This document shows positions 1 to 64,000 of a DNA stretch of 64,000 bases, piece by piece. This DNA comes from Sneathiella aquimaris (lineage in GTDB: Bacteria; Pseudomonadota; Alphaproteobacteria; Sneathiellales; Sneathiellaceae), in contig NZ_CP112881.1 in the NCBI RefSeq assembly GCF_026409565.1, positions 1,349,501-1,413,500 on the forward strand, in the 5' to 3' direction. Each line of letters starts with the position of its first letter. The first letter of the stretch is position 1. The notes under the pieces are model-generated. The model did no database searches. It was given only the letters and a program-made list of their open reading frames with translations, and was not told where the DNA came from. The position numbers and the translations under genes were made by a program.

Positions 1-939
1 ATGAGTGCTGAGCAAAGCAGTGCGACAGAGGGGATCGATGGCAAATTACCTTTTTCTAAGAAGCTGAAGCTTTGGTGGGAAGGGTATGAGTTAAAACCTG
101 TCGCGAAAACGATCGAAGTTGAAGAAGAGGCGCCTCCTGAGAACGAAGGGCCTCCGACAGTAAAAGGCTGGGCTGTCAGCCGGCAACGCTCTGTTGTCAC
201 TCTTTTCGGAGATGGCATGACGCGGTGCATTCCTGATGCCGTGAAGACACGATTAACGACACCCATGGGATTAAACAAAACCATGAGCGTTGCGGAAATC
301 GGATCTGGTCTCGGCGGCTTTGCCCATTGGGTGGTTGATCAGCATGAAGCCTATGTGGATGCTTATGAAACAGATCATGACCTATACGAAGCCTCACGTG
401 AAATGACGAAAATGGCGGGTCTTACGCGCTATGTCAAATATATCCACTGTGATTTCGAGGATTTTCAGCCTAAATTGAAGTCTGCCAATGTCGCCTATTC
501 ATCTGAGGCGCTGTTTTGTGTGAAGAATAAACAGGACTGCTTTAATCAGATCCATGCAATGATGAAACCGGAAGGTCAGTTTATGATGTCCGATTACATG
601 CTGGATGGCGCGTCTCTGGATGATCCTGCGTTAAAAGAATGGATGGCTAACGAGCCTATTCCACCTCAGCTGATTGATGTTCAGCAGATTCGAAAAATGC
701 TGACGACCGCAGGTTTTGAGGTCAGTATTGCCGAAGATACAACAGATGAATACAAGGCAAATGTCTTGAAAGCGTTTTCCGAATACGCTCAACAAACAAG
801 CCGTGGTGCAAAAAGTGGTCATTTGCATGACTGGGTGTTGAAGGAAGGTGAGTTGTGGACGTCCAGGGTTAAGGCCATGGAGGCCGGCGTCCTCAAGGTT
901 TTCCGTATCTATGCAAGGGTTCCAAGAGAGATTATCTGA
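1..939 (+). CDS. SAM-dependent methyltransferase (class I fold)
   Basis: A 312-residue protein with a class I methyltransferase core. The glycine-rich SAM-binding motif AEIGSGLGGFA lies at about residues 98-108, after a roughly 95-residue N-terminal extension that is charged and rich in Glu and Pro. An acidic position follows beta-2 (AYETDHD). The late segment MMKPEGQFMMSDYML resembles the post-motif region of small-molecule methyltransferases. The ATG is the first base of the window; MSAEQ looks like a natural N-terminus, but an upstream in-frame start cannot be excluded. The substrate is not recognisable. The next gene (L36) has its own promoter, so this is probably the last gene of an upstream unit. 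Confidence 0.75.
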   Translation: MSAEQSSATEGIDGKLPFSKKLKLWWEGYELKPVAKTIEVEEEAPPENEGPPTVKGWAVSRQRSVVTLFGDGMTRCIPDAVKTRLTTPMGLNKTMSVAEIGSGLGGFAHWVVDQHEAYVDAYETDHDLYEASREMTKMAGLTRYVKYIHCDFEDFQPKLKSANVAYSSEALFCVKNKQDCFNQIHAMMKPEGQFMMSDYMLDGASLDDPALKEWMANEPIPPQLIDVQQIRKMLTTAGFEVSIAEDTTDEYKANVLKAFSEYAQQTSRGAKSGHLHDWVLKEGELWTSRVKAMEAGVLKVFRIYARVPREII

Positions 940-976
940 TCCTTTTATAAAAGCTGAGAAAATCCCTATTTGGTCA

Positions 977-1005
977 TTGACAGAGTGTTGGCTGGACAGT
1001 ATGGT
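977..1005 (+). promoter_or_regulatory. Sigma70-like promoter of rpmJ
   Basis: TTGACA at 977-982, a 17-nt spacer, then TATGGT at 1000-1005. The predicted transcription start is about 35 nt before the L36 ATG. The -35 hexamer is a perfect consensus. The placement between the methyltransferase stop and L36 fits independent transcription of the ribosomal gene. Confidence 0.6.
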
Positions 1006-1045
1006 CCGGCCTTCAAATTCAGAATAGTTTTTTGGGGTCTGTACC

Positions 1046-1171
1046 ATGAAAGTCATTAACTCGCTCAAGTCCGCGAAGAAGCGTCATCGCGATTGCCGCG
1101 TTGTCCGCCGCAAAGGACGCGTTTATGTGATTAACAAGACCAATCCACGCTTTAAGGCGCGTCAGGGCTAA
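1046..1171 (+). CDS. rpmJ: 50S ribosomal protein L36
   Basis: A 41-residue protein starting [20 protein letters not shown] and ending in [12 protein letters not shown], the standard form of L36 in alphaproteobacteria. It is extremely basic, as expected for binding 23S rRNA in the large subunit. It has a single Cys (residue 17) and lacks the CxxC...C/H zinc ribbon of the zinc-binding form, so it is the zinc-independent type. It is monocistronic: a consensus-like promoter precedes it and a strong intrinsic terminator follows about 45 nt after the stop. Confidence 0.95.
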
Positions 1172-1214
1172 CTCGTTAGTTTTGGCGGAAATTCATACGA
1201 ATTTCTGAATGGTG

Positions 1215-1250
1215 AAAAAAGCCGCGCTGTTTGTCAGTCGCGGTTTTTTT
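1215..1250 (+). terminator. Intrinsic terminator after rpmJ
   Basis: The stem CCGCG (1222-1226) pairs with CGCGG (1239-1243) and extends through an A-run (1215-1220) opposite a run of seven T (1244-1250). It ends the L36 transcript and separates it from glcD. Confidence 0.85.
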
Positions 1251-1302
1251 GTGTCTGAATCACGTCTATAGTATCTTCACTGATAAAATGGGAGCAGGTC
1301 AC

Positions 1303-2796
1303 ATGGTCAAAATGCCGAAACCGGATCCGCAGGTATTGCAGAAACGAGATTATCTTGTCGCAAAACTCCGTGAGATTGTTGGTAACCCTGAAGGTGTTAT
1401 AGATGAAGAAGCCGGGTTACGGGCATTTGAATGTGATGGTCTTAGTGCCTATCGTCAGCTTCCGATGATTGCCGTTCTGCCTGAAACCAAAGATGAAATT
1501 GCCGAAATTCTGAAATTTTGCGCGGCGGAAAAAGTAAATGTTGTCCCGCGTGGGGCTGGCACCTCTCTTTCTGGAGGCGCGCTGCCTTTGGCCGATGGCG
1601 TCCTGTTGGGGCTTGGAAAATTTAACCGCATTGTTGACGTGGATTATGACAACCGTTGTGCGGTGGTTCAGCCGGGTGTGACCAATCTTGCGATTACCGA
1701 CGCGGTGAAAGCGGATGGGTTCTATTATGCTCCGGATCCGTCAAGTCAGATCGCCTGTACAATTGGTGGTAATATTGCTGAGAATTCTGGTGGGGTGCAT
1801 TGCCTGAAATACGGGCTCACGACTAATAACGTTCTCGGCGTTGAGATGATTACCATGGATGGGGACATCATTCAATTTGGCGGGAAGCATCTTGATTCAG
1901 AAGGGTATGATTTGATGGGGGTCATTACGGGCTCGGAAGGCCTGCTGGGTGTTATTACCGAGGTGACCGTCCGTTTGCTCCGCAGTCCTGAAAATATCTC
2001 GGCCCAGCTGATTGGTTTTCCATCCAGCGAGCAGGCAGGTGACTGTGTCGGCAAGATTATTGGAGCAGGCATTATTCCCGCCGGCATGGAAATGATGGAT
2101 CGATATGCAATTCATGCAGCCGAAGAATTTTGCCATGCAGGCTATCCTCTCGATGTAGAGGCTTTATTGATTGTGGAGCTGGACGGCCCGCAAGTCGAAA
2201 TTGACCACCACAATGCTGACATCAACAAAATCGCAAAAGCGTGTGGTGCGACTGTCATTAAACAAAGCCAGTCCGAAGAAGAACGCATGACATTTTGGGC
2301 CGGGCGAAAAGCAGCCTTTCCTGCGGTTGGCCGAATTTCGCCCGATTATATGTGTATGGATGGCACCATTCCGCGGGGGCAGCTTCCCAAAGTTTTGGCG
2401 CGAATGAACGAGCTTTCTGAACATTACGGCCTGCGGGTTGCAAATGTGTTTCATGCGGGCGATGGGAATCTGCATCCATTGATCCTGTTTGATGCCAATA
2501 TTCCCGGTGATCTGGAAAAATGTGAAGCGTTTGGCGCAGATATCCTGAAACTGTGCGTCGAGGTTGGCGGTGTCCTGACCGGAGAACATGGGGTTGGAAT
2601 TGAAAAGCGCGATCTGATGGGTGAAATGTTCACAGAAGAAGATCTCAAACAACAGCAGCGTTTGAAATGTGCCTTCGACCCGGATGGGCGGCTTAATCCC
2701 GGTAAAGTCTTTCCGATTTTACATCGCTGTGCCGAGCTTGGGAAAATGCATGTTCACAACGGTGAGCTTCCGTTTCCAGATTTACCAAGGTTTTGA
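1303..2796 (+). CDS. glcD: Glycolate oxidase subunit GlcD (FAD-linked)
   Basis: A 497-residue FAD-binding oxidoreductase (FAD_binding_4 plus FAD-oxidase C-terminal domain), the catalytic flavoprotein of the membrane-associated glycolate oxidase that makes glyoxylate. The PP-loop PRGAGTSLSGGALP lies at about residues 82-95, ending in DP-S-cofactor segments around YYAPDPSSQ. The C-terminal signature TGEHGVGIEKR and the final NPGKVFP are typical of GlcD and D-lactate dehydrogenases. I chose the ATG at 1303 because GGAG lies 8 nt upstream; ATG 1288 is possible, and a more upstream TTG would lie inside the rpmJ terminator. The stop is 3 nt before glcE, and the operon is glcDEF. Confidence 0.93.
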   Translation: MVKMPKPDPQVLQKRDYLVAKLREIVGNPEGVIDEEAGLRAFECDGLSAYRQLPMIAVLPETKDEIAEILKFCAAEKVNVVPRGAGTSLSGGALPLADGVLLGLGKFNRIVDVDYDNRCAVVQPGVTNLAITDAVKADGFYYAPDPSSQIACTIGGNIAENSGGVHCLKYGLTTNNVLGVEMITMDGDIIQFGGKHLDSEGYDLMGVITGSEGLLGVITEVTVRLLRSPENISAQLIGFPSSEQAGDCVGKIIGAGIIPAGMEMMDRYAIHAAEEFCHAGYPLDVEALLIVELDGPQVEIDHHNADINKIAKACGATVIKQSQSEEERMTFWAGRKAAFPAVGRISPDYMCMDGTIPRGQLPKVLARMNELSEHYGLRVANVFHAGDGNLHPLILFDANIPGDLEKCEAFGADILKLCVEVGGVLTGEHGVGIEKRDLMGEMFTEEDLKQQQRLKCAFDPDGRLNPGKVFPILHRCAELGKMHVHNGELPFPDLPRF

Positions 2797-2799
2797 TCC

Positions 2800-4032
2800 A
2801 TGGAAAAGATTGATATTACGCAGGAAGAGCAGCTTCCAGAGGTTTTGAAGTGGGCATTGGCCGGCAACAAATCTTTTGCTGTGCAGGGCAATGGCAGTAA
2901 ATCAGAATTGGGCCGCCCCCTGCAAACGGATTGCATTCTGAGCATGTCTTCATTGCAGGGCGTCGAAATGCACGAACCTGCTGAATTGGTTATGCAGGCC
3001 AAAACGGGAACCCGCCTGTCAGACATTCAGGCAATCTTAAAACAAGCCGGTCAGAAATTAGCCTTTTCCCCACCTGATCTTGGCCCCCTTTTGGGAACAG
3101 AGGCCGGTGCATCAACAATCGGGGGCGTATTTGGCTGTAACTTATCCGGATCCAGTCGAATAAAAGCAGGGGCGGCCCGTGATCATTTGCTTGGCGTTAA
3201 AGGATTTTCCGGGCGCGGCGAAGCGTTTCAGACGGGAAGCCGTGTGATGAAGAATGTGACAGGTTATGATCTTTGTAAGCTTGTTTGTGGCAGCTATGGC
3301 ACCATTGCCTTGTATACCAGCCTTACTTTTAAGGTTCTGCCGGATGCCGAGAAGAAACGAACTGTTTTGATCTTTGGATTGGCGCCCGATGAGGCAGTAA
3401 GGGTGATGAAGGATGCCATGTCATCCGTGCATGATGTCTCCGCGGCGTCTTACTTACCAGAACAGGTTGCAGTGACCTGTGATATTTCCCATGTGACGGA
3501 TGCGCAAAGGTCAGTTACAGCGTTGCTTGTAGAAGGCCCGGCACCGTCCGCAGAATTTAGGTGCGCAGCGTTATTAGATGAATGCGGGAACGGTGCAGAA
3601 ACCGGTGAATTACACGGGCATAATTCTGATGCCTTCTGGTCTTTTGTAGGCGATGTGAAGCCTTTCGTTAAAGAACAGAGCCGTTCTGTATGGCGTGTTT
3701 CATTGCCACCGGCAAGCGCGCCTCTTTTTGTTCAGCATTTAAGTGAATTTTTGCCGGAGGCCCAATATTATCTGGATTGGGCGGGCGGTCTGGTATGGGT
3801 CAGTGTTCCCGCTGATATAGATCGGGCCGGTGTGGATATTATTCGAAGTTCTTTACTGGATGGCGGACATGCCACGCTTGTTCGGGCGGATATGGCATTG
3901 AGACAGGATGTCTCGCCGTTTCATCCTCAAAATAAGGTTTTGGCGCAAATGTCAGAACGCGTCCGGCAGGGTTTCGACCCCAAAGGGATTTTTAATCCGG
4001 GACGGATGTACCCGATCGGAGATGTGACATGA
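2800..4032 (+). CDS. glcE: Glycolate oxidase subunit GlcE (FAD-binding)
   Basis: A 410-residue second flavoprotein subunit of glycolate oxidase, homologous to the N-terminal FAD domain of GlcD but with its own hallmark segment GSRVMKNVTGYDLCKL (about residues 147-162) and ARDHLLGVKGFSGRGE just before it. The C-terminus FDPKGIFNPGRMYP matches the family ending. The ATG is 3 nt after the glcD stop, and the stop overlaps the glcF start as ATGA, so the three subunits are translationally coupled. GlcE is required for activity in characterised systems, although GlcD carries the substrate site. Confidence 0.92.
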   Translation: MEKIDITQEEQLPEVLKWALAGNKSFAVQGNGSKSELGRPLQTDCILSMSSLQGVEMHEPAELVMQAKTGTRLSDIQAILKQAGQKLAFSPPDLGPLLGTEAGASTIGGVFGCNLSGSSRIKAGAARDHLLGVKGFSGRGEAFQTGSRVMKNVTGYDLCKLVCGSYGTIALYTSLTFKVLPDAEKKRTVLIFGLAPDEAVRVMKDAMSSVHDVSAASYLPEQVAVTCDISHVTDAQRSVTALLVEGPAPSAEFRCAALLDECGNGAETGELHGHNSDAFWSFVGDVKPFVKEQSRSVWRVSLPPASAPLFVQHLSEFLPEAQYYLDWAGGLVWVSVPADIDRAGVDIIRSSLLDGGHATLVRADMALRQDVSPFHPQNKVLAQMSERVRQGFDPKGIFNPGRMYPIGDVT

Positions 4033-5330
4033 AAACTGACTTCAGTATCGCGCAGCTCGCAGATCCCAAATTTGCAGAATCAAATGACATTCTGCGTAAA
4101 TGTGTTCATTGCGGTTTTTGCACGGCGACTTGTCCTACTTATACAGAGCTTGGGGACGAACGGGACAGTCCACGTGGCCGTATTTATATGATCCAGCAAA
4201 TGCTGGAAAGTGGTGCCCCGGCACAAAAAGAAACCGTCCAGCATGTTGATCGCTGCCTTTCTTGCCTGTCCTGTATGACAACTTGTCCGTCTGGTGTCGA
4301 TTACATGCATCTTGTGGATCATGCGCGCCAGTATATTGACGACACGTACGAGCGTCCGGTGTTCGACAGGATGTTGAGAAAAATTCTGGGCCTCATCCTT
4401 CCGAGCCCGACCCTCTTTCGTATATCGTTGATCGGCGCCATGTTGGCCCGTCCGTTCAAAAATCTGTTTAGAGGACGCTTGCGTGCAATGCTGGACATGG
4501 CGCCAGCCTCTATTCCCGGACCTTCCGGATTAGATGGCGTTGTCCGTCACACCCCCAAGCGATCACCCTCGGGTAAGCGTGTCATTCTAATGGCCGGTTG
4601 CGCGCAGAAGGTTTTATCCCCCGATATCAATGATGCGACGATCCGGCTGCTGACCAGACTGGGTGTTGAGGTGATCATTCCAAAGAAGGCCGGATGTTGC
4701 GGCGCCTTACCCCTTCATATGGGTCAGGAAGATCCTGCTCAGGCGTATGCCAAAAAGAATATTCTGGCCTGGTATGAGGAAATGGAACAGGGAACACTGG
4801 ATGCCATTTTGATCAATACATCCGGCTGCGGTACAACGGTTAAAGACTATGGCCATCTTTTTAAGCATGATGAAGAAATGGCAGAAAAAGCCCAAGCGGT
4901 AGCGGAAATTGCCAAGGATATCTCGGAATATCTTGTAACCCTCGATATAGAACCAAACGTGCCGTTGAGCGGTGTTAAGGTCGCGTATCACTCAGCTTGC
5001 TCGTTGCAGCATGGGCAACGGGTAATTGATCCTCCAAAACAGTTGCTTCAAGCAGCAGGTTTTGACGTTGCGCCTATCCCGGAATCTCACATCTGTTGTG
5101 GATCTGCGGGTACCTATAATCTGTTGCAACCGGAGTTATCAAGCCGGTTGAAAGACCGAAAAATTCGAAATATTGCGTCTGTCTCGCCTGATATTGTCGC
5201 GGCTGGAAATATCGGGTGTATCGCCCAGATTGGAAGCGGCATGAATATTCCGGTGCTGCACACGGTCCAACTGCTGGACTGGGCGACAGGCGGGCCGAAG
5301 CCGGAGGTCCTTGAAAAAACCGTTCACTAA
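4029..5330 (+). CDS. glcF: Glycolate oxidase iron-sulfur subunit GlcF
   Basis: A 433-residue electron-transfer subunit. Two 4Fe-4S motifs are visible: CVHCGFCTATCP (Cys 25, 28, 31, 35) and CLSCLSCMTTCP (Cys 76, 79, 82, 86). Two CCG domains follow, with GCCGALPLHMG in the middle and HICCGSAGTYNLL near the C-terminus, as in heterodisulfide-reductase-like subunits that pass electrons to the quinone pool. The ATG overlaps the glcE stop by 4 nt. No glcC regulator, glcB malate synthase or permease lies beside the operon, so the inducer control cannot be read from context. Confidence 0.93.
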   Translation: MKTDFSIAQLADPKFAESNDILRKCVHCGFCTATCPTYTELGDERDSPRGRIYMIQQMLESGAPAQKETVQHVDRCLSCLSCMTTCPSGVDYMHLVDHARQYIDDTYERPVFDRMLRKILGLILPSPTLFRISLIGAMLARPFKNLFRGRLRAMLDMAPASIPGPSGLDGVVRHTPKRSPSGKRVILMAGCAQKVLSPDINDATIRLLTRLGVEVIIPKKAGCCGALPLHMGQEDPAQAYAKKNILAWYEEMEQGTLDAILINTSGCGTTVKDYGHLFKHDEEMAEKAQAVAEIAKDISEYLVTLDIEPNVPLSGVKVAYHSACSLQHGQRVIDPPKQLLQAAGFDVAPIPESHICCGSAGTYNLLQPELSSRLKDRKIRNIASVSPDIVAAGNIGCIAQIGSGMNIPVLHTVQLLDWATGGPKPEVLEKTVH

Positions 5331-5392
5331 AATGTGGTTGATTTTGGTGAAGTAGGACTGCCCAAATTTGAATACTGCTCTATATTCAAAAT

Positions 5393-5950
5393 ATGAACAG
5401 GATACTGAAGCTTTTAACGGTGATTTTTGCTGTCTTTCTAATCAGCAGCGTGGCATCCGCCCGTCAGGATGATGAACGTCTGGATCGCTTATTTGATGAA
5501 CTAACGGAAACTAAAGACGCGGTAAAAGCGCAAGCGATCGAGCGTGTAATCTGGAATATATGGATGCGCTCAGGCAGTGATACAATTGATCTGCTTATGA
5601 TCCAGGGGCTAAAGGATATGGCGGCTGGAGCCTATGAAAAGGCAAATATGTCTTTCACAATGATCATTGACATGGACCCTGCATTTGCAGAGGCATGGAA
5701 TAAGCGGGCGACTGTTCGTTTTTTGGTCGGAGACCTCAACGGATCTTTGGAAGATGTCGCGCGGGTTCTGGAGTTGGAACCCCGCCATTTTGGAGCCTTT
5801 GCAGGCCTTGGACAGATTTTTGAAATCAGGAATGCACCTGAGCAGGCACTTTCTGCATTTGAGAAGGCATTGCGGATCAATCCGCATATGCCCTCTGTTC
5901 GGCGAAAACTAAAAATTCTGAAACATGAACATAAAGGGCAAAAAATTTAG
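5393..5950 (+). CDS. Exported TPR-repeat protein
   Basis: A 185-residue protein with a clear N-terminal signal peptide (Lys-rich start, hydrophobic residues 5-20, predicted cleavage after ASA at about 23). About five helical repeats follow. At least two are good TPR motifs: the region around AFAEAWNKRATVRFLVGD and the one around APEQALSAFEKALRINP. It probably acts as a periplasmic scaffold; no catalytic motif is visible. It lies about 60 nt downstream of glcF without a strong ribosome-binding site, and converges with pyk, whose stop is 21 nt away. Confidence 0.75.
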   Translation: MNRILKLLTVIFAVFLISSVASARQDDERLDRLFDELTETKDAVKAQAIERVIWNIWMRSGSDTIDLLMIQGLKDMAAGAYEKANMSFTMIIDMDPAFAEAWNKRATVRFLVGDLNGSLEDVARVLELEPRHFGAFAGLGQIFEIRNAPEQALSAFEKALRINPHMPSVRRKLKILKHEHKGQKI

Positions 5951-5971
5951 CCAGCCCTCTGTTTCCTGTTT

Positions 5972-7405
5972 TTATTTTGCTAAAGGTTTTTCTCCAACCC
6001 AGGCAATTCGCAGGATATTTGTTGACCCTGGGGTGCCGAAGGGGACACCCGCCATAATAACAATGCGATCTCCAGGCCGGGCAAACCCTTCCTGAAAACA
6101 GGTATTACATGCCCGTTCGACCATATCTGAGAAATTTTTTGCATCACTTGTGTGAACGCAGTGAAGTCCCCAAGCAAGAGCGAGCTTGCGCGCCGTTGGT
6201 AACGCCGGCGTTAATGCTAATACGGGAGTGCTGCCCCGTTCGCGCGACGCCCGCAAGGCTGTTGAACCGGATGTTGTGTAAGTGACAATGGCCGTGGCGC
6301 CGATCGTACTGGCAACCTGTGAGGCAGCGGCGCTGATGGCATCGGCTGTCGTTGCTTCGAGCGGGCCATGCTTGGCGTCCATCATTTTACTATAGTTAGG
6401 ATCTTTTTCGGTTTGGACCGCAATGTCACTCATCATGGTGACGGCCTCAATGGGATATTCTCCCGCGGCGCTTTCAGCAGACAGCATGACGGCATCAGCT
6501 CCATCATAGATCGCATTGGCAACGTCGGTTGCCTCCGCGCGTGTCGGCACGGGAGAGGAGATCATGCTCTCCAGCATTTGTGTGGCAACAACAACAGGTT
6601 TGCCTGAATTTTTGGCTGCATTAATGATTTTCTTCTGAACCGCAGGTACTTCAGGCAGGGGAATTTCAACACCCAGATCACCGCGCGCGACCATAACAGC
6701 ATCTGCAAGTTCAATAATTCCTTCCAGATGCTCAACCGCAGCTGGTTTTTCAATTTTGGCCATGACCGCGGCGCGCCCAGCGACTATTTTCTTGATTTCG
6801 GCAATATCCTCTGGCCGCTGGACAAAACTAAGGGCGATCCAGTCCACACCCAATTCCAGTGCATAATCCAGATCGCGCCGATCTTTGTCTGTAAGCGGGG
6901 ACATGTTGACAATGGCGTTTGGAATGTTGACGCCTTTACGGTCAGAGAGTTTTCCGCCGATTAAAACCTCGCATTGGGCATGAGTTTCGGAGGCTTCAGT
7001 AACACCGAGTTTCAATTTGCCATCATCAAGGAGCAATATGGTGCCTTTTTCAAGCGACGACATGACCCTTTTATGAGGGAGGCAGACCCGTTCGGAATTA
7101 CCAGCGGTTTCATCAAGATCGAGGCGAAAGGTTTGCCCTTTTTCGAGAAGGACTTTGCCGTCTTCAAAGGTACCAACCCGGATCTTAGGGCCTTGTAAAT
7201 CTGCCAGAATGCCAATAGGGCGCCCTTCGGTTTGTTCCAGATTTCTAATAATGTCGTAGCGTGATTTGTGATCGTGTGGCTCCCCGTGACTGAAGTTAAG
7301 CCGAAAGACGTCTGCCCCTGCAAGATGAAGAGCTTTGACAGTTTTTTCATCCGAGCTGGCGGGGCCAAGGGTGGCAACAATTTTGGTTTTTCTGAGTCTG
7401 CGCAT
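5972..7405 (-). CDS. pyk: Pyruvate kinase
   Basis: A 477-residue glycolytic enzyme converting phosphoenolpyruvate and ADP to pyruvate and ATP. The start RRLRKTKIVATLGPAS is the family N-terminus. The active-site segment MAKIEKPAAVE carries the catalytic Lys and Mg-binding Glu, followed by MVARGDLGVEIP. The C-terminal domain ends in GTPGSTNILRIAWVGE, where prokaryotic type II pyruvate kinases often carry GTTNxxRV. The length is normal. It is transcribed alone on the reverse strand, with its promoter presumably in the AT-rich gap 7406-7751. It converges with the TPR gene, and I see no clear terminator in the 21-bp gap. Confidence 0.96.
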   Translation of the reverse strand: MRRLRKTKIVATLGPASSDEKTVKALHLAGADVFRLNFSHGEPHDHKSRYDIIRNLEQTEGRPIGILADLQGPKIRVGTFEDGKVLLEKGQTFRLDLDETAGNSERVCLPHKRVMSSLEKGTILLLDDGKLKLGVTEASETHAQCEVLIGGKLSDRKGVNIPNAIVNMSPLTDKDRRDLDYALELGVDWIALSFVQRPEDIAEIKKIVAGRAAVMAKIEKPAAVEHLEGIIELADAVMVARGDLGVEIPLPEVPAVQKKIINAAKNSGKPVVVATQMLESMISSPVPTRAEATDVANAIYDGADAVMLSAESAAGEYPIEAVTMMSDIAVQTEKDPNYSKMMDAKHGPLEATTADAISAAASQVASTIGATAIVTYTTSGSTALRASRERGSTPVLALTPALPTARKLALAWGLHCVHTSDAKNFSDMVERACNTCFQEGFARPGDRIVIMAGVPFGTPGSTNILRIAWVGEKPLAK

Positions 7406-7751
7406 GCCAATATTTCTTATGGTTTATGGAATTGTTGGAATAAAGAAATCACACTTACTTAATATGCCGGATATAGTGCTGAAAATCTAAAAACACCAAT
7501 CGTTTGTCGAAGATAGGACAGTAACATCCTCAGTCCCTAGAGAAAAGGTAAATATATTTGTTTTAATTTCGTTTTATTTTCATTTTCATCAAAACGAAAA
7601 CAAAAATTGGCGAGATAGCCTCGCTTTTCTACATCTGCATTTTTTCTTTCTACAAATTCACTTGCCCCGTTTTTCGTTAAGAAAAATTTAACTGCGTATC
7701 TGGCAAAACAAAATCCAAGCAATAAAATCAAGACATCACAGACGGATTCGC
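7406..7751. other. AT-rich intergenic region (346 bp) with hairpins
   Basis: No convincing gene. The region must hold the pyk promoter (reverse strand) and any promoter of the next forward gene. It contains an inverted repeat TTTCGTTTT (7567-7575) / AAAACGAAA (7591-7599), and a small terminator-like hairpin GCGAG-ATAGC-CTCGC followed by TTTT at 7610-7628. The bases around 7540-7700 are markedly richer in A and T than the coding DNA nearby. A small RNA ending at the hairpin is possible but unproven. Confidence 0.5.
7610..7628 (+). terminator. Terminator-like hairpin in the pyk upstream gap
   Basis: GCGAG (7610-7614), 5-nt loop, CTCGC (7620-7624), then TTTT. No forward-strand gene lies upstream of it before pyk, which is antisense, so if functional it would end an unannotated forward transcript. 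The stem is short. Confidence 0.4.
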
Positions 7752-8216
7752 ATGGGGCACTCAGGATCATTTCAAGTAACTTTCGAGCGGGCTATTTATT
7801 CAGTCGCAGATGGCATTGGCTTTCTGGTGGGAGAAATGCGTGTAAGAGTTGGTCCCGTGGCAAAACGCACTTTCCGTCAGGCGGTCCGGCAGAAAATACG
7901 ATTATCTGGCTTGCACAAATCTGTTTTAAGCGGACATCGGCCCCATAAACCTCGTCAGTTTTCTGTTTTTTCCAGGAAAGAGCCCAACATTTCAGTACGA
8001 TTGGTTGATCCCGCCGAGCTGGCGCCCAAAAAGTATGATTATGCATGGGCAGTGGCCCGCATGGACGAGCTTTCCCAAACGGGAATGTCTGACCCAGTTG
8101 CTTATTTTAACAATGAAATGGCGGACTGGTGGTTGGCGCCAGATGGCATGATGGAAGATGAGGCGGATTTTGCCGGGATCGCGCGTGCAATCGAGGAACG
8201 CTGGGATCAGGATTAA
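7752..8216 (+). CDS. Hypothetical protein
   Basis: An open frame of 154 codons, of no family I recognise. The first half is basic (residues about 30-75, many Arg and Lys); the second half is acidic with several Trp (YAWAVARMD, NNEMADWWLAPDGMMEDEADF) and ends in IEERWDQD. The codon usage of the second half resembles neighbouring genes, which supports coding; the N-terminal part is less certain. An internal ATG at 7836 directly after GTGGGAGAA is a plausible alternative start and would give about 126 residues. It is alone between pyk and the amidohydrolase, on the forward strand. Confidence 0.5.
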   Translation: MGHSGSFQVTFERAIYSVADGIGFLVGEMRVRVGPVAKRTFRQAVRQKIRLSGLHKSVLSGHRPHKPRQFSVFSRKEPNISVRLVDPAELAPKKYDYAWAVARMDELSQTGMSDPVAYFNNEMADWWLAPDGMMEDEADFAGIARAIEERWDQD

Positions 8217-8311
8217 CGCCTGATTGCGGCCTGCACAAATCAATTTCTTTTCTTTGACTACAGAATATGGGATATGATGGTTTTTTCAATTAATCGCCAT
8301 ATACTCAATCT

Positions 8312-9061
8312 ATGTCTGACCCGTTTTCTACTACTCATGAAGAGAGTTCATCTCCGATATTGTTGATTGCTGACCATGCAAGCCGGTACATCCCTGAGCC
8401 CTATAATCTATTGGGCATTGAGGATCCTGCGTTGCTTCGGCGGCATGTCGCTTGGGATATCGGAATTGAGGATGTCACCCGGCGAATGAGCGATAAACTT
8501 GAGGCGTCAGCGATTTATTCCGGCTTCTCCCGCCTTTTGATTGATCCGAACCGCTATCCAGATGATCCTGCGAGTATGCCCGTTGAAAGTGATGGGGTGC
8601 AGGTTCCGGCGAATGTCGACCTGACAGACCTTCAAAAAGCGGAAAGGGTGGCGGGCTATTTTGAACCCTATCACAATAAACTCCGTCAAATGCTGGATCG
8701 GAAAGTCGCGGATCACAAGCAGCCGATCGTTTTGTCCATGCATTCCTTTACACCGGTTATGAACGATTTTGAAAGACCATGGCATGTCGGGGTTTTATGG
8801 GATCAGGATGAGCGGTTGGCGCAGCCCTTGCTGAATATTTTCCGTAAAAACCCGACATTGGTGGTCGGGGACAACGAACCATATTCAGCAAAACAGCCAT
8901 TTGGCTATACAATGAATGAGCATGGTACCAAACGGGATATTCCCCATGTTGTAATTGAGATCCGGCAGGATTTAATTGATACGCATCATGGTGCCGAACA
9001 ATGGTCCAGCCTTATGGTTGATGCTGTTCTCCAGTTGCAAAAAAGGCTTGCGGTTTCCTGA
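8312..9061 (+). CDS. N-formylglutamate amidohydrolase family protein
   Basis: A 249-residue member of the N-formylglutamate amidohydrolase family (HutG-like), zinc-dependent hydrolases that release formate from N-formylglutamate or act on related N-acyl amino acids. Family features visible are LLIADHASRYIPE near residue 20, FSRLLIDPNRYPDDP at about 70-85, and LSMHSFTP at about 145-152. No hut genes surround it, so the substrate may not be histidine-derived. It is followed after 29 bp by a YbdK-type carboxylate-amine ligase, so the pair may be co-transcribed. Confidence 0.85.
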   Translation: MSDPFSTTHEESSSPILLIADHASRYIPEPYNLLGIEDPALLRRHVAWDIGIEDVTRRMSDKLEASAIYSGFSRLLIDPNRYPDDPASMPVESDGVQVPANVDLTDLQKAERVAGYFEPYHNKLRQMLDRKVADHKQPIVLSMHSFTPVMNDFERPWHVGVLWDQDERLAQPLLNIFRKNPTLVVGDNEPYSAKQPFGYTMNEHGTKRDIPHVVIEIRQDLIDTHHGAEQWSSLMVDAVLQLQKRLAVS

Positions 9062-9077
9062 CGGGAAACAGCGTCAG
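9058..9077 (+). promoter_or_regulatory. Intercistronic hairpin
   Basis: CTGACG (9058-9063) pairs with CGTCAG (9072-9077) around an 8-nt loop. It overlaps the amidohydrolase stop codon and lies 13 nt before the next ATG. There is no T-run, so it is more likely an mRNA processing or stability element than a terminator. Confidence 0.4.
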
Positions 9078-9090
9078 ATAAGAGGTTTCA

Positions 9091-10233
9091 ATGACAGTGA
9101 AAGAGCCCGGCTTCACCATCGGTATCGAAGAAGAATATTTGCTTGTTGATCCTGAAACCCGGGATCTGGCGATCGATCCGCCAGCAGAAATTCTGGTTGA
9201 GTGTCAAAAGCGGTTGCCTGATCATCAGGTGACGCCAGAATTTTTGCGTTCTCAGTTGGAGATCGGAACACGGGTATGTGCCAATATCACAGAAGCCCGT
9301 GACGCGTTGGGAGAGCTGAGATCAACCGTTTCAGAGGTGGTGGAAAGCTATGACTTGAAGCTTATGGCGGCGTCTACCCACCCTTTCGCGGATTGGCATT
9401 TGCTGAAACATACGGCGAAAGAGCGGTATGATGTAATTGCACAAGATTTGCAGGCGGTTGTCAGACGCCTGATGATTTGCGGGATGCACGTACATTGCGG
9501 TATCGAGGATCAGGAACTGCGGATCGATCTGATGAACCAGGTTTCTTATTTTCTGCCTCACTTGCTTGCGCTCAGCACCTCTTCGCCTTTTTGGCGAGGG
9601 GAAGTAAGTGGCCTTAAATCATACCGGCTTAGTGTCTTCGACAGCCTTCCGAGAACAGGTGTTCCGGATCGGTTTGATAGTTACGGTGAATTTGAACGGC
9701 TTGTCAGCACCATGGTTGAAGCCGGTTCTATTGAAGACGGGTCCAAGATCTGGTGGGATTTGCGGCCGTCGTCCAAATTCCCAACTTTGGAAATGCGCAT
9801 GACCGATGTCTGTTCATTGGTCGAGGACACGCTTTGCATCGCGGCTTTGTATTCTTCCTTGTTGCGTATGCTTTATCGGCTACGCCGGAAAAATCAGCGC
9901 TGGCGTATCTATCCTGCGACGTTGGTTGCGGAAAATCGTTGGCTTGCCCAGCGATTTGGCGTGGAGGGCAGCCTGATTGATCTGGGAATACCGGGGCAGG
10001 TGAAAACCAGCGAGTTGATTGAAGAAATTATTGAGTTGGTTCGTGAAGACGCCGAAGCACTTGGTTGTTTGGAGGAAGTTCTGCACGCACGAACGATCCT
10101 GTCGCGGGGAACATCTGCGGAACGCCAATTGGCGACGTATCATCAGGCGCGTAAAGATGGTATGGAAAACCGAAAGGCATTGAATGCTGTTGTGGATCAG
10201 GTCTTGCAAGAGACGATAACAGGCCTAAACTGA
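9091..10233 (+). CDS. Carboxylate-amine ligase, YbdK/GCS2 family
   Basis: A 380-residue protein of the glutamate-cysteine ligase 2 family (YbdK type). The N-terminal IGIEEEYLLVDPETRDL is the family signature; the conserved SQLEIGTRVC and MICGMHVHCGIED follow at about residues 49-58 and 129-141; WWDLRPSSKFPTLEMRMTDVC is the late active-site block. YbdK-type enzymes have weak gamma-glutamylcysteine synthetase activity in vitro, and their physiological product is unsettled. AGAGG lies about 9 nt before the ATG. The upstream N-acylglutamate hydrolase neighbour suggests a glutamate-linked metabolite. Confidence 0.88.
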   Translation: MTVKEPGFTIGIEEEYLLVDPETRDLAIDPPAEILVECQKRLPDHQVTPEFLRSQLEIGTRVCANITEARDALGELRSTVSEVVESYDLKLMAASTHPFADWHLLKHTAKERYDVIAQDLQAVVRRLMICGMHVHCGIEDQELRIDLMNQVSYFLPHLLALSTSSPFWRGEVSGLKSYRLSVFDSLPRTGVPDRFDSYGEFERLVSTMVEAGSIEDGSKIWWDLRPSSKFPTLEMRMTDVCSLVEDTLCIAALYSSLLRMLYRLRRKNQRWRIYPATLVAENRWLAQRFGVEGSLIDLGIPGQVKTSELIEEIIELVREDAEALGCLEEVLHARTILSRGTSAERQLATYHQARKDGMENRKALNAVVDQVLQETITGLN

Positions 10234-10264
10234 GAACAAATTTTCAAGAGTCCGGGAGCATAAA

Positions 10265-10561
10265 ATGACAGATGAAACTACATTGAAACTGGAAGCCGCA
10301 GCCTTTCGCCGCTTACGAGAGCATTTACAGGCACGGACGGACGTTCAGAATATTGATTTGATGAACCTTGCGGGATTTTGCCGTAATTGCTTGTCAAACT
10401 GGTATCAGGAAGCGGCTGAAGAGGCTGGCCTGGAAATGGACAAGGCGCAAGCCCGTGAAATCGTGTATGGCATGCCCTATGAAGAATGGAAGTCCAAGCA
10501 TCAGGCTGAAGCAACTGATGAACAGAAAGAAAAATTCAAAACCAGCCATCCTGGTCACTAA
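10265..10561 (+). CDS. DUF1244 family protein
   Basis: A 98-residue protein recognised as DUF1244 by the conserved core MNLAGFCRNCLSNWY (about residues 35-49), with two Cys in CRNC, followed by a helix with KAQAREIVYGMPYEEWK. The family is small, widespread in alphaproteobacteria and gammaproteobacteria and without a demonstrated function; the Cys pair could bind metal. The C-terminus is a charged tail. GGGAG lies upstream of the ATG. It lies 31 bp after the YbdK gene and 49 bp before gapR, all in one direction. Confidence 0.88.
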   Translation: MTDETTLKLEAAAFRRLREHLQARTDVQNIDLMNLAGFCRNCLSNWYQEAAEEAGLEMDKAQAREIVYGMPYEEWKSKHQAEATDEQKEKFKTSHPGH

Positions 10562-10610
10562 GATCAGGTTGGTATCTTATCCAAATATACTGAAAGTAAA
10601 GAGGTAAAGT

Positions 10611-10919
10611 ATGGCTGACGTTGGCGGCGTAGCAGCGGATCATTTGCGATCCTATATTGAGCGGATCGAACGACTGGAAGAAGAGAAAAAAGCACTCGCA
10701 GATGACATAAAGGAAATTTTTGCTGAAGCAAAGGGAACCGGCTTTGATGTAAAGGCCATGCGGGCAATTCTACGGCTGCGCAAAATGGATAAAGCCGATT
10801 ATCAAGAACAGGAATATATGATTGACCTGTATAAGCACGCCTTGGGTATGCTTGAAGTTCCGCCGTCTGAAACGCCAGAAGAGGAAGATGATATACCGGC
10901 GGAAGGGGACGCCTTTTAA
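10611..10919 (+). CDS. gapR: GapR-like nucleoid-associated protein (DUF2312)
   Basis: A 102-residue DUF2312 protein, homologous to Caulobacter GapR, which encircles overtwisted DNA ahead of replication forks and transcribing polymerases. The N-terminal long helix LRSYIERIERLEEEKKALAD and the motif KGTGFDVKAMRAILRLRKMD are the diagnostic parts. An acidic C-terminal tail (ETPEEEDDIPAEGDAF) extends beyond the core. AGAGG sits about 7 nt before the ATG. It is the last forward gene before a converging TetR gene, and a structured-RNA candidate lies just downstream. Confidence 0.92.
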   Translation: MADVGGVAADHLRSYIERIERLEEEKKALADDIKEIFAEAKGTGFDVKAMRAILRLRKMDKADYQEQEYMIDLYKHALGMLEVPPSETPEEEDDIPAEGDAF

Positions 10920-10931
10920 AAAATTGGAATG

Positions 10932-11026
10932 ACAGAGGGCGGTGCCGGACCGTAAAGAGTTTCGATATGCCGATGCAGGGCTTGGCCCGTCGTCGCCGAC
11001 TGCCTTTTAATCGGTACTCCCTCTGT
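10932..11026. ncRNA. Candidate structured RNA with a long closing helix
   Basis: ACAGAGGG (10932-10939) pairs perfectly with CCCTCTGT (11019-11026). After a small internal loop the helix continues with GTGCCGG (10942-10948) against TCGGTAC (11011-11017). Inside, CGATG-ca-GGGC-ttg-GCCC-gt-CGTCG (10971-10995) makes a second hairpin. The element fills the convergent gap between gapR and tetR. In reverse orientation it is followed by CATTCCAA and six T. I recognise no known RNA family (not tRNA, SRP RNA or 6S), and the strand is undetermined. It could also be an elaborate bidirectional termination structure. Confidence 0.45.
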
Positions 11027-11096
11027 GACTTGACCCCTGCTTGGGAAGAATATGCAGATGTCGTGAAGTAATGTCTATTGGACGAGAGGGGTGCCT

Positions 11097-11663
11097 TCAG
11101 CTTGGTATTTTATACTGTCCGATGGATTCAAGGGGGCGCGCGGATTGTTCGACTCGGCTAAGTAGGATTGCTCCCTGTATCATCGACATAATGATATCTG
11201 TTTGCTCCATCGCCTTGTCATGTTTCAGGCCATCGCGCGCCAATATGCGGTATAAAATTTTCTTCCATTCTGCAAAACTTGCCTGACCAGCGGCAGTGAT
11301 CAGGGGAGAGCCGGGGGTTTGTTCCAAAAGAACAGTCGAAATCGGACAACCATCCTTATACCCCGATAATGCCATCCAATGAGCCAATTGGTCACTATAC
11401 GCTATCAGAAACCCTTCCGTTGTTGAGGTCTTGTTTTCGATCGTTTGCAAGGTTGCGGTTACCCTTTTGCCGGCGGCGTGAATTGCGGCTGCCGCCAGTT
11501 CTTCCTTCCCCTTTGGAAAATAGTAGTAGAGTGAGCCTTTCGGTGCTTTGCTGACCGCCAGTATTTCTTGAAGCCCTGTAGCCGCGTATCCTTGTCGCCT
11601 GAACAATCGGATGGCGGTTTGAAGAATTTTGGATCGGTTTAGGTTTGCGTTTTGCCGTGACAT
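11097..11663 (-). CDS. TetR family regulator, LmrA/YxaF-like
   Basis: A 188-residue repressor. The N-terminal HTH spans about residues 10-55, with the recognition segment SKAPKGSLYYYFPKGKEEL; the KGSLYYYFPxGKEEL form is typical of the LmrA/YxaF branch. The C-terminal ligand domain includes a DGCPISTVLLE block. The gene diverges from a hotdog thioesterase, and the 78-bp intergenic region holds an 18-bp inverted repeat resembling the operator of this branch. It probably represses itself and the thioesterase; the inducer is unknown. Confidence 0.88.
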   Translation of the reverse strand: MSRQNANLNRSKILQTAIRLFRRQGYAATGLQEILAVSKAPKGSLYYYFPKGKEELAAAAIHAAGKRVTATLQTIENKTSTTEGFLIAYSDQLAHWMALSGYKDGCPISTVLLEQTPGSPLITAAGQASFAEWKKILYRILARDGLKHDKAMEQTDIIMSMIQGAILLSRVEQSARPLESIGQYKIPS

Positions 11664-11695
11664 GTTTATTTGCTATTCATAATATATTTTTGTAT

Positions 11696-11713
11696 TATAG
11701 TGACTGGTCTATA
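11696..11713. promoter_or_regulatory. Putative TetR operator
   Basis: TATAG (11696-11700), 8-nt spacer, CTATA (11709-11713). On the reverse strand it reads TATAGACCAGTCACTATA, close to the TAGACC-centred boxes I recall for LmrA/YxaF regulators. It lies between the divergent tetR and thioesterase starts. Confidence 0.55.
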
Positions 11714-11741
11714 TAACAACAAGCAATAAAATGGAAACACC

Positions 11742-12182
11742 ATGTCAAGAACCGCTCGTTTACCGTCTGGTTTTACCCATCACTTTCGTCAAAGCCGTTT
11801 TACGGACCCCTGGGAGCCGTTGTACTCCCGCATTCTAGAGGATCGTATTCAATTGGCGCTTATTGCAGATGAAGCCCATTGCAATAGTCGTGGTTTCGTT
11901 CATGGCGGATTGATTACTGCACTTGCGGATAATGCAATGGGATTGTCCTGTGCGCATCAATTGGACGATATTGGGGGGCTTGTAACGGTTTCTCTATCCA
12001 CGGACTTTATCGATAGCGGGCAAATTAAAGATTTACTGTTATTCGATACGGAAGTCTTAAAGACAGGGGGACGTTTGTGTTTCGCGCAATGTCTTGTTCT
12101 GGCTGGGGATAAGCCCATTTCAAGGGCGAATGCATCCTTTCAGATAATTCGTAAAAAAGATCACCGAAGAACGGCGGTTTAA
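11742..12182 (+). CDS. PaaI-type hotdog acyl-CoA thioesterase
   Basis: A 146-residue single-hotdog-domain protein. The signature HGGLITALADNAMGL (about residues 49-63) carries the HGG turn and the acidic catalytic residue (Asp) of PaaI-like thioesterases that hydrolyse acyl- or aryl-CoA. It diverges from the LmrA-like tetR and is probably under its control through the 11696-11713 repeat. Next comes a 3-hydroxyacyl-CoA dehydrogenase after about 100 bp, so the context is CoA-ester metabolism. The acyl substrate cannot be read from the sequence. Confidence 0.85.
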   Translation: MSRTARLPSGFTHHFRQSRFTDPWEPLYSRILEDRIQLALIADEAHCNSRGFVHGGLITALADNAMGLSCAHQLDDIGGLVTVSLSTDFIDSGQIKDLLLFDTEVLKTGGRLCFAQCLVLAGDKPISRANASFQIIRKKDHRRTAV

Positions 12183-12249
12183 AGAAGAAACAGTATATTT
12201 ACATTTCGTTTTGGCCATCAAAATGGTAACTCAGGACATGAATTAATCA

Positions 12250-12263
12250 GGGATGAGAATCCC
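12250..12263 (+). promoter_or_regulatory. Small hairpin in the leader of the hydroxyacyl-CoA dehydrogenase gene
   Basis: GGGAT (12250-12254), GAGA tetraloop, ATCCC (12259-12263), 20 nt before the ATG at 12284. The GNRA-type loop would be stable in RNA. A regulatory role is only a guess. Confidence 0.3.
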
Positions 12264-12283
12264 GGCTGTCTTGAGGAAAGAAA

Positions 12284-13600
12284 ATGACAAGAAGTGTGAC
12301 ATCAGTAGCCGTATTGGGCGGCGGAACCATGGGTCTTGGAATCGCTGCAGCAGCTGCAGATGCGGGTGCAGACGTGCTCTTGCTTGACGTAACGAGAGAA
12401 GCGGCAGAGGCGTCATTGGAAAGAATGAAAACCATTCGCCCCCCTGCGTTTGAAAATCCAGCGTCTGCAGATAAAATCAGCCTTGGCAGTTTTGAGGGCG
12501 ACCTTGAAGAAATTGCAAATTATGACTGGATTTGTGAAGCGATCATTGAAGACCTTGAAACCAAACGTAGCCTTTTTGAAAAGCTGGAGCCGCTTCGAAA
12601 AGAAGGGTCCGTTGTATCGACTAATACATCCGGTATTCCACTAAAAGATATCGCAACAGGTATGCCCGAACGCCTCCGCAAAGACATTGTGGTAACCCAT
12701 TTTTTTAATCCAGTGAAAATTATGCGGTTGATGGAGCTGATCCCGGGGGAAGACACTACAGCGGATGTGACGGATGCGCTTGCGGATTTTTGTGCGAACA
12801 AACTGGGCAAAGGCGTTGTGTATGCCAAGGATACCGTGAATTTTATTGGCAACCGAATTGGCTGTTTCTTCATGCTGTCAGGCCTGCATAAGGCACAGGC
12901 AGCATTAAACGCCGGTATGCCAATGGAAAAGGTGGACGCTCTATTATCAAAACCAGTGGGCCTTCCTCCTACCGGTCTGTATGGCCTGATCGATTTGATC
13001 GGTCTGGATATTATGGATTTAGTTGGTAAAAATTTGCAGGTAAATCTTCCAGCAGAAGATGTGGGGCGGTCCTTTACGTCTTTTCCGGATGCTGAACAGG
13101 CGATGTTGGAACGGGGTCAATTGGGCCGCAAAGCCAAAGGCGGTTTTTATCGCCTAAATGTGTCTGAGGATGGAACAAAAACCAAAGAAATTTTTGACCT
13201 GACGGACCAGGTATGGCGGGCTGCAGAAAAGATTGAACTGTCGCCGGTGCATGCTGCTACAGAAACAGTTTTCTTTGGCGACGATGCGGAAAGCAAGCTT
13301 GTCTGGGATATTATGGGGGGCACGCTTCTTTATGCTGCGGATCTTGTTCCTGAAATCGCTGATGATGTTGTTAATATCGACCGCGCCATGCGTTGGGGGT
13401 TTGGTTGGGCAAAAGGGCCTTTTGAATTGCTAGACCAGCTAGGACCACAGAAGGTGATTGCTAAACTGGAAGCACAGGGGCAGTCGTTGCCTGCCATGCT
13501 GGCAGTTCTGAAAAAGGCGGGTTCTGATAGCTTCTATCGCAAGGATGGACAGGAATATCTGTCTCTGGATGGTCACTGGGTTGCCGTTCCTGCAGAATAA
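12284..13600 (+). CDS. 3-hydroxyacyl-CoA dehydrogenase
   Basis: A 438-residue NAD-dependent dehydrogenase. The Rossmann motif VLGGGTMGLGIAAAAADAG lies at about residues 9-27, the catalytic His is in VVTHFFNPVKIMRLMELIPG (about 130-150), and a 3HCDH C-terminal domain follows, with a second shorter repeat near the end (INRAMRWGFG-like: VNIDRAMRWGFGWAKGPFEL). No enoyl-CoA hydratase domain is fused, unlike FadB or FadJ. It probably oxidises 3-hydroxyacyl-CoA in a beta-oxidation-type route. GAGGAAAG lies just before the ATG, and a strong terminator follows, so it is the last gene of its unit. Confidence 0.9.
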   Translation: MTRSVTSVAVLGGGTMGLGIAAAAADAGADVLLLDVTREAAEASLERMKTIRPPAFENPASADKISLGSFEGDLEEIANYDWICEAIIEDLETKRSLFEKLEPLRKEGSVVSTNTSGIPLKDIATGMPERLRKDIVVTHFFNPVKIMRLMELIPGEDTTADVTDALADFCANKLGKGVVYAKDTVNFIGNRIGCFFMLSGLHKAQAALNAGMPMEKVDALLSKPVGLPPTGLYGLIDLIGLDIMDLVGKNLQVNLPAEDVGRSFTSFPDAEQAMLERGQLGRKAKGGFYRLNVSEDGTKTKEIFDLTDQVWRAAEKIELSPVHAATETVFFGDDAESKLVWDIMGGTLLYAADLVPEIADDVVNIDRAMRWGFGWAKGPFELLDQLGPQKVIAKLEAQGQSLPAMLAVLKKAGSDSFYRKDGQEYLSLDGHWVAVPAE

Positions 13601-13632
13601 CGCTTGAAACTTAAAAAACACGTATTAAGTGC

Positions 13633-13667
13633 AAAAGGTCGCCCTAAAACTTAGGGGCGGCCTTTTT
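13633..13667 (+). terminator. Intrinsic terminator after the hydroxyacyl-CoA dehydrogenase
   Basis: AAAAGGTCG plus CCCTAA pairs with TTAGGG plus CGGCCTTTT around a 3-nt loop with one bulged G, followed by T residues to 13667. It is one of the strongest hairpins of the window. Confidence 0.85.
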
Positions 13668-13680
13668 CGATAAATGGAAC

Positions 13681-13974
13681 ATGACGCATTTTTCTCAAGA
13701 AACAGCGGGGTTCGCTGCCCTTACAATCGTCGAATTTCTGATACAGGAATGTGTTCGAAAGGAATACTTGTCCGAAAAGGATGTTACGCGTCTGTTGACC
13801 AGTGCTGCAAGCCGGCACGAAGGACTGGCAGAGGGAGACCTGGAAAAGGTTGAAATGAATATGGATGCCGCGCGTCTTATTCGGACCCTGATGGTCGGTT
13901 TGAAACCGCTATACGCTGCTTCTGGAAACTCAAAAAACGACGATGCGAGAAGTTCATATGCGCCAGGCCCATAA
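13681..13974 (+). CDS. Hypothetical small protein
   Basis: A 97-residue protein of no family I recognise. Mostly helical by appearance: residues about 8-30 (ALTIVEFLIQECVRKEYLS) form an amphipathic helix, followed by EKDVTRLLTSAASRHEGLAEGD and a third helix MDAARLIRTLMVGLKPLYAAS. The C-terminal 15 residues are low-complexity. No Cys and no signal peptide. It lies between a terminator and a converging gene, so it needs its own promoter; the ribosome-binding site is weak (ATGGAAC immediately before ATG). Confidence 0.6.
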   Translation: MTHFSQETAGFAALTIVEFLIQECVRKEYLSEKDVTRLLTSAASRHEGLAEGDLEKVEMNMDAARLIRTLMVGLKPLYAASGNSKNDDARSSYAPGP

Positions 13975-13988
13975 AGTTTCAAGGTATC

Positions 13989-14010
13989 GGAAGGGCGCGA
14001 ACGCCCTTCC
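13989..14010. terminator. Bidirectional terminator hairpin
   Basis: GGAAGGGCG (13989-13997) and CGCCCTTCC (14002-14010) form a perfect 9-bp stem with a CGAA tetraloop. It sits between the converging hypothetical gene and the indolepyruvate oxidoreductase gene. No long T-run follows, so it may act by pausing or as a 3'-end protector. Confidence 0.65.
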
Positions 14011-14021
14011 CAATCTGAACC

Positions 14022-17000
14022 TTATTCCGCCGCGGTTGCCTGCGGAGCCGGGTTTTTCAGCTGGCTCAGCAGGTTACTTGTTTCGGCGTAATAAGTTTTA
14101 ACAGCCGCTTCTTTGACATGCCCATATCCGCGGACTTGCATGGGGAGGGCTGCTATTTCGGTGGCAAGTGCATGATTGGCCGTGTTCAGGTTTTCAATCA
14201 ATTCCAAAATTGTTGTTTCGAAATCGACGATCAGCTGGCGTTCCATCTTGCGTTCCTGTGTTTTGCCGAACGGATCCAAGGCTGTTCCGCGCAGACCTTT
14301 AAATTTGGCGATGAAGCGGAACAGTTTTGCTGTTGCCGGGCCAAATTCCTGCTTGCGCAAATGGCCTGTCTCTGGATCTTTTTTCGCAAATAGAGGAGGG
14401 GCAAGGTGATATTTTACTTTGTAGTCACCGTCCATCATACGATCGACTTTCTCAAGGAAGCCAGTTTGTGTGTGCAGGCGGGCAACCTCATACTCATCTT
14501 TGTAGGCCATAAACTTAAAGAATGACCGGGCGGTAGCTTCCGTCAATTGACTGCTGTTACCAATAACAGCCTGTTCGGTTTTTTGAACAATCCGAACCAA
14601 CTGATTAAAGCGGTCAGCATAGGATGTATTTTGATAATCAGTCAGGAAGGCAATCCGGCGCTGGATAATGTCTTCAATATCTGTTGCTGGCTCTTCCGTA
14701 GTTTCTGGACCAGTAATTTTCTGTACTTCTTTCAGCACAAGGTCCGGGTTATGGGCCATTGCACGCCCCCATGAAAACGCCTTTTTATTTGCGTCAATGG
14801 CAACGCCGTTCAGTTCGATAGCTTTGAGAAGGGAGTCCAGCTCCAAAGGAACGAACCCTTTTTGCCAGGCATATCCCAACATAAAGAGATTAGTGGCGAT
14901 GGCATCTCCCATCAAGGTCGTTGCAATCTCGCTTGCTTCGATCAGATGGCAGGCCTCTTTTCCGACAGCTTCCTGAATATGATCCAGAGTGTCCTGTACA
15001 GGGAAGGGGGCGTCTGGATTTAAGGTAAAGTCCATTGTGGGTGCCGGATGAGAGTTTACGACCGCATGGGCAATGCCTTTATCCAGTTTTGCAAGCGAGT
15101 CATAAGAGCCAGCGACAACCATGTCACAACCAATCAATAGATCTGCGCGACCCGCTGGAATACGAACAGAGTTTATCTGCTCAGGGGTTTTGGCGATATG
15201 AATATGGCTTGTAACTGCCCCGCCTTTTTGCGCGAGACCTGCCTGATCCAGAACTGTCACACCCTTGCTTTCGAGATGGGCGGCCATCCCCAAAAGCGCA
15301 CCGATCGTGACAACACCGGTTCCGCCGATCCCGGTAATCAGAATACGGTAAGGTTGATCCACGCCTTTTAAGGTTGGCATCGGAACATCCTGAGCGGGAT
15401 CGCTTAAGGCACTTTTTTCGGGTTTGCGCAGTTGTCCGCCTTCGATGGTCACGAAACTGGGGCAGAAGCCTTTGACGCAAGAAAAGTCTTTGTTACAGGA
15501 CGACTGGTTGATTGTTCTTTTGCGGCCAAATTCTGTTTCCAGCGGCTCGACGGAAATACAGTTGGATTTAACGGAACAATCACCGCAGCCTTCACAAACC
15601 AGATCATTAATCATGACCCGTTTCGCCGGGTCCGGGAAGGTCCCGCGTTTACGGCGGCGGCGCTTTTCAGCTGCGCAGGTCTGATCATAAAGTAGGATGG
15701 TGACGCCCTCGACTTCGCGCAATGATTTTTGCACGGCGTCCAGATCGTCCCGGTGGTGAAAAGTTGTTCCTTTTGGCCAGTTGATGCTGGACGGATATTT
15801 GTCCGGCTCGTCTGAGACAATCCGGATGGTTTTGACGCCTTCACCGGCAACCTGCTGCGCAATCTGCCAAGGCGTAAGCTGGTCTTCCAAAGGTTGCCCA
15901 CCGGTCATGGCGACCGCATCATTGTATAGGATTTTATAGGTGATATTTGCTTTGGCTGAAATTGCCTGCCGGATGGCAAGCAAACCAGAATGATGGTAGG
16001 TACCATCGCCCAGATTTGCGAAAATATGTTTTTCGTCAGTAAAATGCTGCTGTCCGACCCAAGGAACACCCTCACCGCCCATTTGGGTAAACTCGTTTGT
16101 ATTGCGGTTCATCCAGGTCACCATGTAGTGGCACCCGATACCTGCAACTGCCCGACTGCCGTCCGGAACAACCGTCGATGTATTATGTGGGCAGCCTGAG
16201 CAATAAAACGGGGTTCGCGAGATTTTCGCCGGCGACTGGTTAAGTTGCTGTTCCTTTTTATCAAGGAAGGCGAGGCGTTTTTCAACTGATTCAGATGTAT
16301 AAAAACGACGGATGCGGGCGGCAATTACCCGTGCGACTGTTGCAGGTGTTAATTCACCGGCAGAAGGAAGGATATGTTTTCCAGCATCGTCAAATTCACC
16401 GATAATTCGGGGCCGAATGCCAGTATCCCAGTTATATAACTGTTCCTTCATCTGATTTTCGATGAGAGCTCTTTTTTCTTCAACTACAAGAACTTCTTCG
16501 AGGCCTTCGGCAAACTGACGAACGCCTTGTGGATCCAGTGGCCAAGGCATACCGACCTTGTAAACGGTCAGGCCGATTTCTGCGGCCAGATCGTCATCAA
16601 TACCCAGATCCTTTAACGCCTGCCGGACATCCAGATAGGCTTTGCCGGTACTGACGATACCGAACCGCCGTTTAGGGGAGTCCATAACGACCTTGTCCAG
16701 ATGGTTCAAACGGGCAAATTCACGCGCGGCATAAATTTTGTGTTCGTTGAGGCGCACTTCTTGTTCAAATCGATTGTCGCCACCGCGAATGTTTAAGCCA
16801 CCGGGTGGCAGCTCAATGTCCGGTCGTTTTATCTGAACCCGATCCGGGTCGACATACACCGAGGCACCGCCTTCGATGGTTTCCGACACACATTTAAAAC
16901 CAACCCACAGGCCAGAATATCGGGACATTTCGATGCCGATTAGGCCATAATCCAAGACTTCCTGCACATTGGATGGATTAAGCACCGGCATCATCCAGCC

Positions 17001-17492
17001 AATGAAGCCATGTTCACTTTGGTGGGCAACGGTGGAGGAGACGATTCCATGGTCGTCGCCTGCGAGAGCCAGAACACCCCCAAGCCTGGATGTTCCGTTT
17101 GAATTTGCGTGGCGGAACACGTCGCCTGTCCGATCAACGCCGGGGCCTTTACCGTACCAGAGACCGAAAACGCCGTCATAATGGGCGCCTTTATACATGT
17201 TGAGCTGCTGGCTCCCCCACACGGCGGTTGCGGCGAGGTCCTCGTTTACACCAGGCTCAAAATGAATATGGTTTTTCTTGAGGAGCGGATTGATGGCCCA
17301 GAGTGCCTGATCATATCCGCCCAACGGAGAGCCGCGATATCCCGAGATGAAACCGGCAGTATTTAAGCCAGCTGCCCGGTCCCGCGCTCGTTGCATGAGT
17401 GGTAGCCGCACGAGCGCTTGAATACCGGTTAAAAAAATCCGGCCCTTTTCGAGCTCGTATTTATCGTTGAGTGTAACATCTGCTAGTTGCAT
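14022..17492 (-). CDS. Indolepyruvate ferredoxin oxidoreductase, fused subunits
   Basis: About 1156 residues: a fusion of the IorA-like part (TPP-binding) and the IorB-like gamma part, as is common in alphaproteobacteria and betaproteobacteria. It oxidatively decarboxylates aryl-pyruvates to aryl-acetyl-CoA with ferredoxin as acceptor, in amino-acid catabolism. Visible are YCSGCPHNTS, GIGCHYMV and NLGDGTYHHSG in the TPP domain, then an iron-sulfur region CEGCGDCSVKSNC with later Cys residues. GIGGTGVVTIGALLGMAAH and LDQAGLAQKGGAVTSHIHI mark the gamma domain. I chose the ATG at 17492 because GGAG lies 6 nt upstream of it, although an in-frame ATG exists 7 codons earlier. Confidence 0.92.
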   Translation of the reverse strand: MQLADVTLNDKYELEKGRIFLTGIQALVRLPLMQRARDRAAGLNTAGFISGYRGSPLGGYDQALWAINPLLKKNHIHFEPGVNEDLAATAVWGSQQLNMYKGAHYDGVFGLWYGKGPGVDRTGDVFRHANSNGTSRLGGVLALAGDDHGIVSSTVAHQSEHGFIGWMMPVLNPSNVQEVLDYGLIGIEMSRYSGLWVGFKCVSETIEGGASVYVDPDRVQIKRPDIELPPGGLNIRGGDNRFEQEVRLNEHKIYAAREFARLNHLDKVVMDSPKRRFGIVSTGKAYLDVRQALKDLGIDDDLAAEIGLTVYKVGMPWPLDPQGVRQFAEGLEEVLVVEEKRALIENQMKEQLYNWDTGIRPRIIGEFDDAGKHILPSAGELTPATVARVIAARIRRFYTSESVEKRLAFLDKKEQQLNQSPAKISRTPFYCSGCPHNTSTVVPDGSRAVAGIGCHYMVTWMNRNTNEFTQMGGEGVPWVGQQHFTDEKHIFANLGDGTYHHSGLLAIRQAISAKANITYKILYNDAVAMTGGQPLEDQLTPWQIAQQVAGEGVKTIRIVSDEPDKYPSSINWPKGTTFHHRDDLDAVQKSLREVEGVTILLYDQTCAAEKRRRRKRGTFPDPAKRVMINDLVCEGCGDCSVKSNCISVEPLETEFGRKRTINQSSCNKDFSCVKGFCPSFVTIEGGQLRKPEKSALSDPAQDVPMPTLKGVDQPYRILITGIGGTGVVTIGALLGMAAHLESKGVTVLDQAGLAQKGGAVTSHIHIAKTPEQINSVRIPAGRADLLIGCDMVVAGSYDSLAKLDKGIAHAVVNSHPAPTMDFTLNPDAPFPVQDTLDHIQEAVGKEACHLIEASEIATTLMGDAIATNLFMLGYAWQKGFVPLELDSLLKAIELNGVAIDANKKAFSWGRAMAHNPDLVLKEVQKITGPETTEEPATDIEDIIQRRIAFLTDYQNTSYADRFNQLVRIVQKTEQAVIGNSSQLTEATARSFFKFMAYKDEYEVARLHTQTGFLEKVDRMMDGDYKVKYHLAPPLFAKKDPETGHLRKQEFGPATAKLFRFIAKFKGLRGTALDPFGKTQERKMERQLIVDFETTILELIENLNTANHALATEIAALPMQVRGYGHVKEAAVKTYYAETSNLLSQLKNPAPQATAAE

Positions 17493-17606
17493 CTTCGGCT
17501 CCCATACACACAAATTTACTTTTTATAATATATAAAAAATAACAGCATAATCAAAAAAGGTCAATAGTGCTGACATTTAGAAAGAATATTACCCGTCATA
17601 TTTTTT

Positions 17607-17636
17607 TTGACATTTGTGAGCGATAAACAGTTTATG
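17607..17636 (+). promoter_or_regulatory. Possible promoter of the epimerase gene
   Basis: A perfect TTGACA at 17607-17612 with an 18-nt spacer to TTTATG (17631-17636), within the AT-rich divergent gap. The -35 is good, the -10 poor. Confidence 0.4.
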
Positions 17637-17692
17637 GGGATCAGATATCTACGCTACACTCTGTTGGTTGGTTGCTAAGGAACTCAAAAAGA

Positions 17693-18676
17693 ATGACAAT
17701 ATTGGTGACGGGTGCGGCAGGTTTCATTGGAATGCATGTTTCCAAAGCCCTTTTGGAAGCGGGTGAAACCGTGGTCGGTATTGATAATCTGAACGACTAT
17801 TATGATGTTAATCTCAAGAAGGCTCGATTAAGTGAATTAACGGGTTTCGAGAAATTTACGTTTCACAAACAGGATATCGCAAAGGCGGATGAGTTAAAAG
17901 AATGCTTATCAAACGATCCTGTGAGGTCTGTTGTTCATTTGGCAGCGCAGGCCGGGGTTCGCTACAGCCTTTCTCATCCTTTTGAGTATGCAGAATCAAA
18001 CCTTGTCGGGTTTTTGTCAATATTAGAATATTGCCGGAGCCTTGAGACGCTGGATCACCTGGTTTATGCAAGTTCCAGTTCTGTTTATGGGGGTAATAAA
18101 GAGCTACCCTATTCGGTGGATCAGTCCGTCGACAAACCGGTGTCCTTGTATGCGGCGACAAAGAAATCCAATGAACTGATGGCCCATTGTTATAGTCATT
18201 TATATCGATTGCCGACTACGGGCCTTAGATTTTTTACGGTGTATGGGCCTTGGGGCCGGCCGGATATGGCATATTGGCTTTTTTCGGATGCAATGCTGAA
18301 AGGCCGTAAAATCAAAATCTTTAACAATGGCGATATGCGGCGCGATTTCACCTATATCGATGATATCGTCAATGGTATCATCAAGGTCTTAAGGAAAGCA
18401 CCCGCCGATGGTGGTTCAGACTCCCCGCCCTATTCGGTTTATAACATTGGTAACCATCGCTCTGAACCTCTGATGACACTGGTTTCTACACTGGAAGAAG
18501 CATGGGGTATCAAGGCCGAAACAGAGTTTTTGCCGATGCAAAAAGGGGACGTAAAAGAAACCTACGCTGATATTGATAGTCTTCAGAAAGATGTAGGTTA
18601 TCATCCGTCAACCAAACTGGAAGATGGCATTCCGAAATTCGTTGACTGGTATAAAAAATATATAAAGGAAGAATAA
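17693..18676 (+). CDS. NAD-dependent nucleotide-sugar epimerase, UDP-glucuronate 4-epimerase-like
   Basis: A 327-residue extended short-chain dehydrogenase. The N-terminal NAD-binding motif is VTGAAGFIGMHVSKAL; the DNLNDYYDVNLKKARL stretch (about residues 37-52) is characteristic of UDP-glucuronate 4-epimerases (CapI/LspL type). The catalytic SSSSVYGGN and YAATKKSNEL (Tyr-xxx-Lys) are intact, and FFTVYGPWGRPDMA is the substrate-loop signature. It would supply UDP-galacturonate for envelope polysaccharide. I chose ATG 17693 because AAGGA precedes it and the glycine motif follows at once. No other polysaccharide genes are adjacent. Confidence 0.87.
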   Translation: MTILVTGAAGFIGMHVSKALLEAGETVVGIDNLNDYYDVNLKKARLSELTGFEKFTFHKQDIAKADELKECLSNDPVRSVVHLAAQAGVRYSLSHPFEYAESNLVGFLSILEYCRSLETLDHLVYASSSSVYGGNKELPYSVDQSVDKPVSLYAATKKSNELMAHCYSHLYRLPTTGLRFFTVYGPWGRPDMAYWLFSDAMLKGRKIKIFNNGDMRRDFTYIDDIVNGIIKVLRKAPADGGSDSPPYSVYNIGNHRSEPLMTLVSTLEEAWGIKAETEFLPMQKGDVKETYADIDSLQKDVGYHPSTKLEDGIPKFVDWYKKYIKEE

Positions 18677-18680
18677 GTTT

Positions 18681-19160
18681 ATGTCGGACGGTTTTGACAT
18701 ATCGCAAATCCAATCGATCATCGATACAGGCATTCCGCAATGTGGAGATATCGGGGTTAAGGTTGCACAGTTGAGTGATAGTGGTGTCGTGATGATGCTC
18801 CCCTATGATGACCGCTTTGCCGGAAATCCGGTGAACGGCATTCTGCACGGCGGTATAATGACGACTCTGATCGATTCAGCTTCAGGAATGTGCATTTATG
18901 TAAAACTAAAAAAATACATTCCGATTGCGACACTTGACTTGCGGATTGATTATCTGAAACCAGCGACGCCTGGAGAGGACCTTTACGCACATGCCTATTG
19001 CTACAGAATGACGAAGCAAATTGCCTTTGTCCGGTCAGTTGCCTATCACAGCGATCCCGACGATCCTGTTGCGAATAGCGTGAGTACATTTATGCTGCAA
19101 TCAACGCCGACGAAATCGCTCGATGTTGCGTCCAAGGAAATGGAGGCAAAAAATGGCTGA
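18681..19160 (+). CDS. PaaI-type hotdog thioesterase, first of a tandem pair
   Basis: A 159-residue single hotdog domain with NGILHGGIMTTLIDSASGM at about residues 52-70, carrying HGG and the catalytic-type Asp. LDLRIDYLKPATPGEDLYAHA is the second conserved strand region. It starts only 4 nt after the epimerase stop and overlaps the next thioesterase by 8 nt, so the three genes are probably co-transcribed. Together with the next gene it may form a heteromer. The substrate is unknown. Confidence 0.85.
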   Translation: MSDGFDISQIQSIIDTGIPQCGDIGVKVAQLSDSGVVMMLPYDDRFAGNPVNGILHGGIMTTLIDSASGMCIYVKLKKYIPIATLDLRIDYLKPATPGEDLYAHAYCYRMTKQIAFVRSVAYHSDPDDPVANSVSTFMLQSTPTKSLDVASKEMEAKNG

Positions 19161-19605
19161 TTTAACGTCTGAAGAATTTTTGAAAATCATCCAAAAAGCC
19201 AAGCAGGAGCGCGATTGGGCCTTGATGTCCAATGTCATTCCCTATTTTACCTATTTAGGGCTGGAGGTTGAAGAAACGGATGATGAGATCATTTGTGTTC
19301 TTCCCAAAAATAAGCGGTTTATCGGGAACCCTGTTCTTCCGGCATTGCACGGTGGCATTGTTGGTGCTTTTCTGGAAAGTACCGCACTTGTTCACATGCT
19401 GGCGACACAGGATGATGTGACTCAGGTTCCGAAGATCATTAACCTGACTGTTGAATATTTGAGATCCGCAAAACTGGAAGTTTCTTATGCCGCGGCGGTT
19501 ATTACAAAGCCGGGGCGCAGGATTGCTAACATGCGCGTGCGGGCCTGGCAAAGCGACCGCAGCAAACCGATTGCGACGGCAAGCGCAAATTTCCTTGTAA
19601 GCTAG
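19153..19605 (+). CDS. PaaI-type hotdog thioesterase-like protein, second of a tandem pair
   Basis: A 150-residue hotdog protein. PALHGGIVGAFLESTALVHM carries the HGG turn but has Glu where the partner has Asp, so the active site differs between the pair. The ATG at 19153 lies 8 nt before the previous gene's stop ends, with GGAGG (19142-19146) well placed; a TTG further upstream was rejected. Translational coupling with the preceding paralogue suggests a stoichiometric complex, which is an inference. Confidence 0.82.
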   Translation: MADLTSEEFLKIIQKAKQERDWALMSNVIPYFTYLGLEVEETDDEIICVLPKNKRFIGNPVLPALHGGIVGAFLESTALVHMLATQDDVTQVPKIINLTVEYLRSAKLEVSYAAAVITKPGRRIANMRVRAWQSDRSKPIATASANFLVS

Positions 19606-19658
19606 CGCACTCGCACTATTTAAAAATTATAATCATTCTAATTTGGAGCTCTTTACCG

Positions 19659-21431
19659 ATGTCCGACAATGTTCTCTCAGACCTACCGGAATGGGATTTG
19701 ACAGATCTGTATCCTTCGCGGAAATCCCCTGAACTGGAGGAGGATATTCAGAATTCCAAGGAAACAGCGAAACAGTTTTCCGCAACATACAAAGGCAAAC
19801 TGAACGATCTTGATGGCAAAGGGCTTGCGTCAGCAATCGGCGAATATGAAAACCTGCAGGAAGTATTGGGGCGGGTGATGTCCTATGCCTATCTGGTATA
19901 TGCAGGGGATATGTCCGATCCGGATATCGGTAAATTCTTTCAGACCATGCAGGAGCGGGTAAATGGTATCTCTACGGATCTTCTGTTTTTCACGCTGGAG
20001 CTGAACCGGATTGAGGAAAGCAGGCTTCAGGGTCTGTATGAGGTAGAGGCTCTAAAAAAATATGAACCTTGGCTGTCTAATGTTCGGGCCATGAAGCCTT
20101 ATCAACTCGATGATGCGCTGGAAACAATGCTTCATGAAAAAGACATCGCGGGCAGAAGTGCCTGGGTTCGTCTGTTTGATGAAACCATGGCTGGCTTGAA
20201 ATTTGATTTGAACGGCGAAGAAATGGCATCGCAGCAGATTTTACACTTATTGTCGAGCGCGGATGGGGCAATCCGAAAATCGGCTGCGAAAAGTCTGGGT
20301 AAAGTATTTGGTGGTAATATTCGCCTTTTTGCGTTGATTACAAATACACTGGCGAAGGACAAGGCGATCGAGGATGAATGGCGTAAGACCGCTTCTCCCA
20401 TGACGCTGCGTCACCTGTCAAATCAGGTGGAAGATAATGTTGTAGAGGCATTGTCTACAGCCGTTCAGGAGGCCTATCCGCGGTTATCCCACCGTTACTA
20501 TGCGTTGAAGGCAAAATGGATGGGGCAGGAGAAGCTGGACTATTGGGATCGCAATGCTCCTCTGCCAGAGGATGATGATCGTGTTATTCCCTGGGACGAG
20601 GCGCGGGACACCGTTCTGCAAGCCTACGGTCAGTTTTCGCCTGAGCTTGCGGCGCTGGGGAAAGAGTTTTTTGACAAGCCTTGGATCGACGCGTCTGTTC
20701 GTCCCGGAAAGTCACCGGGTGCCTTCGCTCATCCGACAGTGCCAAGTGCACATCCATACCTTTTGGTGAATTATCAGGGAAAAATCCGGGATGTGATGAC
20801 ATTGGCCCATGAGCTTGGGCATGGCGTGCATCAGGTTCTGGCTGGCCCACAAGGGGCACTTTTATCGGACACACCGCTAACGCTGGCAGAAACAGCCAGT
20901 GTTTTCGGCGAGCAGTTGACCTTTCGCGCTCTGTTGGAGAAAACCAAAGATCCAGCCAAGCGCCGCGTGATGCTTGCGGGCAAAGTTGAGGATATGATCA
21001 ATACCGTCGTCCGCCAAATTGCCTTTTACGAGTTTGAGGTCCGGTTGCATACAGCCCGGCGCGAAGAAGAATTGTCACCGGATCAGATTGGGAAGATCTG
21101 GATGGATGTTCAAAAGGAAAGCCTTGGCCCGGCCATTCGTTTGCATGATGAATATCAGTATTTCTGGACATATATCCCGCACTTTATTCATTCTCCTTTT
21201 TACGTCTATGCCTATGCTTTCGGCGATTGTTTGGTAAACGCTTTGTATGCGGTATATCAGGACGCAGAAGAGGGATTTCAGGCAAAATACTTTGATATGC
21301 TGAAGGCTGGCGGGACGCTCCGCCACAAAGAACTGTTGGCGCCTTTTAACCTGGATGCATCGGATCCAGCTTTTTGGCAAAAAGGTTTGGGGGTTATTGA
21401 AGGCTTTATTGATGAATTGGAAAATCTCTAG
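19659..21431 (+). CDS. pepF: Oligoendopeptidase F family peptidase (M3)
   Basis: A 590-residue M3B zinc metallopeptidase cleaving short oligopeptides in the cytoplasm. The zinc motif HELGH is at residues 384-388 (LAHELGHGVHQVLAG), and the third ligand is the Glu in LAETASVFGE about 25 residues later. The N-terminal helical domain (about 1-200) and the C-terminal YQYFWTYIPHFIHSPFYVYAY segment match pepF. The length is normal for the family. There is no signal peptide. It is probably monocistronic; about 160 bp separate it from the transhydrogenase unit. Confidence 0.93.
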   Translation: MSDNVLSDLPEWDLTDLYPSRKSPELEEDIQNSKETAKQFSATYKGKLNDLDGKGLASAIGEYENLQEVLGRVMSYAYLVYAGDMSDPDIGKFFQTMQERVNGISTDLLFFTLELNRIEESRLQGLYEVEALKKYEPWLSNVRAMKPYQLDDALETMLHEKDIAGRSAWVRLFDETMAGLKFDLNGEEMASQQILHLLSSADGAIRKSAAKSLGKVFGGNIRLFALITNTLAKDKAIEDEWRKTASPMTLRHLSNQVEDNVVEALSTAVQEAYPRLSHRYYALKAKWMGQEKLDYWDRNAPLPEDDDRVIPWDEARDTVLQAYGQFSPELAALGKEFFDKPWIDASVRPGKSPGAFAHPTVPSAHPYLLVNYQGKIRDVMTLAHELGHGVHQVLAGPQGALLSDTPLTLAETASVFGEQLTFRALLEKTKDPAKRRVMLAGKVEDMINTVVRQIAFYEFEVRLHTARREEELSPDQIGKIWMDVQKESLGPAIRLHDEYQYFWTYIPHFIHSPFYVYAYAFGDCLVNALYAVYQDAEEGFQAKYFDMLKAGGTLRHKELLAPFNLDASDPAFWQKGLGVIEGFIDELENL

Positions 21432-21524
21432 GAAAACCTTGGGGATTTTCTAAATAATGCCAAGTGAAGAATTTGATTTAGTCGAAGAATTTGCGTGTAA
21501 TTTGTGAAATGTGACGACAATTTG

Positions 21525-21552
21525 TTGCCGAAGATGATGGTTTTGCTATATT
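21525..21552 (+). promoter_or_regulatory. Promoter candidate for the COX IV-like / pnt operon
   Basis: TTGCCG (21525-21530), 16-nt spacer, TATATT (21547-21552). The predicted start of transcription is about 37 nt before the small ATG at 21596. Confidence 0.5.
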
Positions 21553-21595
21553 GCACCGCAACGCGAAAAAGTAATTATCTGTATGGAGGGATAAA

Positions 21596-21724
21596 ATGTA
21601 CGAACCAGGAAGTATGAATATTGAGGCTCAAAAAGCTTCTTATGCTGGTTTTGTAAAGTTGTTTACATGGGTCACGGGGCTTTTGATCGTCTTGTTGGTT
21701 ATTATGGCCGCGACCTTATTGTAA
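21596..21724 (+). CDS. aa3-type cytochrome c oxidase subunit IV-like peptide
   Basis: A 42-residue membrane peptide, MYEPGSMNIEAQKASYAGFV followed by one transmembrane helix of about 22 residues (FTWVTGLLIVLLVIMAATLL). This matches the tiny subunit IV of bacterial aa3 oxidase, a single-helix protein on the surface of the oxidase, not needed for catalysis in Paracoccus. ATGGAGGGATAAA gives a strong ribosome-binding site. It lies about 100 nt before pntAA, a pairing I recall as common in alphaproteobacteria, and no oxidase subunits are nearby. Confidence 0.85.
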   Translation: MYEPGSMNIEAQKASYAGFVKLFTWVTGLLIVLLVIMAATLL

Positions 21725-21826
21725 AGCAGATACCGCTTTATTTTTGAAGCGGTTTTACCGAGAGACGTTTGCGGGGGCGTCGAACAAACCCACTTTAATA
21801 ATCATAAATCTAGATAAGGATCGATT

Positions 21827-22981
21827 ATGAAAATCGCTATCCCGAAGGAGCGGCGAGAGCACGAAAAACGTGTTGCAGCCTCTCCCGAAACTGTCAAAAA
21901 GTTTGTGGGTCTGGGAGTTGAAGTCATTGTAGAAGCAGGCGCTGGTCTAACCAGCTCCTTTTCTGATCAGGAATATAAAGATGCCGGCGCATCTATTGCC
22001 GGGGACGCTGCCGCGGCCCTAAAAGATGCCGACGTCGTCCTGAAGGTTCAACGCCCCTTGACCAAAGCAGAAGGCGGACCAGACGAAGTATCCATGATGA
22101 AAAAGGGGGCCACCCTCCTTGCAATCCTGGCACCACTTCAGAATAAAGATCAAGTTCAGGCTTATGCTGACGCTGGTATCGAAGCCCATGCAATGGAGCT
22201 GGTTCCGCGTATAAGTCGTGCCCAGTCAATGGACGTCTTGTCATCCCAATCAAATCTGGCAGGTTATAAAGCTGTTCTGGATGCGGCATCAGTCTATGGC
22301 AAGGGAATGCCAATGATGATGACAGCAGCCGGTACAGTTGCGCCAGCCAAAGCCTTTATCATGGGGGTTGGTGTTGCCGGTCTTCAGGCCATTGCGACCG
22401 CGCGCCGGTTGGGTGCCATTGTGACAGCAACAGACGTTCGTGCTGCAACGAAGGAACAGGTCGAAAGCCTCGGTGCCAAATTCATCATGGTTGAAAGTGA
22501 TGAGTCTGGTGACGGTGAGGGCGGTTATGCCAAGGAAATGTCTGAAGAATACAAGAAGAAACAGGCAGACCTTGTTTTTGATCATGTCAAAAAGCAGGAT
22601 ATTGTCATAACAACAGCCCTGATTCCGGGCCGTGAAGCACCAATTCTTATTTCTGATGAGATGCTTGCTGTTATGAAGCCGGGATCAGTGATTGTCGATC
22701 TGGCGGTTGAAGCTGGCGGCAATGTGACTCAGTCCAAACCAGGCGAAATTGTTGAAACAGAAAATGGCGTTCTGATTGTTGGGCATTATAATGTGCCGAG
22801 CCGTCTTGCCAGTGACGCTTCTGCATTATTCTCCAAAAACCTGCTGAACTTCTTGCAACCCATGATCAATAAAGAGAACGGTTCTCTTGCGATGGATTGG
22901 GAAGATGAAATCATCCTGGGCACTGGTCTTACTAAAGACGGCAAGATCGTTCACCCACTTCTGACAGAGGGAGGAAACTAA
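21827..22981 (+). CDS. pntAA: NAD(P) transhydrogenase subunit alpha part 1
   Basis: A 384-residue soluble NAD(H)-binding domain (dI) of proton-translocating transhydrogenase. It starts [20 protein letters not shown], as alanine-dehydrogenase/PntA N-termini do. The NAD-binding Rossmann region is [20 protein letters not shown] at about residues 180-199, followed by [16 protein letters not shown]. The mobile loop lies around [10 protein letters not shown]. In this split arrangement the transmembrane part is encoded by pntAB. AAGGATCG lies before the ATG, and the stop is 2 nt before the pntAB start. Confidence 0.95.
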
Positions 22982-22983
22982 TC

Positions 22984-23277
22984 ATGGATATGGTCGATCC
23001 TACTGTTTTCCGGCTGGCAATTTTTGTCCTGGCGATTTTCGTCGGATATTATGTGGTCTGGAGCGTAACACCTGCATTGCACACACCGCTTATGGCGGTT
23101 ACCAATGCGATCTCCTCTGTTATCATCGTTGGTGCGCTTATCGCCGCCGGTCCTGCAGAGGTAAATCTCGCCAAAATCTTTGGTTTCATTGCCATCGTTC
23201 TGGCATCCGTCAATATATTTGGTGGCTTTCTGGTAACCCAGAGAATGCTCTCCATGTACAAGAAAAAACAGAAATAG
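22984..23277 (+). CDS. pntAB: NAD(P) transhydrogenase subunit alpha part 2 (membrane)
   Basis: A 97-residue membrane subunit with three hydrophobic helices and the conserved [20 protein letters not shown] segment across helices 2-3 (part of the proton channel). It is the separate C-terminal part of PntA, as in Rhodospirillum-type three-gene transhydrogenases. It ends in the basic tail MYKKKQK. The ATG is 2 nt after the pntAA stop, and pntB follows within 11 nt. Confidence 0.95.
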
Positions 23278-23288
23278 GGGGATAGCCA

Positions 23289-24677
23289 GTGTCTGCTAAT
23301 TTTACGGCGCTTGCCTATCTGGTATCCGCCATTCTCTTCATTCTGGCCCTAAGGGGCCTGTCTTCTCCGGAAAGCTCTCGTCGCGGTAACGTGATGGGTA
23401 TGCTGGGCATGGGTATCGCAATGGTTGTCACCATTCTTGATCCAAGCGTCCTTTCGTATGAATGGATCATCGGTGGCATCGTTGTTGGCGGTGCAATCGG
23501 TGCTGTTATCGCTCAGCGGATTGCCATGACAGCCATGCCGCAGCTTGTGGCTGCTTTCCACTCCCTGGTTGGTTTGGCTGCCGTTCTGGTTGCTGCTGCC
23601 GCGTTTTATAATCCAGAGGCCTATGGCATTATTGGTGAAAGTGGAGAGCTTACAGTTCTCAGCAGGATCGAGATGGCGATCGGTATCGTCGTTGGTGCCA
23701 TTACCTTCTCAGGGTCTGTAATTGCCTTTACCAAACTTCAGGGTCTTGTTTCTGGTAATCCAGTTGTTTTCCCGGGTCAGCATATGCTCAACCTGGCCAT
23801 TGGTCTGGGTATCCTTGGACTGATTATCTGGTTCTGTGTTGATCTGAACCCAAGCATTTTCTGGGGTATGACAGCACTTGCCTTCCTGATCGGCTTCTTG
23901 ATTATCATTCCGATCGGTGGTGCGGATATGCCCGTTGTTGTTTCCATGCTGAATTCCTATTCAGGCTGGGCAGCGGCAGGTATTGGCTTTACGCTTGAGA
24001 ATACGGCCTTGATCATTGTAGGTGCCCTTGTTGGTTCTTCCGGTGCGATCTTGTCCTACATCATGTGTAAAGCGATGAACCGATCGTTCTTTAGCGTTAT
24101 TCTTGGTGGTTTTGGTGGCGATGCTGCGTCCGAAGCTGTTGACAAAGGGGACCGGCCATTCAAAGCGGGTTCAGCGGACGACGCAGCCTTTATCATGAAG
24201 AATGCGGGTAAGGTTATAATCGTTCCGGGGTATGGTCTTGCTGTTGCTCAGGCACAGCATGCGCTTCGCGAAATGGTTGATGCCTTAAAAGACGAGGGAG
24301 TAGAAGTTGTTTACGCAATTCATCCGGTTGCCGGTCGTATGCCAGGTCATATGAACGTTTTGCTTGCAGAAGCAAACGTGCCTTATGACGAAGTGTTTGA
24401 GTTGGAAGAAATCAATTCTGATTTCTCAACCGCAGACGTGGCGCTGGTCGTGGGTGCAAATGACGTTACCAACCCGGCAGCAAGAGATGATCCACAAAGC
24501 CCGATTTTCGGAATGCCTATTCTGGATGTTGATAAAGCACGTACCGTGTTGTTCGTAAAACGGTCTATGTCTTCTGGTTATGCCGGTATCGACAACGACC
24601 TGTTCTACAAAGACAATACAATGATGCTTTTGGCCGATGCCAAGAAGATGGTTGAGGATATTATCAAGGCAATCTAA
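23289..24677 (+). CDS. pntB: NAD(P) transhydrogenase subunit beta
   Basis: A 462-residue subunit with an N-terminal membrane domain of about 9 helices (residues 1-275) and a C-terminal NADP(H)-binding domain (dIII) with VIIVPGYGLAVAQAQHALRE, HPVAGRMPGHMNVLLAEA and LVVGANDVTNPAARDD. The complex couples hydride transfer from NADH to NADP+ with proton entry, supplying NADPH. The start is GTG at 23289, preceded by GGGGGATAG. A strong terminator follows 20 nt after the stop, so the operon is COX IV-like, pntAA, pntAB, pntB. Confidence 0.95.
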   Translation: MSANFTALAYLVSAILFILALRGLSSPESSRRGNVMGMLGMGIAMVVTILDPSVLSYEWIIGGIVVGGAIGAVIAQRIAMTAMPQLVAAFHSLVGLAAVLVAAAAFYNPEAYGIIGESGELTVLSRIEMAIGIVVGAITFSGSVIAFTKLQGLVSGNPVVFPGQHMLNLAIGLGILGLIIWFCVDLNPSIFWGMTALAFLIGFLIIIPIGGADMPVVVSMLNSYSGWAAAGIGFTLENTALIIVGALVGSSGAILSYIMCKAMNRSFFSVILGGFGGDAASEAVDKGDRPFKAGSADDAAFIMKNAGKVIIVPGYGLAVAQAQHALREMVDALKDEGVEVVYAIHPVAGRMPGHMNVLLAEANVPYDEVFELEEINSDFSTADVALVVGANDVTNPAARDDPQSPIFGMPILDVDKARTVLFVKRSMSSGYAGIDNDLFYKDNTMMLLADAKKMVEDIIKAI

Positions 24678-24697
24678 TCTTTGATATGTCGAAAAAG

Positions 24698-24729
24698 AAA
24701 CCCGCTGGTTTTTGCTGGCGGGTTTTTTT
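24698..24729 (+). terminator. Intrinsic terminator of the pnt operon
   Basis: CCCGC (24701-24705) pairs with GCGGG (24718-24722); flanking A residues pair with the T-run 24723-24729. Confidence 0.85.
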
Positions 24730-24820
24730 GTGCGTGTTGCTAACATGATTTGTTTAATTTCATCACTTGCGCCCGTCTTTTGGTGGTTTAGAATTCGCCC
24801 CAAATGAAGAGAGGTCTGAT

Positions 24821-26206
24821 GTGTTTGATTTGCTGCAAAAGCTGAAAGAAATTGTCGGCGAAAACCATGTGTTGACAGGAAACGCTGTTACTGAACGGTC
24901 CAGCGATTACTGTCACGACGCCTATGGTGCCGGGCTTTTGGTCCGACCTGCTACAACAAACGAGCTTTCCCGGATTTGTGCGCTTGCTCATAACAAACAG
25001 ATCAACATGGTTCCCCATGGAGGTTTAACCGGTTTGGTGGACGGGACAAGCAGTCAGCAAGGGGATCTTGTTGTTAGTTTTGAACGATTGAACAACGTGA
25101 TTAGGGTCGACAAAGAGCAGAACATCCTGATTGCAGAGGCAGGCGTGACGTTGGAAACCGCATTGAACAAAGCAACGGAAGTCGGAATGATGCCGGGAGT
25201 TGATATTCCGTCCAGAGGGAGCGCCACATTGGGGGGAATGGTGTCGACTAATGCCGGCGGCGTCAGGGTTTTACGGTACGGTATGATGCGCGAGAATATT
25301 CTTGGACTGGAAGCGGTGCTTTCAGATGGAACCGTTCTATCATCAGTGAATACATTGATGAAAAACAACGCAGGCTTTGATTTAAAGCAGTTGTTTATTG
25401 GAACAGAAGGGCGGTTGGGTTTTGTCAGTCAGGTGGCGCTAAAGCTGCACCCAAAACCGATCGACGAAGAAACCTCGCTGATTGCAGCACAGAGTTTTGA
25501 AACCCTCGTCAAAATACTGTCAGAAGCGCGGCAATTTCTTGGATCGGACCTTTTGTCATTCGAAGCAATGTGGCCGGAATATTACACGCTTACGACCAGT
25601 CAGCCTGGTTTTGGTAGCAAACCTTTGCCCGAAGGATATCCGATATATGCTGTCCTCGAAACCGGCCGCTGGCAGAAGGATGTTCCTCATCGACTGGACG
25701 TCTTTCTTGAAAAGATGTTCGAAGAGGAACTGTTGCTCGACGCGGTATTGGCTAAATCTGAATCGGAACGGCAATCCATTTGGCGGGCGCGAGAGGATAG
25801 CGATGCGGTACAGTTTGGTTTTCCGACGAACCGATCTTATGACATTGGTTTTGAGCTTTCTGACATGAACGGCTTTGCATTGGCGCTGCAGGATGTGATG
25901 GCAATAAAATATCCGGACTGTCACCTTTTCTTTTTTGGCCATATGGGGGACGGTAATCTTCACGTGATGTTGGCAGGTGATAAGGAAGCCCTGCACGATA
26001 CCCTCAGGGTTGATGACCTTGTTTATTCGCTTGCCGCGCAGTTTAAGAATAGTAGTCTTTCGGCCGAGCATGGGATCGGATTAGAGAAAAAGGCCTTTTT
26101 GGATCGATCCCGATCAGTTGAAGAGATAAAGTTAATGAAGCGTCTGGCAAAATTGATGGGCGGACACATTAATGCCGGAAAGGTAGTTGATACTGAAAGC
26201 GACTAA
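24821..26206 (+). CDS. FAD-binding oxidase, GlcD / D-lactate dehydrogenase-like
   Basis: A 461-residue FAD-linked oxidase (FAD_binding_4 and FAD-oxidase C domains). NMVPHGGLTGLVDGTSSQ at about residues 65-82 is the PP-loop region; SRGSATLGGMVSTNAGGVRVLRYG is the FAD contact; FFGHMGDGNLHVML and LSAEHGIGLEKKAFL are the C-terminal active-site parts. It is a 2-hydroxyacid dehydrogenase relative, separate from glcDEF and unaccompanied by GlcE or GlcF. The start is GTG 24821 with AGAGAGG 6 nt before it; a TTG upstream is less likely. The stop overlaps the converging marR stop by 4 nt. The substrate is unknown. Confidence 0.85.
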   Translation: MFDLLQKLKEIVGENHVLTGNAVTERSSDYCHDAYGAGLLVRPATTNELSRICALAHNKQINMVPHGGLTGLVDGTSSQQGDLVVSFERLNNVIRVDKEQNILIAEAGVTLETALNKATEVGMMPGVDIPSRGSATLGGMVSTNAGGVRVLRYGMMRENILGLEAVLSDGTVLSSVNTLMKNNAGFDLKQLFIGTEGRLGFVSQVALKLHPKPIDEETSLIAAQSFETLVKILSEARQFLGSDLLSFEAMWPEYYTLTTSQPGFGSKPLPEGYPIYAVLETGRWQKDVPHRLDVFLEKMFEEELLLDAVLAKSESERQSIWRAREDSDAVQFGFPTNRSYDIGFELSDMNGFALALQDVMAIKYPDCHLFFFGHMGDGNLHVMLAGDKEALHDTLRVDDLVYSLAAQFKNSSLSAEHGIGLEKKAFLDRSRSVEEIKLMKRLAKLMGGHINAGKVVDTESD

Positions 26207-26706
26207 TAAGGGCTATCGGGGTTGATTTGATCCAGATCACCAGCGTTTCTTGCCAGCGTGCGCAGCATCCTCAGTAACTCGGAAATTTCGTTTTCCCCAA
26301 GCCCTTTACGCAATTCTGTTTCTCGTAACAGGGTGTCTTCCACCATTTTTTCGTAAAGGGCGACGCCCTTAGAGGTCAGTTTAAGAAGGCGCGGCTTTTT
26401 TTTCAGGGAGCTGTCGCAGTCCTCCACGCACTCCAGAGCCTCCAGTTTGCTTAGTGAACGACTCACCAGCGACTTATTCATGCTGCTTGTTTTGCTGATT
26501 TGCGCTGCCGTTGTACTTTGCTCCATCGCGAGGGACACCAAGCACCGCCACTCCACCACGCCAATCCCATATTTTTTTCTGTAGTGCGCAGACGCGCCTC
26601 TTGAGAGTCGATTTGCGATCACGACAAAAAAGAATGTCAGGTAGTTATCAAGCTCAAGTACTTTTTGCCCATTTGAAATATGAAATGGTTTTATCGCGTC
26701 CTGCAT
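26203..26706 (-). CDS. MarR family transcriptional regulator
   Basis: About 167 residues from ATG 26706 (an in-frame start 16 codons earlier exists but the ribosome-binding sites of both are weak). The winged HTH includes YRKKYGIGVVEWRCLVSL, TAAQISKTSSMNKSLVSRSL and the wing KLEALECVEDCDSSLKKKPR. It diverges from the MBL-fold gene; a 20-bp inverted repeat lies in its upstream region, so it probably represses itself and the MBL / FAD monooxygenase / DUF2783 genes, with an aromatic ligand as a guess. The stop overlaps the FAD oxidase stop by 4 nt. Confidence 0.87.
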   Translation of the reverse strand: MQDAIKPFHISNGQKVLELDNYLTFFFVVIANRLSRGASAHYRKKYGIGVVEWRCLVSLAMEQSTTAAQISKTSSMNKSLVSRSLSKLEALECVEDCDSSLKKKPRLLKLTSKGVALYEKMVEDTLLRETELRKGLGENEISELLRMLRTLARNAGDLDQINPDSPY

Positions 26707-26730
26707 AATGGAGCACCCTGACTCATTTTT

Positions 26731-26750
26731 TAAGTTTACATAGCAACTTA
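26731..26750. promoter_or_regulatory. Putative MarR operator
   Basis: TAAGTT (26731-26736), 8-nt spacer, AACTTA (26745-26750). The 20-bp length and 6-bp arms fit a MarR dimer site, and it lies 25-44 bp upstream of the chosen marR start, facing the divergent MBL operon. Confidence 0.5.
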
Positions 26751-26882
26751 GCACAGGTATCGTTCCTTAAACAATAAGCCAAACGTGAAAATGACAAATG
26801 GCGGCTCAGCTGGGCAGCCTTATGGTGATATCGCGTTCAGGCTTGAAATGAACAATGTGTGACCAATCAAAGGACCAATATC

Positions 26883-27842
26883 ATGGTTAAACCCTTCGCA
26901 TCATCGGCGGATCTGTCGGAAAAAAAAGAAACCCTGGAAATCCTGTCAGAAGGGGTTTATGCCCTGACCGCAGAAGGGGATCCCAATGTTGGTGCTGTCG
27001 AAGGGGAAGATTTTATCGTTGCTATTGAAGCAAGAGCAACACCAGCGGCGGCCCGTGACTGGTTAACAGAACTTCGTAAACACACAGATAAACCGGTTAA
27101 ATACCTTGTGCTGACCCATTACCATGCTGTCCGGGTTCTTGGGGCGTCAGCATTTGATGCAGAAGAAATTATTACACATGATGTCACGGAAAAATTGATC
27201 AATGAACGGGGCAAGCAGGATTGGGATTCTGAATATGGTCGGATGCCGCGATTGTTTAAAGAGCCGGAAGGCATCCCGGGTTTAACGCATCCAACAAAAA
27301 CATTTTCCGATACTATGAGCATTGATCTGGGGGGAGATCGCGGCGAACTCGTTTTGGAATATTGTGGCCGCGGGCATACCGCAGGCGATATCGTAGCCTG
27401 GTTACCGAAACAGAAGATCCTGTATGCCGGGGACCTGGTTGAGGCTCAGGCTGCTTTGTATACGGGCGACGCCTTTCATATGGATTGGTCAACGGACACG
27501 CTTGATAAAGTAAAATCCTATGGTGCAGAACAATTGATTGGTGGGCGCGGCGCGGTTGCCACCGGACGGGACGCTGTTGACGCTGCCATCGAACAAACCC
27601 GGTCCTTCCTTTTGGGAATGCGGAAACACACAGAAGCGGTTCACAAACGTGGCGGCACGCTGAAGGAAGCATTTCTTGCCACCCATGAAGCCCTCGCGCC
27701 TAAATTCGGGGCATGGCCGATTTTTGAGCACTGCTTGCCCTTTAATGTTCAGCGCCTTTGGGATGAATATGATGGGATTGACTGGCCCCGTATCTGGACA
27801 GATGAGCGGGATCGGGAAGTTTGGGCCCAGTTACAGGACTAA
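26883..27842 (+). CDS. MBL-fold protein with altered metal motif
   Basis: A 319-residue metallo-beta-lactamase-fold protein. The first metal motif reads THYHAVRV (His 79 and His 81), where hydrolases have HxHxDH: the Asp and following His are replaced by Val 83 and Arg 84. Other positions are present: GRGHTAGD (His 165), YAGDLVE (Asp 184) and a late FEHCLPFN His. This suggests one metal at most, or a non-hydrolytic role. ATG 26883 has AAAGGA 9 nt upstream; a GTG 8 codons earlier is less likely. It begins the MarR-controlled cassette and the next gene starts about 20 nt after its stop. Confidence 0.82.
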   Translation: MVKPFASSADLSEKKETLEILSEGVYALTAEGDPNVGAVEGEDFIVAIEARATPAAARDWLTELRKHTDKPVKYLVLTHYHAVRVLGASAFDAEEIITHDVTEKLINERGKQDWDSEYGRMPRLFKEPEGIPGLTHPTKTFSDTMSIDLGGDRGELVLEYCGRGHTAGDIVAWLPKQKILYAGDLVEAQAALYTGDAFHMDWSTDTLDKVKSYGAEQLIGGRGAVATGRDAVDAAIEQTRSFLLGMRKHTEAVHKRGGTLKEAFLATHEALAPKFGAWPIFEHCLPFNVQRLWDEYDGIDWPRIWTDERDREVWAQLQD

Positions 27843-27862
27843 TTCAGAGTGGGGTAAGTGCC

Positions 27863-29521
27863 ATGATGAACATAGACGGTATTCCAGTATGGAAAGAATA
27901 TCCTCCTTCATCCCTACCAGATTTAGCATCTTCTGGAACAGAGCATCTGGAAACGCTGATCGTTGGCGGTGGGCCAGTCGGTTTGTCGTTGGCACTTGAT
28001 TTAGGACGGCGGGGACGACGGGTTGTTGTGGTGAACGCGCTGCCCTTCATTCCCCGCGGCTCGAAGGCGATCTGTTTTTCCAAGAGAAGTCTTGAGATCT
28101 TTGATCGATTGGGGATAGGAGACCGGCTCGTTGAAAAAGGAGTGGTCTGGGATAAGGGTAAGGTTTTCTGGAAAGCGGAAGACGACCCTGTTTATGAATT
28201 TGATCTGTTACCGATAAAGGATCAAAAATATCCTGCTTTTATAAATATTCAGCAATATTACGTCGAGGAATATTTGTTGGATGAGATTTCAACCTACGAT
28301 AATATTCAAATCCGGTGGCGCCACGAAGTGGTGGCCATTTCAGCTGATCAGCGTGGGGCGGATGTTACGGTTGAAACGCCAGAAGGGTCGTATTCAGTAA
28401 GAGCTGATTATGTACTGGCCTGCGACGGTAATAAATCGCCTGTGCGGACTATGCTGGGGCTGGATTTTGAAGGACGGGTCTTCGAAGACAATTTTCTGAT
28501 TGCCGACGTAAAATTCAAGGAAGAATGGCCAACGGAACGGTGGTTCCGTTTTGATCCGCCCTATCCCGGCTGGTCAAGTTTGGTTCACAAGCAGCCGGAT
28601 GACGTTTGGCGGCTGGATTTTCAGTTGGGTTGGGACATCGATCGACAGGAAGCCATAAAACCAGAAAATGTTGAGCCTTTTGTTTCGGGATTGCTGGGGC
28701 CGGATGTCGATTATGATTTCGAATGGATATCCCTATATACCTTTCAATGCCGACGCATGGAAAAGTTTGTCCATGGGCGCGTGATTTTTGCAGGTGATTC
28801 CGCGCATGTTGTGTCACCCTTTGGGGCGCGTGGGTGTAATGGCGGAATGCAGGATATTGATAACCTGGGCTGGAAACTGGATGCTGTGCTGGACGGTGAG
28901 GCACCAGAAGCCTTGTTACAGAGCTACAATGACGAAGCGACGCATGTTGCGGACGTCAATATTCTGAACTCTACCCGTTCTACAGATTTTATTACGCCAA
29001 AATCTGAAATGGCGAGGGTGTTTCGGGATGCGGTGTTAGATCTGGCCAGAGAACATTCCTTCATTCGCCCCTTTGTGAATTCTGGCCGGTTGTCGGTTGC
29101 GGTTCCTTATGCTGGCTCTTCCTTAAATAGCGAGGGGACCGATGAAGAATTTCAAACAGGACCAGAGCCCGGCGCTCCGTTGATTGATGCACCGGTAAAC
29201 GGGAATAATTGGTTGCTTAATCAAGCAACAGAGGCCTTTAACGTCCTCTATTTTGGATCGAAGCAAGAGGTTAAATCCGCAATTGAAAGCTGTCTGCATG
29301 GACAGGGGCACGTCATTCAAGTCACTAAGGGGGGCGAGGGGGCACCTGCGGGTCTAACGGATCATACTGGTTTGGCCTATGCGCGATACGGGGCCGATGA
29401 AGGTTGCGTCTATCTGGTTCGACCGGATCAGCATGTGGCCGCCCGCTGGACACAATTTGATCCGGTGGCTTTGACGCGGGCTTTGGCATGCGCAAGCGGG
29501 AGAAAGGCACAAACAGGATGA
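27863..29521 (+). CDS. FAD-dependent aromatic monooxygenase (MhpA-like)
   Basis: A 552-residue class A flavoprotein monooxygenase. The FAD-binding GGGPVGLSLALDLGRRGRRV lies at about residues 36-55; a DG-type motif YVLACDGNKSPVR follows near 192-204; and VIFAGDSAHVVSPFGARGCN is the GD motif. A thioredoxin-like C-terminal region follows, as in 3-(3-hydroxyphenyl)propionate hydroxylases. The substrate is unknown; relatives hydroxylate phenols or aryl acids using NAD(P)H and oxygen. ATG 27863 follows GGGGTAAG. The stop TGA overlaps the next start as ATGA, so the DUF2783 partner is translationally coupled. Confidence 0.88.
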   Translation: MMNIDGIPVWKEYPPSSLPDLASSGTEHLETLIVGGGPVGLSLALDLGRRGRRVVVVNALPFIPRGSKAICFSKRSLEIFDRLGIGDRLVEKGVVWDKGKVFWKAEDDPVYEFDLLPIKDQKYPAFINIQQYYVEEYLLDEISTYDNIQIRWRHEVVAISADQRGADVTVETPEGSYSVRADYVLACDGNKSPVRTMLGLDFEGRVFEDNFLIADVKFKEEWPTERWFRFDPPYPGWSSLVHKQPDDVWRLDFQLGWDIDRQEAIKPENVEPFVSGLLGPDVDYDFEWISLYTFQCRRMEKFVHGRVIFAGDSAHVVSPFGARGCNGGMQDIDNLGWKLDAVLDGEAPEALLQSYNDEATHVADVNILNSTRSTDFITPKSEMARVFRDAVLDLAREHSFIRPFVNSGRLSVAVPYAGSSLNSEGTDEEFQTGPEPGAPLIDAPVNGNNWLLNQATEAFNVLYFGSKQEVKSAIESCLHGQGHVIQVTKGGEGAPAGLTDHTGLAYARYGADEGCVYLVRPDQHVAARWTQFDPVALTRALACASGRKAQTG

Positions 29522-29709
29522 GTTTAATTAAAGAGATTAATACGGCCTCTCATGACGAAATTTATGAAACAATCATAAAAATGCATGAAAACCTGAATGA
29601 GGAAGAGAGTGCGCTTGTGAACGCGAAACTGATCCTCATTCTGGCCAATCATATTGGGGACGCTAATGTTATTTCACAGGCCGCAGATTTGGCACGGGGC
29701 GATCATTAA
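29518..29709 (+). CDS. DUF2783-like small protein
   Basis: A 63-residue protein of helical composition, MSLIKEINTASHDEIYETII leading to a core KLILILANHIGDANVISQAA and a short charged end. I recognise it as DUF2783, a family usually found directly after FAD monooxygenases of this kind. There is no catalytic motif; it may stabilise or regulate the monooxygenase. The ATG overlaps the previous stop by 4 nt, and the gene ends 17 nt from a converging gene. Confidence 0.78.
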   Translation: MSLIKEINTASHDEIYETIIKMHENLNEEESALVNAKLILILANHIGDANVISQAADLARGDH

Positions 29710-29725
29710 CAGGTATGCACCAGAC

Positions 29726-30136
29726 CTATACTTCCACCTGATCTGCCTTCAGGGTTTGCATCAAACCAATGATCTGCAGGATCGCGAAGATCAGCACGGA
29801 CAAAGCGATTAATTCGATTAAAAGAACACCGATCACACTGAACCAGTGCGGCGCAAGAAGGGTTAATCCAAAACTGGCAGCAACCCACAGAAAATCAGCG
29901 CCAATTATAATTTTCACAAAGAACAGGTTCATGGCGTCGCGGGTCGCGGTATAGGCAACGTCTATGGCAAATACAATCAATCCAGCGCCAAGAATATAGA
30001 GATAAAGGCCCTTATTGAGGCCCAACAGATCCGTAAAAAAATCGTTGAATATCAGGCATATCAGGGCGCTGACAAGAGAAAATGCTGCGTTTAACAGCAA
30101 TGTGTTTTTTAAAATTGGGTTCACGGAATAGCTCAT
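29726..30136 (-). CDS. Four-helix membrane protein of unknown function
   Basis: A 136-residue hydrophobic protein with four predicted transmembrane segments (around NAAFSLVSALICLIF, LYILGAGLIVFAIDVAY, FLWVAASFGLTLLA, LLIELIALSVLIFAI), and a short acidic C-terminus. I recognise no family. I chose the ATG at 30136 because a longer frame would extend into the divergent promoter region and lacks hydrophobic or conserved content; AAGTGGAA lies near the chosen start. It diverges from an XRE-MmyB regulator, a common arrangement in which the regulator controls its neighbour. Confidence 0.72.
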   Translation of the reverse strand: MSYSVNPILKNTLLLNAAFSLVSALICLIFNDFFTDLLGLNKGLYLYILGAGLIVFAIDVAYTATRDAMNLFFVKIIIGADFLWVAASFGLTLLAPHWFSVIGVLLIELIALSVLIFAILQIIGLMQTLKADQVEV

Positions 30137-30197
30137 TTTTCTGTTCCACTTCAATTTGAATGTTGGTCTATTCTGCACGGTGGAGGTCATCGTCTCA

Positions 30198-30214
30198 ATT
30201 ACCCGAGAGGTAAT
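30198..30214. promoter_or_regulatory. Putative XRE operator
   Basis: A 17-bp inverted repeat, ATTACC (30198-30203), CGAGA spacer, GGTAAT (30209-30214), in the middle of the 136-bp gap between the divergent membrane protein and xre genes. Arms are perfect. Confidence 0.6.
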
Positions 30215-30272
30215 ATCATTGTGGACGAGGTGCCGATATGATTGTCTGCGGACCAGGACAAGGGGATTGCTC

Positions 30273-31100
30273 ATGCCAGATTTATTAGACACACAAAATA
30301 TTTCAGAATTCGGGATATTGTTGCGTCGTTGGCGACGGGTGCACGGATTAAGCCAGCTTGATCTGGCCCTTGCCGCAGAAAGTTCTGCCCGTCATATCAG
30401 TTTTATCGAAACGGGAAGATCAAAACCAAGCCGGGAAATGGTTTTGCATTTATGTGATGTGATGGAGTTGCCGCTACGGGAGCGCAATAGACTGTTACAT
30501 GCTGCGGGATTTAGCCCAGCCTTTAAAGAAAGTCCCCTGGATGATGAGGCGTTGGACCCGATCCGGACGGTTCTCGAAAAAATGCTGGAAAATCATGAAC
30601 CCTATCCAGCGACCGTTCTTAATCGTCGCTTTGATATTCTGATGGTCAATAAGGCCGCTCAAACAATCATGGGGGCGGTTGGTATTCCCATGGATGCGCA
30701 GCAGGAGGTGCCGAACGCCTTAAGGCTCGCGTTACATCCTAACGGGTTGCGGCCCCTTATCAAAGATTGGAAGCGTGCAGCAGGGCATTTAATTCATCGG
30801 GCGCATCGGCAACTTCGAGGCCCGTCAGAGGATGATCCGCTAGCGCAATTGCTTGAAGAAGTGCTTTCCTATCCTGATATTCCAACGGAATGGCGAATGG
30901 ATGACCCGACGCTCGATGCGTCGCCTGTATTACCGTTAGAGTTTGTACTGGGTGAGGTAACCCTGTCATGGATTACCACGATCACAAGTTTCGGAACGCC
31001 TCAGGATGTTACGGCAGAAGAAATTATGATCGAAAGCATGTTTCCTGCCAATATTGAAACAGAACAGGCGTGCAGGCAACTGACAGGGCTAAGCCCTTAA
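30273..31100 (+). CDS. XRE family regulator with MmyB-like ligand domain
   Basis: A 275-residue protein. The N-terminal HTH_XRE spans about residues 9-70 (LRRWRRVHGLSQLDLALAAE, RHISFIETGRSKPSREMVLH). A MmyB-type C-terminal domain follows (NHEPYPATVLNRRFDILMVN, with HPNGLRP and late ETEQACRQLTGLSP), which in a structurally known relative binds a fatty acid-like ligand. AAGGGG lies 7 nt before ATG 30273. It diverges from a 4-TM protein and converges with nnrS with a 4-nt stop overlap. Targets are unknown, though an inverted repeat lies in its upstream gap. Confidence 0.88.
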   Translation: MPDLLDTQNISEFGILLRRWRRVHGLSQLDLALAAESSARHISFIETGRSKPSREMVLHLCDVMELPLRERNRLLHAAGFSPAFKESPLDDEALDPIRTVLEKMLENHEPYPATVLNRRFDILMVNKAAQTIMGAVGIPMDAQQEVPNALRLALHPNGLRPLIKDWKRAAGHLIHRAHRQLRGPSEDDPLAQLLEEVLSYPDIPTEWRMDDPTLDASPVLPLEFVLGEVTLSWITTITSFGTPQDVTAEEIMIESMFPANIETEQACRQLTGLSP

Positions 31101-32302
31101 CCTTCTTTTCCGTCGGCTCTGGCTTTGGTTAGCACCGGTACATAATAAATGAGATAAAGTATCCAGGCGCAAATCCAGGCTATTCCTGCAAAGGCAAGGC
31201 CAACCTCTTCAAAGTCAGGGAATGCTAGAGGCGGTAAGATGCGCGCAATAAGACTTGCGATTAATAACCAGAAAGATAGGGCGACGCCGGATGCAATCTT
31301 TAGGGGACGTCCCGTATGGCCAAGGGCAATTCGGGACATCATGCCTAGAATCATAGTGCCTAACCCGCCTATGGTCAGGACATGATTGGCGAGAATTGCC
31401 GGAAAATCGACAAAGACATGGGTGGATGCTTCAGCCAGAAATCCAAGACCCAGAAAGAGGTATCCAAGGTGGAGTATCCACATCAAAGGATCCGAGAGCG
31501 TCTGCCAGCCTTTCCATTGCAGAAGTCTGGCAATGATGAATATCGCAGCAAAGAGCGACGCAAGAGCCTGGAAAAGTTGAGGGGCGTCCAATGGGCCGGA
31601 AAATACGGCAAGCAGCGTTGTGACGATTGTCAGGCGCTTGAGCCAGACTGAATTCGCCAATTCATTATTTTTGTTTGCACGCCGTAACCAGTTACTTGTG
31701 AAAACCGGAAGAACCCGGCCGCCAATCAGGACCGTCATTAAAACCAGAAATCCAATAGAAAGCTGAATGCCGGTATTGGCATATAGATTGGAGATCGCCA
31801 GCATTTCGCCCCAGATCAAGACGTTTCCAGACAGAATGAAAAACAGCATTGGAATAAAACCCAAATTACGCCAAAGTCGTTTCTGGATAATCTGCCTTCC
31901 GATGAGAAAGGCGAGATATGGGATAAAACTTAAATCAATAAGGACAACAACAGGGAGCGGTAACAGTTCGGACGTAAATACAGCCAAACGGCCAAGCAAC
32001 CAGAGACCAAACAGGATTTTTAGCTCATTGCCCCGGATGCGCTCAGCACCTGTCCAGACAGGGACCGCTGTTGTAAGAAAACCGGCAACGACCGCCATGA
32101 TCACACCAAAGATTAACTCGTGCGCATGCCATAGTGAGCCGGGTAAAACTGAAAATAACCCTAAAATTTCCGAATAACCGGTTAAATCGCAAATCCACAG
32201 TAACATGCTCAGCGCGGCATAAAGTGCAGCAGATAGGAAAAATATACGGAAGCCGCCTTCAAAAAGAAGAGAAGAAGGATGAGAGCGTTCCTGAATAGTC
32301 AT
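31097..32302 (-). CDS. nnrS: NnrS family membrane protein
   Basis: About 401 residues with roughly 12 transmembrane helices, recognised as NnrS by LWHAHELIFGVIMAVVAGFL near residue 60 and TIGGLGTMILGMMSRIALGH near 300. NnrS proteins are haem- and copper-binding and occur in bacteria dealing with nitric oxide; the molecular role is not settled. I chose ATG 32302, but a GTG 5 codons upstream (32317) has a better-spaced AAGGA and is possible. A perfect 19-bp palindrome lies just upstream. No denitrification genes are in the window. Confidence 0.85.
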   Translation of the reverse strand: MTIQERSHPSSLLFEGGFRIFFLSAALYAALSMLLWICDLTGYSEILGLFSVLPGSLWHAHELIFGVIMAVVAGFLTTAVPVWTGAERIRGNELKILFGLWLLGRLAVFTSELLPLPVVVLIDLSFIPYLAFLIGRQIIQKRLWRNLGFIPMLFFILSGNVLIWGEMLAISNLYANTGIQLSIGFLVLMTVLIGGRVLPVFTSNWLRRANKNNELANSVWLKRLTIVTTLLAVFSGPLDAPQLFQALASLFAAIFIIARLLQWKGWQTLSDPLMWILHLGYLFLGLGFLAEASTHVFVDFPAILANHVLTIGGLGTMILGMMSRIALGHTGRPLKIASGVALSFWLLIASLIARILPPLAFPDFEEVGLAFAGIAWICAWILYLIYYVPVLTKARADGKEG

Positions 32303-32321
32303 TGAAAGGCCTTTCACAATA

Positions 32322-32340
32322 TTCCTTCATTTTGAAGGAA
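32322..32340. promoter_or_regulatory. Perfect palindrome upstream of nnrS
   Basis: TTCCTTCA (32322-32329), TTT, TGAAGGAA (32333-32340): 8-bp perfect arms with a 3-nt centre. It lies directly before nnrS and overlaps the AAGGA that would serve the GTG start. It could be an operator (for an unknown NO- or redox-sensing regulator) or an RNA hairpin masking the ribosome-binding site. Confidence 0.6.
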
Positions 32341-32365
32341 CTGTGAGGTCTTTTAAATAAAAATA

Positions 32366-32387
32366 CGGCGCCCGCGACAATGGGCCG
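32366..32387 (-). terminator. Terminator-like hairpin after msrA
   Basis: On the reverse strand CGGCCC pairs with GGG-CG-CCG (two bulged bases), followed by TATTTTTATTT. It lies 16 nt after the msrA stop, between msrA and nnrS on the same strand. Confidence 0.5.
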
Positions 32388-32402
32388 CAAAGGACACGCG
32401 GT

Positions 32403-33011
32403 TTATTTATCAATTCCCTGATGGGCTTGTTCGCCCCAAAGTTCAGAGATACGGTCATCTCGTCCACATCCCTGACGATAGAGAAAATAGCGGACAGGAT
32501 TTTTCTTGTAGTAGTCCTGATGATAGTCTTCTGCATCAGTCCAGTGGGTGGCATTTCGAACAGGGGTAACAATCGGCGCCTTTAATATACCTGACTGACT
32601 TAACGCGTCTTTTGACGCCTGCGCCAGTTTGCGTTGCTCTTCGGTGTTTGCGAATATAGCCGTGGTGTAAGTATTTCCGCGATCACAGAATTGTCCGCCG
32701 CCATCTGTTGGATCGACCGACCGCCAAAAAGTTTCAAGAAGCTGGCTGTAGGTTACAATATTCGGATCAAACGTAATTTTTACGGCCTCAAGATGTTGGC
32801 CATGATCCCGGTAACTCGGGTTTTGCAGCATGCCACCTGTATATCCGGAAACGGCTGATTTAACGCCTTTCACATGCTCGAAATCTTTTTCGACGCACCA
32901 GAAGCACCCGCCTGCAAATGTTGCGACTTCCAGCGCGCTGGCATAGCTTGCGATTGGCGAGAAAATCAACCCAACCAGAAGTATGGAAATTGAATAGAGG
33001 GACTTGACCAT
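32403..33011 (-). CDS. msrA: Peptide methionine sulfoxide reductase A, exported
   Basis: A 202-residue MsrA that reduces methionine-S-sulfoxide. The catalytic Cys 36 lies in AGGCFWCVEKDF. SGYTGGMLQNPSY, YSQLLETFWRSVDPTDGGGQFCDRGNTYTTAIF and WTDAEDYHQDYYKKNPVRYFLYRQGCGRD are family blocks, and the Cys in QGCGRD may be the resolving one. A signal peptide (residues 1 to about 25) ends near ASYASA, so the protein is probably periplasmic. ATG 33011 has GGAG 10 nt upstream. It precedes nnrS on the same strand, with a hairpin between. Confidence 0.93.
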   Translation of the reverse strand: MVKSLYSISILLVGLIFSPIASYASALEVATFAGGCFWCVEKDFEHVKGVKSAVSGYTGGMLQNPSYRDHGQHLEAVKITFDPNIVTYSQLLETFWRSVDPTDGGGQFCDRGNTYTTAIFANTEEQRKLAQASKDALSQSGILKAPIVTPVRNATHWTDAEDYHQDYYKKNPVRYFLYRQGCGRDDRISELWGEQAHQGIDK

Positions 33012-33096
33012 GGTTTTTGCGCTCCTTTTATTAAATATTACCTTACCGGCGCTTTCGTGCAATTCAAGCCATGCTCACAGTTTCGTTAGAAGATGC

Positions 33097-34011
33097 TCAG
33101 GTTAGTTGTTCTGCGGCTGCACGGATGCTTTGCGAAAGAATGGCCAATGAGGCATTTTGTACGCTGTCAGCACGTGTTGTCAGTCCAACGGCACCCCGTG
33201 TTTCGCGGGTATCGATGGGCAGGACTGTCATTCTATTGTCTCTTAGATCATTGGATACAACGCCTGTTGATATGATCCACACGGCATCTGTTGAACGCAC
33301 AAAGGCACGTCCAAAGGAGTCGGAGACGGTTTCGATCTGGACCGGCAATTCGGGAATGCCGTTGGCCAGCAGGAACCGGTCGACAAATGGTCTGATAACA
33401 GAGGCCTTGGTTGGCATCAGGATCGTATAGTTTTTGAGGTCATCCAGCCTTAATTGGGTTGTCGACAACAATGGATGACCGGCGCGCACGGCAAAAATGA
33501 CTTGCTCACTATAAAGATGCTCAAAAGATAACCCGGACATTTTCTCAGGTGCAGCAAGCCTGCCAACAACCAGATCCAACTCAGATTTTCGAAGTTGTTC
33601 CAGCAAAACAGAATTTTCACCTGTTACGATCTTGATATCCCCAGCGACCTTTTCATTCAGAAATAATTGGATGGCATCGGGCATGATCCGGGCGGAAACG
33701 GTTGGCAGGGCTCCTATGCGAACCGGCGGAGAAGAACGGGTTACGGCTTGCTGGACAGACTCTACTCCCTCGAGGACCGAGGCGACACTGGCCCCGGCGT
33801 GACGCAAGAATACTTCGCCTATCCGGCCAAGCCGAATACCACGGCCTTCTTTTTCAAACAATTTTACGCCCAAAATCTCTTCAAGTTCTCGGATGGTTTT
33901 GGTGACCGCCGGCTGACTGATATTCAGGATGATGGCCGCCTTACCAACGCTTTTCTGCCGGGCTACTTCAATGAAGGTTTGTAAGTGACGAAATTTAATG
34001 CGATTTTCCAT
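33097..34011 (-). CDS. pcaQ: LysR-type regulator PcaQ
   Basis: About 304 residues from ATG 34011. The start MENRIKFRHLQTFIEVARQK and SVGKAAIILNISQPAVTKTI are typical of PcaQ, the LysR-type activator of pca genes in alphaproteobacteria (responding to 3-carboxy-muconate-type intermediates in rhizobia). Full HTH (about 20-65) and ligand domain are present. It diverges from pcaD, with a 90-bp gap. In-frame ATGs 2 and 4 codons earlier exist, but the family starts at MxxRIKFRHLQ. Ribosome-binding site weak. Confidence 0.92.
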   Translation of the reverse strand: MENRIKFRHLQTFIEVARQKSVGKAAIILNISQPAVTKTIRELEEILGVKLFEKEGRGIRLGRIGEVFLRHAGASVASVLEGVESVQQAVTRSSPPVRIGALPTVSARIMPDAIQLFLNEKVAGDIKIVTGENSVLLEQLRKSELDLVVGRLAAPEKMSGLSFEHLYSEQVIFAVRAGHPLLSTTQLRLDDLKNYTILMPTKASVIRPFVDRFLLANGIPELPVQIETVSDSFGRAFVRSTDAVWIISTGVVSNDLRDNRMTVLPIDTRETRGAVGLTTRADSVQNASLAILSQSIRAAAEQLT

Positions 34012-34015
34012 AAGC

Positions 34016-34031
34016 ATAACCATTTAGATAT
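34016..34031. promoter_or_regulatory. Possible PcaQ half-site
   Basis: ATAACC (34016-34021), 4-nt spacer, AGATAT. The first half matches the ATAACC-N4-GGTTAA site I recall for PcaQ of rhizobia; the second half does not. Position directly upstream of pcaQ, in the pcaQ-pcaD gap, is right. Confidence 0.35.
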
Positions 34032-34101
34032 GTATTTTGTTAAAAATATCATTTTACCGCACGAAATCAATCTGTTTTCATATGCTTGGCAGGAGGTGAC
34101 A

Positions 34102-34896
34102 ATGGACTTTATGGAAACCAGTAACGGGGCATTGCATTACGAATACTTACCTTGTTCCAACGCGAAAAGGACTCTGGTATTTGTGAATTCGCTGGGCACA
34201 GACTATCGAATTTGGGATACCCCGGTGGGGTCGCTTCAGTCTGAGTATTCTATTGTCAGGTATGACAAGCGGATGCATGGTTTATCCTCGCATTGTCATA
34301 GACCCTATCCCATGGAAGAACATGTGAAAGATCTGAAGGAATTGCTTCAGGGGCTTCGGATCGAAAAAGCGATTATCTGCGGTTTGTCCGTTGGCGGGAT
34401 GATTGCTCAAGGACTGGCTTTTTCTGATCCTGAACAGGTGGACGCTTTGATTTTGTGTGATACCGGGCATAAAATTGGTACAAGAGAGCTGTGGCAGGAT
34501 CGTATCAAGCAGGTAGAGGCTGAAGGGCTTTCCAGCATGACGGATGCTGTGATGGAGCGTTGGTTTACCAAGGAATTTCGCAAAAGCTCAAACCCTCTTT
34601 ATTCGGGTTGCCGGGCTATGTTTGAACGGCAGGATCCGATGGGCTACAGCGCGACCTGCGCGGCGATAAGGGACGCTGATTATTCCGAAGCGCGGGCTCT
34701 TATCAAGGTGCCGACCCTCTGTGTTGTTGGGGATCACGATCTGGCGACCCCTGCAGCATTGGTGCGTGAACTGGCGGACGGCATTCCTGAGAGTGAGTTT
34801 GCACTCATCGAAAATGCGGGTCATATTCCGTGCGTAGAAGCGCCCGAGACCTTCACAGACCTCCTGACCGAATTCCTTACTAGAAGACTATCCTGA
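34102..34896 (+). CDS. pcaD: 3-oxoadipate enol-lactonase
   Basis: A 264-residue alpha/beta hydrolase converting 3-oxoadipate enol-lactone to 3-oxoadipate. The nucleophile Ser 96 is in CGLSVGGMIAQG; the oxyanion region is VNSLGTDYRIWD; the Asp is in VVGDHDLATPA and the His in ENAGHIPCVEAPE. A very good ribosome-binding site AGGAGG (34091-34096) is 5 nt before the ATG at 34102, deciding the start. First gene of the pca operon D-C-H-G-I-J-B. Confidence 0.94.
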   Translation: MDFMETSNGALHYEYLPCSNAKRTLVFVNSLGTDYRIWDTPVGSLQSEYSIVRYDKRMHGLSSHCHRPYPMEEHVKDLKELLQGLRIEKAIICGLSVGGMIAQGLAFSDPEQVDALILCDTGHKIGTRELWQDRIKQVEAEGLSSMTDAVMERWFTKEFRKSSNPLYSGCRAMFERQDPMGYSATCAAIRDADYSEARALIKVPTLCVVGDHDLATPAALVRELADGIPESEFALIENAGHIPCVEAPETFTDLLTEFLTRRLS

Positions 34897-34906
34897 AAGA
34901 AAAACA

Positions 34907-35320
34907 ATGGGATCTAAAAATAGCAGTTCAGCCCGGTATGTTCAGGGACGAAGCGTCCGAAAATCAGTGTTGGGAGAAGCCCATGTGGCGAAGGCTGAAG
35001 CAAACACCGATCCGTTTGATCAACCGTTTCAGGAACTGATTACGGAAGGCGCCTGGGGAACCGTCTGGGCAGGAGATCACTGGTCAAAAAGGGAAAGGTC
35101 GATGGTGACAATTGCGTTATTGGCCGCCCTTGGACATTATGATGAATGTGCCATGCATGTGCGAGCAGCGAAGAATACCGGGGCCAGCCGTGACGATATA
35201 TGTGAAGCAATGCTTCATGTTGCCATATATGCAGGCGTGCCAGCAGCAAATAGCGCCATTAAAGTGATAAAAGAGGTGTTTCGCGAAATGGACGCTGAAA
35301 CACAGGCGGGGGGAAACTGA
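34907..35320 (+). CDS. pcaC: 4-carboxymuconolactone decarboxylase
   Basis: A 137-residue member of the carboxymuconolactone decarboxylase family, decarboxylating 4-carboxymuconolactone to the enol-lactone. The block [34 protein letters not shown] and [16 protein letters not shown] are family signatures. It is a stand-alone PcaC, not fused to PcaD as in actinobacteria. It starts 10 nt after pcaD and ends 1 nt before the pcaH ATG. Confidence 0.94.
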
Positions 35321-35321
35321 A

Positions 35322-36062
35322 ATGATTAACAGAAAACCGGAAACCGGTGCTTTTTTTCAACGGGATAGAGCGTGGCAACCGCCCGGCCTGACCCCTGCAT
35401 ACAAGACCAGCATTTTAAGATCGCCGCAAAAAGCACTATTGTCGTTGGATGGAACCATCAGCGAAATAACGGGGCCGGTTTTCGGGCATGATATTATTGG
35501 TGAGCTTGATAATGATTTATTGCTCAATTATTCGCAAAATGGTGATCTGCCTATCGGCGAACGCATTATTGTCCATGGCCGTGTAATGGATGAACGGGGG
35601 GTTCCGGTGGAAGGCGCCTTACTTGAATTCTGGCAGGCGAATGCGGGCGGCCGTTACCGTCATAAAAAGGAAACCTATTTAGCTCCGCTGGATCCCAATT
35701 TTGGAGGGTGCGGCCGGACGATTTCAGACGAAAACGGGTTTTATTCATTTCGGACGGTCAAACCAGGGCCCTATCCGTGGCCCAATGGGGTTAACGACTG
35801 GCGACCCGCCCATATTCATTTTTCCGTTTTCGGTCATGGTTTTGCCCAGCGTTTGATTACGCAGATGTATTTTGAAGGGGATCCTTTGATTTGGAAGTGC
35901 CCCATCGTTCAGGCAATCCCGGATGAAGACGCGGTGAACCAATTGATCGCACCATTGGATTTGCCCAATACCCTGCCGATGGATAGTCTGGCTTACAAGT
36001 TTGATATTGTTTTACGGGGTCGTCGCTCGACCTTGTTTGAAAACCGGAAAGAGGGCAATTAG
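35322..36062 (+). CDS. pcaH: Protocatechuate 3,4-dioxygenase beta subunit
   Basis: A 246-residue subunit with the non-haem Fe(III) site of protocatechuate 3,4-dioxygenase, which cleaves the ring to 3-carboxy-cis,cis-muconate. Iron ligands are two Tyr and two His; visible are [13 protein letters not shown] and [34 protein letters not shown] and [17 protein letters not shown] are conserved blocks. The stop is immediately followed by the pcaG ATG (36063), consistent with a fixed 1:1 subunit ratio. Confidence 0.95.
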
Positions 36063-36677
36063 ATGACGCAGCCTTTGACTTATTTTAAAGAAAGTCCTTC
36101 TCAAACTGCCGGTCCCTATGTCCATATTGGGTGCACGCCGAACTTCAGTGGTCTTTCTGGTGTTTTTCCAAAAGATCTTGGCTCCGAAATGGTGAACGAG
36201 AGCGCGGAAGGGCAAAGAATTACCATACACGGATATGTCTTTGATGGAACTGGCACTCCGATTAAAGATGCGTTGATCGAAATCTGGCAGGCCGATGCAA
36301 AGGGATTGTACAACAGCCCCTCTGAGACAAGAGGCGCAGCTGATCCAAATTTTGTGGGTTGGGGGCGTTGCCCGTCGAATATGGAAACCGGCGAGTTTGT
36401 TTTCAACACAATCAAACCTGGCAGCGTGCCTTTTAAGGATGGCCGACCAATGGCCCCACACGTTACCTTTTGGGTCGTTGCCCGGGGAATTAATCTGGGC
36501 CTGCATACAAGAATGTATTTCCCGGATGAGGAAACAGCAAATGCTGCCGATCCGATATTAACACGGATCGAGCATAAACACCGGGTACCGACTTTGATCG
36601 GCAAGAAGTCGGGCAACGGGTATCAGTTTGATATTCATTTGCAGGGCGAAAATGAAACTGTATTTTTTGATATCTGA
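36063..36677 (+). CDS. pcaG: Protocatechuate 3,4-dioxygenase alpha subunit
   Basis: A 204-residue alpha subunit, homologous to PcaH but without iron ligands (MAPHVTFWVVARGIN replaces the iron-binding His pair of the beta subunit). It starts with ESPSQTAGPYVHIG, the typical N-terminus that contributes to the substrate channel. ALIEIWQADAKGLY is the conserved core strand. It follows pcaH with no gap. Confidence 0.95.
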   Translation: MTQPLTYFKESPSQTAGPYVHIGCTPNFSGLSGVFPKDLGSEMVNESAEGQRITIHGYVFDGTGTPIKDALIEIWQADAKGLYNSPSETRGAADPNFVGWGRCPSNMETGEFVFNTIKPGSVPFKDGRPMAPHVTFWVVARGINLGLHTRMYFPDEETANAADPILTRIEHKHRVPTLIGKKSGNGYQFDIHLQGENETVFFDI

Positions 36678-36690
36678 AGGTTCTTGACCC

Positions 36691-37551
36691 GTGGCAATAA
36701 TCCAATCCTTAAAAGACGCTGTAGCGGACAATCTGAAAAATGGTGATGTGGTTGCCTTCGAGGGCTTTACGCATCTGATCCCGCATGCGGCCGCCCATGA
36801 AGCAATCCGTCAAGGATATCGGGATCTGACACTCGTACGGATGACCCCTGATATTGTTTATGATCAGATGATCGGAATGGGAATGGCAAAAAAACTGATT
36901 TTCTCCTATGCGGGAAATCCGGGCGTTGGCCTTTTAAGGCGCTTGAGAGATGCCGTTGAGAATAACTGGCCCAATCCTGTAGAGATTGAAGAGCATTCCC
37001 ATGCCGCCATGGCCAACGCTTATGAGGCAGGGGCTGCAGGCCTGCCTTGTGGGGTCTTTCGAGGATATAAAGGGGCGGGCTTGAAAGAGGTGAATAGCAA
37101 TATTCGAAGCGTGATTTGTCCCTTTACCGGCGAAGAACTCGCTGCTGTCCCTTCAGTTCGCCCGGATGTAACTTTCATTCACGCGCAAAAAGCAAACCGC
37201 AAAGGCGATGTCTTGATCGAAGGCATTGTGGGTATTCAAAAAGAAGCCGTGCTGGCGGCGAAAAAATCAGTGGTGACGGTTGAAGAAATTGTTGATGACT
37301 TTGATGATGTCCATGCAAATGCCTGCATCCTTCCGGGGTGGGCTGTTTCGGCTATCTGCGAAGTGTCTGGAGGGGCGCATCCGTCCTATGCGCATGGATA
37401 TTACATTCGTGACAACGGAGCTTATCTTGACTGGGATAATATCGCCGCCGATCGGGAAGGATTTAGAAACTGGATGGAACAACATGTTCTGAACCAAACC
37501 CCGGAGGTTTTTGCGAGCCGTGTGAGTTCGCTTGTGGAGGCTGGTAAATGA
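36691..37551 (+). CDS. pcaI: 3-oxoadipate CoA-transferase subunit A
   Basis: A 286-residue subunit, longer than the PcaI of Pseudomonas putida (about 230 residues) and similar to the CatI-type. It transfers CoA from succinyl-CoA to 3-oxoadipate together with PcaJ. Blocks seen are DGDVVAFEGFTHLIPH-like (NGDVVAFEGFTHLIPHAAAH), VGLLRRLRDAVEN, FRGYKGAGLKEVNSNI and CPFTGEELAAVPSVRPDVT. The start is GTG at 36691, with GAAGG near 36676-36680. The stop overlaps pcaJ as ATGA. Confidence 0.92.
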   Translation: MAIIQSLKDAVADNLKNGDVVAFEGFTHLIPHAAAHEAIRQGYRDLTLVRMTPDIVYDQMIGMGMAKKLIFSYAGNPGVGLLRRLRDAVENNWPNPVEIEEHSHAAMANAYEAGAAGLPCGVFRGYKGAGLKEVNSNIRSVICPFTGEELAAVPSVRPDVTFIHAQKANRKGDVLIEGIVGIQKEAVLAAKKSVVTVEEIVDDFDDVHANACILPGWAVSAICEVSGGAHPSYAHGYYIRDNGAYLDWDNIAADREGFRNWMEQHVLNQTPEVFASRVSSLVEAGK

Positions 37552-38327
37552 CTGAAAAATTTACCTCAGATGAGATGATGACCATTGCAGCCTCTCGTGC
37601 GCTTGGGAATGATGATATTTGTTTTGTCGGAATTGGCGCACCCTCAGCGGCCTGTAACGTTGCGCGTTTGACGCATGCGCCTGATATTACTCTTATTTAC
37701 GAGAGCGGTACCATCGGGACTGCACCGGATGTCTTGCCGTTGTCCATCGGAGATGGCGAATTGTGTGAGACCGCGACGACAACCGTTTCCGTTCTGGAAA
37801 TGTTTCGATACTGGCTACAGGGCGGTCGGATTACCATTGGTTTTCTCGGGGCTGCTCAATTGGACAAATTCGGGAATATCAACACCACCGTTATTGGCGA
37901 CTACAATCATCCAAAAACCAGACTTCCAGGCGGCGGTGGGGCCCCGGAAATTGCCTCTTCCAGCGGCGAAATCTTCATCACCATGAAGCAATCCCTGCGT
38001 GGTATGGTCGATAAAGTTGATTTTTACACATCGTTTGGTCATGGAAATGGGGGCAATGATCGTCAAGAGCAGGGTATTACAACACGCGGCCCCACTTTGC
38101 TGGTTACGGATCTGGCGGTTTGGCGGCCTGACCCGGAAACAAAAGAGTTTGTTGTTGTGTCCTTGCATCCCGGTGTTGAGAAAGAGCAGGTTCAGGCAAC
38201 TTGTGGATGGCCCGTCCGCTTCTCTGAACAGTTGGAACAAACACCACCGCCAACGGATCTTGAATTGCAAACCTTGCGAGATCTAAAGGCGCGAACAAAA
38301 GCCGCACATGAAGGCACAGCAGAGTGA
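37548..38327 (+). CDS. pcaJ: 3-oxoadipate CoA-transferase subunit B
   Basis: A 259-residue CoA-transferase beta subunit. It has FVGIGAPSAACNVARLTHAP and IYESGTIGTAPDVLPLSIGDGEL, where the Glu in YESG is the catalytic Glu that forms the CoA thioester. Later, GFLGAAQLDKFGNINTTVIG and LPGGGGAPEIASSS are family blocks. It overlaps pcaI by 4 nt. The 3' end overlaps or abuts the pcaB start region. Confidence 0.93.
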   Translation: MTEKFTSDEMMTIAASRALGNDDICFVGIGAPSAACNVARLTHAPDITLIYESGTIGTAPDVLPLSIGDGELCETATTTVSVLEMFRYWLQGGRITIGFLGAAQLDKFGNINTTVIGDYNHPKTRLPGGGGAPEIASSSGEIFITMKQSLRGMVDKVDFYTSFGHGNGGNDRQEQGITTRGPTLLVTDLAVWRPDPETKEFVVVSLHPGVEKEQVQATCGWPVRFSEQLEQTPPPTDLELQTLRDLKARTKAAHEGTAE

Positions 38328-38328
38328 T

Positions 38329-39411
38329 ATGATGATTTCAATCTTTGAACATCCAATCCTTGGCAAGCTTTTGGGAAATTCAGAGATGGCACTTCTATTT
38401 TCTGCGGAAGAAGATGTTGCCTGTATGTTGGCCTTTGAGGGGGCATTGGCCCGTGTTCAAGGGCGCGCTGGGATCATCCCTGACAGCGCAGTTAGCGTAA
38501 TTATGGAGGGCCTTTCCAGTTTTCAGCCAAATTGGAAGGACCTCGCCGAACAAACCGAAATCGATGGAGTTGTTGTCCCCGGTCTGATCCGCCAAATTCG
38601 GCAAAATCTTAGCAAGGAGATACAGGCGTATCTTCATTATGGCGCAACCAGTCAAGATGTGATCGATACCAGTCTGGCGTTACGACTTAAACGCGCAACG
38701 GCCCTCCTGCGGCGTCAAATGGAAGAAGTGTTGGCAGAGCTTGAGCGGCTGAAAATCCAGTTTGGTCAAAACGGGCTTATTGCGCGGACGCGGATGCAAC
38801 AGGCAATCCCCACCAGTGCCGCGGAAAAGATTAATCGGTGGCAACAGCCGCTCACTAAATTAACACAAAGTGCAGATGCCATGTCACAAGACGTGGCGGT
38901 GCTGCAATTTGGTGGTGCTGTTGGTACATTGGATAAATTGGGCGATAAAGGCACGGCGATTGGACGTGCCCTTGCTGAAGAACTGGACCTCTCTTTTGAG
39001 ACGGCGTGCCGGCATACTGATCGGTCCTCTTTGATTTCCTATTCAAACTGGTTATCCCAGATTACAACAGCCGTTGGAAAGGTGGGGCAGGACATCGTTC
39101 TGATGAACCAGAATGAAGTGGAAGAGATACAGCTCAAAGGGGCCGGGGGCTCCTCAGCCATGCCGCACAAAAAGAATCCAGTATTGGCCGAAATCCTGAT
39201 AACACTGGCCCGCTTTAATGCAACGCAAGTGGGCGGTATGCATGTCTCGGCAGTCCACGAGAATGAGCGGTCGGGTGCATCATGGACCCTGGAGTGGCTT
39301 ATCCTGCCGCAAATGGTGATGGCAACTGCTGTCAGCCTTAAACAATCGATCAAGTTGCTTAAAAATGTAGATCACATGGGATCAAAAAATTTAACGGGAG
39401 AGGAAACATGA
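38329..39411 (+). CDS. pcaB: 3-carboxy-cis,cis-muconate cycloisomerase
   Basis: About 360 residues (ATG 38329 or 38332; ATG 38308 is also in frame but overlaps pcaJ by 20 nt). A fumarase/aspartase superfamily enzyme lactonising carboxymuconate. The superfamily signature GGSSAMPHKKNP is present, with HYGATSQDVIDTS at about residue 100. It is short compared with the 450-residue Pseudomonas enzyme but similar to other alphaproteobacterial PcaB. It ends in SKNLTGEET, and its stop overlaps the dctP start as ATGA, which ties the transporter to the operon. Confidence 0.92.
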   Translation: MMISIFEHPILGKLLGNSEMALLFSAEEDVACMLAFEGALARVQGRAGIIPDSAVSVIMEGLSSFQPNWKDLAEQTEIDGVVVPGLIRQIRQNLSKEIQAYLHYGATSQDVIDTSLALRLKRATALLRRQMEEVLAELERLKIQFGQNGLIARTRMQQAIPTSAAEKINRWQQPLTKLTQSADAMSQDVAVLQFGGAVGTLDKLGDKGTAIGRALAEELDLSFETACRHTDRSSLISYSNWLSQITTAVGKVGQDIVLMNQNEVEEIQLKGAGGSSAMPHKKNPVLAEILITLARFNATQVGGMHVSAVHENERSGASWTLEWLILPQMVMATAVSLKQSIKLLKNVDHMGSKNLTGEET

Positions 39412-40448
39412 AAATGAGAAAATCAATAGGCTTACTGGCCTTGAGCGCCGCAGCCGGCTTGATACTAAGCGGCACAGCATCGGCGGCAGAAATTACGCTT
39501 AAATTACACCATTTTCTGGGCCCAAAAGCACCGGCCCATTCGAAAATGATTGTTCCCTGGGCGGAACGCATTGAAAAGGCAACGAACGGTCGTGTTGAGA
39601 TCAAGATCTATCCGTCCATGTCGCTTGGTGGAAAACCTCCGCAATTGCCCCGTCAGGTGCGCGATGGGGTTGTTGATATGGCCTGGTTTGTTAATGGCTA
39701 TGCAGGCGGACTGTTCCCACGGACAGAGGTCTTTGAGCTGCCCGGTGTACATCAGGGAAGTTCTGCGGCTACTAATCTTGCGATGGGCGAGATGTATGAA
39801 GAATTTCTTGCAGAAGAATATAAGGGGTTGAAACCAATTTGGCTGCATGTGCATGGTGGTAACGCAATGCACATGGTGGACAGTGAAATTCGCAAGCCAG
39901 AGGATCTGGCAGGCAAAAAAATCCGCATTCCGTCACGGACTGGAGCGTGGGTATTAGAAGCACTGGGTGCGAGTCCGATCAAAACTTCGGTTCCGGAGCT
40001 TCCGCAAGCACTGGCTAAAAAGGTGATCGACGGAGCCCTTATTCCTTTCGAGATCATTCCGCCACTGAAAATTCAGGAGCAAACTCAGTATCAAATTGAA
40101 GGCCCGGGTGGTAAGCGGTTTGGAACAACCACTTTCCAGGTCGCGATGAACCAAAAAGTTTGGGACAATCTGCCAGCGGATATTCAAAAAATCATTTTGG
40201 ACAATTCTGGTCCGGAATGGCAAAAAGAAGTCGGCAATGTATGGGATGCGTCTGAAAAAGGCGGTCTGGGTGTCGCAACAAAATCCGGCAATACGCACGT
40301 TGTTCTAACGGGTGCCGAATGGACTGTTTTTGAAGGTAAAATGGCCCCTGTAGTCGATCGCTGGATTGAGGAAGTTTCTTCAAAAGGTATCGATGGCCGG
40401 AAACTTTACGACACGGCTGTTGCGACAGTTAAAAAGCATATGAAATAG
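39408..40448 (+). CDS. dctP: TRAP transporter substrate-binding protein (DctP)
   Basis: A 346-residue periplasmic binding protein. The signal peptide MKMRKSIGLLALSAAAGLIL ends near ASAA at about 27. The mature part has LKLHHFLGPKAPAH, RVEIKIYPSMSLGG, a VRDGVVDMAW segment and KIRIPSRTGAWVLEALGASP, which places the conserved Arg that binds carboxylate. Start and pcaB stop overlap (ATGA). Context suggests an aromatic acid such as protocatechuate or 4-hydroxybenzoate, which is inferred, not shown. Confidence 0.92.
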   Translation: MKMRKSIGLLALSAAAGLILSGTASAAEITLKLHHFLGPKAPAHSKMIVPWAERIEKATNGRVEIKIYPSMSLGGKPPQLPRQVRDGVVDMAWFVNGYAGGLFPRTEVFELPGVHQGSSAATNLAMGEMYEEFLAEEYKGLKPIWLHVHGGNAMHMVDSEIRKPEDLAGKKIRIPSRTGAWVLEALGASPIKTSVPELPQALAKKVIDGALIPFEIIPPLKIQEQTQYQIEGPGGKRFGTTTFQVAMNQKVWDNLPADIQKIILDNSGPEWQKEVGNVWDASEKGGLGVATKSGNTHVVLTGAEWTVFEGKMAPVVDRWIEEVSSKGIDGRKLYDTAVATVKKHMK

Positions 40449-40451
40449 ACT

Positions 40452-40961
40452 ATGTCTGCCTATTACAACTTTTGGACAAGGGCTCATGCCCTTGTCCATC
40501 GACTTTCTGAGCTGTGGGCATTATTTGGCGGCCTTGTTCTTATGGCCGTTGTGATGGTCAACGCCTATTCAATTTCGGCTGACATGCTGTTTACAAAACC
40601 TTTTCCCGGTGATTTCGAATTGACCGAACTTGGCGTGGCCATTGCTGCTTTCTGCTTCCTGCCCTATTGCCAGATGACAGGAGCAAATGTTTCTGCAGAC
40701 CTGTTTACGGCGACGGCGTCTAAATCGAAAATCATGTTGATGGGCGTATTTGCCAGTTTGGTTGCCTTTGGTTTTAGCCTGTTGTTGATGTGGCGGATGT
40801 GGGAAGGCTTGCTGGGATATCGTGAATATGAGGAAATAACGGGTATCCTCAGCATCCCGATCTGGATGGCGTTTGTTCCCTGCCTTTTTTCGTTGGTTTT
40901 ACTTGTTGCAGCAGCTTTTGTCAGTCTGCTGGATATTTTCGGGTCCCGCAAACGGGCCTAG
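40452..40961 (+). CDS. dctQ: TRAP transporter small permease (DctQ)
   Basis: A 169-residue protein with four transmembrane helices (ALFGGLVLMAVVMVNAYSIS near 20-40; then around LGVAIAAFCFLPYCQ, LMGVFASLVAFGFSLLLMW and VPCLFSLVLLVAAAFVSLL). This is the DctQ small subunit. It starts 3 nt after the dctP stop, and is followed by dctM from the TTG at 40975. Confidence 0.9.
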   Translation: MSAYYNFWTRAHALVHRLSELWALFGGLVLMAVVMVNAYSISADMLFTKPFPGDFELTELGVAIAAFCFLPYCQMTGANVSADLFTATASKSKIMLMGVFASLVAFGFSLLLMWRMWEGLLGYREYEEITGILSIPIWMAFVPCLFSLVLLVAAAFVSLLDIFGSRKRA

Positions 40962-40974
40962 GAAGAGCATTCCG

Positions 40975-42303
40975 TTGGAAGAAAATCTTATTGTTGGCCT
41001 TGTCGGATTGGCCGCGCTGATTACCCTGATCGTTATTCGGTTGCCAATCGCCTATTCGATGATCGTAGTTGGCGCTGTCGGTGTTGGGTTTCTGAATGGA
41101 TTTGATATTTTGCTGGCGCAGCTGAAGGACTTGGCGTGGGCACAATTCTCCATCTATGATCTGTCCGTCGTGCCGATGTTTGTCTTGATGGGAAATATCG
41201 CAACCCGTGTGGGGTTATCATCAGATTTATTCCGCGCTGCGAATGCCTGGCTCGGTCACCTGCGCGGAGGGGTTGCCATGGCGGCAATTGCCGCCTGCGC
41301 AGGATTTGGGTCTGTATGCGGCTCGTCGCTTGCCACGGCCTCAACCATGGGGCAGGTCGCTCTTCCGGAACTCAAGCGTTATAAATATGCGGGCTCACTT
41401 GCAACAGGAACACTGGCTGCGGGCGGTGTCTTGGGCATTCTTATTCCGCCGTCTATCGTGCTGGTCATCTATGCTGTGATTGTCGAGGCGAACATTGTGA
41501 CGATGTTTATGGCCGCCTTTCTGCCCGGCATCCTCGCGGTTATCCTGTTTTTACTGACAATCGCCCTTTATGTCAGGTTGCGGCCTGATGCCGGCCCGAG
41601 GGGAAGTGCCGTTAGCCGCGAAGAGCTTTTATCGGCGACGATGGCCATGGTGCCTGTTCTTATAATATTTGGGCTGGTTATTGGCGGTATCTATTTTGGG
41701 TTTTTCAATCCGACACCGGCCGCTGCTGTAGGGGTGTTTCTGGTTGCGCTTTATGGCCTGTTGCGACGGAAATTATCTTTTGGCGGTTTCCGCTATGCTT
41801 TGTTGGAGACGGCCAAAACAACAGGCATGATTTACCTGATCCTTCTTGGTGCCGAGTTACTCAAGATCTTTATGGCGCGTGGTGGAGTTCCGCAGGCGGC
41901 CGCTGAGTTGATGGCAAATTCTGGTTTGCCGCCTTATAGTATTCTGGTTCTGTTATTGATCGCTTTGATCATTCTAGGGTGTTTGATGGACAGCCTGAGT
42001 ATGATCCTGCTGGCAATTCCCTTTTTCTGGCCCGTTATTTCAGAACTGGATTTTGGACTCGGCCCCGAAGAATTGAAAATCTGGTTCGGTATTCTGGCCC
42101 TTATTGTCGTGGAGCTTGGTCTCATTACGCCGCCCGTGGGGATGAATGTGTTTATTATCTCCTCCATGGATAAAGAAACGCCGATGAAGGAAACTTTCAA
42201 AGGGGTGGCTCCGTTTTTTATGGCGGAAATTATCCGCGTCTCTCTATTAGTTGCGTTCCCGGCTATTTCCCTGTGGTTACCCAGATTTTTTGGTAATCTC
42301 TAA
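40975..42303 (+). CDS. dctM: TRAP transporter large permease (DctM)
   Basis: About 442 residues and about 12 transmembrane helices. The N-terminus MEENLIVGLVGLAALITLIV and LPIAYSMIVVGAVGVGFLNG, followed by VPMFVLMGNIA and GSSLATASTMGQVALPELKR, identify DctM. The TTG at 40975 is preceded by GGAAGAG (40961-40967), so I prefer it to an in-frame ATG at 40873 that would overlap dctQ by 89 nt and add a non-hydrophobic extension. The TAA overlaps the converging pobR stop by 4 nt. Confidence 0.92.
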   Translation: MEENLIVGLVGLAALITLIVIRLPIAYSMIVVGAVGVGFLNGFDILLAQLKDLAWAQFSIYDLSVVPMFVLMGNIATRVGLSSDLFRAANAWLGHLRGGVAMAAIAACAGFGSVCGSSLATASTMGQVALPELKRYKYAGSLATGTLAAGGVLGILIPPSIVLVIYAVIVEANIVTMFMAAFLPGILAVILFLLTIALYVRLRPDAGPRGSAVSREELLSATMAMVPVLIIFGLVIGGIYFGFFNPTPAAAVGVFLVALYGLLRRKLSFGGFRYALLETAKTTGMIYLILLGAELLKIFMARGGVPQAAAELMANSGLPPYSILVLLLIALIILGCLMDSLSMILLAIPFFWPVISELDFGLGPEELKIWFGILALIVVELGLITPPVGMNVFIISSMDKETPMKETFKGVAPFFMAEIIRVSLLVAFPAISLWLPRFFGNL

Positions 42304-43160
42304 CGGTCGTTCTGTTCGGATTTTTTGCGAAACTTGCTGGGCGATAAGCTGGTATGCCGCTGAAAAAATTTTGTGAAATGGCCGGGATCTTCGAACCCGA
42401 GCGTGTAGGCGAGTTCAGACACGGGAAGTTTCGTGTAAACCAGGGATCTTTTAGCCTCCAGCATAAGCCGGTCAGTGATCAAATCTGACGCGGTTTTACC
42501 CGTGATGCTTTTACAGGATCTGGTTAGGTGTTGGGGCGTGAGAAACAGAAAATCCGCGTAGGTTGCAACAGAGTGAACGGTGCGAAAATTTTGCTCAAGC
42601 TGGCGGAGGAATGACTGAACAATTTTCTGTTGTTTGGTTACTTTTTGCGGCGAGCTGATTTGCTGGGAGGCTTGAATCCGGCCAGTTTCAATGCAAAGCA
42701 AACCGACGAGATTTGCCAGTCGTTGGCTCCGGCCAAGCAGGGTGTCACCATGTTCATCGGAAATATGTTCGAAATATACTTTTAGCCTTTTTGATTCAGG
42801 AAGAGAAAGTGCTTCTGTTAGGCCTGCCTGAATATCGGGGGAGCGACGCAAGACTTCCGCTAATACAACCAAGGGTACGGTGATAACATATCCCTCAGTA
42901 TGTTTGATGAATTCAAAACCATGAACACTGAACGGGGGGACTGATAAAAAACTGTCAGAGCCAATTTTTCGTCTCTTTCCATCGATTAAGAACGTGCCGC
43001 CACCTTTGGATATGTAGAAAAACTGATGCAGTATATGATGTCTGTGCGGTGCAATTTTCCAGTTATGGCGGCCGGAGCGGGCGGCAATTGACTCGCAATG
43101 AAGAATGTCAGGAAAGGTTACATTCTTTTCGTCACCATAAAGAGTGTAGTTCGGGATCAT
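42300..43160 (-). CDS. pobR: AraC family regulator, PobR-like
   Basis: A 286-residue protein with an N-terminal cupin-like sensor (HRHHILHQFFYISKGGGTFL) and a C-terminal AraC DNA-binding domain with two HTHs (LTPQHLTRSCKSITGKTASD and YTLGFEDPGHFTKFFQRHTS). Its position divergent from pobA and the sequence type identify it as the AraC-type PobR that activates pobA with 4-hydroxybenzoate. It is not the IclR-type PobR of Acinetobacter. About 100 bp separate it from pobA. Confidence 0.85.
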   Translation of the reverse strand: MIPNYTLYGDEKNVTFPDILHCESIAARSGRHNWKIAPHRHHILHQFFYISKGGGTFLIDGKRRKIGSDSFLSVPPFSVHGFEFIKHTEGYVITVPLVVLAEVLRRSPDIQAGLTEALSLPESKRLKVYFEHISDEHGDTLLGRSQRLANLVGLLCIETGRIQASQQISSPQKVTKQQKIVQSFLRQLEQNFRTVHSVATYADFLFLTPQHLTRSCKSITGKTASDLITDRLMLEAKRSLVYTKLPVSELAYTLGFEDPGHFTKFFQRHTSLSPSKFRKKSEQNDR

Positions 43161-43196
43161 CGTTTTTCCTAAATGTTCGAATAATACAATTTATAA

Positions 43197-45016
<1,820 letters not shown>

Positions 45017-45058
45017 GGTAATTAATACTATTTTTTATGGTTATTACGTGATCCTATT

Positions 45059-45142
45059 CTAAACAATTTTCCTAAACTGTAACCTCTAAAGTTTAGGATT
45101 TTATTATTTTTCTAAACTGTACCAAGTAAGTGAACTGTTTAG
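45059..45142. promoter_or_regulatory. Cluster of CTAAAC / GTTTAG motifs upstream of maeB
   Basis: CTAAAC at 45059-45064, 45072-45077 and 45112-45117; GTTTAG at 45091-45096 and 45137-45142. CTAAACTGTA occurs exactly twice (45072 and 45112, 40 bp apart, about four helical turns). CTAAAGTTTAG at 45086-45096 is a palindrome. The set lies in the 203-bp gap between the divergent PAS_5 and maeB genes and looks like a multi-site operator for a regulator I cannot name. Confidence 0.55.
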
Positions 45143-45219
45143 CGTGTTTTTTATTGGCTTATTGGCGCTGCATTCGGTAAACCCTAGGGTAACATCCCAC
45201 GGGAGCTACGGAATTTGTC

Positions 45220-47547
45220 ATGGCATCAGATCTTACTAAAAAAGCACTTGATTATCATCGGTATCCAAAAGCAGGGAAATTAAAAATTTCTCCAACGAAG
45301 CCAATGGAAACCCAATCTGATTTGGCGCTGGCATACTCTCCTGGTGTTGCGCATCCCTGCAATGCGATCAAAGATGACCCCAATGAGGCCGCAAGCCTAA
45401 CGGCGCGGGGAAATCTGGTTGGTGTGGTGACAAACGGAACCGCCGTTTTGGGTCTTGGGGCGATTGGTCCTCTTGCGTCCAAGCCAGTGATGGAAGGGAA
45501 GGCCGTCTTATTCAAAAAATTTGCCGGCATCGATGTATTCGATATTGAACTGGATGAAATGGATCCAGAGAAGCTGGTTGATATTATTGCAGCGATGGAG
45601 CCGACCTTTGGCGGTATCAATCTGGAAGATATCAAGGCACCAGAATGCTTCATTGTTGAAAAACTGTGTAAAGAGCGGATGAATATCCCGGTTTTTCACG
45701 ATGATCAGCACGGAACAGCCATCTGTGTTGCTGCGGCCGTGTATAACGCTTTACGGGTTGTTGGAAAAAATATCGAAGATGTAAAACTTGCGGCCTGCGG
45801 CGCGGGAGCGGCTGCACTGGCCTGCCTAAATCAGCTGGTCAGTTTAGGGCTACCAAAAGAAAATATTATCGTCAGCGATATTCACGGTGTTGTATATGAA
45901 GGCCGTGAAATCGAAATGGATCCTTATAAATCTGCGTTTGCCGTAAAAACCAATAAAAGGGTGTTGGCAGAGGCTGTTGAAGGGGCGGATATCTTTTTAG
46001 GCTGTTCCGGACCCGGGGCACTGACGAAAGAAATGGTTGCGACGATGGCGGAGCGGCCCATCATTATGGCGCTTGCGAACCCGACGCCAGAAATCCTGCC
46101 TGAGGAAGTCAGGGAAGTTCGCCCGGATGCGATTATCGCAACGGGGCGTTCTGATTATCCCAATCAAGTGAATAACGTTCTGTGTTTTCCGTATTTGTTC
46201 CGTGGGGCGCTGGATGTCGGTGCGACGGAAATTAATGAAGAAATGAAGGTCGCTGCTGTGAAAGCGATTGCTGACCTTGCAATGGCGGAGCAGTCTGACA
46301 TTGTCGCGAAAGCTTACGGGGGCACTCAATTAAGTTTCGGTCCTGATTATCTTATTCCGACACCCTTCGACCCAAGACTTTATGTCGAAGTTGCGTTTGC
46401 CGTCGCCAAAGCGGCAATGGATAGCGGCGTGGCCAGTCGTCCTGAAGAAAATCTTGATCAATATCATGAACGACTTTCGGATTTTGTGTATCGGACACGT
46501 TTCGTTATGAAGCCGTTGTTTGATAAGGCACGAAAAGAGCAGATGCGGGTTGCCTATGCAGAAGGCGAGGATGAACGCGTCCTATCCGCAGTGCAGACCG
46601 TTGTTGATGAGAAGATTGCACTTCCGATCCTTGTCGGGCGCCGTAAGGTGATCGAGTATCGGATTGAAAAGCTTGGCTTGCGATTGAAGCTTGATCGGGA
46701 TTTTCAATTGGTCGACCCCGAGGATGATCCAAGATACCGTGAATATTGGACGGGATATCATAGCCTGAGGGAGCGGGCAGGTGTTGACCCGGATACAGCG
46801 CGCGCGCATATCCGTACCAATACGACAATCATCGGTGCGATGATGGTGCATTTGGGACATGCGGATGCGTTGGTATGCGGTACTTATGGAAAATATTCAA
46901 AACATTTCAAGCGGGTAAACGGAATTATCCCACTGCGGGATGGGGTGCGGCATGCGTCGGCGCTGCATCTGCTTATTACCGAAGGCCGCCCGTTATTTTT
47001 CTCGGATACCCAAGTGCGTGAACAGCATAATTCCGAAGAACTTGCGGAAATGACGATCCTGGCAGCGGATGAAGTGCGCCGGTTCGGTATTGAGCCAAAA
47101 GCGGCGTTGGTTTCTTATTCCAATTTTGGCTCGGCGGAAATGCCATCCGCAACCCGTGCTCAGGAAGCAATGAAATTGATCAAGCAAATTGATCCAGACC
47201 TGGAAATTGAAGGGGAGATGAAAGCGGATTCCGCTCTCGTGCCGGAGATCCGCAAGGTGACATTTCCAAATTCCAGAATGGAGGGGCCCGCTAATCTATT
47301 GATTATGCCTGACCTTGATTCCGCAAACATAAGTTACAATATCGCTAAGAGCCTTGGAAATGGAATTGCTGTAGGCCCGATCCTGATTGGCATGTCAAAG
47401 TCAGTCCATATCACCGTGCCTTCTGTCACCGTGCGTGGCTTGGTGAATATCACCGCAATTGCAGCCGTAGATGCGCAGGATCATAAGTCCGGGCATATGA
47501 TGAGGGGCCCGGTTGCGCGTAGAAAGAATTATGAGGGTGAGTACTAA
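45220..47547 (+). CDS. maeB: NADP-dependent malic enzyme MaeB (fused phosphotransacetylase-like domain)
   Basis: A 775-residue two-part protein. Residues about 1-430 are the malic enzyme ([60 protein letters not shown]), converting malate to pyruvate with NADPH formation. Residues about 440-775 resemble phosphotransacetylase ([14 protein letters not shown]-like region and [18 protein letters not shown]) and are regulatory in MaeB. The C-terminal half lacks demonstrated phosphotransacetylase activity in known MaeB. The stop TAA shares its last base with the mgtE ATG. Confidence 0.95.
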
Positions 47548-48956
47548 TGAGCGAAGCTCCGCTCCACAGCCCGGAGGAAGAGACCCTCTCGGCTGAACGG
47601 GATAGCGAGGATATTCAGTATGGCATGAGCGAAGAAAAAGTTCATGAGATACGGGAGTCTATTGAGCTGGGCCTCGTCGAACATGTTCGGCAAAACGTTG
47701 CTGAACTGCATTCTGCCGATATTGCTGACCTCATCGAACAGCTAAAACCAAAGCACCGTGCTCTGCTGTTGGAATTTGCAGACGACCTTGTTGAAGCTGA
47801 AGTTTATTCGGACCTTGATGAGACTGTCCGTGACGAACTTGTGGACGACATGGAAGCGTCCGAGATCGCGGAACTGGTTACCGAATTGGAGCTGGATGAT
47901 GCGGTTCACGTTCTGGAAGATCTGGAAGCCAGCGATCAGCAGGATGTTCTGAATGAATTGCCGGCGGAAGACCGGATTATCATCGAGCAAGGCCTTTCTT
48001 ATACAGAAGATACCGCTGGCCGATTGATGCAAAAAGACCTGATCGCTGTTCCAGAATACTGGAATATTGGTCAGACAATCGATTTTTTGCGAGACACGGA
48101 AGATCTTCCCAGCGAATTTTACGAAATTTTCGTGGTCGATCCGCGGCATCATCCGATTGGTACGGTGCCTCTTGATAAAGCCATGCGAAATCAGCGATCG
48201 GTGCCGGTGAAAGACATAATGCACCGGGAGCAGAAACTGATCCCTGTTGATATGGATCAGGAAGAAGTCGCATATCTTTTCCAGCAATATCGTTTGACCT
48301 CTGCTGCTGTTGTTAATGAAAACGGGGCCTTGATCGGTATGATTACAATTGATGACATTGTTGATGTTATCAATGAAGAAGCGGAAGAAGACATCCTGCG
48401 TCTGGGTGGTGTGGCAGAAGATAATCTGTTCGGTTCAATTTGGGGCACAACAAAGACCCGGTTCACTTGGTTGCTGGTTAATCTGTTTACAGCCATTTTG
48501 GCGTCCATAGCGATCGGTATGTTTGATCAGGCCATGGAAAAAGTAATCGCCCTTGCTGTCCTTATGCCGATTGTTGCCAGTATGGGCGGGAATGCAGGAA
48601 CACAAACACTAACTGTTGCTGTGCGGGCGTTGGCCACGCGCGAACTTACCGCCAACAATATGTTCCGGATCATCGGTAAAGAGACATTTGTCGGCTTTCT
48701 GAATGGGAGTATTTTCGCCATATTGATCGGTTTTGTCGCCTGGCTGTGGTTCAGCGATTTTTCCATTGGGTGGATTATTGGCTTGGCGATGGTTGTCAAT
48801 ATGCTGGTCGCCGGTGTGGCCGGAATGGTCGTGCCCATCACGTTGGAACGGTACAATATTGACCCAGCCGTTGCATCGAGCGTTTTCGTAACGACAATTA
48901 CGGACATTATTGGTTTTGTGTCTTTTTTAGGGATTGCATCGCTGGTCCTGCTTTAA
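47547..48956 (+). CDS. mgtE: Magnesium transporter MgtE
   Basis: A 469-residue Mg2+ channel with N domain (acidic, many Glu and Asp), CBS pair (residues about 150-275, with QRSVPVKDIMHREQKLIPVD and GMITIDDIVDVINEEAEEDI) and five C-terminal transmembrane helices (LNLFTAILASIAIG-like onward, with MPIVASMGGNAGTQTLTV as the pore signature). Transport is gated by cytosolic Mg2+. The ATG overlaps the maeB stop by one base (TAATG), coupling translation of a Mg2+ transporter with a Mg2+-dependent enzyme. Confidence 0.95.
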   Translation: MSEAPLHSPEEETLSAERDSEDIQYGMSEEKVHEIRESIELGLVEHVRQNVAELHSADIADLIEQLKPKHRALLLEFADDLVEAEVYSDLDETVRDELVDDMEASEIAELVTELELDDAVHVLEDLEASDQQDVLNELPAEDRIIIEQGLSYTEDTAGRLMQKDLIAVPEYWNIGQTIDFLRDTEDLPSEFYEIFVVDPRHHPIGTVPLDKAMRNQRSVPVKDIMHREQKLIPVDMDQEEVAYLFQQYRLTSAAVVNENGALIGMITIDDIVDVINEEAEEDILRLGGVAEDNLFGSIWGTTKTRFTWLLVNLFTAILASIAIGMFDQAMEKVIALAVLMPIVASMGGNAGTQTLTVAVRALATRELTANNMFRIIGKETFVGFLNGSIFAILIGFVAWLWFSDFSIGWIIGLAMVVNMLVAGVAGMVVPITLERYNIDPAVASSVFVTTITDIIGFVSFLGIASLVLL

Positions 48957-48961
48957 AAAAG

Positions 48962-49861
48962 CTATCTGGCCCACTCTAGATTATTGATCATTGTGCGTTG
49001 ATCTTTCCAGTTGTGACTGCTGGCGAATAGGCGGAAGACTTCCATGATGTCGTTTTTCTTGCCGTGTCGCCAGCTTAGCCCAAGAGTTTTCGCGATATTC
49101 AGTTGATCAATGGGAACCTGCTCAATCCCCGGATAGCCAAGCATGTCAGGAATGACACATAATCCGACACCGGACTGTACCAATGACAAGGCCTTATCAT
49201 CTTCATCAGTTCTAAAGATAATGTTGGGGTTGATATTCTCCCGGGCAAAGAAACGAGTGATCTCCACCTCTGATAAACAGTGACTGCGATGGATGAAGTC
49301 GAGACCGGTCAACTGGCGAAGCTGTACGGAAGAGCGAACCGTGAACGGATGGTCCGCGGGAACAGCAAGAACACATTTTGTCGTAAAAAGACGTTCAAAC
49401 TGATGATCGGAATTGTGGGTAGGCGGCACATTGATTGCCATATCAATGCGCTCTTCGTTTAACCAGTTATCCAGTTGCTCCGGGGTTCCTTCTTTCAGCG
49501 CTATCTGCATTTCCGTATGGGTTTTTCCGAAATCGGCAAGCAGCATGGAAAGTTTGGTGATCGGAAAGGCTCGCGGGATGCCGATCTGCAGGCGTTGGGA
49601 GGGTTGTTTACCCCGCGCCTCCTGTTTGGCGGTGTTGCATTCATAAATGATTGTTCGCGCGCGCGGCAAAAAACGAGAACCTGCCTCGGTAAGCGTAATG
49701 TTACGGGATCCACGGTTGAGCAAGATAACCCCTAAATCCTGTTCTAGTTTTTTGATGCCGGATGATAGGGTTGGCTGGCTTACGAAAACACGTTCTGCCG
49801 CCCGGGAAAAATTCCGCGTTTCAACAACTGCCAAAAAGTATCGCAACTGATAAATATCCAT
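48962..49861 (-). CDS. LysR family transcriptional regulator
   Basis: A 299-residue LysR regulator. The HTH starts MDIYQLRYFLAVVETRNFSR and continues AAERVFVSQPTLSSGIKKLE. The ligand domain (about 90-290) has a GIPRAFPITKLSMLLADF opening. It resembles the CysB/OxyR-like class but the specific family is not recognised. It diverges from a pair of thioesterases and probably regulates them; two inverted repeats occupy the 75-bp gap. It converges with mgtE with a 5-nt gap and no terminator. Confidence 0.88.
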   Translation of the reverse strand: MDIYQLRYFLAVVETRNFSRAAERVFVSQPTLSSGIKKLEQDLGVILLNRGSRNITLTEAGSRFLPRARTIIYECNTAKQEARGKQPSQRLQIGIPRAFPITKLSMLLADFGKTHTEMQIALKEGTPEQLDNWLNEERIDMAINVPPTHNSDHQFERLFTTKCVLAVPADHPFTVRSSVQLRQLTGLDFIHRSHCLSEVEITRFFARENINPNIIFRTDEDDKALSLVQSGVGLCVIPDMLGYPGIEQVPIDQLNIAKTLGLSWRHGKKNDIMEVFRLFASSHNWKDQRTMINNLEWAR

Positions 49862-49873
49862 CTATAGACATTA

Positions 49874-49890
49874 TCAATAGCAATGATTGA
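49874..49890. promoter_or_regulatory. Putative LysR site 1
   Basis: TCAAT (49874-49878), 7-nt spacer, ATTGA (49886-49890), with T-N11-A spacing at both edges. It lies 13 bp upstream of the lysR start. Confidence 0.45.
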
Positions 49891-49905
49891 AGTAAACGAT
49901 TTTAT

Positions 49906-49928
49906 CTATATTGATTAATTTGATATAG
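49906..49928. promoter_or_regulatory. Putative LysR site 2 / thioesterase promoter region
   Basis: CTATAT (49906-49911), 11-nt spacer, ATATAG (49923-49928). A perfect 6-bp-arm repeat in the gap next to the thioesterase ATG at 49937. Confidence 0.45.
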
Positions 49929-49936
49929 GTTCTGTC

Positions 49937-50416
49937 ATGCAAAATTTCACGCCTCAAAACCCTTCATACGAACAGGTTGTCCGCGATAGTTTTTCGCGCC
50001 AGCCTTTTATGGCGTTGATGGGCGCGCGAATGGGGCAGGTCGCGCCAGGGCGATGCGATATTTTGGTCGACTGGCGTCATGATTTAACCCAACAGCATGG
50101 CTTTTTTCATGGTGGTATGGTTTCCTCTATCGCAGATTCAGCCGCCGGATATGCCGCGTATACCCTGTTTCCGAAAGAAAGTACGGTCTTGACCGTAGAC
50201 TTTAAAGTCAGTTTCCTGAACCCGTCTAAAGGGGACCATATTTTAGCATCAGCTGAGGTTATTCGAGCCGGTGAAAAAATTTATCATGTAAAGGCTGAAG
50301 TTTTTGCTTTCTCAGGTGAGATTAAAACCCATTGTCTGTCCGGTATTTTTACGATGATGTGTCTTCAGGGTAAATCAGATGCGGTTAATCTTGGTCGCAA
50401 AGATGAGGTTTCCTGA
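49937..50416 (+). CDS. PaaI-type hotdog thioesterase, first of second tandem pair
   Basis: A 159-residue hotdog protein with QHGFFHGGMVSSIADSAAGY (about residues 54-73) carrying HGG and the Asp. TVLTVDFKVSFLNPSKGDHI and EVIRAGEKIYHVKAEVFA are the following strands. It starts 75 bp from the divergent LysR gene and its stop (TGA) is coupled to the next start as TGATG. Acyl- or aryl-CoA thioesterase by family; substrate unknown. The adjacent leucine-degradation cluster suggests branched acyl-CoA. Confidence 0.86.
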   Translation: MQNFTPQNPSYEQVVRDSFSRQPFMALMGARMGQVAPGRCDILVDWRHDLTQQHGFFHGGMVSSIADSAAGYAAYTLFPKESTVLTVDFKVSFLNPSKGDHILASAEVIRAGEKIYHVKAEVFAFSGEIKTHCLSGIFTMMCLQGKSDAVNLGRKDEVS

Positions 50417-50838
50417 TGGCAGCCCTGGACCCAAGTTTGCTGGCACGAATTTTACCAATATTTGAAAGCCAGAAACTTATGCACCATCTTGGTGTTGAGA
50501 TTACAGCCCTGACTGAGGGATCTTGTGAGTTGACCCTTGGCTATCATGAGCGCTGGTCGCAACATAACGGGTATTTCCACGGAGGGATAATCGGCACGTT
50601 AGCGGACACGGCGGCTGGTGTTGCCGCCACAACACTTATGTCAGACGGCGAAAATTGCCTGACGGCGGAGTATAAACTTAATTTCCTTACCCCTGCTTCG
50701 GGTGAGGCGATTGTTGCAAAGAGTAAAATTATTAAATCTGGACGTAGCTTAAAAATAGCAGAATCCAACATCTATTCGATCGGTAACGGGGAGCAGAAAC
50801 ATTGTGCAACTGCCTTGGTTACTTTGATAGCAACCTGA
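50416..50838 (+). CDS. PaaI-type hotdog thioesterase, second of second tandem pair
   Basis: A 140-residue hotdog protein with QHNGYFHGGIIGTLADTAAG (HGG and Asp both kept) and LTAEYKLNFLTPASGEAIVA. It overlaps the previous stop by one base. Unlike the 19153 gene, the acidic residue is Asp in both members of this pair. It lies 27 bp before the ivd gene, so the pair may be co-transcribed with the leucine cluster. Confidence 0.86.
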   Translation: MAALDPSLLARILPIFESQKLMHHLGVEITALTEGSCELTLGYHERWSQHNGYFHGGIIGTLADTAAGVAATTLMSDGENCLTAEYKLNFLTPASGEAIVAKSKIIKSGRSLKIAESNIYSIGNGEQKHCATALVTLIAT

Positions 50839-50865
50839 GAATATTGATCAAGAAAAGGACGTCAA

Positions 50866-52038
50866 ATGTCATCCATTGATTTTCCAACCCTGAATTTTGG
50901 CTTGGGCGAAACCGCAGATATGTTGCGGGACACGGTTAGAAGCTTTGCAGATAACGAATTGGCGCCGCGGGCCGCAGAAATTGATGCAACAAACGAATTT
51001 CCCATGGACGCCTGGCGTAAGATGGGCGAACTTGGGTTGCTTGGACTAACTGTTGAAGAAGAGTATGGTGGGTCGGGGCTCGGATATCTGGAGCATTGCA
51101 TCGCCGTGGAGGAAATCAGCAGGGCATCCGCGTCTGTAGGTTTGTCTTACGGGGCGCATTCCAACCTTTGCGTCAATCAGATCCGGCGCAACGGCTCTGC
51201 TGAGCAAAAGCAAAAATACCTGCCCAAGCTTGTTTCTGGTGAACATGTAGGCGCCTTGGCCATGAGTGAGCCCGGCGCGGGATCAGATGTTGTTTCCATG
51301 CGACTGCGCGCTGAGAAAAAAGGGGACCGATATATCCTGAACGGAAACAAGTTCTGGATTACAAACGGTCCCGATGCGGATGTTCTCGTTGTCTACGCAA
51401 AGACCGATCCAGACGCGGGACCGCGCGGTATTACAGCGTTTATTATTGAAAAAGGGTTCAAGGGTTTTTCCACAGCGCAGAAACTCGACAAGCTTGGCAT
51501 GCGCGGATCAAATACCTGCGAACTGGTTTTTGAAGATTGTGAAGTGCCGGAAGAAAATATCATGGGACCTCTTAATGAAGGGGTTCGGGTATTGATGAGT
51601 GGCCTTGATTATGAACGGGTTGTCCTGTCTGGTGGCCCTTTAGGTATCATGGCGTCCTGCATGGATTCCGTAATTCCATACATTCATGATCGCAAACAGT
51701 TCGGCGAATCCATCGGTACATTCCAGCTGATGCAGGGTAAGGTCGCTGATATGTATTCTACAATGAACGCCTGTAAGGCGTATGTTTATACAGTCGCGCA
51801 AGCCTGTGACAGGGGTGAGACGGCCCGTAAAGATGCCGCGGGTGTTATCCTTTACGCCGCTGAGAAGGCAACATGGATGGCCCTGGAAGCTATTCAGGCA
51901 CTGGGCGGTAACGGCTATATTAATGAATATCCAACCGGACGCTTGCTGAGGGATGCTAAATTGTATGAAATTGGCGCGGGCACCAGTGAAATAAGAAGAA
52001 TGCTAATTGGCCGTGAATTGTTTAACGAAACAGCGTAA
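50866..52038 (+). CDS. ivd: Isovaleryl-CoA dehydrogenase
   Basis: A 390-residue FAD-dependent acyl-CoA dehydrogenase oxidising isovaleryl-CoA to 3-methylcrotonyl-CoA in leucine degradation. [20 protein letters not shown] and [20 protein letters not shown] are the C-terminal blocks. Glu in [17 protein letters not shown] is at the catalytic position characteristic of isovaleryl-CoA dehydrogenases, rather than the C-terminal Glu of other acyl-CoA dehydrogenases. AGGACGTCAA lies before the ATG. First enzyme of the leucine cluster. Confidence 0.94.
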
Positions 52039-52043
52039 AAAAG

Positions 52044-52101
52044 GCTGAAGAAGTCTTGTTGGGTATGATGAGTTGGAGTGCATGCCCGACTTCCGATCAG
52101 C
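52044..52101 (+). promoter_or_regulatory. Structured intercistronic element
   Basis: GCTGA (52044-52048) pairs with TCAGC (52097-52101); GAAGTC (52050-52055) with GACTTC (52088-52093); GGGTAT (52061-52066) with ATGCCC (52082-52087). The three helices stack into one long hairpin with small bulges and a 15-nt loop. It fills most of the 103-bp gap between ivd and the thiolase. There is no T-run. It may be a processing or attenuation element. Confidence 0.5.
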
Positions 52102-52141
52102 GAAGTTAGAGAAATAAATAAAAAGTAATGGAGAATAAAAA

Positions 52142-53329
52142 ATGAGCGACGATCCTATTGTCATCGTTGGTATGGCCCGTACACCAATGGGCGGTTTTCA
52201 GGGCGATCTGAGTGACGTAAAAGCTCCGAAATTGGGTGCTATTGCTATTGAGGAAGCGATGAAACGCGCTGGCCTGAAGGGCGATGACATTGATGAAGTT
52301 GTTATGGGTTGTGTTTTGCCAGCTGGCCTGGGACAGGCGCCTGCGCGTCAGGCTTCGTTTGGTGCCGGTATTCCCGACAGTGTCGGCTGTACAACTGTAA
52401 ACAAAATGTGTGGCTCCGGTATGCGGGCTGCAATGTATGCCCATGACGCCCTCATCGCAGGTTCTTCAAATGTTATGGTGGCCGGTGGCTTTGAAAGCAT
52501 GACAAATGCTCCATATGTTTTGCCAAAAATGCGCGGTGGCGCCCGGTTAGGACATGCAGAAGTTAAAGATCATATGTTCCTTGATGGTCTGGAAGATGCC
52601 TACGAAGAAGGCCGTTTGATGGGCAGCTTTGCGGAAGAAACCGCAGGCCTGTATCAGTTTACACGCGAAGCACAGGATGCCTATGCCATTGAATCATTGG
52701 CGCGTGCCAAGAAAGCCACTGAAGACGGTAGCTTTGACGATGAAATTGCACCTGTCACTGTGAAAACCCGGAAAGGGGATGTTGTTGTCGACAAGGACGA
52801 GCAGCCTTTAAAAGGCAACCCTGAAAAAATCCCGACATTACGTCCTGCATTCGCTAAAGATGGAACCGTGACAGCGGCAAATTCGTCGTCTATTTCGGAT
52901 GGTGGTGCGGCCTTGGTGATGATGCGTCAGTCGGAAGCTGAAAAACGCGGTCTTAAGCCAATTGCCAAATTCCTTGCACATTCAACACATGCCCGTAAAC
53001 CTTCCGAATTTACATTGGCGCCAATCGATGCCATCCGTAAGGTCCTGGACAAGGTCGAATGGACAAAAGACGATGTTGATCTTTTTGAAATCAACGAAGC
53101 CTTTGCTGTCGTTACCATGGCTGCCATGAAAGATCTGGGTTTGGATCATGACAAGGTAAACGTTCATGGTGGTGCCTGTGCGCTGGGGCATCCTGTGGGC
53201 GCCTCTGGTGCGCGGATTGTCGTAACGCTTTTATCCGCTTTGCAGAAATATGGTAAAAAGCGCGGTGTTGCGGCCTTGTGCATCGGTGGCGGTGAAGCGA
53301 CTGCTATGGCCCTTGAACTGGTAGCCTAA
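52142..53329 (+). CDS. Acetyl-CoA C-acetyltransferase (thiolase)
   Basis: A 395-residue thiolase. The catalytic Cys 90 is in TVNKMCGSGMRA; the His is in GGACALGHPVGASGAR, and the C-terminal Cys in ALCIGGGEATAMAL. This is the acetoacetyl-CoA type rather than the PcaF type by its position in the leucine cluster, which is an inference, since both share the fold. It could cleave acetoacetyl-CoA produced from HMG-CoA-derived acetoacetate once activated; no CoA-transferase for acetoacetate lies in this cluster. Confidence 0.88.
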   Translation: MSDDPIVIVGMARTPMGGFQGDLSDVKAPKLGAIAIEEAMKRAGLKGDDIDEVVMGCVLPAGLGQAPARQASFGAGIPDSVGCTTVNKMCGSGMRAAMYAHDALIAGSSNVMVAGGFESMTNAPYVLPKMRGGARLGHAEVKDHMFLDGLEDAYEEGRLMGSFAEETAGLYQFTREAQDAYAIESLARAKKATEDGSFDDEIAPVTVKTRKGDVVVDKDEQPLKGNPEKIPTLRPAFAKDGTVTAANSSSISDGGAALVMMRQSEAEKRGLKPIAKFLAHSTHARKPSEFTLAPIDAIRKVLDKVEWTKDDVDLFEINEAFAVVTMAAMKDLGLDHDKVNVHGGACALGHPVGASGARIVVTLLSALQKYGKKRGVAALCIGGGEATAMALELVA

Positions 53330-53361
53330 GGTAAACGAGTTGGACGATAGGAGTTGAAAAA

Positions 53362-54495
53362 ATGATCCTGAGCGAAGAACAAACAATGATCCGCGACATG
53401 GCGCGTGATTTCGCCGCCAATCGTCTGGCTCCCAATACAACTGTTTGGGAGCAGCAAGCCGCTGTTCCCAAAGAAATTTTTGATGAAATGGGCGCGCTCG
53501 GCCTGATGGGAATGACAGTTCCGGAAAATTATGGCGGGGCAGAAACGGATTTTGTTTCCTATGCGCTGGCTTTAATGGAAATTGCCGGAGGAGACGGTGC
53601 CATTTCCACGGTCATGAGCGTCAATAATTCGCCTTGTTGTGCGGCTTTGTTAAAAGATGGTTCCGAGGCGCAGAAACAGAAATATCTGGTTCCACTTGCA
53701 AAAGGGGAAATGATCGGTGCTTTTTGTCTGACTGAACCACAGGCTGGTTCTGATGCGTCTGCCTTGAAAACCCGAGCTGTAAAAGATGGTGAAGATTATA
53801 TCATTAACGGCACGAAGCAGTTCATCACGTCTGGAAAAATAGGCGGCGTGGCGTTGGTCTTTGCTGTTACAGATCCGGAGGCTGGAAAAAAAGGGATCAG
53901 TTGCTTTATCGTTCCGACGGATGCTGAAGGGTATCGTATTGCGTCCATAGAAAACAAGTTGGGCCAGAAAGCGTCCGATACTTGCCAGATTGCATTTGAG
54001 GATGTCCGGGTTCCTTCTGCGAATATGTTGGGATCTGAAGGGGCCGGATATAAAATCGCCCTTGCCAATTTGGAAACAGGACGTATCGGTATTGGTGCGC
54101 AAAGTGTCGGAATGGCGTCTGCTGCATTGGCCCATGCCATAGCCTATGCAAAAGAAAGAATTTCTTTTGATCAACCCATTATTCAACACCAGGCTGTTGG
54201 TTTTCGTCTTGCTGACATGGCAACCAAAGTTGAAGTTGCCCGCCAGATGGTGTTGCATGCGGCTACACTGAAAGACGCGGGGCTGCCTTGCCTGACAGAA
54301 GCGAGCATGGCTAAATTATTTGCTTCGGAAATGGCGGAAGAGGTGTGTTCAGCGGCTATTCAAACGCTGGGCGGTAATGGTTTCGTGGCGGACTATCCAG
54401 TTGAAAAAATTTATCGTGATGTCCGGGTATGCCAAATTTACGAAGGAACATCTGATATCCAGAAAATGGTGATTGCAAGAAATCTAGCGGCTTAA
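53362..54495 (+). CDS. Acyl-CoA dehydrogenase, short-chain type
   Basis: A 377-residue acyl-CoA dehydrogenase with FCLTEPQAGSDASALKTRAV (about 118-137) and KQFITSGKIGGVALVFAVTD as FAD and substrate regions. The C-terminal VCQIYEGTSDIQKMVIARNL places the catalytic Glu, as in butyryl-CoA type enzymes. It therefore differs from the ivd paralogue in the same cluster. Probable substrates are short or branched acyl-CoAs, unproven. It starts 32 bp after the thiolase. Confidence 0.9.
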   Translation: MILSEEQTMIRDMARDFAANRLAPNTTVWEQQAAVPKEIFDEMGALGLMGMTVPENYGGAETDFVSYALALMEIAGGDGAISTVMSVNNSPCCAALLKDGSEAQKQKYLVPLAKGEMIGAFCLTEPQAGSDASALKTRAVKDGEDYIINGTKQFITSGKIGGVALVFAVTDPEAGKKGISCFIVPTDAEGYRIASIENKLGQKASDTCQIAFEDVRVPSANMLGSEGAGYKIALANLETGRIGIGAQSVGMASAALAHAIAYAKERISFDQPIIQHQAVGFRLADMATKVEVARQMVLHAATLKDAGLPCLTEASMAKLFASEMAEEVCSAAIQTLGGNGFVADYPVEKIYRDVRVCQIYEGTSDIQKMVIARNLAA

Positions 54496-54505
54496 GGAAA
54501 CGCAC

Positions 54506-55111
54506 ATGTTGGCACCAATTGACTTCTATTTCGATTTTTCTTCGCCTTATGCTTATCTGGGAAGCCATATGATTGAGGACGTGGCCGCCAAGCACGCCAG
54601 AACAGTGAACTGGCATGCTTTCATGTTGGGAATAGCTTTTAAGAACGAGAAGACGGCACCGCTGACATTCTATCCCCGAAAAGGGGAATATTCGCGAATG
54701 GATTTTGCCAGAACCGCGCGTAAATATGACATCCCTTTTTCCATGCCCGATGATTTTCCAAAAAACACAATTGCGGCCTCTCGAGCCTTTTTCTACTTGA
54801 ACAAGTTGGATCCGTTGCTGGCTAAAACTTTTGGAAAAACGGTTTTTCAGGCGTATTTCGTCCAGGGTCTGGATATTTCTGACACAGCCGTTGTTCTTGA
54901 GCTCGCCCGTGAATGCGGCATCGATGTGGAAGCGCTAGAACTGTCAATGCAGTCTGCCGCACTGAAAGATGAGTTTAAAATGTCGGTGAACGAAATCATT
55001 GAAGAAAAGAAGGTTTTCGGAGCTCCCTTTTTTGTTGTGGATGGGGAACCGTTCTGGGGTGCAGATCGTGTCGTTCAGGTTGGTGAATGGCTTGAAACAG
55101 GCGGGTGGTAA
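54506..55111 (+). CDS. 2-hydroxychromene-2-carboxylate isomerase-like protein, copy 1
   Basis: A 201-residue DsbA-fold / kappa-GST-like protein with FYFDFSSPYAYLGSH at the N-terminus, where the Ser of SSP is the glutathione-activating Ser of HCCA isomerases. A helical insert lies between residues about 60 and 170, and the C-terminal GAPFFVVDGEPFWGADRVV is the family cis-Pro and ending block. In naphthalene catabolism this family isomerises HCCA; here the setting is leucine/acyl-CoA metabolism, so the substrate is unknown. A paralogue follows immediately. Confidence 0.85.
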   Translation: MLAPIDFYFDFSSPYAYLGSHMIEDVAAKHARTVNWHAFMLGIAFKNEKTAPLTFYPRKGEYSRMDFARTARKYDIPFSMPDDFPKNTIAASRAFFYLNKLDPLLAKTFGKTVFQAYFVQGLDISDTAVVLELARECGIDVEALELSMQSAALKDEFKMSVNEIIEEKKVFGAPFFVVDGEPFWGADRVVQVGEWLETGGW

Positions 55112-55144
55112 CAAATCCGCAGAAACAAAAGGGAGAGTGTGACG

Positions 55145-55753
55145 ATGAGTGACGTGATAGAATTTTTCTTTGAGTATGTTTCACCATACGCCTATATCGC
55201 GGCGAAACAGATTGAAGAGGTTGGAAAGAAACACGGCAAGGAAGTCATTTGGCGGCCTGTATCACTTGGTCATGTTTGGAAATCTATTGGTGCAACAAAT
55301 GTCGGTCCGGGGGCTGTTTCCCAGAAGGCTCAGTATCTGATGCAGGATTCCGCGCGGTTTGCGAAAATGGCAGGACTGGAAATGGCAAAGCCTGCCGTTT
55401 TTCCTGTTGATGCGAAACTCGCTCGGTTAGCATTTTATCGGTTGTCGGCTCAGGACAAGGATTTGGGAAAAGCATTTGCCCAGGGCATTTTCGATAAATT
55501 CTGGGCCAAGAGTGAAGAAATCACGGAACCTGAGCATCTTGAGGATCTGGCAAAAAAGCTAAAGGTAGACCTTGGTGAAATTGCCGAAGCCTTGACAGAT
55601 GAGGATGCTAAGGCGGCCATGATTGCCTCCACACAGGCCGCGATCGATTGCGGTGCTTTTGGTATGCCATGGTTCAAATATGGCGAACAGGTTTTTTGGG
55701 GGGCTGACCGCATTCCACATATCGATCAGTATCTGGCTTTCAAAGCCGCTTGA
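55145..55753 (+). CDS. 2-hydroxychromene-2-carboxylate isomerase-like protein, copy 2
   Basis: A 202-residue second member of the family, with FFFEYVSPYAYIAAKQIEEV at the start and GMPWFKYGEQVFWGADRIPH near the end. Between the two copies the conserved N- and C-terminal blocks match but the central helical part differs (about 60-150), as in an old duplication. The ATG at 55145 has GGGAG 10 nt upstream; a GTG two codons earlier is possible. It is followed by a GC-rich hairpin and then the opposite-strand SDR gene. Confidence 0.85.
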   Translation: MSDVIEFFFEYVSPYAYIAAKQIEEVGKKHGKEVIWRPVSLGHVWKSIGATNVGPGAVSQKAQYLMQDSARFAKMAGLEMAKPAVFPVDAKLARLAFYRLSAQDKDLGKAFAQGIFDKFWAKSEEITEPEHLEDLAKKLKVDLGEIAEALTDEDAKAAMIASTQAAIDCGAFGMPWFKYGEQVFWGADRIPHIDQYLAFKAA

Positions 55754-55765
55754 GAGGAATAATCC

Positions 55766-55785
55766 CCGGCCCATTGAAGGGCCGG
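55766..55785. terminator. GC-rich hairpin between HCCA-isomerase-like copy 2 and the SDR gene
   Basis: CCGGCCC (55766-55772) pairs with GGGCCGG (55779-55785) around a 6-nt loop. It lies in the 45-bp convergent gap and could serve both strands, although no T-run follows. Confidence 0.5.
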
Positions 55786-55798
55786 AAATCTGTGGCGT

Positions 55799-56581
55799 CT
55801 AAAATAAGAAGTAGCCGCCATCAATAAGGAAAGTATCACCTGTATGATAGGAACTCGCATCAGACATGATGTAAACAGCGATGCCACCAAAGTCTTCGGG
55901 GTTTCCCCAACGCTTTGCTGGAATACGCGGTTTGACGTTGTCCGAGAACTTGTTCCAGTTAAAAGCAGGTTCGGTCATAGCGGTTTCAATCCAGCCGGGC
56001 AAAATGGCGTTGGCGGTAATGCCTTTACCGGCGAACTCAACCGACATGGCGCGAAGCATGGAAATCAAGCCGCCTTTCGTCGCCGCATAATGTTCGTTCC
56101 TGGCAGCTCCCGAAATAGCAGCGAGGCTGGCTGTTCCAACCAGGCGCCCGCCCGGGTCTCCGTTTTCAGCGCGCTCCACCATATGTTTCGTGGCTTCTTG
56201 CAGCGTGTAAAAAGCGCCGTCCAGATTGACACCGATCACCCGTTGCCAATCGGCATCGTCGATTTCAAGAAACGACCGTTTGCCAGAAGTAACACCAGCA
56301 TTGGCGAAGCAACCATCAACGCGACCATATTGGGAAAGGGTTTCGGCAAAGCAATCCTGAACTTCTTTCTGGTCAGCAACATTGCAGGACAAAGAGCTGA
56401 CGCGCGTCCCAAACGCTTTCAGTTCTTCAACGGCGGCAGCGTTTTTGGTTTCGTTTGTGCCCCAGATACAGACATCACCACCGGCCTCGGCAATGGCTTT
56501 ACCCATTCCCAAACCAATGCCGCCATTTCCGCCTGTGATAAGTGCGACCTTACCGGTAAGGTCAAATGCTTTAAAAGCCAT
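55799..56581 (-). CDS. Short-chain dehydrogenase/reductase
   Basis: A 260-residue classical SDR. ALITGGNGGIGLGMGKAIAE is the cofactor motif; NAGVTSGKRSFLEI contains NAG; the catalytic YAATKGG motif with SLAAISGAARNEHYAATKGG is intact. NEMxDxxxHTGDTFLIDGGY-type ending (DASSYHTGDTFLIDGGYFLF) is typical. It lies on the reverse strand inside the leucine cluster, diverging from mccB, and its substrate is unknown. A long antisense open frame over it on the forward strand is not supported. Confidence 0.9.
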   Translation of the reverse strand: MAFKAFDLTGKVALITGGNGGIGLGMGKAIAEAGGDVCIWGTNETKNAAAVEELKAFGTRVSSLSCNVADQKEVQDCFAETLSQYGRVDGCFANAGVTSGKRSFLEIDDADWQRVIGVNLDGAFYTLQEATKHMVERAENGDPGGRLVGTASLAAISGAARNEHYAATKGGLISMLRAMSVEFAGKGITANAILPGWIETAMTEPAFNWNKFSDNVKPRIPAKRWGNPEDFGGIAVYIMSDASSYHTGDTFLIDGGYFLF

Positions 56582-56683
56582 TTTAGGCTCCTTTTTTCTT
56601 TTTATGTTAGGGAATTACGGGTAGCACATAGCCCGAATATCTCCAAGAAAATCATCGTCGCAGCGTCTCAGAAACCTGTGTTC

Positions 56684-56709
56684 AAATCCATTTTTGCAAA
56701 AGGGGATTT
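56684..56709 (+). promoter_or_regulatory. Hairpin overlapping the mccB ribosome-binding site
   Basis: AAATCC (56684-56689) can pair with GGATTT (56704-56709), enclosing TTTTTGCAAAAG. GGATTT overlaps the AGGGGA ribosome-binding site (56701-56706) of mccB (ATG 56717). Translational control is a hypothesis. Confidence 0.35.
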
Positions 56710-56716
56710 TGCGTAA

Positions 56717-58324
56717 ATGCCTGTTTTAAAAAGTAATCTCAATACGAGAAGTGAAGAATTCAAAGAAAATGCCGAGCATATGCAAATGCTTGTCGACGAT
56801 CTTCGCGAAAAAGTGGCAGTCGCCAAGCTTGGCGGCGGTGATCGGGCCCGCGACAAACATTTGTCCCGGGGCAAGCTTTTGCCTCGCGAGCGGGTACGAC
56901 AGCTTTTGGATCCGGGATCACCCTTCCTTGAGTTCAGTCAGCTTGCCGCATACGACATGTATGGGGGCGATATTAATTCAGCTGGATTGATTACAGGCAT
57001 TGGTCGTATTTCAGGCAGAGAATGCGTTGTTGTCTGTAATGACGCGACGGTGAAAGGTGGAACCTACTATCCGATGACGGTCAAGAAACATCTTCGCGCA
57101 CAGGAAGTGGCCCAGCAAAATAACCTGCCGTGCGTATATCTGGTTGATTCAGGTGGCGCTAATCTTCCGAACCAGCAGGATGTTTTTCCGGATAGAGAGC
57201 ATTTCGGCCGTATTTTCTTCAATCAGGCAAACATGTCCGCTCAGGGCATTCCGCAGGTGGCGGTGGTCATGGGCTCCTGTACCGCAGGCGGTGCCTACGT
57301 TCCGGCGATGTCTGATGAAAGTGTTATCGTTCGCGATCAGGGAACAATTTTTCTGGCGGGTCCGCCGTTGGTCAAGGCGGCTACGGGTGAAGTGGTTTCA
57401 GCAGAAGATCTGGGGGGCGCCGATGTTCATTCGCGGACATCCGGGGTTACGGATCACTATGCAGAAAACGATCAGCATGCCTTGCAGATTGCCCGAAATA
57501 TTGTGGCGACATTTAACCGGCCTAAGCCAATGCCGCTGGATATTCGCAAGCCAACTGAGCCGCTTTATGATCCCAAAGAAATCTATGGTCTCATTCCAAA
57601 AGACACCCGTCAGCCCTTTGATGTGCGCGAGATCATTGCCCGTCTTGTGGATGGATCTGAATTTGATGAATTCAAAAAGCTGTATGGCACCTCTTTGGTA
57701 ACCGGATTTGCCCATATTCATGGCTATCCCGTCGGGATCGTTGCAAATAACGGGATTTTGTTTTCTGAATCATCCGTGAAAGGCGCACACTTTATTGAAC
57801 TGTGTTGCCAGCGCAATATTCCGTTGGTGTTTTTGCAGAACATTACCGGATTTATGGTTGGCCAGAAATATGAAAGCGGTGGCATCGCCAAGGATGGTGC
57901 CAAGTTGGTAACGGCCGTTGCGACGGCAAAGGTTCCAAAATTTACTATGATTTTCGGTGGGTCTTTCGGTGCCGGTAATTATGGTATGTGCGGTCGTGCC
58001 TATAGTCCGCGTATGCTTTGGATGTGGCCAAATTCTCGCATCTCTGTCATGGGCGGAGAACAGGCGGCCTCCGTGCTGGCAACAGTCAAGCGGGATGGTA
58101 TGGAAGCGCGCGGTGAAAGCTGGAGCGCTGAAGACGAGGCTGCCTTCAAATCTCCTATTCAGGAACAATATGATGTCGAAGGGCACCCGTATTTTTCCAG
58201 TGCCCGGCTGTGGGATGATGGTATTGTTGATCCGGCGGATAGTCGCCGCGTCCTCGGACTTGCCATTTCCGCCTCACTAAATGCCCCAATCGAGCCAACA
58301 AAATTTGGCCTCTTTAGAATGTAA
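56717..58324 (+). CDS. mccB: Methylcrotonoyl-CoA carboxylase carboxyltransferase subunit
   Basis: A 535-residue beta subunit that transfers CO2 from carboxybiotin to 3-methylcrotonyl-CoA (leucine degradation). Two carboxyltransferase domains: [20 protein letters not shown] near 53-72 and [20 protein letters not shown] near 141-160 in the N-half; [20 protein letters not shown] and [20 protein letters not shown] in the C-half. AGGGGA lies 11 nt before the ATG. It diverges from the SDR and precedes the hydratase gene by 10 nt. Confidence 0.96.
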
Positions 58325-58334
58325 GGAACGAAAA

Positions 58335-59129
58335 ATGAGTGAAGAAACTGCAGTATTACATTTTTCTACAGACGGGATTGCGACAGTCACGCTGAACCGG
58401 CCTGAAGTTCACAATGCATTCGATGAAGAATTGATCGAACGGCTTGCTGACATGTTCGACGATCTGGGTAATCAGGAAGGGGTTCGGGCCGTCGTGGTGG
58501 CCGCCGCTGGTAAAAGTTATTGCGCTGGTGCTGATCTGAACTGGATGAAGCGGGCAGCCGGTTTTACAGAAGAAGACAATCGTGAAGACGCCCTTTCCCT
58601 GGGTCGTATGCTCAAAAATCTTCAGGATATTCCGAAACCAACGATTGCGCTTGTTCAGGGTGCCGCGTATGGCGGAGGCCTTGGACTGGTGTCTGCCTGT
58701 GATATCGCGATCGGGGTCAAATCCGCGAAATTCTGTTTGTCTGAAGTGAAGCTGGGACTGCTCCCCGCTGTGATCTCGCCATATGTTGTTGAGGCCATTG
58801 GTATTCGGGCAAGCCGCCGATATTTTCAGACGGCTGAAGTCTTTGGCGCAGAAGAAGCGTATCGGCTTGGTCTTTTGCATGAGGTTGTTGATGATGTTCA
58901 CCTTCTGGCGGAGGCCAGAGACCGCATTTTGGAAAAGGTGCGCGGTAATGCGCCCGGTGCCATGGCAGACTCAAAAGATCTGATTTATACCGTCGCGGGG
59001 CGTCCAATTGATCAGGATGTGATCAACGAAACTGCGGATCGGATTGCATCAAGACGGACGACAGATGAAGCCAAAGAGGGGATCGGCGCGTTTCTGGAAA
59101 AACGCAAAGCGTCCTGGAATAATTCCTGA
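58335..59129 (+). CDS. Enoyl-CoA hydratase, methylglutaconyl-CoA type
   Basis: A 264-residue crotonase, by position the 3-methylglutaconyl-CoA hydratase (LiuC) of the leucine pathway; sequence alone gives enoyl-CoA hydratase. VAAAGKSYCAGADLNWMKRA is the oxyanion block near 55-74; VQGAAYGGGLGLVSACDIAI is the second one. The ATG at 58335 is preceded by AAGGAACG; a frame open further upstream runs through the end of mccB and is rejected. Overlap or spacing with the neighbours is 10-17 nt. Confidence 0.92.
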   Translation: MSEETAVLHFSTDGIATVTLNRPEVHNAFDEELIERLADMFDDLGNQEGVRAVVVAAAGKSYCAGADLNWMKRAAGFTEEDNREDALSLGRMLKNLQDIPKPTIALVQGAAYGGGLGLVSACDIAIGVKSAKFCLSEVKLGLLPAVISPYVVEAIGIRASRRYFQTAEVFGAEEAYRLGLLHEVVDDVHLLAEARDRILEKVRGNAPGAMADSKDLIYTVAGRPIDQDVINETADRIASRRTTDEAKEGIGAFLEKRKASWNNS

Positions 59130-59146
59130 TAAAGGTAGGTTTACCG

Positions 59147-61165
59147 GTGTTTCAAAAAATTCTTATTGCGAACCGCGGCGAAATTGCCTGCCGTGTTATT
59201 GATACAGCCCGAAAAATGGGTGTTCGGACGGTTGCTGTTTATTCAGAAGCTGACGCGAACGCGCGCCATGTTCAGATGGCAGATGAAGCTGTTCTATTAG
59301 GTCCGGCGGAAGTGTCCGAAAGTTATCTGAAGGCGGATAAAATTTTGGAGATTGCCAAAAGAACGGGTGCTCAGGCAATCCATCCAGGCTATGGCTTTTT
59401 GTCTGAAAACGCTGACTTTGCAGAAAAATGTGCCGCTGAAAAAGTAGCGTTCATCGGGCCACCTGCGTCTGCTATTCGCGCGATGGGCTTAAAAGATGCG
59501 GCTAAGGCCATGATGGTGGAAGCCGGCGTTCCGGTTGTCCCCGGATATCATGGTGAAGGGCAGGATCCTGAGATGCTGGCGAAAGAAGCCAGCGCTATCG
59601 GTTATCCGGTCCTGATCAAGGCGGTTGCTGGCGGTGGGGGAAAAGGAATGCGCCGGGTGGACAGTGCAGCCGAATTTCCTGAGGCGTTAGCGTCAGCGAA
59701 ACGGGAAGGGGCCAATGCATTCGGTGATGACCGCGTTCTGATCGAGAAATTTCTCACCAAACCACGTCATATTGAAATACAGGTTTTTGCCGACCAACAG
59801 GGGAATGCCGTTCATTTGTTTGAGCGGGATTGTTCTTTGCAGCGCCGGCACCAAAAAGTAATTGAAGAAGCCCCGGCACCGGATATGCCTCAAAGCATGC
59901 GCGATGCAATGGGGGCCGCGGCCGTTGCTGCGGCTAAAGCGATTGGCTACGAAGGAGCTGGTACGGTCGAGTTTATTGCAGACGTATCCGATGGCCTGAA
60001 AGACGATGGTTTTTATTTCATGGAAATGAATACCCGGCTGCAGGTTGAGCATCCGGTGACCGAGATGATCACGGGTCAGGATCTGGTAAGCTGGCAGTTA
60101 CAAGTGGCGTTTGGAGAGGCCTTGCCATGTTCTCAGGACGCGTTATCCATTTCAGGCCATGCCTTTGAAGCCCGCCTGTATGCAGAAGATCCTGACAATG
60201 ATTTCCTTCCGGCAACCGGACCCTTGCTGCGCCTTCGTACACCGGAATTAGACGATGGTGTACGGGTTGATACGGGCGTTCGTGAAGGGGATGCAGTCAC
60301 TCCTTTTTATGATCCGATGATTGCCAAGCTTATTGTTTGGGGCGAAAACAGAGCTGTCGCCCTGCGAAAATTACAAGCGGCGCTTTCAAATTACGAAGTG
60401 GCGGGCCTTGCGACCAATCTGGAGTTTCTGAAAAACACGGCGTCGCACCCGGCATTTGCGGATGCAGATCTGGATACTGGTTTCATCGAACGGTTTCGCG
60501 ATGACCTGGTTCCGAAAAAGACATCAGCCAGTCCCCGTCACATAGCGTTGGCGGCGCTGCAACTGCTCCTGGACGCAAGACAGGCTAACCAATCAAAAAA
60601 ATCAGAGAGCACCGATCCTTATTCACCCTGGAATGATATCACGGCCTGGCGGTTGAACGATGCCGCCCATGTGGATTACACATTCGAGGGGGATGAGGGC
60701 GATATTCATGTGACCGTATTAGATGCTGGAAACGGCTTTCAAATGATGGTTGCAGGCGAAGAGTTCCACCTTTCGGGGGCGATTGAAGAGGACGGAAGTC
60801 TGCGGGCTTCGATTGATGGGCATATCGTCAGCGCAACCGTAGTTGTTGACAATACACGGATGATTGTCATCACCGATGGCAAACAGGTGGAAGTGAACCG
60901 AATTATCACGGATCATTCCGGAGATGGTGAAGAGGCTGGTGCCGGCGCTATCCTGTCCCCTATGCCTGGTAAGATTATTCAGGTCTCTGTCACGGCTGGA
61001 GATGCCGTATCAAAAGGTGACAGCTTGATTGTTATGGAAGCAATGAAGATGGAACATAGTCTGACGGCTGCTGTAGACGGGATCGTCAGTGACGTCTTTT
61101 TTGAAATAGGCGATCAGGTCGAAGAAGGTATCGTTCTGATCCGCCTTGAAAGTGAGGACGTCTAA
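59147..61165 (+). CDS. mccA: Methylcrotonoyl-CoA carboxylase biotin-carboxylase subunit
   Basis: A 672-residue alpha subunit. Biotin carboxylase domain first: KILIANRGEIACRVIDTARK, the ATP-grasp glycine loop KAVAGGGGKGMRRV, and MNTRLQVEHPVTEMITGQDL near 300. Biotinyl domain last: VMEAMKMEHSLTAAV with the biotin Lys at residue 634 in MKM. The start is GTG at 59147, after AAAGGTAGG. Together with mccB it carboxylates 3-methylcrotonyl-CoA. The hmgL ATG lies 1 nt after its stop. Confidence 0.96.
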   Translation: MFQKILIANRGEIACRVIDTARKMGVRTVAVYSEADANARHVQMADEAVLLGPAEVSESYLKADKILEIAKRTGAQAIHPGYGFLSENADFAEKCAAEKVAFIGPPASAIRAMGLKDAAKAMMVEAGVPVVPGYHGEGQDPEMLAKEASAIGYPVLIKAVAGGGGKGMRRVDSAAEFPEALASAKREGANAFGDDRVLIEKFLTKPRHIEIQVFADQQGNAVHLFERDCSLQRRHQKVIEEAPAPDMPQSMRDAMGAAAVAAAKAIGYEGAGTVEFIADVSDGLKDDGFYFMEMNTRLQVEHPVTEMITGQDLVSWQLQVAFGEALPCSQDALSISGHAFEARLYAEDPDNDFLPATGPLLRLRTPELDDGVRVDTGVREGDAVTPFYDPMIAKLIVWGENRAVALRKLQAALSNYEVAGLATNLEFLKNTASHPAFADADLDTGFIERFRDDLVPKKTSASPRHIALAALQLLLDARQANQSKKSESTDPYSPWNDITAWRLNDAAHVDYTFEGDEGDIHVTVLDAGNGFQMMVAGEEFHLSGAIEEDGSLRASIDGHIVSATVVVDNTRMIVITDGKQVEVNRIITDHSGDGEEAGAGAILSPMPGKIIQVSVTAGDAVSKGDSLIVMEAMKMEHSLTAAVDGIVSDVFFEIGDQVEEGIVLIRLESEDV

Positions 61166-61166
61166 G

Positions 61167-62072
61167 ATGTCATATCCAACGTCTGTCAGATTATTTGAAG
61201 TCGGTGCACGTGACGGACTTCAAAATGAAAAAGAGGTTATTCCGACCGAAATTAAAATAGAGCTGATTGAACGCCTTGTTGAAGCCGGAGTGAAGGCAAT
61301 CGAAACGGGTAGTTTTGTATCGCCCAAATGGGTGCCGCAAATGGCTGATACAGCTGATGTTATGGCGAAGGTTACGCGATATGATGACGTCATCTTTTCG
61401 GTGCTGACGCCTAACATGAAAGGGTATGAAGGGGCTGTTTCGTCGAAAGCGGATGAAATTGAAATCTTCAGTGGAGCTTCTGAAATCTTCAGTCAGAAGA
61501 ATATCAATTGCTCGATTGATGAAAGCCTTGAACGGTTTAAACCCGTTGTGGAGGCCGCAAAAAAAGACGGTTTACCCGTGCGGGCCAGTGTCTCTTGTGC
61601 TTTTGGCAGTCCCTTTGGCGAAGAAATTACACCTGCCATGGTCGCTGACGTTTCCAAAAAGCTGTTTGATATGGGGGCTTATGAAGTGTCGATCGCCGAT
61701 ACCATTGGTGTCGGAACGCCTATTCGAACCAAACTCGTGCTGGACGCGGTCGCTAATGTCATTCCACTTGACGTAATCGGCGTTCATTTCCACGATACAT
61801 ATGGTCAGGCACTCGCCAACCTGCATGCCGCCCTTGAAGTGGGGATCACCCGGCTGGACAGTTCCGTCGCTGGTTTGGGGGGATGCCCATACGCGCCCGG
61901 GGCAACAGGCAATGTTGCCACTGAGGATATTGTATATATGTTGGATGGTATGGGAATAGAGAGCGGGATTGATCTGAACAAGCTTGTAAAAACCGCCTGG
62001 TTTATTTCTGATTTCCTTGGTCGGCCCCCTGTTTCCAGCGTCGCAAAAGCGTTAAAAAACAAACTGGACTAG
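61167..62072 (+). CDS. hmgL: Hydroxymethylglutaryl-CoA lyase
   Basis: A 301-residue enzyme cleaving HMG-CoA to acetoacetate and acetyl-CoA. FEVGARDGLQNEKEVIPTEI at about residues 10-29 is the substrate loop, and GGCPYAPGATGNVATEDIVY is the characteristic block with the active-site Cys in its G-rich segment. HFHDTYGQALANLHAALEVG contributes the metal-binding His residues. The ATG at 61167 has no room for an upstream site and is probably coupled to mccA (stop 61165). It is the terminal enzyme of the leucine route. Confidence 0.96.
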   Translation: MSYPTSVRLFEVGARDGLQNEKEVIPTEIKIELIERLVEAGVKAIETGSFVSPKWVPQMADTADVMAKVTRYDDVIFSVLTPNMKGYEGAVSSKADEIEIFSGASEIFSQKNINCSIDESLERFKPVVEAAKKDGLPVRASVSCAFGSPFGEEITPAMVADVSKKLFDMGAYEVSIADTIGVGTPIRTKLVLDAVANVIPLDVIGVHFHDTYGQALANLHAALEVGITRLDSSVAGLGGCPYAPGATGNVATEDIVYMLDGMGIESGIDLNKLVKTAWFISDFLGRPPVSSVAKALKNKLD

Positions 62073-62104
62073 GCAGAACCGGCAATCCGCGTTATTTAAT
62101 AAAG

Positions 62105-62539
62105 ATGACTGTACATTTAATTAAAGTATGCGTTGGGGTTAGCTCGATTGACCAGCTGCGCTCCACTCAGGAAAGACGTTTGATTGCGGGGCCACTGTGT
62201 CATGCGACAAAACAACGACCTCAGCGAGAGGCAGAGCTTCTTGATGGCGGGTCTCTTTACTGGATCATAAAAGGCAATATTGCTGTTCGTCAGAAAATCA
62301 CTGAATTACAGCGCCTTATTGACCACGAAGGGGAAAAATGCGGACTAATTCTGGACCCTGAACTTGTTGAGACAGAGTTGGTCAAGCGGGGCCCTCATCA
62401 GGGATGGCGTTATCTGGAAGATGAAGATGCCCCCAAAGATTTGCGCGATCTGGTTGAAGAAGCAAACGAAGATGAAGACAGTGAAGGGGAGTTATCCCCG
62501 GAAATGGCTGCCGAACTCAGAGAACTGGGGTTGCTGTAA
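62105..62539 (+). CDS. DUF1489 family protein
   Basis: A 144-residue protein, recognised as DUF1489 by VHLIKVCVGVSSIDQLRSTQ and GGSLYWIIKGNIAVRQKITE. The C-terminus is acidic (EEANEDEDSEGELSPEMAAE). The family is restricted largely to alphaproteobacteria and unstudied. It starts 33 bp after hmgL; no relation to leucine degradation is evident. It converges with the ABC ATPase gene with 24 bp between. Confidence 0.88.
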   Translation: MTVHLIKVCVGVSSIDQLRSTQERRLIAGPLCHATKQRPQREAELLDGGSLYWIIKGNIAVRQKITELQRLIDHEGEKCGLILDPELVETELVKRGPHQGWRYLEDEDAPKDLRDLVEEANEDEDSEGELSPEMAAELRELGLL

Positions 62540-62563
62540 CGCCGGCAGCCTGTGGGTTTCCTG

Positions 62564-63358
62564 TTAGCTGAGAAGCAGACTGTCGTCTGACAATTCTTCA
62601 CCGTGGGTTTTTTCAAACATTTTGATCAGATCCGCTACATCCAAGCCATCGCGCTGGGTTCCTGAGACATCTAAAACAACACGTCCCTTGTGAAGCATGA
62701 CGGTTCTGTCGCCATAATCCAGTGCCTGCCGCATGGAGTGGGTTACCATTATGGTTGTCAGGTTGTTTTCCCGCACGATGTCTCGGGTAAGATCCATGAC
62801 AAATGCCGCTATGCGGGGATCGAGTGCCGCCGTATGCTCATCAAGCATCAGAACGCTGGAAGGTTGCAAAGACGCCATAAGCAGGCTGACTGCCTGTCTT
62901 TGGCCACCTGATAGTAAGCCAATTAAATCCCCCAGGCGGTTTTCAAGCCCTAGCCCCAGACGCTCCAGCTTGGTTCTGAACTCGTCCCGCATGGAACGTG
63001 ACAATGCGCGTCCGATCCCTCGGCTTCGTCCTCTGGAGTAGGCGAGGGACATATTCTCTTCGATGGTCAGGTTTTCGCAGGATCCCGCCAGTGGGTCCTG
63101 AAAGACGCGGGCAACCAGTCCTGTGCGTTTTGGGGCAGGCCAGTTGGTAATATCCGTATCGTCTACAATTATCTTGCCGGTATCCACGCTCAATTCACCA
63201 GCGATGGCATTTTGAAGCGTTGATTTTCCGGACCCGTTTGATCCTATGACACAAACAAACTGACCCCTTGGGACGGACAGATCCAGTCCCGACAGGGCGC
63301 GTGTTTCCATCACAGTTCCTTTGTTGAACGTGATGTGAAGATTTTCACAGCGGATCAT
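62564..63358 (-). CDS. ABC transporter ATP-binding protein
   Basis: A 264-residue ATPase: Walker A GSNGSGKSTLQNAI near residues 38-51, signature LSGGQRQAVSLLMASLQPSS, Walker B VLMLDEHTAALDP and a His-loop MVTHSMRQALD. The combination with a permease of the preceding type fits the importers annotated as putative tryptophan/tyrosine or unknown solute systems; the substrate-binding gene would lie beyond the window end. Its start overlaps the permease stop by 4 nt. Confidence 0.9.
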   Translation of the reverse strand: MIRCENLHITFNKGTVMETRALSGLDLSVPRGQFVCVIGSNGSGKSTLQNAIAGELSVDTGKIIVDDTDITNWPAPKRTGLVARVFQDPLAGSCENLTIEENMSLAYSRGRSRGIGRALSRSMRDEFRTKLERLGLGLENRLGDLIGLLSGGQRQAVSLLMASLQPSSVLMLDEHTAALDPRIAAFVMDLTRDIVRENNLTTIMVTHSMRQALDYGDRTVMLHKGRVVLDVSGTQRDGLDVADLIKMFEKTHGEELSDDSLLLS

Positions 63359-64000
63359 TTGGCCGCTCCTTTACGAAACAAGCGGCCAAAGCGGCTGCCC
63401 GGCAGGACAAGGGCGCAAGCCACCAGCAACGCCGTGACAAGTTTAAGATCCTGAGCTTCCAGTCCAATGAAATCAGCATTTAAAGCCAGACTGACGGCAA
63501 GCCAATAGGTGATTGACCCCAATATGCAGGCTAGCGTTGCGCGTGTAATTCCTTTGGGGGTAAGCAAAGCCTCCCCGCCAATGACGGACGCCAAGCCAAT
63601 GACAATCACACCTACACCCATTGTTACGTCGGCGGAACCCTGACTTTGCGCAAAAACTGCCCCGGCAAAAGCAACGAGGCCGTTGGCCATAGCCATACCA
63701 AGCAAGATCATTTTGCCGTCAAAAATACCGTTCGCACGGGCCATTTTCGCATTGGCGCCAGTGGCCCGCATGGCAAGACCAATTTCTGATCCCAAAAACC
63801 AATCAAGCGAAAATTTGATCAACGCTGCAATAACAAGAAAAACAATGGGCATGAGCATGTAACTGCTGATACCCAGCATATTTGCCAAGTCAGCAAAGGG
63901 GGTCAGAATTGTCTCTTCGGTGATAAGGGCAATGTTCGGTCGACCCATGATGCGCAGATTTATGGAATAAAGCGCGATCATTGTCAGGATACTGGCAAGT
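63355..64000 (-). CDS. ABC transporter permease (5' end beyond window)
   Basis: The 3' part of a permease gene; the frame stays open to base 64000, so the N-terminus is missing and the ATG at 63981 is internal. The visible part has SINLRIMGRPNIALITEETI near the start, a stretch of several transmembrane helices (IPMIVFLVIAALIKFSLDWF-like, MANGLVAFAGAVFAQ, LVTALLVACALVL) and EIGLAMRATGANAKMARANG, the cytoplasmic loop typical of the branched-chain-type permease fold. It forms an operon with the ATPase. Confidence 0.85.
   Translation of the reverse strand, partial: LASILTMIALYSINLRIMGRPNIALITEETILTPFADLANMLGISSYMLMPIVFLVIAALIKFSLDWFLGSEIGLAMRATGANAKMARANGIFDGKMILLGMAMANGLVAFAGAVFAQSQGSADVTMGVGVIVIGLASVIGGEALLTPKGITRATLACILGSITYWLAVSLALNADFIGLEAQDLKLVTALLVACALVLPGSRFGRLFRKGAAK

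Follow-up and report, generated by a model that had tools for sequence, protein, structure and literature searches.

Which aromatic compound is handled by a unit made up of a divergent MarR regulator, an MBL-fold protein, a class A flavin monooxygenase and a small DUF2783 protein, and does such a unit represent a new system? The first-pass annotation of the window, as we call the whole 64-kb stretch of DNA analysed here, had read these genes as an inducible aromatic catabolic or detoxification unit of unknown substrate, with the DUF2783 protein as an accessory of the monooxygenase. Co-occurrence of the genes and the homogentisate-gene neighbourhoods of their relatives bear out the catabolic and accessory parts of this reading, and the substrate class can now be named as hydroxyphenylacetate. 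We conclude with good confidence that the cassette is a peripheral module leading from hydroxyphenylacetate, most likely 3-hydroxyphenylacetate, to homogentisate; it very probably belongs to a known pathway rather than to a new system.

Gene structure and protein families

Gene calling and profile searches place the four genes in a single unit (26203-29709; Table 1), and their order, the overlap and the divergent regulator, on the minus strand opposite a plus-strand operon, are as first annotated. The MarR gene has an alternative GTG start at 26754 that is likewise open, and the MBL start codon at 26883 is the point where the family alignment begins. Twenty base pairs separate the MBL stop from the monooxygenase start, while the DUF2783 start codon (ATG, 29518-29520) and the monooxygenase stop codon (TGA, 29519-29521) overlap in the sequence ATGA, an arrangement that makes translational coupling of these two genes plausible. 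The neighbours of the cassette are protocatechuate rather than homogentisate genes, with pca/pob genes about 4-15 kb downstream, and congener G004 retains the same neighbourhood (locus L072 compared with the window).

Table 1. Features of the cassette, in window positions
Feature	Position	Strand	Description
MarR-family regulator	26203..26706	-	167 aa from ATG; divergent from operon; PF12802 above cut-off
Predicted MarR operator TTAAGTTTACATAGCAACTTAG, AGTT-N8-AACT	26730..26751	strandless	overlaps -35-like TTTACA at 26735
MBL-fold protein, presumed mononuclear	26883..27842	+	319 aa from ATG; PF00753; pathway accessory
MhaA-like FAD monooxygenase of class A, putative hydroxyphenylacetate hydroxylase	27863..29521	+	552 aa; PF01494, E 3e-63
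DUF2783 protein, MhaB-like putative coupling protein	29518..29709	+	63 aa; PF10932, E 1.4e-21

The initial label of the monooxygenase, MhpA-like, is imprecise. The enzyme shares the class A flavin monooxygenase fold family with MhpA (3-(3-hydroxyphenyl)propionate hydroxylase), but it scores above the cut-off of NCBIfam model PRK08132 (724 bits versus 416) and below those of all five MhpA-named models among the matches listed, the best of which gives 202 bits against a cut-off of 390. Its family alignment contains invariant motifs at G35/G37/P38/G40, D188-G189 and G311-D312, and a tree places it in a subclade separate from most Rhodobacterales and Burkholderiales enzymes. For the DUF2783 protein a three-helix fold is predicted, with which the fold search paired no structure at E <6. 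The name DUF2783 appears in one paper of the literature searched.

Homogentisate genes in relatives and predicted ones in the host

The genetic link to the homogentisate pathway takes the form of adjacency in relatives; the host shows it in its operator form and genome content. Among the 80 closest named loci kept, with genes counted within the fetched stretch, DUF2783 lies directly downstream of the monooxygenase in 77 and the MBL gene is present in 73; the partnership, on whose frequency elsewhere the first-pass annotation had made its reading depend, is thus common, not rare. HmgA or a divergent form of it is encoded in 32 of these loci, fumarylacetoacetase (FAH) in 38 and at least one of the two in 39, and neither lies within the fetched stretch in 41. 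The 14 best-scoring loci (L095-L108), several of them on short contigs, include hmgA only in L098 and FAH only in L098 and L099. In congeners, a single cluster can comprise MarR, hmgA, FAH, MBL, monooxygenase, DUF2783 and maiA genes. On plasmids of Neorhizobium, Paracoccus (2), Sphingobium, Dinoroseobacter and Roseomonas, the MBL, monooxygenase and DUF2783 genes adjoin hmgA and fahA, and plasmid-borne monooxygenases with 54-58% identity to the window enzyme are found beside hmgA/fahA/maiA. Further relatives of the enzyme occur in Paraburkholderia and Cupriavidus, the module is also present in Delftia and Comamonas, and in Sphaerotilus the cassette lies beside fahA in a stretch without hmgA.

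The host genome has no match to the canonical HmgA model TIGR01015, no TIGR01266 fumarylacetoacetase and, for the isomerase step, no maiA above the cut-off, so the downstream route rests on a VOC-fold protein and an FAH-type gene. A genome profile search located the VOC gene at 1949800-1950324 (340 bits), about 0.57 Mb from the cassette; its product lies outside the HmgA family, and the FAH-type gene begins 1 base past its stop. Congener G004 likewise keeps VOC followed by FAH. The host protein is predicted from sequence to be a homogentisate dioxygenase. In support, it is 63% identical to PDB 9u42, titled 'Homogentisate 1,2-Dioxygenase' (Foldseek E 3e-24). An extradiol signature is found in 18/18 VOC rows and in 1 of 6278 other ORFs, and H8, H85 and E133 are invariant across the 18 rows. 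A gene for 4-hydroxyphenylpyruvate dioxygenase (HPPD) is present at 2084372. The view that the host lacks any homogentisate degradation was given up once VOC and FAH were found side by side. None of the titles and abstract openings among the literature matches listed names a VOC-fold homogentisate dioxygenase.

A census extends this pattern beyond the host. HmgA, divergent HmgA or a VOC protein above 300 bits is present in 33 of the 34 FAH-bearing genomes among 60 relatives searched, and VOC above 300 bits in none of the 26 without FAH; at E 1e-20, VOC relatives occur in 31/60. The counting line of 300 bits (250 in a second search) was drawn after a gap had been noticed, the next-lower scores being 184 and 202 bits, respectively. 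We relied on the 60 relatives and on 47 genomes searched whole, since the 79- and 101-genome tables are biased, VOC having been sought only within the locus where hmgA is local; in the latter, biased table, 8 of the 101 genomes having the module carry none of the three ring-cleavage types. Fisher tests ignored relatedness. A FastTree tree has many weak forks, and its labels come from whole-genome as well as local searches. On it, explaining the VOC-only label takes 15 changes, and well-supported branches force no fewer than 9 of these. As a VOC-type enzyme can stand in, a genome without hmgA may still degrade homogentisate, and absence of the gene need not imply absence of the pathway.

The MarR protein scores best, below cut-off, with the NCBIfam model HpaR; it is 28-34% identical to MarR proteins within hmg/mha clusters of relatives and 27% identical to the one adjoining the host HPPD gene. 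The operator-like repeat noted earlier does not stand out as a plain palindrome, the best one in the 176-bp intergenic region being equalled or beaten in 173 of 500 shuffles. A site of the form AGTT-N8-AACT (26733-26748), by contrast, has its sole occurrence in the window inside the MarR/MBL intergenic region and recurs in congeners, with 19 sites inside the corresponding intergenic regions (13.0 kb) versus 7 outside (562 kb); many but not all of these regions contain it, and several congener clusters are without an exact site. A promoter scan gave a result near chance (7 found, 4.2 expected). A 28-bp palindrome at 26816-26843 was dropped as operator in favour of AGTT-N8-AACT because no good second copy turns up near the VOC or the HPPD gene of the host, where the 20-kb stretches gave 17 and 19 of 28 letters. 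A 20-bp operator occurs in two identical copies, one before the host VOC/FAH-type pair and one before the HPPD gene, and has no further exact site genome-wide; the cassette operator has the same form, agreeing with it in the arms only. The cassette is probably inducible.

The MBL-fold protein

The changed metal motif described at the outset is real. HYHAVR replaces HxHxDH and GRG replaces GHG in 16/16 aligned relatives, which makes the alteration a family trait. H79, H81, H165, D184 and H283 are invariant, V83, R84 and R222 occupy positions where other metal ligands are expected, and the second-metal ligands are missing family-wide. The protein lacks the two-metal ligand set of a class B metallo-beta-lactamase and gives 65 bits with the B1 model against 200. 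It is a regular part of the module: 21 genomes have both MBL and DUF2783 genes, 3 DUF2783 only and 1 MBL only. As a best guess, weakly held, it may be a mononuclear metallohydrolase that clears a side product of the pathway, for example homogentisate lactone. We consider a non-hydrolytic role, as a mononuclear iron oxygenase or as a redox partner, unlikely; invariance of H79, H81, H165 and D184 with the remaining ligand positions altered fits such a role, H79, H165 and D184 being the ETHE1-type triad, but the NCBIfam matches, the best 25 of 51, are metallohydrolase or beta-lactamase models, all under cut-off. A role as the missing ring-cleavage enzyme was rejected because the MBL protein also accompanies HmgA, and because two HmgA-less congeners, G011 (99% complete) and G006 (66% complete), have VOC, HPPD, FAH and maiA without it. 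We flag it as a closely co-inherited enzyme without an assigned reaction.

Proposed function and comparison with known systems

The available text of published accounts describes 3-hydroxyphenylacetate 6-hydroxylase of Pseudomonas putida U as a 566-aa flavoprotein, MhaA, with a 60-aa coupling protein, MhaB; for Paraburkholderia xenovorans LB400 it reports homologues of 560 and 60 aa adjoining hmgA, where MhaAB was proposed. PMC8449657 does not mention mhaAB. As the gene pair in the window resembles MhaA/MhaB in length, order and partner, the DUF2783 protein is probably MhaB, which gives this Pfam domain of unknown function a testable role. Together with the neighbourhoods in relatives and the host VOC/FAH-type pair with its shared operator, these accounts indicate hydroxyphenylacetate as the substrate class. 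The MhaA-like flavoprotein would hydroxylate the ring to give homogentisate, requiring the DUF2783 protein as its coupling partner, and MarR would repress the operon at AGTT-N8-AACT until released by the substrate or homogentisate. The unlinked VOC-fold dioxygenase would then open the homogentisate ring and the fumarylacetoacetase-type protein split the product into fumarate and acetoacetate, the MBL protein, a regular module member, possibly removing a side product.

Homogentisate would also be the product if the isomer used were 4-hydroxyphenylacetate (4-HPA), attacked by a 1-hydroxylase that shifts the side chain, or 2-hydroxyphenylacetate, attacked by a 5-hydroxylase; we find this reading unlikely yet worth serious attention. 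The module occurs in Delftia and Comamonas relatives, a Delftia-type strain uses a 4-HPA 1-hydroxylase, and most enzymes of Rhodobacterales and Burkholderiales fall outside the subclade of the window enzyme. LB400 MhaA is reported, in the text available, as higher on 3- and 4-HPA, without statistical significance, and its authors suggest that MhaAB may act on 4-HPA; against this, the available account of the P. putida U enzyme has it specific for 3-HPA and refusing 4-HPA. Recruitment to the neighbouring protocatechuate pathway, with hydroxylation of a different aromatic acid that feeds the pca genes, is suggested by the pca/pob genes downstream, their retention in G004 and the missing canonical hmgA, but it is highly improbable given the hmgA/fahA/maiA neighbours of the plasmid relatives, the retained MBL and DUF2783 partners, the VOC-FAH order kept in host and G004, and the operator form common to cassette, HPPD and VOC genes. 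That the monooxygenase takes the place of the ring-cleaving dioxygenase by acting on homogentisate itself is scarcely credible: it adjoins HPPD in the HmgA-less congeners G005 and G009, but both have the VOC enzyme, whose solved relative 9u42 carries the title of a homogentisate 1,2-dioxygenase, and an HmgA type accompanies the monooxygenase in 32/80 loci.

The proposed hydroxyphenylacetate hydroxylation amounts to a useful re-annotation within a known pathway, plus one orphan enzyme, the MBL protein. More tentatively, and with rather less than even expectation, the HYHAVR/GRG protein may be an unrecognised regular mononuclear metalloenzyme of hydroxyphenylacetate catabolism, acting on homogentisate, its lactone or quinone, with DUF2783 a widespread coupling family for flavin hydroxylases and HmgA and VOC repeatedly interchanged behind the module.

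Besides MhpA, three known proteins or systems resemble these components. PDB 8d2z, a structure record of an MBL superfamily protein without assigned function, matches the MBL protein over its full length (E 7e-88) and has the same HYHAVR and GRG motifs. The Acinetobacter VOC-fold homogentisate 1,2-dioxygenase 9u42 resembles the host VOC protein in fold and identity; the host gene, of predicted function, is unlinked to the cassette and paired with the fumarylacetoacetase-type gene. Compared with MhaAB, the host differs by the extra MBL gene, which descriptions of MhaAB do not mention in the text available, by MarR control, by the pca-adjacent position and by an unlinked VOC-type instead of an HmgA-type dioxygenase. 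The two systems share a flavoprotein (552 aa here, 560-566 aa there) followed by a 60-63-aa partner, as well as linkage to homogentisate genes, which for the window cassette is seen in its relatives.

Gene content and recurrence of the cassette

The four-gene unit claimed in the first-pass annotation was recovered, with agreeing gene calls, refined starts and the families listed in the table; the monooxygenase stop and the DUF2783 start share an ATGA. Its label 'MhpA-like' for the monooxygenase is imprecise: the protein scores below the cut-offs of the MhpA-named NCBIfam models and above that of PRK08132 (724 bits, cut-off 416). The GlcD-like oxidase gene converges on MarR, overlaps its end by 4 bases and was not seen as a module member in the relatives' clusters. 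Much of the window's protocatechuate (pca) neighbourhood recurs at locus L072 of the related genome G004.

Features of the cassette, its surroundings and the host homogentisate loci
Feature	Coordinates	Strand or orientation	Basis or remark
GlcD-like FAD-linked oxidase	window 24767-26206	convergent with MarR	score below GlcD cut-off
MarR	window 26203-26706	-	PF12802
MBL	window 26883-27842	+	PF00753
Monooxygenase	window 27863-29521	+	PF01494; NCBIfam PRK08132
DUF2783	window 29518-29709	+	PF10932
pcaD, pcaH, pcaG, pcaB, pobA	within window 33097-44441		family models
pcaQ, pcaC, pcaIJ, TRAP transporter, AraC regulator	within window 33097-44441		names by eye only
Palindromic 20-bp candidate operator (L175)	host G000:C1 1949743-1949762		before VOC-FAH pair
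VOC match	host 1949800-1950324		whole-genome search
FAH-type gene	host 1950359-1951366		PF01557 with PF18288
Palindromic 20-bp candidate operator (L084)	host G000:C1 2084285-2084304		before HPPD

Among 60 genomes including the host, DUF2783 occurs in 24, MBL in 22 and both in 21, four of which (G005, G007, G009, G024) carry the two genes though not as neighbours. In the three genomes with DUF2783 and no MBL (G004, G008, G010), the DUF2783 contig ends close by; G018 is the sole case of the reverse. In congeners, the module genes form a single cluster with MarR, hmgA (homogentisate dioxygenase), a fumarylacetoacetase (FAH) and maiA (isomerase step). Plasmid records from Neorhizobium, Paracoccus (n = 2), Sphingobium and Roseomonas likewise cluster the module with hmgA, FAH and maiA; within the stretches, a comparable Dinoroseobacter plasmid cluster lacks maiA, and a Sphaerotilus record has fahA and no hmgA. 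Profile searches of unannotated records detected hmgA, FAH and maiA in Halomonas and none of them in Variovorax.

Scanning named genomes with patterns from our own alignment yielded at least 594 matches, at least 584 encoding a relative, of which we analysed the best 80, that is, the closest rather than a random sample. Two partner families of the neighbourhood that the first-pass annotation had proposed to seek recur in these best 80: DUF2783 lies directly downstream of the monooxygenase in 77, and MBL is present in 73 (just upstream in 66). They include hmgA in 31, divergent hmgA in one, and hmgA or FAH in 39; in the stretches fetched for the 14 best-scoring loci (L095-L108), hmgA was found only at L098 and FAH only at L098 and L099.

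Candidate homogentisate dioxygenases

The host genome, a single contig of 3,941,851 bases with a completeness of 100, encodes 4-hydroxyphenylpyruvate dioxygenase (HPPD); genome-wide, neither a TIGR01015 hmgA nor a TIGR01266 FAH is present, and the best maiA score, 88.8 bits, stays below the cut-off of 171. Comparing the neighbourhoods of HmgA-less clusters brought out a 181-aa VOC-fold protein, and in the host the FAH-type frame has an ATG one base past the VOC stop. The predicted host VOC structure (pLDDT 86) matches PDB 9u42 at 63% identity, an entry listed in the sequence search just as 'Glyoxalase' and titled 'Homogentisate 1,2-Dioxygenase from Acinetobacter'. A dioxygenase of the VOC kind is thus already deposited; comparison of the genomes had singled it out ahead of this title.

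At loci with monooxygenase and FAH, VOC is present in 9/9 without hmgA versus 8/51 with hmgA or divergent hmgA. When whole genomes were searched, 11 of the 60 proved to encode a VOC protein scoring more than 300 bits. The 34 genomes with FAH of either type carry canonical hmgA (17, two also with VOC), divergent hmgA (7), VOC alone (9) or none of these (G031, with a VOC-like match of 184 bits). The 26 without FAH include no VOC above 300 bits; two of them have an hmgA, canonical in G019, whose cluster is truncated at a contig end, and divergent in G035. Divergent HmgA-like proteins (~380 aa; 65-100 bits against TIGR01015, below cut-off; L052, L059, L094, L168 and weak matches) are encoded next to HPPD, FAH or the module and appear to be a third homogentisate dioxygenase type.

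We also searched 47 named genomes without local hmgA in full (VOC threshold 250 bits). Canonical hmgA lies elsewhere in 13 (two with VOC) and divergent hmgA in 7 (one with VOC), while neither occurs in 27, 20 of them with VOC at 250 bits or more (VOC versus hmgA status, Fisher p 9e-5, relatedness ignored). Module loci L112, L158 and L162 (Delftia tsuruhatensis, Acidovorax), L111, L123 and L149 belong to genomes with no hmgA type and no VOC above 250 bits genome-wide, the Delftia and Acidovorax genomes having VOC relatives of just 167-180 bits; such module genomes may hold a further ring-cleavage enzyme or VOC subtype.

Operator-like sites and the MBL-fold protein

Identical copies of the 20-mer ATAGTTTCATATGTAACTAT, in opposite orientation, precede the VOC-FAH pair and HPPD of the host. 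No other exact copy occurs in the genome; one more site differs at 3 positions and falls within a reading frame. The VOC-FAH pair and HPPD probably form a small homogentisate regulon. The core form AGTT-N8-AACT, derived from three of the 19 sites concerned, occurs in congeners at 19 sites in 13.0 kb of corresponding intergenic regions versus 7 in the other 562 kb. The window's single site of this form falls between MarR and MBL; 9 of 28 listed loci have no exact site (L064-L066, L068, L069, L085, L176, L180, L184), and L054 has one only elsewhere. Because the window MarR and the HPPD-linked MarR share 27% identity, they are separate regulators, and both may read one operator type.

The changed metal motif reported for MBL proved constant: all 16 aligned relatives retain H79, H81, H165 and D184, with V83, R84 and R222 at other ligand positions, which leaves no more than one seemingly complete metal site. 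MBL is absent from the HmgA-less congeners with the HPPD route only, G011 and G006 (the latter 66% complete), and G018, which lacks DUF2783, has it with FAH and maiA. Together with its co-inheritance with DUF2783, this suggests a putative step near homogentisate in the hydroxyphenylacetate (HPA) route. Between the window and L057, MBL is 80% identical and the monooxygenases only 46%; MBL thus seems to have been swapped among lineages of the monooxygenase, and what it shares is probably a metabolite and not a tight complex.

Relation to known hydroxylase modules

The flavoprotein MhaA, of 566 aa, and its coupling protein MhaB, of 60 aa, are described as 3-hydroxyphenylacetate 6-hydroxylase, and their homologues in Paraburkholderia xenovorans LB400 (560 and 60 aa) adjoin hmgA (PMC3053370). 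Of these homologues, Bxe_A2727 is reported to have shown an increase on 3- and 4-HPA that did not reach statistical significance, whereas Bxe_A2726 went undetected (PMC10983741). Compared with these published descriptions of MhaA and MhaB, DUF2783 is probably MhaB, going by its length, gene order and partner family. In Bradyrhizobium diazoefficiens, the predicted operon bll2330-bll2329-bsl2328 (VOC protein, FAD oxidoreductase, DUF2783) is described as lowered in an nnrR mutant (PMC6710368), and the module may therefore be under low-oxygen control outside the host. Two useful re-annotations result, DUF2783 and the VOC enzyme, with MBL remaining as one orphan enzyme; the cassette itself belongs to an established type of catabolic module, now newly assigned to Sneathiella aquimaris.
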